This document shows positions 1 to 44,218 of a DNA stretch of 44,218 nt, one piece after another. The stretch lies in IMG/VR virus record IMGVR_UViG_3300017598_000986, positions 1-44,218 of that record; one strand, given 5' to 3'. Numbering within the stretch: the stretch's first letter is position 1; the number at the start of each line of letters is the position of its first letter. Under the pieces are notes generated by a model that was not told the DNA's origin, did no database searches, and saw only the letters and a program-made list of their open reading frames with translations. Origin of the DNA: a virus. A program made the position numbers and the translations under genes.

Positions 1-1095
1 ACAATCTCCTGTGTCACCTGTTGCACCACAAGAACCGATTAAACCACAAGAACCGATTAAACCACAATGACCTGTGGGACCTTGTGGACCACAATTACCT
101 GTTGGACCTAATGCTCCACAATCACCTTCTGGACCTTGATCACCACAAGAACCGATTAAACCACAAGAACCGATTAAACCACATGAACCAGTTAAACCTT
201 GTAAACCACATGAACCTGTTAAACCACATGAACCGATTAAACCGCAATTACCTTCTGGACCTTGTGGACCGCAAAAACCTAAAGTACCACAAAAACCCTT
301 TGTTCCACAGTAACCGGCAAGTCCGCAAGCGCCTTGATTACCACAAAAACCCTCTGGACCACAACTACCGATTAAACCACAATTACCTTCTGGACCTTGT
401 GGACCGCAATGTCCTAGTGGACCACAATCTCCTATAGGACCACAAACTCCTTGTGAACCACAAAAACCTACAAGACCACAATGACCTTGTAAACCACAAA
501 CACCTGGAACACCGCAGTCACCCTCTGGACCACAAGGACCTTGCGAACCTACCGGACCACAGGAACCTTCTGGACCGCAAAAACCCTCTAAGCCACAAGA
601 ACCTGTGTCACCCTGAGGACCACAAAAACCTTCCGGACCGCAAGCACCCTCTGGACCGCAAGCGCCCTCTGGACCGCACGGACCTTCTTGACCGATTGGA
701 CCACAAGGACCTTCTGGGCCGCAAAAACCTTCTGGACCGCAAATACCTATAGTACCACAAGGGCCTTGTAAACCACAATTACCATCAGGACCTCCGGGGC
801 CACAATCACCTTCAGGACCACACTCACCTTGTGGACCACATTGACCTTCAGGGCCACACTCACCTTGAGGACCACAATCTCCAAACGGACCACATACACC
901 AGAAGGACCACAATCCCCTTCAAGGCCACAAGGTCCTGATGGACCGCAATAACCGACAGGACCACACCATCCGCGAATACCACAAAACCCTACTGGACCA
1001 CATACTCCAAGCGGACCACACCACCCCGTAGTACCTTCACTCGGTAATTTTCTTTTTAGAAAAAAGCCTTCATTTTGTTTTTTTAATATCGGCAT
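1..1095 (-). CDS. Cysteine-rich collagen-like protein (3' end outside the window)
   Basis: Reading leftward from the ATG at 1093-1095, the frame stays open to base 1, giving 365 codons and no stop. After a 20-residue basic N-terminus ([10 protein letters not shown]... ending near PSE) the rest is 115 consecutive Gly-X-Y triplets with no break in register. Pro, Leu and Ile are common in X or Y. By hand count there are 52 Cys, all in the Y position, so the usual unit is Gly-Pro-x-Gly-x-Cys. There is no signal peptide or membrane segment. The start overlaps the end of the upstream glycosyltransferase gene by 13 bases. Collagen-like triplets are common in phage fibres, where they form trimeric rods; cysteine in nearly every second triplet is not typical of the family. 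A virion fibre or surface adhesin is the likeliest role by context. A polyproline-II bundle held by disulfides is an alternative fold. Confidence 0.88.
24..66 (-). repeat. 43-base direct repeat, copy A
   Basis: This 43-base stretch is identical to 141-183. The offset is 117 bases (13 Gly-X-Y triplets), so the reading register is kept. It encodes repeats of the Gly-Ser-Cys/Gly-Leu-Ile type. The identity at the nucleotide level points to recent slippage or recombination within the repeat. Confidence 0.85.
141..183 (-). repeat. 43-base direct repeat, copy B
   Basis: Second copy of the unit at 24-66, base for base identical over 43 bases and in the same frame. It is followed by further close variants up to about 240. 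Confidence 0.85.
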
Positions 1096-3143
1096 TTATT
1101 AGAAATTTCCATCAACCTCTGTGCAGTATTTGCCCAGGTTGAATGTTTGACTTGTTCAATACCCGCCTTAGAATACTCATTCCACAAGTCTTCATTTGTC
1201 AGTAATTTTTTTATTGCTTCTAAAAATCTTTGTTTATGGTCTTCGTCTTTATTAAATCCCTCAACAACTATACCAGCATTACCTACTCTATCCCGAAGAG
1301 GACCCCATTCACTTACTATACAGGGAGTTCCTGCAGCTTGAGCTTCAATAGCAGTGATACAAAATGTTTCAAGCCAAGTACAAGGATATAACCATAACTT
1401 ACTAGATAAATACTCTGCTGCAAGTTCGTACTGCTTGTGGTAACCTCTATATATTACTCCTGGAATTTCTCTCCAATAACTAGGATGCTTTCTTATATTA
1501 TCTGGATAATAACCAAATACATGTAATTCAAGCTCTGGATCCCACTTATGTAGTTCTTCAAATACATCAAATAGTACAGTAAGTCCACGATCGGGATTAC
1601 TAGAATATATCAATTTTTTAGGATTTCTCCTAATCTTTTGTTCGAATCTTTTTAAATCCAAGCCATTCGGAAGTATTTCAAATGTATCTTTTGGAATCCA
1701 AGGATAAGCATTAGAAAAAAATCTATAATGATATTGAGATAATACAAGAAATTTATCAAAATACTGCCAGTTTGCTGGAGTTATTCTTTGATAATAATTC
1801 AAGTCATGTGCCCAATAATATACCTGAGTCTTTGGATTTACAAATCTAAACTCTGGGTATCTAGATACTATAAGTACATCAATATCATTAGTCCTTTCAA
1901 ACTCATCAAATTCATCCATGAGTTTCCAAATTACCCCATCGTAAGTTCCTGGAGTATGTCCCCTATTAAATACATATACAGTATTTCCTAAACTAGCTAA
2001 TTCTTTACTCAAGTTTATAACGGCTATTTCTGATCCACCAATACCTTCCTCTGTATGCCCAGCATCCCAAGGACGGCCCGCATCCGGCTTGACATGAAAT
2101 ACATATGTTTTTAAAGCCTCTTTATTCACAGTAAAATGTGTTTCCTGAGCTCTTGAATACTCATAAGAAGACCGAGCTGCTTCGTAAGTCTTATAATCTA
2201 CATAAGGTGCTAGAGTCTCTGAAACACTTTTAAAATCATAAGTGTAATTACCTGTACCAACTAAATAACCAATAGCTTCTTGTGAACCAGCACATATAGC
2301 ACGTTGAAAATATTTTCTGGATTGATCATAAGTAGTACCACCGTACAAGCTAACCCCATAATTAAATTCTGAGGTTATATAAGAAATAACAGCATTCTCC
2401 ATATACTCCTGCTTGAGGCTTGTACATTTTTCTAAATCAGTTGCTTGTAGACGTTCTAGAATATCCGGATATCTTTTTATCAGACTTGCTGCAATTATAA
2501 ATCCGTTCAGGGCACTAAATCCCTGGTTAGTATCTATATCTAAATTATATTTATTTATATGACACTTGATATCTTCCAGTGGCTCGTTTTGTTCAAATGA
2601 TTGATGATACTTGTGATCTACAGAGTATCTATAATCTATAAGCATTTTCAAATTATTCTTGTCTGCAAAAATGCAGGAATCAAAATCTAATCCTCCAAAG
2701 AAATAATCTGCATTGTCAAAATTAAACTTATCTACAAAATACTTAGTAAGCACTGTATTTTGAAAATCTATGTATTTTACCAACATTGGCTCAGTCAGGT
2801 CTAATTTCTGAGGCATACCATGGGGCTGTGTATCAATTACTTTAGTCGAAATAATACCAAGCTCATTATCATACTTTATGTATTCAAGAAACTTAGTCAG
2901 ATAATCTTGGTTCAAGTCGAGTGATATATCATTGTTAATTAACCAATATCCAGCATAGTCTTTTTCTTTTTGTTCCTTGAGCCACTGAATAACTGCCTGA
3001 TCAAATCCTATGTTTAAATCACTATTATCAAAAACAGTCAGGTCAAATAAATTTGAATCATAACTATTTAATTGATTGACCAGCTTTTCAGTCAGGCCGT
3101 GAGTTTTATATGTGATAATTAATATTGCTAATTTATTTAACAT
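1083..3143 (-). CDS. Two-domain glycosyltransferase (GT-A/GT2-like plus GT4)
   Basis: A 686-residue protein. The N-terminal part resembles a GT2-type GT-A fold: it opens with [12 protein letters not shown], has an acidic TVFDNSD segment and a WLINNDISL stretch where a DxD-like metal site would lie. The C-terminal half is a GT4-type GT-B enzyme: [15 protein letters not shown] is its nucleotide-fold entry, SNPDRGL the inter-domain region, and [16 protein letters not shown] carries the E-x7-E donor-binding motif with both glutamates. The middle, about residues 200-330, is unassigned. The start overlaps the upstream methyltransferase-glycosyltransferase gene by 7 bases, and the collagen-like gene begins inside its 3' end, so the three are probably co-translated. 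Fusion of two glycosyltransferases suggests two successive sugar additions. The acceptor is unknown; a virion fibre or phage-made glycan is an inference from position. Confidence 0.88.
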
Positions 3144-4948
3144 GGCATATATTTGGTTAAATGTTCAAGATATTCAGGGCTATCTTTATGTAAAGAATAC
3201 CAACCTTCCCCTGTACGGAGTCCGTGTAATTTTTTAAAATGTTCTTGAAACTTAAGCTTAACTCTATCTAGACTATAGTTTGCTACTGCATACTCTCTTA
3301 TTTTCTTTGGATCTAACTTATCTAGGTTTTTAGCCCCCCAGTATATTTCATTAAATGTGTTTCCCCTATAACCGGTAAGTCCGTGAATATTTGTTTCCGT
3401 GAAAGCTCCGTAATCACTTGTAAGTACAGGAGTCCCACACATCATTGCTTCTACGGGCGCATGTCCAAATGGCTCTACATACAGACTAAAATAAATCAAG
3501 CCACGAGCACCCGAAATATATTTTACCTTATCCTTCATAGAAAGAACACCAGTTTGCTTGACATGATCTAGATTTTCCTTGTATTCTGGGTTCAGAGCAT
3601 CCCTGATGTCTCCTCCACCAATAACTATAAGTTCTGCACCAAGTTGTCGAGTAAGTTCTATAGCTACAGATACCCCTTTACCCCATATAATTCTACCTAT
3701 GTAAACATAATAGTCAGATTTCTTTTCTACAAAAGGATAATCTGCTGGATCAAAGTATGCAGGAATTACGGTATCATAATTATTTGGAAAGAAACTTTGT
3801 CTTGGAGGACATTCTTTTCCGTAAACATGATTCTGCCAAGCATAAGATTCAAATATTCTATTCTGCAAGTAACTTCCGTTGTGCCCAATACCTGGTTCTA
3901 CACTAATAACTCTAACTTCCAGGTGGTCAGTAATTGGTTTATATACATAACCAAGGAAATTAATCAAGAATTCTTTTCCTTCGTCTTTTATTCTCTTTTC
4001 AATTTCACGAATACCATTTCTATTGAACTCATCCCAAGCAGGCCCAGCTTCTTCATGAAGATTGTCTAGAGCATTTGGATTACGTTCTCCGTATTCTTTT
4101 TCAAATGTCTTACTGGATACTAAAGGAACAAACTCATCCATATAAGGAGTATCAGATCCTTCTACTCCATAACCTATTATTTCATGACCAAGATCTTTCA
4201 TCATTTTAGCTAAGTATATTAACTTAGTGTTAAATGGATTGTTAGGAGCTTTTTCCCAACCTATTCTATAATTAGGAAATCCTAATAAATGTATTCTGTA
4301 TTTTGCTGGCATTTCATACTTTGATTTTTGTTTAATTACTACTGCGTTCCATTCCCATTCATCTTTAGCTTTAATTACCTCTACACTACCTAACTCTTCT
4401 AGATCTTTTTTCTCTATACCTTCTATATGTTCATCTGCCCCATCCTTGAATGTAGCATAAGGGGTAGGTATGGTAGCAATAAGAATACCATTGTCTGCTA
4501 ACATTCCACGAAGCTTGTCTATTACATCAAGTGGCTTGTGTAAGTGTTCTAGTATTTCTGCTGCTATAATTACATCATATTTTTTATCTGCTTGAAACTT
4601 GTAGACACTCTCGTTTATAAAATTCAAGTGCTTGTATGTTTCTTTTCCCAAGTTACAAGCTGCAGTGCAAATTTCAAGACAATCTATATTCTTGTATCCA
4701 TGGGTTGATATTTCATTTGCAATTGCACCTGTCCAACTACCTATATCTAAAACTTTTGCTGTTGTCTTATATTTATTGACCTTACTAACTACCCAACCTA
4801 CCCTACCTTTCACCAAGGGATTATTTATATCATCAATCCAAACATCGGTTCTTGTACGATAAAAATTATCAAGTGATTCAAGAACTAATTCTGAATAATC
4901 TTTTTCTCTATATTTTTTAGAAGCTTCTTCTAAGCTTAAGTAATTCAT
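3137..4948 (-). CDS. Methyltransferase-glycosyltransferase fusion
   Basis: A 603-residue protein. Residues about 45-200 form a class I SAM-dependent methyltransferase: VLDIGSWTGAIANEI is the SAM-binding motif I, and DVIIAAEILEHLHKP followed by MLADNGILIATIP matches the methyltransf_11/23 type. From about residue 220 it is a GT4-family GT-B glycosyltransferase, with YVYIGRIIWGKGV at the domain hinge and EPFGHAPVEAMMCGTPVLTS holding the E-x7-E motif. Both active regions look intact. The gene starts 13 bases after the 275-residue tail protein ends and overlaps the next glycosyltransferase by 7 bases. A single protein that both glycosylates and methylates suggests synthesis of an O-methylated, perhaps capped, sugar chain. 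Substrate unknown. Confidence 0.88.
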   Translation of the reverse strand: MNYLSLEEASKKYREKDYSELVLESLDNFYRTRTDVWIDDINNPLVKGRVGWVVSKVNKYKTTAKVLDIGSWTGAIANEISTHGYKNIDCLEICTAACNLGKETYKHLNFINESVYKFQADKKYDVIIAAEILEHLHKPLDVIDKLRGMLADNGILIATIPTPYATFKDGADEHIEGIEKKDLEELGSVEVIKAKDEWEWNAVVIKQKSKYEMPAKYRIHLLGFPNYRIGWEKAPNNPFNTKLIYLAKMMKDLGHEIIGYGVEGSDTPYMDEFVPLVSSKTFEKEYGERNPNALDNLHEEAGPAWDEFNRNGIREIEKRIKDEGKEFLINFLGYVYKPITDHLEVRVISVEPGIGHNGSYLQNRIFESYAWQNHVYGKECPPRQSFFPNNYDTVIPAYFDPADYPFVEKKSDYYVYIGRIIWGKGVSVAIELTRQLGAELIVIGGGDIRDALNPEYKENLDHVKQTGVLSMKDKVKYISGARGLIYFSLYVEPFGHAPVEAMMCGTPVLTSDYGAFTETNIHGLTGYRGNTFNEIYWGAKNLDKLDPKKIREYAVANYSLDRVKLKFQEHFKKLHGLRTGEGWYSLHKDSPEYLEHLTKYMPC

Positions 4949-4960
4949 GTATATTTTTGA

Positions 4961-5788
4961 TTAAAACAGATCAGGATCTGCTAGCAATGCAAAATAATTT
5001 ACATACCCACCGTTACCATCTGAATCTGTTGTTATTGTTAAACGTACTTGTACAGCTGTAGTAGGCAGTATTCCATTTCCAAATACATCACCTTCATATG
5101 CTAGTATTTCCATTCTACTATAGTCCAAATATCCATTTGGAAAATGATCTAGCAGGGTAGAACCCGCTGTACTGGTATCATACCATGTAAACCAGATCTT
5201 ATCTACATCACCAGGATTTGAACAAAATTCCATCTTTACATTTGCATCTCCGTAATGTTCTTCTTCAATTTGCATAGTCCATCTAGTTGATGCTACACTT
5301 ATATTTGCATCTTCCGATAATTCATTAGGAGTAAATACATATATTTTAGATAAATATTCATATGATGTACTAGCTGCCGCTCCATCTGGAGTTGTAGCTC
5401 TATTATATTCATCTATAACTAATGGATTTGAAACTTCACCAAAAGTAGTTGTATTTACAGGATCACTAAATGTTTCAATAACTGCTCTAGAACACCAGCT
5501 AGTTGCCAAAGCCCAGTTTTGTAATTCAATTAACTTGGGATCTTCTGCAGGATTTATAATCAAGTCAGTTATACTATCAAAAGTTTGAATACTGAATGCA
5601 CCACTTGTATCAAGGACTGTATCAGTATATAAATCAGTAATCCGTACAAGACCAGACACAGTAGTATCATTTGGAACTATCCAATCATAACTACCTGTAC
5701 CAAAATCGGCTGATAAACCAGATACAATAGTAGACCAACTATCTCCACCATCATTACTATACTGTATTAATAAACTAGCATCAGCCAT
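4961..5788 (-). CDS. Tail adhesin accessory protein with half of a Kre9/KNH-type Ig-like domain
   Basis: A 275-residue protein. Residues 1-70 (LLIQYSNDGGDSWSTI, then SYDWIVPND and SGAFSI) read as the second half of a Kre9/KNH-type Ig-like domain. Its first half (TGGEEYYNGQYKPITW) is the C-terminus of the upstream 1757-residue adhesin. The rest, about 85-275, is a beta-rich region with no family I recognise, ending in a strand-rich stretch that may be a carbohydrate-binding sandwich. The ATG lies in a TAATG overlap with the upstream stop and has a GAGG Shine-Dalgarno at 5796-5799, so independent translation is plausible. It could instead be the out-of-frame end of the adhesin, through recoding or a sequencing indel. 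Confidence 0.82.
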   Translation of the reverse strand: MADASLLIQYSNDGGDSWSTIVSGLSADFGTGSYDWIVPNDTTVSGLVRITDLYTDTVLDTSGAFSIQTFDSITDLIINPAEDPKLIELQNWALATSWCSRAVIETFSDPVNTTTFGEVSNPLVIDEYNRATTPDGAAASTSYEYLSKIYVFTPNELSEDANISVASTRWTMQIEEEHYGDANVKMEFCSNPGDVDKIWFTWYDTSTAGSTLLDHFPNGYLDYSRMEILAYEGDVFGNGILPTTAVQVRLTITTDSDGNGGYVNYFALLADPDLF

Positions 5789-8700
5789 TATAATTCCTCA
5801 AGTATCCATGTAATTGGTTTATATTGTCCATTATAATATTCCTCTCCACCTGTAGGAGCTGTAAGTGTCCCACTAATTCCTGACACTGTATAAGTGTATA
5901 AAGCATAATTATCTGGAACTTCTATTTCGTTTCCTTCATAATCAGTTACCCCACTTACTGTAATTCTATAATCTGTAAGATATGTATGAGGGCCAGTAGT
6001 TAAATAAACTTGATCATCAGCAATTTGTACTCCATATACTTGTACTACTCCACTTACAGATTCTTTTGTAATTTGATATTGTTCAATATTATCAGATGTA
6101 CTTACTAATAATGATTCAGAAAAAGAAACTTTCAAGACACTGGTGTTTATCAATTCAGCATTAGTTACTGTAGGCGGTGTCAGGTCTGCAAAAAATTCAT
6201 AAATTCCACTATTATTAGGAGGTACTACCTCAACATCATATATGTCTTTTACGCCCGTAGCAACCACAGTATAAGTTCCGTTAGCTGTAGGTTTGCTCGT
6301 TGTTAAATTAACAACTGGTCCAGATAATGTTGCTGTATCTACTTTTATAGAACTTGGTCCAGTAATTTCATAATTAGTATCGTCTGTAGCTGTATAATAT
6401 TCCAGATGTTTTGAAAATTTTAATTCAACTGTAATATCATTTAGTCCAGATACCGAAAGTAATTCTGGCAAAGCCGTATATTCATATTCTAAACTGTTTG
6501 CAGATTCTGAAATAGGGTTACCACTTTCATCGGTTATTCCAGACGCAAGAACCACTTCGTATATTCCTGGACTATGAGTTGAAGTAGTTAAGCTTACATA
6601 TTTAGGATCTTGCCAATAAGTGTATGCACTTGAAATTGTGATTCCTGATATTGAATAATTGTCTTTATTATCAGAACCAGTTGTATCTAACCATTCAGAA
6701 AATGTTAAATACACTCCAGTAGCATCAGTTGCTACAGCAGAGATTAACTCTGGTGGTGTAGTATCTACATATATTCTGCTGTATGTCGCAGAGTTTGCTG
6801 CAGGGTTTATTACATTGCCATATAAGTCTTCTATCCCATTTACAGTCACTTCATAGTTACCATAAGAATGTTCTGTTGTAATTAAAGTAACTATGTTTAA
6901 ATTATGCACTGCAGCTACTAATTCAACTCCTGGGATTGAATAATTACTTAATCTTTGTGCAGTATCCTCTGTTATATTTTCAGAAAAAGTTAATTCTACT
7001 GCAGTAGAAACTAATAATTCTGCGCTATTCAAGTCTGGTGGCGTAGTATCTACATAGTAGTATTCATATTCTGCTGTATTGTTACCTGGATCAATAATAT
7101 TATTAGCTAAGTCATGTACGTTTGATACTGTAACTTGATATTTTTCATAATCATGCTCAGATGTAAATAAAGTAACTTCTTTCGTCAGAACATTATAAGA
7201 AGCGCCAGTAGCAAGAATTCCGCCTGTAAAAGAATATACAGACGGTTTTTCTACTTCTGTTTTAACCATATCTTCAGAAAATTCTATAATCAATGTTGTA
7301 GAATCAATAATTGTAGCTCCTACAACTTCAGGGGGTGTAATATCTACACCTACTCCTTCATAAGCACCCATATCCCAAGCACTTCCCTGAGGACGAGATT
7401 CATAATTTATATCATATGAAAATCCTGATAAAGTTATGCCATTATCAATTGCTGAAGAATTGCTTTGTAATTGTAATTGTCCAGTATCTACATTTATAAA
7501 TTTTGGATCTTCATTTATACCATTAGGATCAAATCCATCTCCTTGCCAAACATCCCAATCTTTTACTGTTCCATCTAAATTAATTAAACTAGATGTTTGT
7601 GGTCCATAATATATATTGTAATCAATATTTGTGACTGTGCCAGCCCAATCATTTATACGGACGAAATATGTGGTGTAATCACTTTGAAAAATATTATTTT
7701 TAATTTTAGGATCAGAAACGCCATCACTATATAGAGAATGATACAAACGTCTTCCATAAATAGTATTGTTAAATACTTCAAGGTCTCCGGCTGCATCATC
7801 GGTGTTTTCATATGAAATGGCCTCGCTTTGAGTATTTTTCATATCTACAACATTATTATATATTTCTAATGTACCAGAACACGCGCGACCTGCGATGCCA
7901 CGAGAATTATGAATTTTTTCAGTATCTTGAACACAATAATTATTTCTCACAATGGTATTCAGATCCCTATATACTTGTATACAATCATTTTGACTTGGAT
8001 CATAATTATTGTAAATGTAAATTTGATTGTTTTCAATAATACAATCTACATTATCTTGCGAATATATTCCATCAGTTTCTGCACCAATAAATGGGGGTGA
8101 TTGTAAATAGCAACCACTGATTGTGTAATCCGTTCCATAACTTACTTCTATACCTCTTCCGTAAAATAATAAATTACAATCATATATTTTTACATCATCC
8201 GCCTTTGTTACATAAATGCCGTGTGCTTGTTGATTTCGTATTGTAATCCCACTTATAACTAAATGATCATAACTGTCTACACTAATTCCACGACTTTTAG
8301 TTAAATTTAATCCATCTATTATAACTTCGCCGTCATGATCTGGATCTTGTCCAGGAATAATATAAAGTGGATCAGTTAAAATGCCGGAAGCCAATACATC
8401 TAAAGTTTCATAATAAATTTTACTTTCTGAAGCATCATCATCTCCACCTGATATATAAAGAGTATCTCCCGGTTCAAATAAACCCCAGTCAATATTTGCA
8501 AAACTGCTCCAGGCAGTCTTCCAACGTTCTCCATCACCAGGATCTGCATCACTTGTGTTATCTACATAATACCCCTTTCTATTTTCATGTGCGCCTATAT
8601 CAGCAGCTAATCCCTGTGGACGAGGAACTTGATTTACATCAGTGTCAAGCCCAGTTATAGCTTGACCGTTATCAATACAAGAAGAGGCTTTATTAGGAGA

Positions 8701-11061
8701 ATAGTCATCAAAGAAAGTTACTTCTTCATTAAATCCATTTGCATCATATCCTTTAGTTGTCCACTCTGTCCAGGTTTCACTCAGACCACTTACGTGAAAT
8801 ATTAAGTCTCCACCTGGATTATAATATAAGTTATTATCACAATAACTTGCAGCGTCAAAATCTTCTGGATAAGATGCTCCGAACCCACTTATGTTAGTAT
8901 AGAATATATTATTCAGAACTTTACATTCTGCATCTCTACCTGATGCAGTATAATCCCATATTTCTACTGGATAAGTTATGCCACTTAAAACATAAATTGT
9001 ATTATTATATATTTCTGCTATTCCATTATTATCAATTTCTGTAGTAAATCCGATACCTACCCCAGTACAATTTCCATCGGCATACACAAGATTATTATAT
9101 ATTTTTGAAGTTCCTAAAGTATTTAAGCCGACTATTCCACTTTTATTTTGAGTAGCTAAACTTGTTTCTAAATTAATTTTATTTCTATTTAGAATAATAT
9201 CTTCTTCACCTTCATAATAAATTCCATTTAATTGAGGTGTATCATGATAATTTGTAATTGTAATAACATTATCCTGAACCGTATTGTTACTACCACTTAC
9301 AAGATAGATTCCGTCAGTAGTTGCATTTTGATATATTGCTGTAGTTATTGTTAATTTTTCAAATAATCCATTTATTACACCATTTGAATACACCGCACTT
9401 GAAATGTTTGCATCTAAAATACAATCTGACAAAGTAATATCTGTACAGTCTTTAAATTCTATAATTCCGTCGCCAACGGCCGGAACAAACTCAGTAAGTG
9501 TAAACCCATCTATTGTGATATTGTCTATACCAGAAACTAAGATGGCCACACTTTCTCCATCAATTTTATTTCTAATAATAGCTGTACCATCGTGTCCCGA
9601 ATCAATTCCTTGCAAAATACTAATGCCAGAAGCGGTAGGAATAATAGTAGCATCTATTGCGTATGTTTTTGATTCTACCCCACCGGAAACATATAAATTT
9701 GATCCGGGTTCCATCAGATCCCAATTTATAGCTGGCCAACTTTTCCACGCATTGGTCCAACTTAAGCCGGTTGCATTTCCTGTTGCTCCAAGATCTAGAT
9801 AATAATCTGTTGCCGCAGGGAAAATAAATTCATAAGCCCCCATATCCCAATCTGCCCCTTGAGGTCGAGGCACTTCTAATAAATCTTGTTCGTATGCTGG
9901 TAAAGCATTTGGGTCAGTACTTGTATTAATAGCAGGCGAACTTTCAGACAGTCTATAGTCATCTGAAGCTTCATTATAATATAATGGGGTATCATATAAA
10001 CTGTTCCAATCTATATCATAGGTATTTTGCCATTCTTTTAGAGAATAACTATACTTATCTTGAGTACGAGCAATGTATTGATCAAGACGTTGAACAAAAT
10101 ATAAATTATAATCATAGCTATGACTTCCGTCATCCACTGCTGCTGTAGCTAAAAATACAGTGTATCCGGTAAACCCTCCGTTTTTTGAAAAAATATTGCC
10201 CTGTACTGTTTGATTAGTAGAAGTTGTGTTATATATTCCCCCAACGGTATTGTTGTCTATAGTATTTTGAAATATTTCATCGACAGAAAATATTGTTCCA
10301 TCAAGTCCGGATCTCCAATTAAAATTCAAGCCATATTCAAGATTGTCATATATTAGATTTCCATAGAAAGTACCACCTAAAGATTTACGACTATAAATTC
10401 CATTTAACCCATTTGCATAAATTTTATTAAATCTAATTATATTATTATCTAAACTGGTTTGGGTTTCAGCGGCGCCAGGTTGTAATCTAATTCCATTTCC
10501 GTTTAAATTATTATGGATTTTATTAAATTCTATTGTGTTGTTTCCCGACATTCCATTTGCACCAATACTTGGAAACTGTTCTACATAGATTCCTTCAGTA
10601 CCTGAATTATATACATCGTTATTATATATAGTATTATATGAACCTACCATATATATTCCCGCTCCTGCACAGCCATGTATAATACAATTATTTACTTGAT
10701 TATAATCTCCTCTAACTACTACACCATTAATAAGATTAGAATTAATAATTTCAAATCCATCTATAATATTATAATCATAATAATTTGTAGACCAATCCCA
10801 AGCTACTCCGAGATACCCAGAACAATCAATTATAACTACATCGGTACTATAATTTTGAAATGTGATAGGTTGTCCAGAAGACCCAGCAGCTTTCATAGTT
10901 AATACACTACTTGGGGCATAAGTTCCTGCTTTTACATATACCGTATCGTTAGCTACAGCGGTATCTATTCCTTTTTGAATAGTTTCCCAAGGAAGAGCTT
11001 CGGTGCCCGGATTGCTGTCGCTGGTCGATGGATGATTTTTATCTACATAATATGTAGCCAT
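5788..11061 (-). CDS. Giant tail adhesin: three beta-helix modules and five Ig-like repeats
   Basis: A 1757-residue protein. It contains three tandem right-handed parallel beta-helix modules at about 1-410, 416-824 and 826-1234. Each opens with a YYVD/YYLD-type strand and a line such as GDTLYISGG, is rich in N-N-x-I/Y repeats, and closes with RPQG...D-x-GA-x-E, the signature seen at the end of choice-of-anchor Q/pectate-lyase-like proteins. Five Ig-like repeats of about 97 residues follow (from about 1238), most starting DTTPPxLxSA and containing LTFSE. The last 25 residues begin a Kre9/KNH-like domain that stops midway. Beta-helix modules in phage fibres often bind or cleave surface polysaccharide; I cannot identify catalytic residues, so depolymerase activity is unproven. 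It lies in the fibre series between two smaller beta-rich proteins. Confidence 0.9.
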   Translation of the reverse strand: MATYYVDKNHPSTSDSNPGTEALPWETIQKGIDTAVANDTVYVKAGTYAPSSVLTMKAAGSSGQPITFQNYSTDVVIIDCSGYLGVAWDWSTNYYDYNIIDGFEIINSNLINGVVVRGDYNQVNNCIIHGCAGAGIYMVGSYNTIYNNDVYNSGTEGIYVEQFPSIGANGMSGNNTIEFNKIHNNLNGNGIRLQPGAAETQTSLDNNIIRFNKIYANGLNGIYSRKSLGGTFYGNLIYDNLEYGLNFNWRSGLDGTIFSVDEIFQNTIDNNTVGGIYNTTSTNQTVQGNIFSKNGGFTGYTVFLATAAVDDGSHSYDYNLYFVQRLDQYIARTQDKYSYSLKEWQNTYDIDWNSLYDTPLYYNEASDDYRLSESSPAINTSTDPNALPAYEQDLLEVPRPQGADWDMGAYEFIFPAATDYYLDLGATGNATGLSWTNAWKSWPAINWDLMEPGSNLYVSGGVESKTYAIDATIIPTASGISILQGIDSGHDGTAIIRNKIDGESVAILVSGIDNITIDGFTLTEFVPAVGDGIIEFKDCTDITLSDCILDANISSAVYSNGVINGLFEKLTITTAIYQNATTDGIYLVSGSNNTVQDNVITITNYHDTPQLNGIYYEGEEDIILNRNKINLETSLATQNKSGIVGLNTLGTSKIYNNLVYADGNCTGVGIGFTTEIDNNGIAEIYNNTIYVLSGITYPVEIWDYTASGRDAECKVLNNIFYTNISGFGASYPEDFDAASYCDNNLYYNPGGDLIFHVSGLSETWTEWTTKGYDANGFNEEVTFFDDYSPNKASSCIDNGQAITGLDTDVNQVPRPQGLAADIGAHENRKGYYVDNTSDADPGDGERWKTAWSSFANIDWGLFEPGDTLYISGGDDDASESKIYYETLDVLASGILTDPLYIIPGQDPDHDGEVIIDGLNLTKSRGISVDSYDHLVISGITIRNQQAHGIYVTKADDVKIYDCNLLFYGRGIEVSYGTDYTISGCYLQSPPFIGAETDGIYSQDNVDCIIENNQIYIYNNYDPSQNDCIQVYRDLNTIVRNNYCVQDTEKIHNSRGIAGRACSGTLEIYNNVVDMKNTQSEAISYENTDDAAGDLEVFNNTIYGRRLYHSLYSDGVSDPKIKNNIFQSDYTTYFVRINDWAGTVTNIDYNIYYGPQTSSLINLDGTVKDWDVWQGDGFDPNGINEDPKFINVDTGQLQLQSNSSAIDNGITLSGFSYDINYESRPQGSAWDMGAYEGVGVDITPPEVVGATIIDSTTLIIEFSEDMVKTEVEKPSVYSFTGGILATGASYNVLTKEVTLFTSEHDYEKYQVTVSNVHDLANNIIDPGNNTAEYEYYYVDTTPPDLNSAELLVSTAVELTFSENITEDTAQRLSNYSIPGVELVAAVHNLNIVTLITTEHSYGNYEVTVNGIEDLYGNVINPAANSATYSRIYVDTTPPELISAVATDATGVYLTFSEWLDTTGSDNKDNYSISGITISSAYTYWQDPKYVSLTTSTHSPGIYEVVLASGITDESGNPISESANSLEYEYTALPELLSVSGLNDITVELKFSKHLEYYTATDDTNYEITGPSSIKVDTATLSGPVVNLTTSKPTANGTYTVVATGVKDIYDVEVVPPNNSGIYEFFADLTPPTVTNAELINTSVLKVSFSESLLVSTSDNIEQYQITKESVSGVVQVYGVQIADDQVYLTTGPHTYLTDYRITVSGVTDYEGNEIEVPDNYALYTYTVSGISGTLTAPTGGEEYYNGQYKPITWILEEL

Positions 11062-12131
11062 TAATATCTAGTCTCGTTAGTTGTTAAAGTAGTTGTAGCT
11101 ACCGTGGTTTCTGTTTTGAATCCTACCCATACTTTAACATAAGTATTTATAGGAATTCTAACTATTGCTCTATTAGTTGGAACTGTGTTATTAAAATACC
11201 ATGTGCCATAAGCATCAGTAGTCGGGTATGGCCAAGGGTACTCCGAAGGTTTTCCTTCATCACTTATGTATAAAAATATTGTATAACCACTTATATTTTT
11301 TAACTGTTTCTCTGTTAAAGAAACTGGTTGTCCAAGTGCATTATAAAATTGTGTATCTGCAGAAACAGATTTCATGTCATCCCACGCACAAACAAGTTCA
11401 TCGGTGGGGATAGTCAAATAATTTGCATCTATGGCAGAAACTGTATTGCTTGTAACCAAATTTGTAACTCCCACATATTCATCAAGATCGGTAATACCAT
11501 AAAACAAAACTTGTGAAAAAGGTTCTACTGGAACTCCTGCTATTTCTGCAATCTCATTTACGGGATTAAAAAATTGAGCCTTGAAATGGAACAGGGTTGG
11601 TTTTTCTGGGAGTTCAAGTTCAGCTATTCCAGTGATAGTGGTAAGATCTTCATCAATGTTTACCGCGCCAACATCAAGATTCAAGTTATCTAGAAGTTGC
11701 CATTCATTATCTGCGTCCGCACGGAAAAATATAGATGTGGCTGCTACTCTACCCTGTGTAGTTTCAATATCAGTAATTGTATATTCCGCAGTGACAAGTT
11801 CTCCCTGCTTCATAAATTTACTATCTTTTTCTACTACACCAAGATAAGGAGTAGTTGCAAAAATTATCGGATCGTATGTAACAAGGCCACTAATAGTAGG
11901 ATCAGGAAATTCATCTACTACATCAATTTCTAACCAATCGTCTTCAGTTAGGTTTCTTCCAAAGAAACGAACCTGATAGTGTCCAGTTGCAACACCAAGG
12001 AAATAGTACAGTCCATCTTCTTCAGTAATATCGACATCTAACCTTTGACCATCCGTATTATACAAACAGGCCTGGGCACCTAAGATACCGGTACCGTCGG
12101 CCCTTTTTAAATAATTTTTATATGTGGCCAT
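11061..12131 (-). CDS. Beta-rich tail fibre-associated protein
   Basis: A 356-residue protein. Residues 1-75 look like a prealbumin/carboxypeptidase-regulatory-like beta-sandwich (GILGAQACLYNTDGQR, then EEDGLYYFLGVATGHYQVRF), a fold phages use as a structural spacer. Two further beta-rich regions follow, about 100-215 and 225-350, without a recognised family. The stop overlaps the next gene's start as TAATG, so it is translationally coupled to the giant adhesin. A fibre connector or minor adhesin is likely from context; no enzymatic motif is visible. Confidence 0.82.
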   Translation of the reverse strand: MATYKNYLKRADGTGILGAQACLYNTDGQRLDVDITEEDGLYYFLGVATGHYQVRFFGRNLTEDDWLEIDVVDEFPDPTISGLVTYDPIIFATTPYLGVVEKDSKFMKQGELVTAEYTITDIETTQGRVAATSIFFRADADNEWQLLDNLNLDVGAVNIDEDLTTITGIAELELPEKPTLFHFKAQFFNPVNEIAEIAGVPVEPFSQVLFYGITDLDEYVGVTNLVTSNTVSAIDANYLTIPTDELVCAWDDMKSVSADTQFYNALGQPVSLTEKQLKNISGYTIFLYISDEGKPSEYPWPYPTTDAYGTWYFNNTVPTNRAIVRIPINTYVKVWVGFKTETTVATTTLTTNETRY

Positions 12132-12143
12132 GTTTATTCTGGT

Positions 12144-12596
12144 TTATTCTGCGTCTATTGTGCCTGTACCCCCGCCTACACTAAAATAAGGTCTTCCTGC
12201 TACAGCTACCTTACCTTTTAGGCTGCAAGTGTTATTTGGAGCCCCGGTATCTGGATCCCAAGCATCAACAATGACTTTTCTATCAGATCCATACCTCGAT
12301 GCTATTACTAAATTAATAGGTTGCAAATGGATTCCAACTCCAGATAATTCTATTGTGGCAGCAGCACTTTCTCTACCATATTGGTAAACTCTTATAATTG
12401 CTGGGTTTGATCCAGTAGCTCCGGAAATTGCAGTACAATTAACTTGAATCTCCGTCAATGTATAATCGGCTGGTAAATTTTGTTCTCCGATTTTTCTCGA
12501 TGCCTTTGTGGTTCCACCAACCCAAACCTGTCCAGGGGCCGGATCGACGGTAAAAGGATCTACCGTTATTGTTTGTGTAAAAGTTGATACTGCCAT
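12144..12596 (-). CDS. Small virion-associated protein of unknown function
   Basis: A 150-residue protein that I do not recognise. It is predicted mostly beta from alternating Thr/Val/Ile strands, has no cysteine cluster or membrane segment, and ends in a glycine-rich GGGTGTIDAE tail. It overlaps the upstream 907-residue fibre-like gene by TAATG and lies 12 bases before the 356-residue gene, so it belongs to the fibre operon. A fibre cap or connector is a guess based on position. Confidence 0.8.
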   Translation of the reverse strand: MAVSTFTQTITVDPFTVDPAPGQVWVGGTTKASRKIGEQNLPADYTLTEIQVNCTAISGATGSNPAIIRVYQYGRESAAATIELSGVGIHLQPINLVIASRYGSDRKVIVDAWDPDTGAPNNTCSLKGKVAVAGRPYFSVGGGTGTIDAE

Positions 12597-15319
12597 TATT
12601 CCTCCGTAAATCTTAAAGTATTAGTAAGAATGCTAGTTTCTTCTGAACCCGAATATATAACTACGCCCGCAAGAGTACTTTCTCCCCACAATTCATTATT
12701 AGCTCCAGAAATTGTAAATTCATTATCTTCTACCCCTGGAGTTATTGTGCCAGATGCTACAACTATGTTAAAGTCAAATGGTCCCACTATTATGCCGTCA
12801 CTTGGAATTATTCCTCCACCGCCCGATGCTACAATTCCTAATATAGGAGTTCCTACAGGTTGATTATTTTGAATAGGTCTTACTCCAACTGTCCATGTGG
12901 TACTTTGATTTGTACTAATTTGTAGAGTACGATTTATAGTTCGTAAAAATGTTGCCCCGCTTTTCTTTGTGGTTGAATAGCTAGAATTTTCCCAAGTTAT
13001 TCCGCTAAGAGTTGTGTAACCCACCTCAAACTCATGCGGAGATGTGTCTCTAGTATCACTTTCCCAACCCTCAATTTCAAGCTTGAACCCGTATGCGGTT
13101 GCAGTAAGAGTTAATGATGGGGTTGATGTCGCTCCATCTATATACGGCAGTACATTATTAAAAGGAGATGAATAAAAAGTTTGTTGTTGACCTCCTGCAG
13201 CATGATCTGGATCATAAACGCCCGGCAGCATAGTTACATAAGGACTTGAATGTGCCTTATTGCCAGCTTTTATTGATATAGACCATTTTTTATTTAGATC
13301 TAGCTTAAAGGCATGTTCTGGATCTAAAGCTATGTTATCATAATCAAGAGTTATTATAATTGCTCTTTTAGTCAAGCTATCATCATCGACATTTAATTCA
13401 ATGGCGCGTATAGTATAATATAGAACATTAGGATCTACTATCTTGGCTGGATATATATCTGAAATAACATCTGCTGCAACATGTGCCTCTGCAAGAGTAA
13501 CAGTTCGTGTGGTTGCATCATAAGAATCTATATCATATAAATTTCCAGATGAAGAAAAATAAAATTGTCTTATAGTAGCGGCTCCCTCTGTCAAGTTCAA
13601 AGTTTCTCCGGTTGTAGTTTGCGCATTCAAAACTACCTCATCTGTGCTTTGCTTAGTACCATTCAGGCCATCCCAATTCCACTTTAGGTGAACATAACTT
13701 ACAGATTCTCGTCTATCACCTGAAGGACTCACATCATATATTCTAAAATTGCTTGGTGTGTTTACATCTGGATCTTCAAGTACCACCGCTCTTCCAGCAG
13801 GGTAAGCAGTACTACCAACCCCTACTCTAAATTCTTCTGCTGCTGTTCCTGGTAAATTAAAATTGCTAACATCATTGCCTTGAACTGCTAGCCCAGACAC
13901 AGTAATATATCCAGCCGAAGTAGTAGTAAATGTGGCGTCGGTTGCAATTAATGTATCAACTGTCGCAGTAGTAATTGTAGCTACACTTAATGTCGATGTA
14001 GATGGCACTTCAAGTGCATATGCATATACTTTTCTGTTTGTATTATCTATATTTAATACATAATTCCCCGCCAGATTTAAAAATTCAAATGGTCTGTTAT
14101 ACGTAACAGGTTGTGCATACCCTCTACCATAATTTGGATCTACTGTTCCTACTGATTCTACACCTATATTAAATATAGTTGATTCGGCTGCAGTAGCTGG
14201 AACATGAGATATTTTTATTGTAGTTCCATCTGCGTTAACAGACGCATTTCTTAGATCTAGTTCTACGGTAGGATTTATATAATTACCTATAAAACCTCCG
14301 GTAGTAGCGACAAACGCTGCGCTTGGAGGAGTACTAGGGTCAATTCCATCTCCTTCAGTTTCAAAAGAAGTTGTAAATCCTACAACAAAATTGTGATTGT
14401 AATCAAAAACAGCATATCCTCTTTGTCCGGCGGTGTCAGAAAATACAATTCCTGTATTATAAGTATTTCCAGATTTAATTTTAACATAGCTAGCGCCCGC
14501 ATTATCGACAGTAAGAATTCCGGAAACATTGGTGGTTGATAATTCAGATATCCCGGATGCAGTAAGCGTGCTTGTATACAAGCCTTCGGCTTCGAGACCA
14601 CCAGCTATTCTGTTAGCTCCAATAGAATCTCTATCTTTAAATACTAATAAAGAATCATCAAGCACGTCATGACTTATCCGGTAAGTATAATCTTTTCGTA
14701 TGTCTATAATATTGTCTGTAGAAGCCCGTAGTTCGCTTATATCTTGGAAAGTATAATCTCCATCTGTTAACTTAGTACTTACTGACGCAGTATAAACAAT
14801 TGCTAAAGGTATTTCATCAGCTGAAACATCTATATCTACACTTGGAGTTCTTACATATGCAACAACTTCATAACTATCACTCCAACGCGAAAATCTTTCT
14901 GCGTAAGGAGTTAATCCAGCTTTATCAAAAAAGAAAGCATTCATAGCTACAATAGGATCAGTACCTTCTTCTTTCCATTTCAAGTGAATTTCATAATAAG
15001 TAGTTGATGCTACTGAACCAGAATAAACATTAGCAAGATCAAATGAAAACGCAGTCTCAACTAATATTACGCTGCCGTCAGATAATAAAGCTACCCCGGG
15101 GTGTATTGTCATTGTTTGATCATCGGTACTAGATACAGTAACTTTTAAGCCAGTTGATGTAGCAACCTGAGCATCGTTTTTCAATGCATTCAGAGTTCCA
15201 TATGTTCCTGTAATGGCATCTATTCTTTTATTTAAGTTACCATGTACAAGCGTCTGTAAATCATCAAAAACTGTTTCTAATTTTTGTACACTACCAGAAG
15301 GTATTTTGACTCTATCCAT
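12596..15319 (-). CDS. Long tail fibre-like structural protein
   Basis: A 907-residue protein. The N-terminal 40 residues (VQKLETVFDDLQTLVHGNLNKRID) are amphipathic and could form a trimeric coiled coil or baseplate-attachment helix. After that it is almost wholly beta-rich, Ser/Thr/Gly/Asp-heavy, with few charged clusters, as in phage fibre shafts. Residues about 55-215 resemble an attachment domain found in phage structural proteins (TMTIHPGVALLSDGSVILVE). The C-terminus NNELWGESTLAGVVIY may be a tip domain. It sits between the tail-collar fibre and small beta proteins, all leftward and with spacings of 14 bases or less. It may be a proximal or second host-range fibre. Confidence 0.82.
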   Translation of the reverse strand: MDRVKIPSGSVQKLETVFDDLQTLVHGNLNKRIDAITGTYGTLNALKNDAQVATSTGLKVTVSSTDDQTMTIHPGVALLSDGSVILVETAFSFDLANVYSGSVASTTYYEIHLKWKEEGTDPIVAMNAFFFDKAGLTPYAERFSRWSDSYEVVAYVRTPSVDIDVSADEIPLAIVYTASVSTKLTDGDYTFQDISELRASTDNIIDIRKDYTYRISHDVLDDSLLVFKDRDSIGANRIAGGLEAEGLYTSTLTASGISELSTTNVSGILTVDNAGASYVKIKSGNTYNTGIVFSDTAGQRGYAVFDYNHNFVVGFTTSFETEGDGIDPSTPPSAAFVATTGGFIGNYINPTVELDLRNASVNADGTTIKISHVPATAAESTIFNIGVESVGTVDPNYGRGYAQPVTYNRPFEFLNLAGNYVLNIDNTNRKVYAYALEVPSTSTLSVATITTATVDTLIATDATFTTTSAGYITVSGLAVQGNDVSNFNLPGTAAEEFRVGVGSTAYPAGRAVVLEDPDVNTPSNFRIYDVSPSGDRRESVSYVHLKWNWDGLNGTKQSTDEVVLNAQTTTGETLNLTEGAATIRQFYFSSSGNLYDIDSYDATTRTVTLAEAHVAADVISDIYPAKIVDPNVLYYTIRAIELNVDDDSLTKRAIIITLDYDNIALDPEHAFKLDLNKKWSISIKAGNKAHSSPYVTMLPGVYDPDHAAGGQQQTFYSSPFNNVLPYIDGATSTPSLTLTATAYGFKLEIEGWESDTRDTSPHEFEVGYTTLSGITWENSSYSTTKKSGATFLRTINRTLQISTNQSTTWTVGVRPIQNNQPVGTPILGIVASGGGGIIPSDGIIVGPFDFNIVVASGTITPGVEDNEFTISGANNELWGESTLAGVVIYSGSEETSILTNTLRFTEE

Positions 15320-15333
15320 TTTTAAATCCTATT

Positions 15334-17106
15334 TTAATATTTGATTAAATAATAAACTGCTTGGTTTACAGGTCTTGTTTCATCTCCACCAGAAGCCTGA
15401 CTATTTGGGTATCCTGCAGTCGGACTTGCATGACCACCGATATTATCTCCACCCGCCCCTAAAGTAGATGCCCAGTTATGGGCCAATTCATGTGTATGAG
15501 ATTCAAATGCTTGTGCCTGAAGATCTCCAACCGCTCTGCCTACATCCGGATCTACCGCACCAGATGGGTCAAGGCCTCTTAAGAATACTCCCATGAGATC
15601 TGGTAATTGTCCTGCTCCTCCCCACGCACTTCCTATTGCATCGTGCAAATCAGAATATGTCCCTGTACTGTAAGTCGCTCCATTACAATAAAACCATCCA
15701 GTAATTGGTTCTACTAAATTAGAAGAAGATAAAGAACCAAGATCTCCGGCATAAGTTATTACAGTTCCTGCAGGAACATACCTAAATAAAATATCAGTTT
15801 TTATGGATGCGTCGAACTCAAGTGTATTCCCATTCATTAAAAGACCACTTACATTTACAGCAAAGCCTGTTTTATCCATGTCAATTGCTGCACCCGAACT
15901 AATATTAGCATTATCAATAACTCCGCTATCTATCATGAGGGTCAATTGAGAACCATTTCTAGACCAAGAAATATCTCCAGCACTGTCTTCTGTATAGGCA
16001 ATTACAGATGACCCATTTCCACCAAGTATTGTTTCATCAGCTATTGCAGAACCTTTTAATTTAGCCAGAGTTACTACATCATTTGCTATAGAAGCTGCGC
16101 CTGTGGCTGATAAAGAAACATCTCCAGACATTCCCACAGCTGTCGGAACATTGCCAGCACTACCTACCAAAATATACCCGCCAGTCATGCTAGCTAATTT
16201 ATCATGTTCAAGAGCTCCATCATCTATAAATGACCATCCACCACTTATCGTAACAGGGCCATTATTTATAATTACATCTGTTGCTGTTGCTACAAGGCCT
16301 GCAGCTGTCACTGTGCCTTGAACTTCGAGATCTCCAACAATTGTATGTGAACCAGCTACTTTTCCGAAAGTAACATCTTGATCTAAAGTTATTGTAGAAT
16401 CAGTATCAAATCTAAAAAGACGTGTTCCATCAAATCTCAATTCAAAATATTCACTAGAACCTGTGAGATCGGCTGTGAAAGAATAGTTAGTTCCACCAGC
16501 ATCTCTGAATACTAAATATCCTTGTGTACTGGTAGTTTCTACTCGTATTTCTGGTGATGCTGCTTTTAAATGTACTTCAGCACTCGCCGCAGCCGCATGT
16601 TCCGTACCAGCTGCTAAATTACCATCTACGATCACATTTCCTCCAAACTCTGCCACGTTACCACCAGTTACAGAAGCTACTTTTACTCCGAGTACCTGGC
16701 TGGTTTCATTCAGTATGCAAACCTCTGAATTTCTTACATATAGAACATTAGAAGTTACATATGTATCTACTCCATTAGACCCGAGTATTTGTAAATCATA
16801 TTGTGAGGCTGCAGACACATCCATATCAGAAACTGTTCCAGAATCTGAAACCACTAAGAATAGCGCGGTCGATTCAAGGTCTCTTCTAGAAATTGTCATA
16901 GTGTTGGTTCCACTACGATAAGAAGATACGAGTGTTTTGTTTGTCAGGATTTGACTTTCTGTAGTTCCAACTATAGAACCACCTACAGCTGCGATAGTTG
17001 CTGTATTAGCACTTGTTTCTGCATTTATTGCATTTACGTTTGCATTCCACTGTACGCGACCCTCATTCGGGGTATCTGTTCCAGCTACGTCTGTTACACT
17101 AGCCAT
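15334..17106 (-). CDS. Tail fibre with C-terminal tail-collar domain
   Basis: A 590-residue protein. The N-terminal half is a low-complexity Thr/Ser/Ala-rich shaft with a TESQILTNKTL motif common in phage fibres. Residues about 440-590 form a phage tail collar domain (PF07484 type): GWFYCNGATYS, then PDLMGVFLRGLD, then ESHTHE and a C-terminal ETRPVNQAVYYLIKY. The His-x-His pair near residues 536-540 corresponds to the metal-binding loop of T4 gp12-like collars. The start is supported by an AAGGAG site 6 bases upstream and by a promoter-like motif above it. It is the first gene after a 61-base gap and may begin its own transcript. Confidence 0.9.
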   Translation of the reverse strand: MASVTDVAGTDTPNEGRVQWNANVNAINAETSANTATIAAVGGSIVGTTESQILTNKTLVSSYRSGTNTMTISRRDLESTALFLVVSDSGTVSDMDVSAASQYDLQILGSNGVDTYVTSNVLYVRNSEVCILNETSQVLGVKVASVTGGNVAEFGGNVIVDGNLAAGTEHAAAASAEVHLKAASPEIRVETTSTQGYLVFRDAGGTNYSFTADLTGSSEYFELRFDGTRLFRFDTDSTITLDQDVTFGKVAGSHTIVGDLEVQGTVTAAGLVATATDVIINNGPVTISGGWSFIDDGALEHDKLASMTGGYILVGSAGNVPTAVGMSGDVSLSATGAASIANDVVTLAKLKGSAIADETILGGNGSSVIAYTEDSAGDISWSRNGSQLTLMIDSGVIDNANISSGAAIDMDKTGFAVNVSGLLMNGNTLEFDASIKTDILFRYVPAGTVITYAGDLGSLSSSNLVEPITGWFYCNGATYSTGTYSDLHDAIGSAWGGAGQLPDLMGVFLRGLDPSGAVDPDVGRAVGDLQAQAFESHTHELAHNWASTLGAGGDNIGGHASPTAGYPNSQASGGDETRPVNQAVYYLIKY

Positions 17107-17112
17107 TTTTTA

Positions 17113-17118
17113 CTCCTT
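17113..17118 (-). promoter_or_regulatory. Shine-Dalgarno AAGGAG for the tail-collar fibre gene
   Basis: Perfect AAGGAG with a 6-base spacer to the ATG at 17104-17106, fixing that start. Confidence 0.85.
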
Positions 17119-17122
17119 AATT

Positions 17123-17154
17123 TGTATATCTTAATATAGCATTAAATTTGTCAA
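17123..17154 (-). promoter_or_regulatory. Promoter-like motif, copy 2, upstream of the tail-collar fibre gene
   Basis: In the leftward direction this non-coding site starts with a perfect TTGACA, followed by an AT-rich stretch containing CTATATTAAGATATAC. It aligns over about 30 bases, with one or two single-base gaps, to a second non-coding site at 33557-33588. The -10 element is unclear: TAAGAT at 15-base spacing or AGATAT at 17. The conserved match suggests a phage late/tail promoter or regulator site. Confidence 0.6.
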
Positions 17155-17167
17155 AAATCAATTGAAT

Positions 17168-18952
17168 TTAAGTTAAATATGTATATCTTAGTTCTGCATC
17201 TCCTACTTGAAAAGTTGTCTGTCCCCACGTAGTAAAACTATATGTGCCGTACACATTTTGCTCAATATCTATATCCCCTGAATTATCATAGTCTTGAGCA
17301 TTTATTCTAAATAAATAATATCTATCTACCGGAGGTGTAGTCAAAGTTGTAGTTGTAGCTATTTCTGTTGGGCTGTCAATAGTGCATTCCAGGCTTGGAC
17401 TACCATCAAAAGTAGTTAGAGGACTAACATGCGTCCATAAATAAGTCATAGGATCCCCTTCTGGGTCAGTAATAACTCCGGATAGAGTAGCTACTGCTCC
17501 TCCTGCATAAAATGAACTACCAGATGCTATACTGCCTCGAGGTACTAAATTAAAGTAATTCGCTAATAACCCTGCAGGGAGTAGAGCATTAGTGTAATAA
17601 TCTACAAAAGGTTCATAATGATCAAGTCCATATGTTCTGCTACTTCGTTGTATTCCAAGTGTGTACCAGAATTGCTCTGGATTAAGCTCTGTAAGTTCTT
17701 CTATTATTCCCGATGAACTAATATAGTCATGTAAGTGAATACCAGAAGCTATAATTTCATACCTATCTACCTCACTCCCTACTTCTAAAGCTGTTGTAAG
17801 TGGCATTGGAAATTGATAAGTATTTCCACCAGAAATTGCTACATAATTATAAGTTCCATCATCCCACACATTGCTTACAATTCCAGATTCATACGTAAAT
17901 GGCATACCTGATATTAAACAGTATGCATCATATAAATTACCAAAACTGGGTCCTTTAGATAAAGCATTAGTTAACCCCTGTGATAAATGTTTTAAATGTT
18001 CAGCATAATATCTGCGTTCATCAAAATAAGTAAATGCACCAGATAACCAACCACTAATATATGGAGTATAAGCATTATCATTTATCACTTCTTCAGGTTC
18101 ATTCACTTCTCCAAATGCCTTGAAATATAAATTTATAAGTGACGGTAACAAAAATATAGACTGAGGAGCATTAAATATTTCTCGTGTATCTGTATATTCA
18201 GAGTATGAGTATGTGGATGCATCACCAAAAAATTTGATATAATGCAACCTTTCTATTTCATAATCTGTCCCTTCTATTAAAACATTATCAGTATTTATAC
18301 CACTGAGTACAGGTATTGTTAAATAAGCGTAATCATTTGGCAATTCATAGACATACCCTGCTATAGTAGTGTTACTTGTAGGTAACGTTATTCCACTAGT
18401 AACCGGTAAAGTGCCATCATCTGTAAAATAAGTATTGGTTGTGTTTGTAATATAATAATAAGAGTTTTGTAATCTACCGTACACATTATAACTACTTACC
18501 CCACTTACCGCTTCCCAAGTTACGCTATTATAATTAGAATATAAATCTGACTGTCCACTTATGATAATTCTTGAATCGCTTGGTAAAGTTTCGCCATGTA
18601 CATCGAGTGCAGTGATTTTATAGTTGTATATAACGTCATCTCCAGAAGGAGCTGTGTTATACCCACTTATAGTTACAGGAGGATCATAGCTTTCAAGTTC
18701 TACGTTTTGGTTGTCACCGTCAAATATAACATCATAATCCTGGTATTGTTCTTCTATATACCCAGGAGTGTAATCAAGGTGCCCCGCAAGGGTAACCTGT
18801 GCCAAATCATATGGAAGTCCTTCCATAGCATTGAACAACTGTTCCCAATAAGCTTCTATGACTTCTTTCTCATTCCTTGGAACAAAGTCGTAGAAAGTAG
18901 AAAGTCTATTCCAAAATTTTGCAAAGTCTGTGGTGTTATTAGGACTAAACAT
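17168..18952 (-). CDS. Baseplate/tail protein with fibronectin-like and PKD-like inserts
   Basis: A 594-residue protein. The first 80 residues are helical and acidic (FAKFWNRLSTFYDFVPRN, EVIEAYWEQLFNAMEGLPYD) and look like a baseplate attachment region. Residues about 100-200 resemble a fibronectin-III-like domain (DVHGETLPSDS, then YNSVTWEAVSGVSSYNVYG, then TYFTDDGT). Near the C-terminus, about 485-565, a PKD-like segment reads TLSGVITDPEGDPMTYLW and ends in a FRINAQDYD strand. The gene follows the gp6-like baseplate gene with a TAATG overlap, the usual place for a wedge-to-fibre linker. Ser-Gly pairs are unusually frequent. The precise role is unassigned. Confidence 0.83.
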   Translation of the reverse strand: MFSPNNTTDFAKFWNRLSTFYDFVPRNEKEVIEAYWEQLFNAMEGLPYDLAQVTLAGHLDYTPGYIEEQYQDYDVIFDGDNQNVELESYDPPVTISGYNTAPSGDDVIYNYKITALDVHGETLPSDSRIIISGQSDLYSNYNSVTWEAVSGVSSYNVYGRLQNSYYYITNTTNTYFTDDGTLPVTSGITLPTSNTTIAGYVYELPNDYAYLTIPVLSGINTDNVLIEGTDYEIERLHYIKFFGDASTYSYSEYTDTREIFNAPQSIFLLPSLINLYFKAFGEVNEPEEVINDNAYTPYISGWLSGAFTYFDERRYYAEHLKHLSQGLTNALSKGPSFGNLYDAYCLISGMPFTYESGIVSNVWDDGTYNYVAISGGNTYQFPMPLTTALEVGSEVDRYEIIASGIHLHDYISSSGIIEELTELNPEQFWYTLGIQRSSRTYGLDHYEPFVDYYTNALLPAGLLANYFNLVPRGSIASGSSFYAGGAVATLSGVITDPEGDPMTYLWTHVSPLTTFDGSPSLECTIDSPTEIATTTTLTTPPVDRYYLFRINAQDYDNSGDIDIEQNVYGTYSFTTWGQTTFQVGDAELRYTYLT

Positions 18953-21900
18953 TAAACTTGTGTAACTCCATATAATTCGTCTATATTAGTATAAAATCTA
19001 CTTACATTGTCTGAAGCGATTGTATATGTACTTCCTGTAAGAGTTGACTCAGTAACCTCAGATTCAGTGTTATATTCTTTTATTGTTATATCCATATCTG
19101 TATTTACATAATTAGCACCATTAGTGTACATTACATTTATAAGATCTGATATATCAAAAGTTGTATCTGTAAGAGTATTAAAATACTCTGCTACTTTAAC
19201 TTTCATTTCGTCTTCCGATAACCCACCAGAATATTCAAGTCTATCTGTAGTTACTATAGTTGGTGGCATAGCCTTGACCATAATATCTGCTGCAGGGTAT
19301 CTAGAATCCGGATCATTAATTAACGCATCTACTAGAGGCCCATTGGCCCAGTAATAATATGTAAACTCCACAAGAGTATTTTCCATACTTTCTATATCAA
19401 AACTAATTACTTGATTTGCTTCTTCAGAGTAAGATTTACTATCAAGTAAATTATTTATAGTATAAGTAGATGAGTCAAACACCACTTTTGAAATTCCTTC
19501 TTTAATTTCTATAATTTCAACTATATAAGGATTAATACCCTGAATAGTTTTTAATGTTATGGTGCTACTAGGCATTAATGTACTTATTGTTCCACGTTTA
19601 ATATTATCTGGATCATGTACATAAACATCTACCGCATTTCCTCGATGAACAGCATTTGCAAGGACATTATTCATTTCCACGTAATAAGTTCTGAGTGTAT
19701 GTTCTACATCATCTGGAAATGTCGGACCACTGTTTGCAGCAGTTGCCGCTATATTAACATAACCAGTGGAATCTAAATAATATGACAACGGATCTAAATC
19801 CATACTAACTTGTTGTTCATCTCTAGTATCATTTATAGTTGCTAGATGAGTTCCTGCTACTTCCCACTCATCTTCCTGAACATTGTATACAGCAACTTTA
19901 ACTTTGCTATGACCAACTTCACTATCAAGCTCGAATTGTACTGGATCATAACCCACTCCATAATAGTTAACTTGCGCCGCTTCTGATGGATCAAAGTATA
20001 TTGCATCAGGCATCATTCTAAATAATTGCATTGGAAATGTTTCTACAAATGTTTTTACTAACAGGTTGTCTACATACCATTCGCAATTTCGTGTCTCGGC
20101 CACAGCAATTCCAAAATGATTTCTTGAACTTTCCAGTATATCAAGTCCGGTGTCTGTTTGTATTTTATCTCCCGACTGTGTCACATAAGGAGGATAAGTT
20201 TGTCCTCGATTTATTACACGATTAGCATCCGAATAAGGTTCGGCAGGCGGATTATCTATATCATAAATCCATGCCTCTACTCCCATTTTTTCATAAAGTT
20301 TTATTTTAATTTGGTACGTAATCTCTGGTTCTATCCAAACCTTTGCTGCCTGTAAGAATTGATTCTTTCCAGAAGTTTGATCCCAAAGTTGTTCATGTCC
20401 CACCCAAATATTTTCCTGAAGTATATCATTATCTACCAAATACACATTATATCTCATTAATTCTGGATTAGCTTCTATATAGCCCGGACCAGTAATAGTG
20501 GGAGTATAACCATAAATTTCTAGAAACTTTTGTAAATCTTCTTCTTGATACGTAACATCGTCATTGTCTCTATAATATCTATTTGCTTCAACTTGTGTTG
20601 TGCCCTGTCCCCCAGTATTTATAGGCTCAATGGCATTTAGAGACCAGTTACGATTAATACGCTGTAAAAATTCTGGTTGCTTACGCCAAGCAATACCAAA
20701 TCCATCGTGTGGTAAAAATATCTCTGAATTTCTCAAGACAGTTATATAGGCCATTTCTCCATCTTCGGTGTTATCTGTAGTCATCATATCACAGAATATT
20801 TCTACTCCAAGATGCTGATCAATAGGTTTATGTATAATAGGAGATAAATTATTAAAACTGCTCGGAGTCAAGTATGTAAATATTTGTGCTTGCGCATTTT
20901 CTATTTGTCTCTCACTTTCTGATAATAACATTTGATATATTCCAGATATTTGCGCTAACGGTATTGAAACGCTATTTGCTGCATCAGGACTAAGTGTTTT
21001 TCCCATTCGAAGTTTATTATCAAGAATACCAAATTCATTCAAGTAAAATATTGTATTATCTGGATGAAGCCCATCATGAATTTGCCACATACCAGAAGCA
21101 AGCACCATTTGTAAATCATCCTGAACATCGGCTGGTCCTCCAAAAGTGTCTCCCCAATTTTCTCTTATAAGGACGTACTGATCTTGTTGTGCATAATGCA
21201 TATCATAAAGACGATATAAACCCTGATACATATCGTCAGAGAATTCATTTGTCCAACCAGTAATAGCTGGAAATTGTATATCCTCTGTTTCATCTAAATC
21301 TAAAAAGTTCCCGGTTAGAGCCGTGTGTTTAGAATCATACTCACCAGAATGAACTCCGGAATAAGTATATTCATAATCAATGGATTTATAATTCTCAACA
21401 TCTTGTATATCGTTGGTTAAATCTCTAATCATCAATAAGTCCCCGGCCCCCACTACTTGTACATCTATAACATCGGTATAATTATCCATTATTGTTTCTT
21501 TTAGAGCTAATGGAGAAGCCAAAGATTTTCCGTGTAATGTACTTTTTATTCTATTATATAGGGCAGAATTTTCTTCTGTATCTGTACCGCCAATCAATGC
21601 CTGCGGATTAATTATTTTAATAGGAGTAAGACTTAAAGTTCCAATTGCAGTAAACAAAGTATTTGGATTTATATTCCCATTCTCTCCATATTCATCAGCA
21701 ACTACTTGAATATCTCCTGTGATGTAATAAGGATATTGACTTATATTACTTTCCATCTGTGATCTAGTTATAGAATATTCAGATGTTGTTTTAAATGTTA
21801 CATCTCCAACATTTAAAGCAAATCCTTTAGGAATGATTACAGCTTTTGGTGAATTATAATATATTCTGATATAACCCGTAGCTTTTGTTCCAGTCCTGCG

Positions 21901-22128
21901 TTCTAATAAAAATGTTGCTGCAATAGCATTCATCTGATCTTCAGTTAAAGAATCGACATCGTCCAGAGTCATTTGATTTAAAACTTCCGTCTGTGTAAGC
22001 TGGTATGGCTCTAAAATAGAAATAAGTGGACTTATTAAAAAATCTTTTAAGACCGATCCATCTCTTGTATCTAATTCAGGGTTGTATTGCTTTATTTTTT
22101 CACGAATATAATTTGGTATATTAATCAT
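18952..22128 (-). CDS. Baseplate wedge protein, baseplate J/gp6-like, with a large insert
   Basis: A 1058-residue protein. The N-terminal about 230 residues match the baseplate J/gp47/T4 gp6 family: a helical start (IPNYIREKIKQYNPELDTRDGS), GTKATGYIRIYYNSP, a beta segment GDVTFKTTSEYSIT, the GENGNINPNTL turn, and LIGGTDTEENSALYNRI. The family-like C-terminal part is at about 930-1058 (LSEDEMKVKVAEYFNTLTD). Between them lies a beta-rich insert of several hundred residues that includes a jellyroll/ConA-like stretch (VEIFCDMMTTDN, FGIAWRKQPEF, GIAVAETRNCEWYVDNL). The family assembles the baseplate wedge ring. The start is supported by AAGGAG at 22140-22145. The insert may bind glycans or carry fibres. 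Confidence 0.87.
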   Translation of the reverse strand: MINIPNYIREKIKQYNPELDTRDGSVLKDFLISPLISILEPYQLTQTEVLNQMTLDDVDSLTEDQMNAIAATFLLERRTGTKATGYIRIYYNSPKAVIIPKGFALNVGDVTFKTTSEYSITRSQMESNISQYPYYITGDIQVVADEYGENGNINPNTLFTAIGTLSLTPIKIINPQALIGGTDTEENSALYNRIKSTLHGKSLASPLALKETIMDNYTDVIDVQVVGAGDLLMIRDLTNDIQDVENYKSIDYEYTYSGVHSGEYDSKHTALTGNFLDLDETEDIQFPAITGWTNEFSDDMYQGLYRLYDMHYAQQDQYVLIRENWGDTFGGPADVQDDLQMVLASGMWQIHDGLHPDNTIFYLNEFGILDNKLRMGKTLSPDAANSVSIPLAQISGIYQMLLSESERQIENAQAQIFTYLTPSSFNNLSPIIHKPIDQHLGVEIFCDMMTTDNTEDGEMAYITVLRNSEIFLPHDGFGIAWRKQPEFLQRINRNWSLNAIEPINTGGQGTTQVEANRYYRDNDDVTYQEEDLQKFLEIYGYTPTITGPGYIEANPELMRYNVYLVDNDILQENIWVGHEQLWDQTSGKNQFLQAAKVWIEPEITYQIKIKLYEKMGVEAWIYDIDNPPAEPYSDANRVINRGQTYPPYVTQSGDKIQTDTGLDILESSRNHFGIAVAETRNCEWYVDNLLVKTFVETFPMQLFRMMPDAIYFDPSEAAQVNYYGVGYDPVQFELDSEVGHSKVKVAVYNVQEDEWEVAGTHLATINDTRDEQQVSMDLDPLSYYLDSTGYVNIAATAANSGPTFPDDVEHTLRTYYVEMNNVLANAVHRGNAVDVYVHDPDNIKRGTISTLMPSSTITLKTIQGINPYIVEIIEIKEGISKVVFDSSTYTINNLLDSKSYSEEANQVISFDIESMENTLVEFTYYYWANGPLVDALINDPDSRYPAADIMVKAMPPTIVTTDRLEYSGGLSEDEMKVKVAEYFNTLTDTTFDISDLINVMYTNGANYVNTDMDITIKEYNTESEVTESTLTGSTYTIASDNVSRFYTNIDELYGVTQV

Positions 22129-22139
22129 TTTTTTATTAG

Positions 22140-22145
22140 CTCCTT
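22140..22145 (-). promoter_or_regulatory. Shine-Dalgarno AAGGAG for the gp6-like gene
   Basis: AAGGAG overlaps the stop codon of the upstream 147-residue gene and lies 11 bases before the ATG at 22126-22128, a long but workable spacing that couples the two genes. Confidence 0.65.
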
Positions 22146-22587
22146 AAGGTATCTGAACATAAGCTTGTTCGCCACTTCGAGTATTTACTTCTATAACTAA
22201 AACCCAGCCTCCGTAGACTGCATCCCAAACATAGCTTTTTAAAACTAATGTGTCTACAATCTCGTTATCTTTTAAAATTTTACCATCTATCAGTTCTTGG
22301 GTTTGATCTTTTTTTACTTGTTCTTCTAATTTTTTTAAAATGACAGGGAACGTGCTTCTTACACTTTCTAGTTCGTCTTCTCTATAAACTTTCATTATTT
22401 CATAAAATACGGTCCCACTGTCGGGTGTATATGTATCACTACCTATTTGTGTAAACATAAGTTTTATAATTCTTTGTGCTAATCCATTAGTAGTCTCCAC
22501 ATAACTTAGAGGAGCCTGAATAGTAAATTCTGAACTGGTTTTGTCGTCTGAAAACTTAAGTACCTCTATGTCACGCATAATGTCCAC
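22144..22587 (-). CDS. Baseplate wedge candidate, gp25/GPW-like
   Basis: A 147-residue protein immediately upstream of the gp6-like gene, where phages place the gp25/W wedge subunit. The middle part (TTNGLAQRIIKLMFTQIGSDTYTPDSGT) and a C-terminal region ending in beta strands (WVLVIEVNTRSG) are compatible with that fold, but I do not see the family's Glu-Pro-Arg segment. The longest frame starts with GTG at 22587; an ATG three codons downstream (22578) is also possible, with AGGGG before either. The role rests mostly on size and position. Confidence 0.68.
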   Translation of the reverse strand: MDIMRDIEVLKFSDDKTSSEFTIQAPLSYVETTNGLAQRIIKLMFTQIGSDTYTPDSGTVFYEIMKVYREDELESVRSTFPVILKKLEEQVKKDQTQELIDGKILKDNEIVDTLVLKSYVWDAVYGGWVLVIEVNTRSGEQAYVQIP

Positions 22588-22636
22588 CCCTGTCCTGTTT
22601 TTAAATTAGATATTTTATAAATTCCTTTATCTTTCA

Positions 22637-24781
22637 TTATGCTGGTGGAACTAACCCCTCCTCTAATTCATATATTTGTCCCATAATTGACGGAATTGTA
22701 TTTACCATCATGGCTTGTTCATCTCTATGCTGTGATATAGTTCTTTCTATTTTTTGCATTGATTCAAAACTAACTTCTGGATTAAGTCCTAGAACACTAG
22801 GGTCAATATTTTGCCCAGTTTCTTGATTTTCACAATTTATTAAATTTACTGCATCATTTGCTAAATGATACCCTTCAAGTATAGAAATAACTCCGGATAT
22901 ATCACCAGTTAAAATTTGATTTGCAATTCCCGCTCCTATAGGAGTTTGAGCTAAATCACTCAGTAGCTGGTCTATATAAGGTTTAGCAGCAATAAATAAT
23001 GGATTAGCTTGAACAATGTTTAAAAAACTAGAGCATATGGCCGCCTCTCTTTTATCTAGAGCCATCTGTTGTTTTATAGCAACCCTCATAGCCTGTAATC
23101 CAGAAATTGTATTTTTCGCTGCTGCCGGGTTTACTATAATATATATATTTGCGACCAAATTTCCAAGGTATTTTTGAGCTGTTTCGTAAACTATATCAGC
23201 TGGTTGCGTTTTTGGGGTCTGTGTTTTAGAATCATACGCCTTTTCTCTTATAAATTCCTTTAATCTGGTCATTTGAATTTCTGCTTCTACGGTAGAATTA
23301 TATACCTGTATTGGATCTATTTCAAATCCGCCGTATTGATTTTGAATATTTGTCGAATTAAGTATTGTTGACATCAAACCTCTTGCAACAGTTAATTCTT
23401 CAATCCACTTGAATTGGTTAACGGATAATTCTGCTGGACCCATTCTATTGCTAGTATTAGTTAAAACTCCATCTATCTCTACATCAACATTTTTTAAAAT
23501 TCCTAAAACAGGTAATAGTATATTCTGTAATAACCCGCCCACATTTTTTATATAATCCCAGTAAGAAGGAAATAAAAGAACTCCAGCCTCTTCAATTCTA
23601 ATTTTTGAAGTTATATTTCTCCAAGTAATATCCTTAGTGGCCGGATTTTTAAATAAAGCTGGCTCCGGTGTTTTAGGAGTATTGTTCATATTTAAATACG
23701 TGTTCAAGAACTTGTCTGAGATAGAAACTGTATTGTCTAAAAATCCTTTCAGGTCTTTTAAAAGTTTTATATTATTAGCCCACACTGGAATTCTTTCAAA
23801 GATAATACCTGATGCATCTTTGAAAGTGGCATTTAAAATTATTCTCTGTAATATGGGTGGCATAACTTTCATCATTGCAGAAATAAATTGTCGGTATCGT
23901 GAGCTTTTTAGTTTTGCTTCGTTTTCATACTCCGTAGTTCCAGGTTCAGAAGTATAAGTAAAAAAGTTTAAAGCTACCATCGGTTGTATAGTATCAAAAT
24001 ATTTTATCCAACCTGGTATATCAAATCCAGAAGGAGCATTGGCAGTTATTCCATATTCCGCGTTAATTCTTGTGATATAAGCATTCACAACATCATAATT
24101 TTGATGAGTAAGATTATTTACAGCGCGCTCGATAGAATTATCGGCCGCGTCTAAATTATTAAAAGTAACCGGTTCTCCACCATAGAAATTTTTTGATGCT
24201 TCTCTTCCAATAATGTTTTCAGCTTTTCTAATATTTCTCAAAGCTTTTTTCAGATCTGCATACATTAAGTCATCTTCAAATTTAAATAAATTATAAAATG
24301 AGTCAAACAAATTAATTAACATGGTGAATTGTTTATCTAAAATCCAACCAAGCTGATTTCGTCTGTTCAAATCTCTTTTTAATGTCTGAACTAAATAGTA
24401 TTGTAAAACTATTTCAGCTCCCGGTATAAGAGCCAGTGCAAAAACAAGTGCAGACACAATACTATTTATTAAATTGCCTGCTAATATTTCTAATAAAAAT
24501 AAATTTGTATAAGATGCCGCTGCCGCTGCAAGTATTTGTGCTAATAACAACGCTAAAGTAGTTAAAAAATTACCGACCATATCAAAAGTAATATTGTCTA
24601 TTGAACGCTGAACATCTTCCCACCATTGTGTAATTAATTTATTTACAGCGTCTACAATCGATTCTGCGTCACAAACATCTGAGACATCAATTCCTAAACC
24701 AGTTAAAGTATCTTTTACTGTAATTAAAGTGTTTGACGTTTGAGCAATTGTATTATTTGCTGTGTTCCATGTTACTGGCAT
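22637..24781 (-). CDS. Virion protein of unknown function with a hydrophobic segment
   Basis: A 714-residue protein, mostly helical. Residues about 70-133 are strongly hydrophobic and alanine/leucine-rich (TTLALLLAQILAAAAAS, then SIVSALVFALALIPGAEIVL), enough for two membrane-spanning helices. The remainder has long amphipathic helices. I do not recognise a family. It follows the sigma-like gene with a TAATG overlap and precedes the gp25-like gene. A baseplate or tail-tip component that inserts in the host membrane at genome entry is one possibility. The hydrophobic stretch could instead pack in the tail interior. Confidence 0.8.
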   Translation of the reverse strand: MPVTWNTANNTIAQTSNTLITVKDTLTGLGIDVSDVCDAESIVDAVNKLITQWWEDVQRSIDNITFDMVGNFLTTLALLLAQILAAAAASYTNLFLLEILAGNLINSIVSALVFALALIPGAEIVLQYYLVQTLKRDLNRRNQLGWILDKQFTMLINLFDSFYNLFKFEDDLMYADLKKALRNIRKAENIIGREASKNFYGGEPVTFNNLDAADNSIERAVNNLTHQNYDVVNAYITRINAEYGITANAPSGFDIPGWIKYFDTIQPMVALNFFTYTSEPGTTEYENEAKLKSSRYRQFISAMMKVMPPILQRIILNATFKDASGIIFERIPVWANNIKLLKDLKGFLDNTVSISDKFLNTYLNMNNTPKTPEPALFKNPATKDITWRNITSKIRIEEAGVLLFPSYWDYIKNVGGLLQNILLPVLGILKNVDVEIDGVLTNTSNRMGPAELSVNQFKWIEELTVARGLMSTILNSTNIQNQYGGFEIDPIQVYNSTVEAEIQMTRLKEFIREKAYDSKTQTPKTQPADIVYETAQKYLGNLVANIYIIVNPAAAKNTISGLQAMRVAIKQQMALDKREAAICSSFLNIVQANPLFIAAKPYIDQLLSDLAQTPIGAGIANQILTGDISGVISILEGYHLANDAVNLINCENQETGQNIDPSVLGLNPEVSFESMQKIERTISQHRDEQAMMVNTIPSIMGQIYELEEGLVPPA

Positions 24782-25503
24782 TATAATAATCCGTTGATTT
24801 CTTCACCTAATTTATTTTTTCTATTTTTTAAATCGGCATCTCGTAAATTCAATTTACTTGCTATATCTTTGCTTTTTAATTTAGTGGTTCCATACAAGCC
24901 AAAATGATACTCTAGAATCTTTTTATCTACCGGATCTGATTCGAAATATACAGTTTCGATAGCCTGTTTAACTCTTGGATTAGATTCTTCTTCTCTGGTA
25001 AAAGCATAAAATCCGGCGTCATCTTCATCTTCATCTATCGTCAGAGATAAGTCAGCTCTTAATTCTGTTTGTAATCTCTCTACTTCTGCTATTGGTATTT
25101 GCATTGCATCAGCAAGTTCTACTGTAGTAGGTTCTCTGCCTTTATCAGATTCTAAATTAGAATAAATTGTATTATATTTTCCTATAATAAGAGCACGTGG
25201 CTCCGGTATATGGCCCACATTTTGATAGTTAGTCACAAACCTGCTTAATTTTTTTAAGTAATTTGTCACATGAGTATTTAATTGTGCTTTAGTGGGATCA
25301 TATGATTCAATAGCCCCAGCTGCTAATTTAAAACCTTCAGCTCTCACTGCAAATTCTGGTATCCCAGATTTATAAAATTTATTTACTTGTTTTCTAATAA
25401 GTGGTTCAAGAGAACCAAGCAATTCTTTTTTTGCTGAATCATCGCCATCTCTCCAACGATTATATAATTCCAATTCTCTTTCTTTATAAATATTTGTAGC
25501 CAT
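24781..25503 (-). CDS. Sigma-70-like transcription factor
   Basis: A 240-residue protein resembling a sigma-70 family factor. It opens with ELYNRWRDGDDSAKKELLGSL as in region 2 entry helices. LIRKQVNKFYKSG and GFKLAAGAIESYDPTKA followed by LNTHVTNYLKKLSRF correspond to regions 2.1-2.4. GREPTTVELADAMQIPIAEVERL matches the region 3 helix-turn-helix line of sigma factors almost word for word. The C-terminus (DKKILEYHFGLYG, then SKDIASKLNLRDADLKNR) fits region 4. The canonical aromatic -10-melting residues of region 2.3 appear diverged. Its position inside the tail operon, between a virion protein and a membrane-like protein, is unusual. AAAGG lies upstream of the ATG. It may redirect host RNA polymerase to tail genes, or may be a virion protein built on a sigma-like scaffold. 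Confidence 0.78.
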   Translation of the reverse strand: MATNIYKERELELYNRWRDGDDSAKKELLGSLEPLIRKQVNKFYKSGIPEFAVRAEGFKLAAGAIESYDPTKAQLNTHVTNYLKKLSRFVTNYQNVGHIPEPRALIIGKYNTIYSNLESDKGREPTTVELADAMQIPIAEVERLQTELRADLSLTIDEDEDDAGFYAFTREEESNPRVKQAIETVYFESDPVDKKILEYHFGLYGTTKLKSKDIASKLNLRDADLKNRKNKLGEEINGLL

Positions 25504-25511
25504 TTTAACCT

Positions 25512-26615
25512 TTACCTGTTGATTCTATAAGACTTAAAAATCCCTAACTCTCTACTTAATTGTATTAAATTTCTTAAATTAGTGGCAACTAAATTAAAAG
25601 TTTCTTCATCTTGAAACATAGTTGGTATTAGTGCTAATAATCTATCCATTGTGTTTGGAGGTACTTTACTGTGCACCAAAGGAGATATTACATTTTCTAA
25701 ATCCGTTGCTATGTATGATTTTAATGCACTTACGTTTGCAGACAAAAGAGAAGTATATGCACTTTTCATAGAATCTGGTTGATAATTATACCAAGCAAAC
25801 GACGCATCTTCTATGTGTTCAATTGCTCCCGCCGAATTATAATCTTCTCCTTGTACATTGGTATTTAAAATCTTTGCAATTTTCTCTTGTGTTGCTTCTA
25901 TCCTCACCCAAAAATTCCATATTGCATCGTTATTAATATGGGATGCAGTAGAATACATTTTTTCTAAATACTGTTCCGTTACAACTCCCGGCATTTCTAG
26001 TGAATGCTCAGCAACTATAAATTGTAAAACAAAATTAGTTACTGGGTCTTGTGCAGCATTATAAGCTACCTGTAGATTAAGTGGATAACCATAAATTAAA
26101 TGATTATTTGTTTTCATAACAGCAATTCGATCTTCTTTAATTAACTGAGATCCCCTTAATTCGTTATTATACATTTTTAAAATACTGCTTTGATAATAAT
26201 ATTTACCTTTTTCCATTCCAGAGTCTTGGCTAGCTGCATCTACTGCATTAGCATTAAAAATATATACTCTCGCGGCCTCCCCAAAAAATGAAACGTTAGC
26301 TGCTCCAAAAGTTTCCATTAACTGATATTTTTCTCTCATAGACATCTGCATAGATGATAAATAAAATTTATTAGTGATATGTTTTATAACACCAGATTTA
26401 TCTAGAATCATAATTACTGCTTCAGTGTTTCCTTTTGTTTGTATTTCACTAGCTAAATTATTTGGAGAAGCTTTAGTTCTGATGAAAGGTTTTATAATCT
26501 CATTATATTTATCTATAGTAAGATCTCCTTTCAAAACTTCTTGTAATGAATTATTGTTTTGTAATCCACTTAAAGTTTCTACAAAATGTGTCATGAGTCC
26601 TATTCCTGGGGGCAT
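25512..26615 (-). CDS. Tail/baseplate protein of unknown function
   Basis: A 367-residue protein. The N-terminal 60 residues are helical; residues about 70-205 are beta-rich with YQLMETFGAANVSFFGEAARVYIF, then MKTNNHLIYGYPLNLQV and a VTNFVLQFIV strand, a pattern reminiscent of tail-hub/distal-tail rings, though I cannot assign the family. The C-terminal about 150 residues are helical. It begins in a TAATG overlap with the hub-like gene. An ATG seven codons in is an alternative start. Context suggests a baseplate central-hub partner. Confidence 0.78.
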   Translation of the reverse strand: MPPGIGLMTHFVETLSGLQNNNSLQEVLKGDLTIDKYNEIIKPFIRTKASPNNLASEIQTKGNTEAVIMILDKSGVIKHITNKFYLSSMQMSMREKYQLMETFGAANVSFFGEAARVYIFNANAVDAASQDSGMEKGKYYYQSSILKMYNNELRGSQLIKEDRIAVMKTNNHLIYGYPLNLQVAYNAAQDPVTNFVLQFIVAEHSLEMPGVVTEQYLEKMYSTASHINNDAIWNFWVRIEATQEKIAKILNTNVQGEDYNSAGAIEHIEDASFAWYNYQPDSMKSAYTSLLSANVSALKSYIATDLENVISPLVHSKVPPNTMDRLLALIPTMFQDEETFNLVATNLRNLIQLSRELGIFKSYRINR

Positions 26616-29263
26616 TATTTTATTACCGTAAGTTTAGATTTATTATTATCAACTAAAACATCCATATTATTTTTAAATGCCTCTACGACATGCATTCTTC
26701 GTGTAATATTGTATGGTTTATATACCTCTGTATCAAAATCGATCTCAGTGGCAGTAGCTACTTTATTTTTATTAATATTCCTTATCTCATCTTCAAGTGT
26801 TTTCTTTTCATCTAGCAAAGCTTGAATACTCGGCCAATTATTATCGGCATGTATAGCTGCAGTAGACTCGTGTATGAAATTTCCCTGCTGCTTCATGTCC
26901 GCCATATAATCACTTATGAACCTCTTTCTTGACTGTGACTTATAAGGATTCTTTTCTTCCAGCAAGCTATTAATTTTAGTTATACGATTTTTATTATTAT
27001 ATTTTTTAGAATTGTCGGCTGTTATTACCGCAACATACTGATTATTCATGCTAGTCTGAATAGATTCTCTTAATTCAGTAACTCCTTTGTCTGTAAAAAC
27101 AACAGTCCCATCATGAGCGTCATCCGAGAAAGCTGACCTTGATAGGTTTGCTCCTATGAAAGACATGTACTCTCCCTTTTGTATAATATTTCTTTTTGTA
27201 ATTAAATTTATATAATTATAAGCTTGTGTCATATCATACTCATTACTACTAGTACCTTTTTTAGTTGCGTATTTTTTACTTTCATATATAGATCTTAGTT
27301 TATTCACCGCTTTATATAATAAATAAGTATTTCTAATTTCGGTTTTTTTATTATAAATATTAGGGATATCTATCCGTAAATTACCATCTTCGTCACGTAA
27401 ATAATTTAAAATTGAAGAATCATATTTTGTATCTTTTATAAATTCTGCATTATCGGGATCTAAATTGTTATCAGCATAAGTGAAAACATCGTTTTCATCT
27501 TTGACTTTATAAAAACCTTCAGCCGGAGATTGCAACCCATTTAAAATATATGTATATACATCTTTACCAATATTTTCAAAACTGTATAAATCTTTATAAA
27601 ATAATAGTTCATTTGTTGCCATCATACCGTCATTAGTTAAATCGTGAACAAGATATTTTTCATACCCTACTTGATTATCAGAAGGGACATTAGAAAAAAC
27701 ACTTTTTTCAAATTCTGAATCATACACTAATCTGGTTCCTCTTAGCATTACTCTGGATACAGCGCTTCCTTGCGAAGTTATAGTTGACTCAATACTATTA
27801 ATTGTGCCAACAACAGAAATTCCATCTGAATCTAACATGAGCGCAGGAAATCCTATCATTCTATATGGGCTCCATTCAGCACTCAAAGACATACTTCTAC
27901 CGGCATACTTCATTTGAGTATAATCCATATATGCGAAAGGTTTTAATAAATTACCTATATCACCTTTTGCATCATCTTCATTTACTTCTTCTCCCTCCGA
28001 AGTTTTTTTACCATTATTATTTGTAGTTTTCTTGTCTATTATTAAATCACTTTGTAAATTGGTGTAACTTATAACTTTAGGATTAATACCTTTATAAGTT
28101 TCCTCAAATGTAAAATTTCCTACAGCAACAGACTCATCTAAATCTATTTCCGGAAAAGTAATACACGGAGAAAAATCAATAGGAGATGAACTTGGCTGCA
28201 TAAACGGCACGGTTGCTCTACCAACAATACGAGTTGGTTCATTCATCATGTCCCTAGAAAATGTAAACGCAGATACCTGCTCTGGAAAAAATATATTACA
28301 TAAAGCTGGAGGACCTGCTTCTATAGAAGGCATAAATATCAGACGTAAAGGTTCATTACTATCTTGAAAACCTTTTACATAAAAAGGTTGACATGCTGTG
28401 TAACTAGCAGGAGTAATTAAAGAATAGTGCATGTATTTTTGAAACTCTGTAAGTACCTGCATTAATGTATAAGGTCTTTCATTATATATGTTCTCTATGC
28501 CACTAGATTGAATTTTATTTAAAGCTTCTAAAAATAGATCTACTTTTATTTTCCTTAATAAATCTGGGTTAGGAGTGGCAAAAACCGACCTACCAAATTT
28601 GAATGCGAGTGATCTTAAACCGTAAAATAAATCGTTGTTTTCAAAATATGAATTAAACTGTTGCAGCATTGGAATAAAATCTCCCTTACCCCCTGGCTTA
28701 TCTTCTGCAAACATTCTCTGGAAATCATCTGCTAGTCCATACACTGCAGTAAGCCCTATATCTTTTACTTTTCCTTTAACCGTTTGAGTTTCTTTATTTG
28801 AAACATCTTTTAAATTGTCGTTTGTGGTGGATCCAACCGGAATATCTGCCCCTTTTTCATTTGTAATTACCGTTCTTTCTTCTTGTAATCCGTCAGCGAC
28901 TTTTCTATCTTTTGTCATTATTGCATCAGCTGGTCGAAATTTAGCCTTTATCATAGAACCAAGTAAAGATATTGCTTTTATAACTACAATTTTATTTGAC
29001 TCAGATTTTTGATAATTCAGGCCTGTAACTTCTCCTTCGAATAATAAAAATGTTTTTTTCTCAGAATGTACATAACCAAAAATTTGTACTATGGTTCCGG
29101 GCAGTATGCGTGCAGCGCCGTAACTCGAAGGAAAGGTTATTGAAGCCGCAGGTATTCCTCCCTCAGTTTCTGAAATTGTTATTGAACCAAAATCTACCTT
29201 GATGCCTTCTAGGTAAAGTTCAAAATTATTTTTTAAATCTATTTTTGGTTGTTGTATATTCAT
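26615..29263 (-). CDS. Baseplate hub-like protein (gp27/gpD type)
   Basis: An 882-residue protein placed right after the tape measure gene, the usual site of the tail hub. The first 105 residues (NFELYLEGIKVDFGSITISE, PGTIVQIFGYVHSEKK, FEGEVTGLNYQKS) have the beta-barrel layout of hub proteins of the late-control D/gp27/gp44 group. The central part, about 270-540, holds another beta-rich region. The last about 250 residues are lysine-rich and helical. No lysozyme or peptidase motif is visible. The start codon directly follows the tape measure stop codon. The hub assignment rests on N-terminal layout and position; exact family membership is uncertain. Confidence 0.75.
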   Translation of the reverse strand: MNIQQPKIDLKNNFELYLEGIKVDFGSITISETEGGIPAASITFPSSYGAARILPGTIVQIFGYVHSEKKTFLLFEGEVTGLNYQKSESNKIVVIKAISLLGSMIKAKFRPADAIMTKDRKVADGLQEERTVITNEKGADIPVGSTTNDNLKDVSNKETQTVKGKVKDIGLTAVYGLADDFQRMFAEDKPGGKGDFIPMLQQFNSYFENNDLFYGLRSLAFKFGRSVFATPNPDLLRKIKVDLFLEALNKIQSSGIENIYNERPYTLMQVLTEFQKYMHYSLITPASYTACQPFYVKGFQDSNEPLRLIFMPSIEAGPPALCNIFFPEQVSAFTFSRDMMNEPTRIVGRATVPFMQPSSSPIDFSPCITFPEIDLDESVAVGNFTFEETYKGINPKVISYTNLQSDLIIDKKTTNNNGKKTSEGEEVNEDDAKGDIGNLLKPFAYMDYTQMKYAGRSMSLSAEWSPYRMIGFPALMLDSDGISVVGTINSIESTITSQGSAVSRVMLRGTRLVYDSEFEKSVFSNVPSDNQVGYEKYLVHDLTNDGMMATNELLFYKDLYSFENIGKDVYTYILNGLQSPAEGFYKVKDENDVFTYADNNLDPDNAEFIKDTKYDSSILNYLRDEDGNLRIDIPNIYNKKTEIRNTYLLYKAVNKLRSIYESKKYATKKGTSSNEYDMTQAYNYINLITKRNIIQKGEYMSFIGANLSRSAFSDDAHDGTVVFTDKGVTELRESIQTSMNNQYVAVITADNSKKYNNKNRITKINSLLEEKNPYKSQSRKRFISDYMADMKQQGNFIHESTAAIHADNNWPSIQALLDEKKTLEDEIRNINKNKVATATEIDFDTEVYKPYNITRRMHVVEAFKNNMDVLVDNNKSKLTVIK

Positions 29264-32200
29264 TTAATTATCGTTACTAAACAATTTTTGTATAACACCA
29301 AGGCCATAAGGTAATGGAAAAAGATTACCTGGGGCTGTTGAGTTGTAACTAGTAACAACACCTTTCCCTTCATTTATATATTTATTTCTTATCTCCCTCA
29401 TATCAACCTTCATTGAATTTATATTATCAGGTACCTCAGATCCATCTAAAACGGGCATTTTACTTATTGTTTCTTCAGTAAGTTTCTTTATCCTTGGATC
29501 ATCGTCTTTCCATTCCATTTGGGTAGCTAGGTTTTTTATTGTTGCAGTCATTCCCTCTGTACTGCGTAAATCAAACTGTCTTTTCATGTCTAGTGTTGCT
29601 TCTTGGTACTCTGGTTTATTAACTAATTCCATGTAATTATCTTCATCTTCTTTCTTAATATACCCTACAGCAACATCTTGCGCAAAATTTAATGCAAAAG
29701 CTTTTTCTTGTTCATAGTACGTTCTGCCAGTAGAACTTGGTTTTGGCATTACGTCAGAAACTTGTTCCCTTATTTTCTCGTTTCCAGAAATTACCATTCC
29801 TGTATAACTCGTCGATAAATTTTCCATATATGAACGCGTCTCATCATCGATGCCCAAGCCAATCCAATCCTCTTTAAATTTTCGATCAAATCTGTCCACC
29901 TTTGTTCTAATTGTATTTCCTTTTTCATCCTCAACATTTTTGTATAAGGGGTATCCTTCATTAATATTTGTTTTAACAAGAGTTAAAAAGGTATCTATGG
30001 GGTCTGTACCTCGCATAAATTCATTTAATTGTTCAAGATCAGCATCTTCTGCATTCTCTAAAGTTTTTTGTATACCTTTAAATAATATTGGGTTTTCTTT
30101 CTTGAGCTTTTTCATTCCGGGAGACTCTAGAAACAGATCAGTGTTTTCTTGTATACCAAGTCTATAACCTTCGCCCATTTGTCCTGTAATTTCAAATTGA
30201 AGATCTTTTATCTCTTTAGTTTCGTCATCTATCTCTTCTAAATCTTTATCTAGTTGTTTTTCGGTTTTTATTTTATATCCAATATCATCAGAAGCTTTCA
30301 TTCCTTGAAAAATAACGCGCGATTTTTGAATATCGGATAATCCTTCAGTTGTAAAATCTACTTTTCCTGATTCAAGTAAATTACTGACTATAATATTGGA
30401 ATCTAATAATTCTCCTTCATCATCGTAAAACAATTTTTTATCAGTTTCAATTAAATCGGAAACTTGATCGGCTATTTTCATTTGTTCTCTTGACGACATA
30501 AAATCAATATCCTTGTTTTTAGCAGCTACATACATTGACCTTAAAAAACTTGTTTCATCATCATACTCAAACTCATTTTTCGCTATAGATATTGACCTTT
30601 CTATTTCTTTTTCTGTTTTTCCTCGATCTTTCAATGTTTCTCTCATTCTAGTTTCTAGGGCTTGTCCAAATTTTCCACTGAACCCTTCAGTCAAATATCT
30701 CATGTATATTGGATTTTGTATTTCAGTGAGATCTATGTCCCTACTAGACTCGTCTGTACTAAAAAATTCTGTTAAAAAGCCCTCATCCAAAGTACCTTTA
30801 TTAACATTTGCTTTGGTTCCAAACATTCTGGGTAAAGTAATCTCTCCGAATGGGGTCTGTATATCTTGCGACCTGTCGGTAAAATACTTTTCTTTCATGT
30901 CTCCCCAACCGTAAGATAACCATTTAGATGCTTCATTAATAGAAGGGCCATCACCGAGTAAAAGACCTGTATTCATAAAGTTAGCACTTACTTCGCCCCA
31001 AAAAGTAGTTTCCATGTCTTCCAGATCACTTTTTGTTTTAGTTGTTATCTCTCCAGAAAGTAATCTATCACCCCTCTTATCTTCAGGATCTAAAGTCATT
31101 TGTTTAAATTTTTCTACAACTACTCTAGCTTCATCTTTTGTCAAGTTTACCTGCGACATTAGTATACCTTCGAGTTGTCTAGGATTTATTTTTGTATCCT
31201 GCCCCATAATATCTTTCCAAAACCCTACTCCCAGACTTATTTGGTCCAGCACAGCTTCATCTAATGTCTTGTCACCGTAAACGTCTTCTGCTCCTCTAGA
31301 CGTAAACTCCATCCAATCTCCGTAGTCTTGCATACCTCCAGAAGTAGCATCTATATTATCTTGAAGATTTCCACCTGTGGTGCCACCACTAAAATATTGC
31401 CCCATAGTCATTACTTGACCCAAAGGTCCTGCCTGATTTCTATTATACAGATTTAATAGAGATTGTGACACACCAGACTGTCCACCCAGTCTGTATACAG
31501 ACTGCTGTACATATGGATCTGTACTTTGTACTAGCTGTTGTGCTTCTACTTTTGCATCTATATAAGACTGTGCAACAGTTTCTCTTAACATAGGAGCTTG
31601 TTTAAAAGCTTCCATAGTATTAGTAACTTCGCCAAGAAGCTCGGTTGGTGACTGCTTAAGCACTCCGCCATAAAATCTCATGCGGTCCGACATACTGCGC
31701 ATTTCTTCTACGCTAACCATAGATTTTTGTTCAAGTTCAGCCATAATATTTATAGCATCTTCTTGAAATACCCCAAGATTTCTAGCTATTTGTCGTGTGT
31801 CCTCGGTGATAGTTTGTAACTTTTCTTGTAATTGATCTACATTACGTACATTTGAAAATCCGCCCATGTTGCCAAACTGCAGGATATTTTGGCCTACTTC
31901 ATCTAAATCATACTCCTGTGCATACCCTTGATAGGAATCTGTGAAATTTACTACGTCTTGTGCTAAACCGCGGGCTTCAGTTTTAGATATGTTGCCAAAT
32001 TGCTGTCTGGCTATTTCCCTTATTCCGCCAGCCAGATCTTCTCTCTTATTATAAGCACCGGAAATAAATTCGTCTCCAAGCATTGCTAAATCGGTTGCTA
32101 ACATGGCACCAGGAGCTAATAAATAGCCTCCGATATTTGCTATCATTCCGACGGGCGTGCTGGTAAATTCATTATATGCAGCACCGGGATTCTGAAAAAC

Positions 32201-32743
32201 ATCTGCTACACCTTCTTTTAATTTTTTATCAGAATATCTTCCATAAGCGCTTAAAGGAATAGGTCCTTTTATATCTCCACCAAAACCTAAACTTCCTAGA
32301 AGGTATTCACCAAAGCTGTCTGGCAACATTTCGCCATAAGGATTTGGTGCTTGCTGTTGTTCTTCGGGTTGAAATCTTTGTATCACAGTTGAGGTTCTAT
32401 CTGAAAGCATAGATAAATCTTGTCTAACACGGTTCACTCCCGTAGAAAGATTTTGATACATTTCATTTGCCTGTGCCTGCGCTTTTTGCCAAAAAGTTTG
32501 GTCGAATGTGTTGCCAAACTGCCCCTGCATAGGAAGCATGTTCGGGTCAGGCAAGGGCGCAAACTGTGGATTTACAAAGTCTGTAGTATTTACAAATTGC
32601 GCACCAGCATTACTACCAACACCAAGAGCCAAGTCAAGTTTGTTACGTATCTCTTCAGCTTGACGAGCTATGTCACCTGGATCAAGAACTACATTATAAG
32701 TTATTTGATTTTGACCTTCATCTATAATTGCTTCTTCTGGCAC
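29264..32743 (-). CDS. Tail tape measure protein
   Basis: An 1159-residue, largely helical protein rich in Gln, Glu and Lys. It follows directly on the chaperone pair, the standard tape measure position. The N-terminal 200 residues are Pro/Gln-rich and disordered-looking; a hydrophobic stretch near 195-220 (GMIANIGGYLLAPGAMLATDLAML) fits the membrane-active part of tape measures; long helical segments follow (QLQEKLQTITEDTRQIARNL). Tape measures set tail length at roughly 0.15 nm per residue, so a tail of about 170 nm would be expected if it is the only ruler. It starts with GTG right after the chaperone stop, with GGAG upstream. Confidence 0.82.
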   Translation of the reverse strand: MPEEAIIDEGQNQITYNVVLDPGDIARQAEEIRNKLDLALGVGSNAGAQFVNTTDFVNPQFAPLPDPNMLPMQGQFGNTFDQTFWQKAQAQANEMYQNLSTGVNRVRQDLSMLSDRTSTVIQRFQPEEQQQAPNPYGEMLPDSFGEYLLGSLGFGGDIKGPIPLSAYGRYSDKKLKEGVADVFQNPGAAYNEFTSTPVGMIANIGGYLLAPGAMLATDLAMLGDEFISGAYNKREDLAGGIREIARQQFGNISKTEARGLAQDVVNFTDSYQGYAQEYDLDEVGQNILQFGNMGGFSNVRNVDQLQEKLQTITEDTRQIARNLGVFQEDAINIMAELEQKSMVSVEEMRSMSDRMRFYGGVLKQSPTELLGEVTNTMEAFKQAPMLRETVAQSYIDAKVEAQQLVQSTDPYVQQSVYRLGGQSGVSQSLLNLYNRNQAGPLGQVMTMGQYFSGGTTGGNLQDNIDATSGGMQDYGDWMEFTSRGAEDVYGDKTLDEAVLDQISLGVGFWKDIMGQDTKINPRQLEGILMSQVNLTKDEARVVVEKFKQMTLDPEDKRGDRLLSGEITTKTKSDLEDMETTFWGEVSANFMNTGLLLGDGPSINEASKWLSYGWGDMKEKYFTDRSQDIQTPFGEITLPRMFGTKANVNKGTLDEGFLTEFFSTDESSRDIDLTEIQNPIYMRYLTEGFSGKFGQALETRMRETLKDRGKTEKEIERSISIAKNEFEYDDETSFLRSMYVAAKNKDIDFMSSREQMKIADQVSDLIETDKKLFYDDEGELLDSNIIVSNLLESGKVDFTTEGLSDIQKSRVIFQGMKASDDIGYKIKTEKQLDKDLEEIDDETKEIKDLQFEITGQMGEGYRLGIQENTDLFLESPGMKKLKKENPILFKGIQKTLENAEDADLEQLNEFMRGTDPIDTFLTLVKTNINEGYPLYKNVEDEKGNTIRTKVDRFDRKFKEDWIGLGIDDETRSYMENLSTSYTGMVISGNEKIREQVSDVMPKPSSTGRTYYEQEKAFALNFAQDVAVGYIKKEDEDNYMELVNKPEYQEATLDMKRQFDLRSTEGMTATIKNLATQMEWKDDDPRIKKLTEETISKMPVLDGSEVPDNINSMKVDMREIRNKYINEGKGVVTSYNSTAPGNLFPLPYGLGVIQKLFSNDN

Positions 32744-33525
32744 TTAATTTTTCTCCAATTTCATAAGATCTTTGATATCCATGTTATTTACTTCAGTGTC
32801 GAATTTTTTACCAACCTTGGGTTTAAACGTTACCTGATCTTTAAACATTGTTCTGAATCCTTTTAAGTTTTCAAATATCTCCTCTTTGCCTACTTTTTTA
32901 GTCTTAGATGAACTTTTTTTACCAAACAATAAATCACTATAATCTTTCAAGTAATCATTTAATAATTTTACATCAGCCTTGCCTCCGGCCACCATTACTG
33001 ATGCTACAGTCAAAAGCTGTTCTAAATACCGTGCATTATATTCCTGATCTACTGCTTTGATTAGAATAGCCTCTCGTACACTGCCGGGCTCACCAAGATT
33101 TACTCTGGCTGCGGCTCTGACTTTTCTGGCAAGGGGCCCGTTTCCGAAAAATTTTCTTCTACATTCTCCAATTCAAGGGATTTCCGAACATCTTTTTCTA
33201 AACTGTTTTGTGCTTTCACTAATTTATCGATAATTGAATTTGATAAATTTTCTAAATATTTTAAAGCATCATCTGAATCCTTGAACTCTTTTTCTCCATA
33301 ATTAATTACGGTTTTACTTAATAACTTTAAACTATAACTATGAATTACGTATGCTGCGGGAGTATTTTTAAGTTTGTCTTTACCCATATCAGCTTCTATA
33401 ATTAACTGGTCTTTTCCAGATAAACTTCTCACCGTTGAAAATAATTTATCTCCTAAAACTGGTACTTTTCTAGTAGCATATCCTTTGTCGAACAATTCTT
33501 CTAGAATACGTGCTGTTTCGTCCAT
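32744..33525 (-). CDS. Tail assembly chaperone GT, predicted -1 frameshift fusion
   Basis: Ribosomes reading the 141-codon G gene can slip -1 at A AAT TTT (33148-33154) and continue in the -1 frame, which is open from that point to the stop at 32744-32746. The fusion would be 260 residues: G residues 1-126, then a 134-residue T part starting FGNGPLARKVRAAARV and containing AILIKAVDQEYNARYLEQLL. The -1 frame has a TGA eight codons before the slippery heptamer, so it is open only beyond that point. The T part has no convincing start of its own; the TTG at 33011-33013 lies inside the continuous -1 frame. G/GT pairs made by frameshift just before the tape measure gene are the hallmark of long-tailed phages; they chaperone tape measure assembly. 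Confidence 0.82.
33100..33525 (-). CDS. Tail assembly chaperone G
   Basis: A 141-residue acidic protein. The N-terminus has RKVPVLGDKLFSTVRSLSGKDQLIIEADM, the layout of tail chaperones; the C-terminal tail after residue 126 (SETGPLPEKSEPQPE) is Pro/Glu-rich and would be replaced on frameshifting. It is the first gene of the leftward block, with a strong AGAGGAG site 3 bases before the ATG and a promoter-like motif above. It is expected to bind the tape measure protein during tail assembly and be absent from the virion. Confidence 0.82.
   Translation of the reverse strand: MDETARILEELFDKGYATRKVPVLGDKLFSTVRSLSGKDQLIIEADMGKDKLKNTPAAYVIHSYSLKLLSKTVINYGEKEFKDSDDALKYLENLSNSIIDKLVKAQNSLEKDVRKSLELENVEENFSETGPLPEKSEPQPE
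33148..33154 (-). promoter_or_regulatory. Slippery heptamer A AAT TTT for -1 frameshifting
   Basis: Read leftward, zero-frame codons are GAA AAT TTT TCG, which gives the X XXY YYZ heptamer A AAT TTT. After slippage the frame continues as TTC GGA AAC GGG CCC. A GC-rich tract follows within 10 bases and could form stimulatory structure with downstream bases. The site lies about 50 bases before the zero-frame stop at 33100-33102. Confidence 0.8.
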
Positions 33526-33528
33526 TTT

Positions 33529-33535
33529 CTCCTCT
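33529..33535 (-). promoter_or_regulatory. Shine-Dalgarno AGAGGAG for chaperone G
   Basis: AGAGGAG three bases before the ATG at 33523-33525; strong and decides the start. Confidence 0.8.
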
Positions 33536-33556
33536 GATTTGATTTAAGTGTAAATA

Positions 33557-33596
33557 TGTATATATTCAATATAGTCATTTAATTTGTCTATTTCAA
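33557..33596 (-). promoter_or_regulatory. Leftward promoter with repeated motif, copy 1
   Basis: TTGAAA (33591-33596), a 17-base spacer and TATATT (33568-33573) form a good sigma-70-type promoter read leftward. The part 33557-33588 also matches the site upstream of the tail-collar gene (17123-17154) across about 30 bases, sharing GACAAATT, AATG, CTATATT and ATATACA in order. It would drive the chaperone, tape measure and baseplate genes. Confidence 0.65.
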
Positions 33597-33622
33597 TAGT
33601 TGAGCCATATTTTTGGTATAAG
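33583..33622 (+). promoter_or_regulatory. Candidate rightward promoter elements
   Basis: Two overlapping possibilities: an extended -10, TGGTATAAG at 33614-33622, without a clear -35; or TTTG (33583-33586), 21 bases, then TATTTTTG (33608-33615), which fits the Bacteroidota TTTG/TAnnTTTG pattern. AT-rich DNA yields such matches by chance, so neither is firm. Confidence 0.35.
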
Positions 33623-33672
33623 AAATACGCAAATAAGACACCCGTTTTGGGTAAATTTAATCAAAAAATAAA

Positions 33673-35046
33673 ATGTTTATTTTATTAGGAAGTAGAGCAT
33701 ACATCGCGGGGTTACCTGCTAACATATTGCAGGCTACTCGTCATATGCTTACAATTGATAATCCACTCTTTTTCAAGAGAATGGATATGGGTCTATCCAA
33801 TTGGTCTACCCCCTCTAATTTAATTTACTATAAAATTGATGGGGATGTCATAGATGTGCCTATAGGTGCTTTACACAGTGTAATAGAAATGTGTCAAAAA
33901 GATAATATTAACGATATTGAAATAAAAGATAATAGAGTATCTAACATACAATCAGAGTATTTTAAAGACTTAAAATTTACGGGGACTCTGCGCGATTATC
34001 AGCAAAATATTGTAGACGCCTGTATGGACAAAACAGTTGGTATTATAGAAGCAATGACTGGATCTGGAAAAACTATTACTTTTGTAGCACTTGCTATCAA
34101 GCGAAAAGAACCCACTCTTATACTCGTACACACCATTGAATTGGCTAATCAAACAGTTAATGCTTTTGCTAAGTTTACTAACCTGAACGCGGAAGATATT
34201 GGGTTTATTGGTGACGGCAGATGGGAAGTAAAACCTATAACAATAGCCCTTCACCAAACAATGGCAAAGCTTGAGGATAACAGATTTGGTCTCATAAACG
34301 AACGGTTTGGTCAGATTATTGCAGATGAAGTGCATATAGTTGGTGCTGAGACATACTATCATACGATGACACATCTGTCTGCTAAATATAAATTTGGTTT
34401 TAGTGCTACCCCTAAAAGAGATGATGGCTTGACAGAAGTTATACATTTTGCAACTGGACCAAAAATATATACTGTAGACACAGCATTACTTGAAGATGTA
34501 TTAGTTAAACCAAACATAGTTAAAATTAATACTAATTATCATTTCCCTATTTTCAGTAGTGATGAATACCAAACTTTGATTACAGACTTATCAGAAGATA
34601 AGGATAGAAATCAATTGATAGTAGACACATCACGTACCCCTGAGTACAAGGACAGAACAATGTGTTTTTTATGTGTGCGTATTGCACAAGTAAACGCCCT
34701 TAAAGAACATTTTGGAGACGAGGCTGAAATATTAACATCAAAGATGACAAAGAAGCAACGGAAACTGGTAATGGAAAAATTACTTGATGGCAGATGTAAA
34801 AAAATAATATCTACCTATGCTTTATTTAGTACTGGTATAGATGTTCCTAAATTAGATCTTGCTTTTCTTTGTGCTCCCCTACAATCAGAAGTAAAACTTA
34901 AACAAACTGCTGGGCGGCTTATGAGGAAAGCTCCTGGTAAAACAGAAGCAACAATGATAGACTTTATAGATGTAAAAGTATCGTTACTTAAATATCAATC
35001 TTATAAACGAAATTCAATATATAAAAAATTATGGTCAGAGAAATAA
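33673..35046 (+). CDS. UvsW-like superfamily 2 DNA helicase
   Basis: A 457-residue SF2 helicase. LRDYQQNIVDA is the Q-motif-like entry; motif I is TGSGKT (130-134 region), motif II is DEVH (218-221), motif III SATP near 245, and motif VI QTAGRLMRK near 411-419. A 100-residue N-terminal domain precedes the core, as in T4 UvsW and phage relatives. The family unwinds branched DNA and R-loops and helps switch from origin-based to recombination-based replication. It is the first rightward gene; no good SD precedes the ATG. Its 3' end overlaps the deformylase gene by 16 bases. Confidence 0.9.
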   Translation: MFILLGSRAYIAGLPANILQATRHMLTIDNPLFFKRMDMGLSNWSTPSNLIYYKIDGDVIDVPIGALHSVIEMCQKDNINDIEIKDNRVSNIQSEYFKDLKFTGTLRDYQQNIVDACMDKTVGIIEAMTGSGKTITFVALAIKRKEPTLILVHTIELANQTVNAFAKFTNLNAEDIGFIGDGRWEVKPITIALHQTMAKLEDNRFGLINERFGQIIADEVHIVGAETYYHTMTHLSAKYKFGFSATPKRDDGLTEVIHFATGPKIYTVDTALLEDVLVKPNIVKINTNYHFPIFSSDEYQTLITDLSEDKDRNQLIVDTSRTPEYKDRTMCFLCVRIAQVNALKEHFGDEAEILTSKMTKKQRKLVMEKLLDGRCKKIISTYALFSTGIDVPKLDLAFLCAPLQSEVKLKQTAGRLMRKAPGKTEATMIDFIDVKVSLLKYQSYKRNSIYKKLWSEK

Positions 35047-35561
35047 ATATCTATGGAAACCCAGTCCTGGATCAGGTCTGTGTCCCCTGTGAACTTAAAG
35101 AGAAAAAATCTTTTCTCAGTGATGTGTCTGAAGATGTTGAACAAGTTTGGCCCGATGAAATTGTCGAACTTGTGCAAGACTTAAAAGATACTGCCAACTC
35201 AAATGTAGAAAATACTCTAGGACTTGCAGCTCCGCAAATATGGTGGAAAGATACACCTTGCCCGGCAATATTTGTAGTCCGAGCAAATAAAGGAAGCGAA
35301 GAAATACCAGAGTGGGTCTACACCGAGCTCTTGAATCCGGAAATAAAAACCAGTGGCAAAACCGTACGTCCGCTGGAAGGATGCCTGAGTGTGCCAAAAT
35401 ATATGAGGCCTGTCAAGAGGGAAGCAAATGTCACTGTAACATATCAACTTGTATCTGGTCCAGAAGTATATACTTCTAAACTTTTTGGTAAAAATGATTT
35501 TAATGCGATCGTCATTCAACATGAATACGATCATCTAATGGGAAAACTTATAAAAAAATAA
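35031..35561 (+). CDS. def: Peptide deformylase
   Basis: A 176-residue metal-dependent peptide deformylase, the enzyme that removes the formyl group from nascent N-terminal methionine. All three motifs are present: motif 1 GLAAPQI (64-70), motif 2 EGCLS with metal-binding Cys118, and motif 3 QHEYDHL with His164, catalytic Glu165 and His168. Length is normal for the family, but there is an insert of about 20 residues (about 23-43) before the first helix. Phage-encoded deformylases are known in marine myoviruses, where they are thought to keep translation of phage proteins efficient. The 16-base overlap with the helicase implies coupled translation. Confidence 0.94.
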   Translation: MVREINIYGNPVLDQVCVPCELKEKKSFLSDVSEDVEQVWPDEIVELVQDLKDTANSNVENTLGLAAPQIWWKDTPCPAIFVVRANKGSEEIPEWVYTELLNPEIKTSGKTVRPLEGCLSVPKYMRPVKREANVTVTYQLVSGPEVYTSKLFGKNDFNAIVIQHEYDHLMGKLIKK

Positions 35562-35572
35562 GGAAACATCAT

Positions 35573-35773
35573 ATGTCTAAAACAACCTTGACAACCGAAG
35601 AAATTGCAGAACGCAGAAAAAAATTCTTCGAAGAAATGGATACAGAGTATCCTCCAGTGGTGGACTTTGTAGCTACTAATTCCGGAATTCTTGAACCTAA
35701 ACCTCAAAATCAAGAAGAATGGGATAATTTTCATGAAAATCTACAATTTGTAGACGGAACAAACAGAGGGTAA
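35573..35773 (+). CDS. Small acidic protein of unknown function
   Basis: A 66-residue protein, highly charged, with a helical N-terminal part (TTEEIAERRKKFFEEMD) and no recognisable domain. An AAGGAAAC site precedes the ATG, and it sits in the operon between the deformylase and a cysteine-containing protein, so it is probably expressed. No function can be assigned. Confidence 0.72.
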   Translation: MSKTTLTTEEIAERRKKFFEEMDTEYPPVVDFVATNSGILEPKPQNQEEWDNFHENLQFVDGTNRG

Positions 35774-35776
35774 CTA

Positions 35777-36133
35777 ATGCCCGTAGAAATTAATTATGAT
35801 TTTAAAGGACCTGAAAAGGACGAGCCTTCTGAAAAAGAGGTTCGTCCTAACTTGCGTGTAACAAGATGCTGCGCGAACTGTAAATTTTACACGCCTAAGT
35901 TAAATAGGGCAAATAGGGGATATTGTAGATATCCTGACCCTTCGAGCAAAACTTTGAAAAAAAGACTTGGAACAAAATTGGATAGAAAATTAATAGATGC
36001 AACATGGTCTCGCGCGCACGCTACCATGTTATGTGATCTGTATGAAATAAGAGGAAGAGGCAAAACCCTCGACCTTATTAGTGAATGGCTCGATAAAGAA
36101 ATATTAAACGACGGTACAATTAAAGACAAATGA
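35777..36133 (+). CDS. Small putative zinc-binding protein
   Basis: A 118-residue protein. Cys31/Cys32, Cys35 (RCCANCKFY), Cys50 (RGYCRYP) and Cys86 (MLCDLYE), with His81 nearby, form a C-x2-C...C...C layout that would bind one zinc or another metal. The C-terminal 30 residues are helical. It overlaps the following nucleotidyltransferase-like gene by ATGA. I do not recognise a named family. Confidence 0.75.
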   Translation: MPVEINYDFKGPEKDEPSEKEVRPNLRVTRCCANCKFYTPKLNRANRGYCRYPDPSSKTLKKRLGTKLDRKLIDATWSRAHATMLCDLYEIRGRGKTLDLISEWLDKEILNDGTIKDK

Positions 36134-37617
36134 AAAATAAAATTTTAACACATTTTAATAATGTGAAACTAAAGCCGTACTTGTGCGGAGGCACTGCAAG
36201 AGACTTATATATGGGACAAACTCCTCATGGATGGGATGTCTGTGTAAAAGCAACCCTTGCAGAACTAAGGAAAAAATTCAAAAGCAATATAACAAATGTG
36301 GATGAGTATAATCATAGAATTTCTTTGAACTTGGATGGAAAAACAATCTATGTATACCCACTCAAAAAAATTACTTTAATAAATACTTACTACAATTATG
36401 ATTATACGAGTAGCCTTGAAGAAGATTCTAACTCAAGAGATTTTACAATAAATAGTATTTATTACGATATAGAAGAAGATAAGTTTATTGATTTCCATGA
36501 TGGCAAAGTAGATATTGCAAATAAAATGATAAAATTTGTAGGGAATCCTACAGACAGAATACTAGAATCAAAAGCACGTATCTTACGTGCACCTGTACTT
36601 GCTGCGATATTAGGGTCTGGATGGAACATTGACTATGAAGCTCAAGAAGCAATTAAAGCACAACACTTGCGATTGATTCCGGTAAATCAAAAACAAATTT
36701 ATCCTGAAATGGTGAATTTGATTACCAGAAGTCAAACTCCGAGCAAAGCATTTAATTTAATGAGGACTCTCAAGATACTTGAAGAGTTTTTTCCAGAATT
36801 AAATAATTGTATAGGTATAGAACAATCAAATAAAGCAGTGGGTCTTGAACTATATCAACACATCATGCTAGCAATGGATTCAGTCAAGCTCGACGTAAAA
36901 AATCTACTTGAACTCAGACTTGCTGCATTGTTACACGATATAGGAAAACCTTATACAAAAATTACTACTGAAAGTGGTATTCATTTTTACAATCATGAAA
37001 ATGTAGGCGCATACCTGGCTGAAAGAATTATGACCCGTTGGGGGTTTACACGAAGCGTTTCAAGCCAAGTAGTTTTGCTAGTGATTAATCACTTATTTGA
37101 TGCGTCTCCTAAAAAATCAGACTTGTCAATTAAAAAATTAATCACGAAAGTAGGTTCAGCTAATATAAATACTTTAATAGACTTGCGAATAGCAGATAGA
37201 ATGGGAACTGGTCGTAAAGGAATCAGCATGGAAAAGGTAGAGAACTTAAGAAAAAGAATTAATACTCTACTACCTAACCTCCTTAGAGAAAGTATTACTT
37301 TGAATATTAATGATAAAGAATTGATTACAATGATTGAAAAACACACAGAAGAGCCGGCAGCGGCCTGTGTTGAATTAAAACGATATTTAGAATCTAAAAT
37401 ACTGTCTGGAACTATAAAAAATAGACCACAGAGTATTAAAAGCGCAGTTATTAAAGTGAACAAAATATCCTGTCCACTAGATAAAAAACACCTATTCAAG
37501 ACATGGGCAGATTATGAAGCAGATTCCGCCGATATGTTTCAAAATGGGATGTTAAAGTGTGGGGTTTATTGTAGTTTTACCTGTAATAAATATTTAAAAC
37601 CAAAACCCAAGAGATAG
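36130..37617 (+). CDS. CCA-adding enzyme-like nucleotidyltransferase with HD domain and altered active site
   Basis: A 495-residue protein with the class II CCA-adding/poly(A) polymerase layout: YLCGGTARDLYMG (18-29), SRDFTINSI (102-110), then ESKARILRA (146-154), an HD domain with LHDIGKP (His269, Asp270) and a C-terminal cysteine group (Cys448, 477, 481, about 485). The family repairs or adds the 3'-CCA of tRNAs. In the catalytic DxD position the sequence reads Gly34-Trp-Asp36, so the first metal-binding aspartate is missing; the templating EDxxR motif reads ESxxR. Activity is therefore uncertain: it may be inactive, have changed specificity, or use another carboxylate. It lies between a putative zinc protein and a membrane-anchored nuclease; no tRNA gene is present in this window. 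Confidence 0.85.
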   Translation: MKNKILTHFNNVKLKPYLCGGTARDLYMGQTPHGWDVCVKATLAELRKKFKSNITNVDEYNHRISLNLDGKTIYVYPLKKITLINTYYNYDYTSSLEEDSNSRDFTINSIYYDIEEDKFIDFHDGKVDIANKMIKFVGNPTDRILESKARILRAPVLAAILGSGWNIDYEAQEAIKAQHLRLIPVNQKQIYPEMVNLITRSQTPSKAFNLMRTLKILEEFFPELNNCIGIEQSNKAVGLELYQHIMLAMDSVKLDVKNLLELRLAALLHDIGKPYTKITTESGIHFYNHENVGAYLAERIMTRWGFTRSVSSQVVLLVINHLFDASPKKSDLSIKKLITKVGSANINTLIDLRIADRMGTGRKGISMEKVENLRKRINTLLPNLLRESITLNINDKELITMIEKHTEEPAAACVELKRYLESKILSGTIKNRPQSIKSAVIKVNKISCPLDKKHLFKTWADYEADSADMFQNGMLKCGVYCSFTCNKYLKPKPKR

Positions 37618-37620
37618 AAA

Positions 37621-38034
37621 ATGACTCCACTACTATGGATTTTATCAGTAATTATTGTTATATTAATAGTATACACAATAATAACGAAAAGGAAAAATAA
37701 AAACCTTACTCAGAATTACACGAAATTGCTAAGTCAAAAGAAAAGCAGCGAAGTCAGACTAGGACATATCTCTGAACAAATAGCCCCATTTTTAAAGGGG
37801 TTTTCTTACGATACCCGGAATACTAAATTCCTGGGCCAGCCTATAGACTTAATATGCTTTGAGCCAGATAAAGTGGTTTTTGTCGAAGTGAAAACTGGTA
37901 ATTCGCAATTAAGTTCTAAACAAAAACATATTAAAAGTTTAATAAAAAATAATCAGGTTTTTTGGGAAGAGTTTAGAATTTCTGGAAATAAGATAGAACC
38001 TGAGAATAACCAACAAGAACCGAATGAAAGTTAA
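37621..38034 (+). CDS. Membrane-anchored PD-(D/E)XK endonuclease, Holliday-junction-resolvase related
   Basis: A 137-residue protein. Residues 4-22 are a single hydrophobic membrane helix, followed by a basic stretch (TKRKNKN) that would stay in the cytoplasm. The nuclease core has Asp76 (QPIDLI) and Glu89-Val-Lys91 (VFVEVKTG), plus a downstream SSKQ glutamine, matching the endonuclease family related to archaeal Holliday junction resolvases (PF10107 type). The catalytic set is complete. The gene overlaps the following hydrolase by 11 bases. It may resolve branched DNA or degrade host DNA at the membrane. Confidence 0.86.
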   Translation: MTPLLWILSVIIVILIVYTIITKRKNKNLTQNYTKLLSQKKSSEVRLGHISEQIAPFLKGFSYDTRNTKFLGQPIDLICFEPDKVVFVEVKTGNSQLSSKQKHIKSLIKNNQVFWEEFRISGNKIEPENNQQEPNES

Positions 38035-38776
38035 ACCGTTATATAGCAGTTCTTCTGGAAATGCATGTAAGGTTCATACTGATAATACGACTCTGCTTAT
38101 TGAAGCTGGGGTAAGTTATAAGAAGTTAGTTGAAGCTAATGGAGGTCCCTTGATTCCCGACGCGGTGTTCATTACACACTCACACGGAGATCATATAAAT
38201 GGGGCTGGAGTGGTTGGAAGAAAAACTGGTGCTCCGTTGTATATGCTTCGCGAATCTTTCAAGAAAAAAGAAAAGCTGTTCAATGCTTGTGATGTAACAT
38301 TCATAAAGCATGGTGACAAATACACAATTGGTGATCTAGAGGTGTTGGTTTTTGATACACGACACGATAGACCAAGTGTTGGATTTATTATAACGGAAAC
38401 TAAAACTGGCAAACGATTTGCATACCTCACTGATACTGGAGCAATAGGCAAAATTGTAAAAGTATCTATAAGTGAAAGTGATGCATATCTCCTTGAAACT
38501 GACTACGACGAAGAAGAACTTGAAAAAACTGCAGAGTACGACGATGTATTAAAAGATCGAATACGAAGTCCTTTTGGACACCTCGGAACACAACAAACTT
38601 TTGACTATATAAATGAGAATATAGACTTAGAAAAAGTTGCCTGGGTACTTCTTGGACACATATCCACAGTTACAAATTCTCCTGAATTAGTACAGGCTAG
38701 ATTAGAAAAATCTATTGATGTAAAATATCAAGATAAATTTTACTTGGCCCCGTTGGATACAGACTTAAATTTATAA
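38024..38776 (+). CDS. Metallo-beta-lactamase-fold hydrolase (YycJ/WalJ-like)
   Basis: A 250-residue metallo-hydrolase. SSSSGNA near the N-terminus and LLIEAG lead to the metal site THSHGDH (His52, His54, Asp56, His57). Later ligand candidates are His in DTRHDRPSVGF, Asp in YLTDTG and His in LLGHIS. The layout matches the YycJ/WalJ branch, which acts as a DNA exonuclease in some bacteria. Phages carry such genes with replication loci; nuclease activity on DNA is the best guess. Confidence 0.86.
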   Translation: MKVKPLYSSSSGNACKVHTDNTTLLIEAGVSYKKLVEANGGPLIPDAVFITHSHGDHINGAGVVGRKTGAPLYMLRESFKKKEKLFNACDVTFIKHGDKYTIGDLEVLVFDTRHDRPSVGFIITETKTGKRFAYLTDTGAIGKIVKVSISESDAYLLETDYDEEELEKTAEYDDVLKDRIRSPFGHLGTQQTFDYINENIDLEKVAWVLLGHISTVTNSPELVQARLEKSIDVKYQDKFYLAPLDTDLNL

Positions 38777-38778
38777 TC

Positions 38779-38784
38779 GAGAGG
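38779..38784 (+). promoter_or_regulatory. Shine-Dalgarno GAGAGG deciding a TTG start
   Basis: GAGAGG lies 6 bases before the TTG at 38791 and supports that unusual start, which places the ExoI aspartate at residue 7. Confidence 0.75.
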
Positions 38785-38790
38785 TATATT

Positions 38791-39462
38791 TTGGATACAC
38801 TAACATTTGATGCGGAAACAATACCACAACAAGCACCTCTGACAGAAATTCAACAAGAAGAATTAGACAGACAACTTGGAAAAACTTTTGCTAGAAACCC
38901 TGATTGGAATGAGGACGACAAAGAAAAACACAAAAAACTATTTATGGCTACCAACCCATTTTTCGGAGAGGTAATATGTATTGGTTTATATAGAACCACA
39001 GATAATGGAAATTTATTTGATTCTATTTCTCTTATTGGTGATGAAAAACACATTCTGACCAGATTCTGGAATATACTGGAGAAATTCAATGGTTTATTTA
39101 TATCCTTTAATGGATTAAACTTTGATGTCCCATTTATTGTAAAAAGAAGTATGAAACACGGAATTGTTTCCACTAATAACGCTTTCCTTGATATGAGACG
39201 ATTTTCTAGAAAACCACACTTTGATACTAAACTCGTAATTGGCGATTATGATAAATACGCCGTAGGTACATTACGTTTAATGTGTGATCATTTTGGAATC
39301 AGTTCCCCAAAAGAAGGAGCAGTGAAAGCTGAAAACGTAGAAGAAGAATTTAAAAAAGGTAACATTAAATCAATAGCTGAATATTGTTTAAAAGATGTGG
39401 AAGCAACACACAGTTTGTATGAACATTTGCTGCCATATTTGTATCAGTATAATAAATTTTAA
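38791..39462 (+). CDS. PolB-type 3'-5' exonuclease (DnaQ-like)
   Basis: A 223-residue exonuclease of the DEDD superfamily, related to the exonuclease domain of family B polymerases (PF10108 type). Exo I is FDAETI with Asp7 and Glu9; Exo II is SFNGLNFDVPFI; Exo III is YCLKDVEATHSLY. All acidic residues are present. As a free-standing protein it may proofread, trim recombination intermediates or degrade DNA. The TTG start follows a clear SD. It precedes the Sak4/DUF669 recombination pair by 12 bases. Confidence 0.9.
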   Translation: MDTLTFDAETIPQQAPLTEIQQEELDRQLGKTFARNPDWNEDDKEKHKKLFMATNPFFGEVICIGLYRTTDNGNLFDSISLIGDEKHILTRFWNILEKFNGLFISFNGLNFDVPFIVKRSMKHGIVSTNNAFLDMRRFSRKPHFDTKLVIGDYDKYAVGTLRLMCDHFGISSPKEGAVKAENVEEEFKKGNIKSIAEYCLKDVEATHSLYEHLLPYLYQYNKF

Positions 39463-39474
39463 TCAGTTTTAATA

Positions 39475-40428
39475 ATGAGTATGTTTAAAAAAGCCGAAGT
39501 ACAGGCTGATAGATTAAAGATGTATATATATGGAGAAGCGGGCACTGGAAAAACTGTTACTAGTTTACAATTTCCAAATCCCGCCGTTATAGATACAGAA
39601 AAAGGCAGTAAGCACTATGGAAAATATTTTGATTTTTATAGAATTGAAACTAGTAATCCTAAAGAAGTACTTAAAGCCATAGAAGAATTAATAGAAAACC
39701 CTCAAAAATTCAAGACCATTGTTATTGATCCATTTACGCCTCTGTACGAAAAAATTATGGATGGTCAATTAACACGTATGAAAATAAAAAATGGTGATCC
39801 CAACTATACATTACAACCTAAAGATTACAGACCTATTAGAGCAGAAGTAAAAAATCTAATTGACAGATTACTATCTCTGGATATGAATGTTATAGTTGCT
39901 GCAAGATCTGCAACACTTTACAGTCAAGAAGAATTTATGAAAATACTCGGCACTAAGCCAGATGGTCCTAAAGATATGCCATACATGTTCGATGTTGTTT
40001 TAGAACTTACTAAAATAATGCGAGATGGAAAAGAGGTATTCATAGCACGAACTGAAAAAGATAGAACAAATACACTACCGGCTACATTTGATTTTACCTA
40101 TCAGTCATTTGTTGAGTACGTGGGTATTGAAGGACTTGAAAGAGACCCTGTAATATTTAACCAACAAGCTCGTATGAATGAAAGTGTTGGTAGAAATAAA
40201 GAAATCGTATATGCTAAAAAGAAAATAAAAACTGCTGGAGTTAATGCAAAACAACTCGGTGCCTTAGAAACATTTGTTGAGAAAATTGGACAAGATGAAA
40301 TGGGTAACATACTTAAAGATGATTTTTGTATAGACTCTTTATTAGATTTAAAAGAAAGTGAAGCAGAATTATTGATAAAAGATTTGAAAGAAAAAGAAAA
40401 AACATCTAAAAGTAAAAGCACAAAATAA
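39475..40428 (+). CDS. Sak4-like RecA-fold ATPase (single-strand annealing/recombination)
   Basis: A 317-residue ATPase. Walker A is GEAGTGKT (20-27) and a Walker B-like strand is TIVIDPF. The short N-terminus and sequence EVFIARTEKDRTNTLPATF near the end of the core fit the phage Sak4/AAA_24 family. These proteins bind single-stranded DNA and promote annealing with a partner SSB. The DUF669 partner gene follows after 24 bases, the usual pairing. The C-terminal 60 residues are lysine-rich. An ATG two codons downstream (39481) is an alternative start; the SD is weak. Confidence 0.87.
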   Translation: MSMFKKAEVQADRLKMYIYGEAGTGKTVTSLQFPNPAVIDTEKGSKHYGKYFDFYRIETSNPKEVLKAIEELIENPQKFKTIVIDPFTPLYEKIMDGQLTRMKIKNGDPNYTLQPKDYRPIRAEVKNLIDRLLSLDMNVIVAARSATLYSQEEFMKILGTKPDGPKDMPYMFDVVLELTKIMRDGKEVFIARTEKDRTNTLPATFDFTYQSFVEYVGIEGLERDPVIFNQQARMNESVGRNKEIVYAKKKIKTAGVNAKQLGALETFVEKIGQDEMGNILKDDFCIDSLLDLKESEAELLIKDLKEKEKTSKSKSTK

Positions 40429-40452
40429 TGCATTATTAATCAATAACTAGAA

Positions 40453-40893
40453 ATGGGAATAAACTTAAAAGAAGTAGGCGAAAATGCTCAAAACACTGAC
40501 TTCCAACCTTTACCAGAAGGTCGCTATAATGTAAAAATTACAGCAGCAGAAGTCGGCAAGACAAAGGCAGGTAATGAAATGATTACTGTCACATTTGATG
40601 TTACAGAAGGTAAATATACAAACAGAAAACTGTGGAGTAACTTTACATTAACTGATAAAGCTTATGTCTATATTTATACTCTATTAAAAGCTACAGGTAG
40701 TGACCTTATAGATGAGGAAGATGTTAACGCAGCAGACATTGCTCAAGGCCTTATGTCTGGTCAATGCTCAGTAAATGTTAATATCGACAATAATACCTTA
40801 AATGGAAAGCCTAGAAATACTGTTACTAATTTTAAATCTCTGGAAGAAGCCGGAGAATTAGCAGAAATTCAAAGTAAAACCTTATTTGAGTAA
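40453..40893 (+). CDS. DUF669-family single-stranded DNA-binding protein
   Basis: A 146-residue protein of the DUF669 type: PLPEGRYNVKITAAEV opens an OB-fold-like barrel, EMITVTFDVTEGKYTNRKLW continues it, followed by an acidic region and a C-terminus ending near KTLFE. The family acts as SSB partner of Sak4 recombinases in phages. It ends 7 bases before a strong terminator and so closes the replication operon. Confidence 0.84.
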   Translation: MGINLKEVGENAQNTDFQPLPEGRYNVKITAAEVGKTKAGNEMITVTFDVTEGKYTNRKLWSNFTLTDKAYVYIYTLLKATGSDLIDEEDVNAADIAQGLMSGQCSVNVNIDNNTLNGKPRNTVTNFKSLEEAGELAEIQSKTLFE

Positions 40894-40899
40894 TCCTAA

Positions 40900-40924
40900 G
40901 GGGAGGGAAACCTCCCCCATTTTT
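40900..40924 (+). terminator. Intrinsic terminator after the replication operon
   Basis: GGGGAGG (40900-40906), a GAAA tetraloop and CCTCCCC (40911-40917) form a perfect 7-base-pair stem, followed by CATTTTT. It lies directly after the DUF669 stop codon and 6 bases before the next gene. Confidence 0.93.
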
Positions 40925-40929
40925 ATACT

Positions 40930-41619
40930 ATGAAAAAATTAAATATTGTAATACCAACCATAAATAGAAAAGATTTATTACTAGAAGCGCTAAATTCAAT
41001 TGATCAACAACTTCAGTATTTTGATAAAATATTAATTATTGATAACGGTCATCAAGATATTATGCCAGCTATTCAACACTTAAAATTAGTAACAAAAAAC
41101 AAACTGGATTTTCACGAGTCTGAGGCTAATCTTGGTGTTTCTGGCAGTTGGAATTTTGGCATAAATAAATATCGAGACAGTGATTTTGTTTTGTTTTTGA
41201 ATGATGATGTAGTGATAGGTATCAATCAATTAAAAGAAGTGCATGAAAAATTACTTAACGTGAAACCTTTTTGGTTAGCTACTGGCAATTGCTTGTGGTC
41301 AATGTTTACAATGTCCAAACCTTGTTGGGAATATTTTTTAGAGCACGAAGGCCATGTATTTGATGAAAAATTTTTTCCAGCATACTATGAAGATAATGAT
41401 TTTCATTACAGGCTTGTGATGGTTTTAACAAACCTGTATGGAAGTAAAGATTTGCATGTGGGATCTGCTGAAATGAATCCAACACTATTTAGAAATTCTA
41501 TGACAATAAAAAAAGATTCCAGCATAAATACTGGATTTAATAAAAATGCTCAATACTTTAAACAAAAATGGGGAGGAACACCTGGACATGAAAAATTTAC
41601 CAGACCATTTAATAAGTAA
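40930..41619 (+). CDS. GT2-family glycosyltransferase
   Basis: A 229-residue GT-A enzyme. LNIVIPTINRKDLLLEALNSI is the nucleotide-sugar-binding entry of GT2; NLGVSGSWNFGI and FVLFLNDDVVIG supply the DxD-like metal site (Asn-Asp-Asp); FFPAYYEDNDFHYRL has the catalytic ED(D/N)D-type acid. Length is on the short side but the core is complete. It is the first gene after the terminator and overlaps the next methyltransferase gene. It should add one sugar to a glycan or protein. Confidence 0.88.
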   Translation: MKKLNIVIPTINRKDLLLEALNSIDQQLQYFDKILIIDNGHQDIMPAIQHLKLVTKNKLDFHESEANLGVSGSWNFGINKYRDSDFVLFLNDDVVIGINQLKEVHEKLLNVKPFWLATGNCLWSMFTMSKPCWEYFLEHEGHVFDEKFFPAYYEDNDFHYRLVMVLTNLYGSKDLHVGSAEMNPTLFRNSMTIKKDSSINTGFNKNAQYFKQKWGGTPGHEKFTRPFNK

Positions 41620-42157
41620 TTGGGAAATTGCCAGACTATTTAAAATTCAACAAAAGAAAGAAGAATGGATGCAATTTTTATCTTTACTCGATGAACACAA
41701 AGTAAAAAATGTTTTGGAAATTGGTTCTTATGATGGTGGATCTACGATTAGTTTTAGTCTAATATGTGATACTTTGTACACTATAGAATTTGTTGATCCG
41801 AGATACGATGTAAATAAAATAAAAGAAAACTGTGATTTTACTTATATTCAAGGTAATAGTGGCTTACCAGAAATATATGAGTTAGTTAATAAAATGTCAG
41901 ATATCGAGTTTGATTTACTATTTATAGATGGGAACCATGTCGGCGAGTTCGCGGGAGAAGATTTTTTAAATTACCATGGCATGGTCAGGTCCGGAGGAAT
42001 GGTTGCTCTTCATGATATTGTTGATAGTCCATATCATAAAAATTTTAATATTTTAATATATAAAGTATGGGAAGAATTAAAAAAGAAATATAAGCACATA
42101 GAAATAAAAGAACCTCCCTTCGATTGGGGAGGAATAGGAGTACTATGGTTGCCTTAG
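41588..42157 (+). CDS. SAM-dependent methyltransferase
   Basis: A 189-residue class I methyltransferase if started at the ATG at 41588, which has GGGGAGGA about 11 bases upstream; a longer frame from 41546 would overlap the previous gene by 74 bases and is less likely. VKNVLEIGSYDGGSTISF is SAM motif I; FDLLFIDGNHVGEFA and GGMVALHDIVDSP are typical of the methyltransferase_24 type. It probably methylates a sugar, given flanking glycosyltransferases. It overlaps the next gene by 13 bases. Confidence 0.82.
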   Translation: MKNLPDHLISNWEIARLFKIQQKKEEWMQFLSLLDEHKVKNVLEIGSYDGGSTISFSLICDTLYTIEFVDPRYDVNKIKENCDFTYIQGNSGLPEIYELVNKMSDIEFDLLFIDGNHVGEFAGEDFLNYHGMVRSGGMVALHDIVDSPYHKNFNILIYKVWEELKKKYKHIEIKEPPFDWGGIGVLWLP

Positions 42158-42903
42158 TATTTAGTAGTTTTGTTCCGTCAAAAGATAAAATGAGCATTGT
42201 TAAAGAAATTTTCAATGTCTTTATTGAGTATTTTTCAGATGTTGATTTTTATATAGGTATAAACGGAGATCCCTGTCCTGAATATCTAGCATACTTGGAA
42301 AGTTTAAAACCCACATTAAATATTGAATATGCTATAGTACCTAAATCACTTGAGGTGCCTTCAGATGTGAGTGCTTATCAATTAGCTCTAAAATTGCTCC
42401 ACGATAGTAAAAAAGAATATGAATTAATTTGGTTTGGGCACTTAAAGGGAGTAACCAGCAAGCAACATCATTGGAGAAAAATATTTATTACACAGTTTTT
42501 AAAAGAAAGACACAGAATAGAAAATTTACTACGGGCATCAAATGCCGGGACATACTCTTTATACTTAACTAAGTACAAAGGAATAAAAAATTTTAAAGAT
42601 GTGCTGATTCAATATTATAACTTTGAAAAACCATATTTTTATACTTATTTGTATTTATTTACTTTTTATGTATGCAAAGGAAAATATTTACATAAATTTT
42701 TAAATAATTGTACACAAGAATTTTTTACAACAAATTTAATAACTAACGGCGGAGACATCTATATGTTTGAACGAGATATTCCACATATTATATGGAGGCT
42801 GGGTGGATATCCGTTATATAAATTTTGGGATTCTACTCATGTGCTTGGTGGAGCCCATCCAGAAAATCATTACTACGAGGACATCAGAAAATATTATGAT
42901 TAG
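42145..42903 (+). CDS. Glycan-module protein of unknown function
   Basis: A 252-residue protein from the ATG at 42145 (GGAG 4 bases upstream); the in-frame TTG at 42124 is less likely. It has DVDFYIGINGDPCPEYLAYL, then LIWFGHLKGVTSKQHHWRK, and aromatic-rich strands toward the C-terminus (PYFYTYLYLFTFYVC). No family is certain; a glycosyltransferase-like or glycan-related enzyme is likely from its neighbours. It overlaps the next glycosyltransferase by 8 bases. Confidence 0.7.
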   Translation: MVALVFSSFVPSKDKMSIVKEIFNVFIEYFSDVDFYIGINGDPCPEYLAYLESLKPTLNIEYAIVPKSLEVPSDVSAYQLALKLLHDSKKEYELIWFGHLKGVTSKQHHWRKIFITQFLKERHRIENLLRASNAGTYSLYLTKYKGIKNFKDVLIQYYNFEKPYFYTYLYLFTFYVCKGKYLHKFLNNCTQEFFTTNLITNGGDIYMFERDIPHIIWRLGGYPLYKFWDSTHVLGGAHPENHYYEDIRKYYD

Positions 42904-43732
42904 TATATGTATGGCATATTTTAATCGACGCAAGCAAATGTATAAAACGCTTGAATCGATAAATGAATCATCTGTGAAAGATTACGAAGTTATTATAGTT
43001 GATGATGGTAGTGTAGATGAACATCGCCTTGATATAAATGAATTAAAAAGGAGATGTAATGGAAATGTTACTTTACTTGAAGTAACTAATAAGACATGGT
43101 TTAACCCGTGTGTCGCATATAACATTGCTTTTTCAAAAGCTTCTGGAGATAAAATAGTAATACAAAATCCAGAAACATACCACATGGGAGATTTACTCAA
43201 GTCGGTTGAGATGGCATTGCACGATGGATTATACTATACATTTCACACAATCGCACTTAATGAATCTGCAACAGAAGGAGTATACGCACAGCCAGATATA
43301 GCTGGTGTTGAGAAATTTATGCAACCTATTTTTAATACTACGCATCATATAAGGCCCGGAGAAAACCCCTATGCTGGACAAATAATTTGGTATAATCATA
43401 AAATTTATAGACCAAATCATTACCATTTTATATCTGCCATTACAAAAAATGATTTGTATGCGCTAGGTGGTTTTGACGAACGTTACAAAGATGATCATTC
43501 TTGGGATGACAATGAAATACTTGCCAGAATAACAAGACTAAGATTACAAAAAAGATTTATAGAAAATCCTATAGCTATACATTTATATCATCCAATGTTT
43601 TTCTCAACAAGTCCACTACAAGGGGCTCAAAATAATAATCTTTATTATAAACATACTCTAAAAGAGACTACTATAAAATTTAAAGATTTAGATTACAATA
43701 ATTATTCACAATTCTTGAAGGAAATATCATGA
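42896..43732 (+). CDS. GT-A glycosyltransferase, GT2/GT7-like
   Basis: A 278-residue enzyme starting at the ATG at 42896 (MISICMAYFNRRKQM); a longer frame from 42767 reads through the preceding gene and is not credible. VIIVDDGSVDEHRL is the GT2 nucleotide-sugar motif; AYNIAFSKASGDKIVIQNPE is the acceptor-side core; LGGFDERYKDDHSWDDNE is the C-terminal GGFDE...W-x-D signature of GT7-like/chondroitin-polymerase-type enzymes. It overlaps the upstream stop by 8 bases and the epimerase start by ATGA. Confidence 0.86.
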   Translation: MISICMAYFNRRKQMYKTLESINESSVKDYEVIIVDDGSVDEHRLDINELKRRCNGNVTLLEVTNKTWFNPCVAYNIAFSKASGDKIVIQNPETYHMGDLLKSVEMALHDGLYYTFHTIALNESATEGVYAQPDIAGVEKFMQPIFNTTHHIRPGENPYAGQIIWYNHKIYRPNHYHFISAITKNDLYALGGFDERYKDDHSWDDNEILARITRLRLQKRFIENPIAIHLYHPMFFSTSPLQGAQNNNLYYKHTLKETTIKFKDLDYNNYSQFLKEIS

Positions 43733-44218
43733 AAAATATCGTAACAGTTACAGGCATACGCCCAGACTTTATACGAATGTCAGAGATATTTAAGAAATTA
43801 GACTCAGAGTTTAATCATGTTTTGATTCATACAGGACAACATTTTGACTCTATGCTATCTGATATATTCTTTAAAGAACTTGATATTCGTAAACCTGATT
43901 TTAACTTAAAAATTGGTGGCCCAGGAAAAGAGCATTATCATCAATCTGCAAAATTATCTGTTGAGTTGCTAGATTTATTAAAAACTTTAAAAGAAAAGCC
44001 AGACATAATTTTATTTCTGGGAGATTCTAATTCAGTAACATCAGCAATCCCTTTAAAAAAAGAAGGATATAAGATAGGCCATATCGAAGCTGGTATGCGT
44101 TCTGGTGATAAACGTATGCTTGAAGAAATAAATAGAACGGTATGTGATCATTGTTCTGACTATCATTTTGTATATCACGAAGACTATAAAGAAAATCTTA
44201 TAGCCGAAAATCTGCCAG
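43729..44218 (+). CDS. wecB: UDP-N-acetylglucosamine 2-epimerase (3' end outside the window)
   Basis: About 163 codons from ATG 43729, in ATGA overlap with the previous stop, and open to the right edge. TGIRPDFIRM is the N-terminal nucleotide loop (usually GTRPE); HTGQHFDSML and LFLGDSNSV carry the expected His and catalytic Asp; IGHIEAGMRSGDKRMLEEINR holds both active-site glutamates (E117 and E131 of E. coli WecB). The enzyme converts UDP-GlcNAc to UDP-ManNAc. With the two glycosyltransferases and methyltransferase it points to a phage-encoded ManNAc-containing glycan. Confidence 0.86.
   Translation, partial: MKNIVTVTGIRPDFIRMSEIFKKLDSEFNHVLIHTGQHFDSMLSDIFFKELDIRKPDFNLKIGGPGKEHYHQSAKLSVELLDLLKTLKEKPDIILFLGDSNSVTSAIPLKKEGYKIGHIEAGMRSGDKRMLEEINRTVCDHCSDYHFVYHEDYKENLIAENLP

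What the first reader, a model, noticed from the sequence alone, without database searches (positions are those of the whole stretch)
1..1095. Collagen-like protein with cysteine in the Y position of almost every second triplet
The frame encodes 115 uninterrupted Gly-X-Y triplets with 52 cysteines by hand count, every one in Y. Ordinary phage collagen-like fibres have few or no cysteines inside the triple helix. Such density could make a covalently cross-linked fibre, a metal-loaded rod, or a disulfide-stapled polyproline-II bundle like that of the snow flea antifreeze protein. Translating the sequence shows the register and cysteine placement directly; the physical role is inference.
Basis: partly seen in the sequence, partly recalled or inferred. 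Interest (0 to 1): 0.88.

Follow-up and report, generated by a model that had tools for sequence, protein, structure and literature searches.

The report
Cysteine-studded collagen fibre of phages
A virus of bacteria encodes a collagen-like fibre with a cysteine at nearly every second repeat, always at the same outward-facing position; several unrelated phages share this design, and it may mark a new way of attaching sugars to collagen through sulphur.

Summary
The minus-strand frame 1-1095 is a 20-residue leader followed by 115 uninterrupted Gly-X-Y triplets. It has 52 Cys, all in Y, every 2 (40x) or 3 (11x) triplets. The contig end cuts the 3' end of the gene.

It is not an artefact. A related phage from another metagenome (L142; neighbouring glycosyltransferase 64% identical) has the same gene at the same place: 34 Cys, all in Y, with a different repeat sequence. 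Pattern scans found at least five further, unrelated phage groups with Cys-Y collagens: about 380 Cys in Y and none in X. Where several collagen proteins occur in one genome, essentially all carry Cys in Y, which points to a trans-acting cause.

An ideal triple helix built here puts in-register Y-Y thiols no closer than 5.9 A, while X-Y pairs could bond. Placing Cys only in Y therefore disfavours in-helix stapling. The snow-flea bundle idea is not supported.

The gene overlaps one glycosyltransferase gene and follows a second, of family phrog_3408, which accompanies collagens across phages. Most Cys-free phages with this enzyme also encode a 2OG-Fe(II) oxygenase; no Cys-Y phage examined does. 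Best guess, unproven: Y-cysteines are ready-made, oxygen-independent glycan acceptors. Cross-linking or metal binding remain rivals.

The parts
1..1095 (-). Cys-Y collagen-like protein gene, 365 codons seen, 3' end cut off by the contig end at position 1
   Evidence: Pfam PF01391 hits, 7 stretches over the cut-off; PHROG tail-fibre hits
1036..1095 (-). 20-residue leader [20 protein letters not shown], conserved in L142 (one change); resembles the N-terminus MPIIIEHSQGYLVKQRLIDES of the Cys-Y fibre of phage group B (L281:10899)
   Evidence: the resemblance to L281 is by eye
1..1035 (-). 115 uninterrupted Gly-X-Y triplets with 52 Cys, all in Y
1083..3143 (-). glycosyltransferase GTb, 686 aa, GT4-type C-terminal domain with E-x7-E (592-600); its end overlaps the collagen gene start by 13 bases
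3137..4948 (-). GTa, 603 aa: N-terminal SAM methyltransferase domain (residues 61-164) and phrog_3408 glycosyltransferase domain (214-587) with E-x7-E (492-500)
4961..5788 (-). 275-aa protein, no family; conserved in position in L142
5788..11061 (-). 1757-aa protein, probably fibre or adhesin; same order in L142
   Evidence: role inferred from position and sequence
11061..15319 (-). three further genes of the same operon (356, 150 and 907 aa)
15334..17106 (-). tail collar fibre protein
   Evidence: Collar PF07484 2.7e-9; phrog_523
18952..22128 (-). baseplate wedge protein; places the collagen gene in the tail/fibre module of a myovirus
   Evidence: phrog_6 5.7e-26; only hit in named phages is Bacillus phage G gp188, 30%

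Best explanation
The gene encodes a trimeric collagen-like virion fibre of a large myovirus. Its triple helix carries an outward thiol at about every second triplet of each chain. These thiols are placed to be modified, not to staple the helix. They most likely serve as native acceptors for sugars added by the phage's own glycosyltransferases GTa and GTb, encoded immediately upstream in the same operon, giving a densely S-glycosylated, brush-like fibre. Other phages with the same glycosyltransferase family appear to use acceptors made by a 2OG-Fe(II) oxygenase, or threonine; cysteine would be an oxygen-independent substitute. Shown here: the sequence, its conservation, Y-only placement in several unrelated groups, the gene neighbourhood, the geometry of an ideal helix, and the oxygenase contrast. 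Inferred: triple-helix formation, virion location, glycosylation and the S-linkage.
For: Collagen and Cys-Y conserved in L142 under purifying selection. About 380 Cys in Y and 0 in X over at least seven groups. Unrelated proteins of one phage share the design: in G002 a 511-aa protein, a 1267-aa fibre and a small head/decoration-like protein; in G009 three proteins. This implies a factor acting in trans. Geometry: Y-only Cys cannot pair within an undistorted helix, X-Y could. GTb overlaps the collagen gene. A phrog_3408 GT is present in groups A, B, C, D and, in one open frame with the collagen, in G, against 4 of 23 Cys-free collagen phages of at least 18 kb (Fisher p 0.015). In Cys-free phages this GT travels with a 2OG oxygenase: 4 of 4 against 3 of 19 without it, and in ACG-2014f the two genes overlap. 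In Cys-Y phages no such oxygenase was found by PF13640 or by a custom HMM, including two contigs that appear to cover the group B genome. Oxygenase-free GT phages have nucleophile-rich Y positions: S-CBWM1 43% and G031 49% T/S; groups A, C, D, G 54-68% and B about 35% C/T/S. G013, with oxygenase, has 2%. Precedents: mimivirus L230 hydroxylates and then glucosylates viral collagen (PMC9614988); BclA is a glycosylated bacterial collagen (PMC8968730).
Against: No direct evidence of any modification. The GT family is also found beside Cys-free collagens, so it is not Cys-specific. Known S-glycosyltransferases (SunS type, from memory) are GT2, not GT4. In group B the GTs are not adjacent to the collagens. 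Group F (22 kb) shows no GT. The oxygenase contrast rests on few independent lineages and partial contigs; S-CBWM1 and G031 are Cys-free, have the GT and lack the oxygenase, so oxygenase absence does not require Cys. Two phages with oxygenase (S-CAM7, ACG-2014f) are also Thr-rich in Y. The comparison set is a convenience sample.
Confidence: 0.4

Rival explanations
1. Thiols stay free in the reducing host cytoplasm and oxidise after lysis, linking neighbouring triple helices (bundled or fibril-like fibres), or form mixed disulfides with host-surface thiols, as a covalent cross-linker or adhesin.
For: Dense, regularly spaced outward thiols; aromatic and hydrophobic X residues beside many Cys (GFC, GYC, GWC) could favour lateral packing; Cys depleted in the other virion proteins of the window.
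Against: No glutaredoxin gene seen (other thiol-redox families not tested). Unmodified thiols at this density would tend to aggregate virions. Does not explain the GT association.
Confidence: 0.25
2. In-register Y-Y disulfides zip the three chains of one helix into a covalently closed rod.
For: A Cys780-Cys780 Y-Y disulfide forms between alpha1(I) chains with little loss of melting temperature (PMC6039012). All three chains have Cys at the same level.
Against: The ideal 7/2 helix gives Y-Y CB-CB 7.3 A and SG-SG at least 5.9 A, against 2.2 A for X-Y; a staple design should use X-Y pairs, and X never holds Cys. In R780C the bonded molecules were locally more open. One Cys in three is always left over.
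Confidence: 0.12
3. The thiols coordinate metal or iron-sulphur ions, giving a metal-loaded rod.
For: Up to three thiols per layer at about 17 A spacing along each chain.
Against: Y-Y sulphurs stay at least 5.9 A apart in one helix, too far for one metal ion to bridge without distortion. No metal-handling gene was noticed nearby.
Confidence: 0.08
4. A snow-flea-antifreeze-like bundle of polyproline-II strands joined by disulfides.
For: Gly every third residue and Cys are shared features.
Against: No turns or breaks in 115 (here) or 131 triplets (L281). Complete relatives have tail-fibre N-terminal and C-terminal domains. A bundle would need short strands.
Confidence: 0.03
5. Cys is a neutral Y residue, spread by repeat expansion in a few lineages.
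For: L142 has recent 81-base repeat duplications; such repeats evolve quickly.
Against: Cys is conserved against 24 synonymous changes; the same placement arose in several unrelated groups and, within one phage, in unrelated proteins.
Confidence: 0.1

Closest known systems
Phage collagen-like tail fibres (Pfam PF01391; PHROGs 6320, 5073, 819, 1806)
   Same: Long Gly-X-Y domain, X rich in Pro, encoded with baseplate and tail-fibre genes; PF01391 over the cut-off
   Different: Y is Gln/Thr-rich and Cys-free in the comparison phages; here 45% of Y is Cys
BclA exosporium collagen of Bacillus (glycosylated collagen-like protein)
   Same: Collagen-like rod; in the phage case glycosyltransferases are encoded next to it; a nucleophilic residue dominates Y
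   Different: The BclA acceptor is Thr (from memory for the residue); here Cys, and glycosylation is unproven
Mimivirus L230 lysyl hydroxylase-glucosyltransferase and its collagens
   Same: A virus encodes its own collagen and an enzyme that glycosylates collagen (PMC9614988)
   Different: L230 needs an oxygenase step; no PF13640-type 2OG oxygenase was found in the Cys-Y phages, and the GT family differs
Synechococcus phages S-CAM7, ACG-2014f and S-CBWM1: phrog_3408 GT beside collagen
   Same: Same GT family next to a collagen gene
   Different: Collagens Cys-free and Thr-rich; S-CAM7 and ACG-2014f also have a 2OG-Fe(II) oxygenase next to the GT
Snow flea antifreeze protein
   Same: Gly every third residue, Cys present
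   Different: Short polyproline-II strands with turns (from memory), versus one uninterrupted run
Type III collagen cystine knot and alpha1(I) R780C
   Same: Cys inside or at the end of a triple helix
   Different: Local or pathological, not a periodic Y-only array

Membership tests
Collagen-like protein (PF01391) | Long run of Gly-X-Y triplets with Pro-rich X | tested here: met
   115 triplets, X 33% Pro, seven PF01391 stretches over the cut-off
Collagen-like protein (PF01391) | Three chains in a triple helix | not testable with these tools
   No multimer prediction or biophysics; an ideal helix was only modelled
Phage tail-fibre or virion collagen | Encoded in a tail/fibre module; relatives with virion-type end domains | tested here: met
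   Baseplate, collar and fibre genes in the same operon; complete relatives with fibre-type ends; presence in virions untested
Glycosylated collagen of the BclA type | Thr in Y as main acceptor | tested here: not met
   Thr is 7% of Y, Cys 45%
Glycosylated collagen of the BclA type | Glycans on the collagen region | not testable with these tools
   Needs mass spectrometry
Hydroxylase plus GT collagen modification (mimivirus L230 type) | 2OG-Fe(II) hydroxylase encoded with the GT | tested here: not met
   PF13640 and a custom HMM find none in the window, G001, G002, G003, G008, G009 or G012; other oxygenase families not scanned
Snow-flea-type PPII bundle | Short Gly-rich PPII strands separated by turns | tested here: not met
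   Uninterrupted 115 triplets
S-glycoprotein biosynthesis (sublancin or glycocin type) | SunS-type GT2 enzyme acting on Cys | tested here: not met
   Both adjacent enzymes carry GT4-type domains; Cys as acceptor untested
phrog_3408 glycosyltransferases (GTa) | Match to the phrog_3408 profile over the GT domain | tested here: met
   2.4e-63 over profile 2-362/363

The most novel reading that the evidence does not exclude
A class of phage collagens whose Y-position cysteines are S-glycosylated by dedicated GT4 enzymes: an oxygen-independent counterpart of the hydroxylate-then-glycosylate route of animal and mimivirus collagens, evolved in several phage lineages.
Probability: 0.33. Interest if true: 0.9.

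Novelty: new variant of a known kind. Interest (0 to 1): 0.74.

Why it matters
Cysteine is normally kept out of collagen helices. Here about 380 cysteines in several unrelated phage groups all sit in the Y position, the position that carries known collagen modifications (4-hydroxyproline, hydroxylysine and its sugars, glycosyl-threonine; from general knowledge). If the cysteines carry sugars, this is a new collagen chemistry that needs no oxygen, and phrog_3408 would become a testable family of collagen glycosyltransferases. If they are free or cross-linked, it is a genetically encoded, periodically thiolated rod of interest for virion biology and materials. Either way, one small expression experiment can decide. 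No description of such proteins was found in the paper library searched, which is not a full literature search.

Tried and rejected
Searches used a pattern one base out of frame; their hits (L008-L141) are irrelevant and were discarded. One search found no relatives because its peptide patterns came from the variable repeats.

Antisense frames of GPQGPQ collagens reading GPCGPC, and simple repeats (GSCGSC and similar), were removed by requiring varied triplets and no collagen on the other strand. The idea that the GT is specific to Cys-Y phages was rejected: the same family stands beside Cys-free collagens. Glutaredoxin and anaerobic ribonucleotide reductase NrdD gave nothing, so there is no independent sign of redox handling or an anaerobic host. 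Habitat look-up by IMG number in papers: nothing. No tRNA for host clues. A first triple-helix model with the wrong handedness was replaced. AlphaFold was not used: a single chain of a trimeric repeat would be meaningless.

Full report
OBSERVATION. The window is an IMG/VR viral record of 44,218 bases. Positions 1-1095 on the minus strand are an open frame from an ATG at 1095 to the contig end. It has a 20-residue leader and then 115 uninterrupted Gly-X-Y triplets. All 52 cysteines are in Y, spaced by 2 (40x) or 3 (11x) triplets. Pro is the commonest X residue and is concentrated in the triplets between the Cys triplets. The gene is incomplete at its 3' end.

REAL, NOT AN ARTEFACT. Three traps were checked. 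First, ordinary GPQGPQ collagens read GPCGPC on the opposite strand; here the opposite strand has no collagen run and many stops. Second, simple repeats: this run uses 42 different triplets. Third, sequencing error or a one-off: searching with the neighbouring glycosyltransferase found L142, a 62.5-kb contig from another metagenome with the same gene order. Its collagen gene has the same leader and 34 Cys, all in Y, and is also cut by its contig end. Over the first 58 codons there are 24 synonymous and 6 non-synonymous differences, with all Gly and all Cys kept.

HOW WIDESPREAD. In-frame pattern scans of IMG/VR (complete with 78 stretches) gave genuine Cys-Y collagens in further groups: B (L281/L148/L188 and fragments L158, L169, L230, L231), C (L229), D (L260), E (L264), F (L276) and G (L305). 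In all of them Cys in X is zero. About 380 Cys were counted; with X and Y equally likely the chance is about 1e-115, although repeats are not independent. In every multi-protein case the design is shared by unrelated proteins: in G002 a 511-aa protein, a 1267-aa fibre and a 189-codon head/decoration-like protein; in G009 three proteins. The only Cys-free run of at least six triplets found in these genomes is a 6-triplet one in G002.

GEOMETRY. A 7/2 triple helix built from standard dihedrals fits well (rotation 51.6 degrees and rise 8.60 A per triplet, Gly N to X O 2.95 A). In it, in-register Y-Y pairs have CB-CB 7.3 A and SG-SG at least 5.9 A; X-Y pairs between chains can reach 2.2 A. Cys confined to Y therefore avoids in-helix disulfides unless the helix opens. 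Human collagen I R780C does form a Y-Y disulfide, with small loss of stability and local opening (PMC6039012), so this is disfavoured, not excluded.

NEIGHBOURS. Reading the minus strand, the operon runs from a baseplate wedge gene (18952-22128) through a collar fibre and several fibre-like genes to GTa (3137-4948), GTb (1083-3143) and the collagen, whose start overlaps GTb by 13 bases. GTa is a methyltransferase fused to a phrog_3408 GT4 domain; GTb has a GT4 C-terminal domain. Both carry an E-x7-E motif. The same two enzymes are in L142 (64-67% identity) and in group B (about 48-49%), where however they are not next to the collagens. A phrog_3408 GT lies in groups C and D and, in G, in one open frame with the Cys-Y collagen. 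That fusion lacks about 24 N-terminal GT residues and could be an assembly or deletion product.

COMPARISON SET. The same GT family also stands beside Cys-free collagens: G013, G015, G020, G023, G031, G032, and Synechococcus phages S-CAM7, ACG-2014f and S-CBWM1. Among contigs of at least 18 kb it is in 4 of 5 Cys-Y groups and 4 of 23 Cys-free records (Fisher p 0.015). In Cys-free IMG/VR records a 2OG-Fe(II) oxygenase accompanies the GT in 4 of 4, against 3 of 19 without the GT (hypergeometric about 0.004 by hand). In ACG-2014f the two genes overlap. In Cys-Y phages PF13640 and a custom HMM find no such oxygenase. For group B the two contigs G002 and G003 appear, from their offsets, to cover a genome of about 122 kb. 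Counting S-CBWM1 and G031, which are Cys-free, have the GT and lack the oxygenase, the contrast is 0 of 5 Cys-Y against 6 of 8 Cys-free (about 0.016 one-sided by hand), with non-independent lineages and partial contigs. The two exceptions have Thr/Ser-rich Y positions (43% and 49%), while G013, whose Y positions hold only 2% T/S/C, has the oxygenase. S-CAM7 and ACG-2014f have both the oxygenase and Thr-rich Y positions, so the rule is not exclusive.

INTERPRETATION. The most economical reading is that phrog_3408 enzymes decorate phage collagens and that the acceptor differs: a hydroxylated residue where an oxygenase is present, Thr in some phages, and Cys here. This mirrors mimivirus L230, which hydroxylates and glucosylates viral collagen (PMC9614988), and BclA (PMC8968730). 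The S-linkage itself is inference; known S-glycosyltransferases are of another GT class (from memory), and the GT family is not Cys-specific. I put S-glycosylation at about 0.4, thiol cross-linking between helices or to the host at 0.25, and in-helix disulfides, metal binding and neutrality lower. The PPII-bundle idea is not supported.

NOVELTY. The closest known kind is the phage collagen-like fibre; the periodic Y-only cysteine array is a new variant. Paper searches found no description of it, within an open-access library only.

Noticed in passing
window 40930-44217 (+): Sugar-pathway cluster at the other contig end: two GT2 glycosyltransferases (40930, 42767), a methyltransferase related to rhamnosyl O-methyltransferases (41546) and a UDP-GlcNAc 2-epimerase (43729, cut by the contig end).
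   Followed up: partly
window 24781-25503 (-): A 240-aa protein matching phage RNA polymerase sigma factor profile phrog_351 lies between structural genes.
   Followed up: no
window 35031-37617 (+): Phage peptide deformylase and a tRNA nucleotidyltransferase-like protein in the gene block on the plus strand.
   Followed up: no
window 18952-22128 (-): The baseplate wedge protein has only one relative among 50,697 named phage records, Bacillus phage G gp188 at 30% identity: a very divergent myovirus.
   Followed up: partly
L320:3346-6261 (contig IMGVR_UViG_3300005471_000235): One 971-codon open frame joins a Cys-Y collagen fibre to a phrog_3408 glycosyltransferase lacking its first ~24 residues: a natural fusion or a deletion/assembly product.
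   Followed up: partly
L148:5029-5598 (contig IMGVR_UViG_3300025073_000045): A small head/decoration-like protein (weak phrog_1731 match) with a C-terminal tail of 14 Cys-Y triplets, GLCGPxGLCGPx.
   Followed up: partly
L329 (S-CAM7), L467 (ACG-2014f), L460 (G013): Collagen, phrog_3408 GT and 2OG-Fe(II) oxygenase clusters suggest hydroxylated and glycosylated collagens in aquatic phages, worth a study of their own.
   Followed up: partly
L208 and L254: Very long perfect or near-perfect GPQ repeats (69 and about 100 triplets) in large phage contigs, whose antisense reads GPCGPC and can mislead any search for Cys-rich collagen.
   Followed up: no
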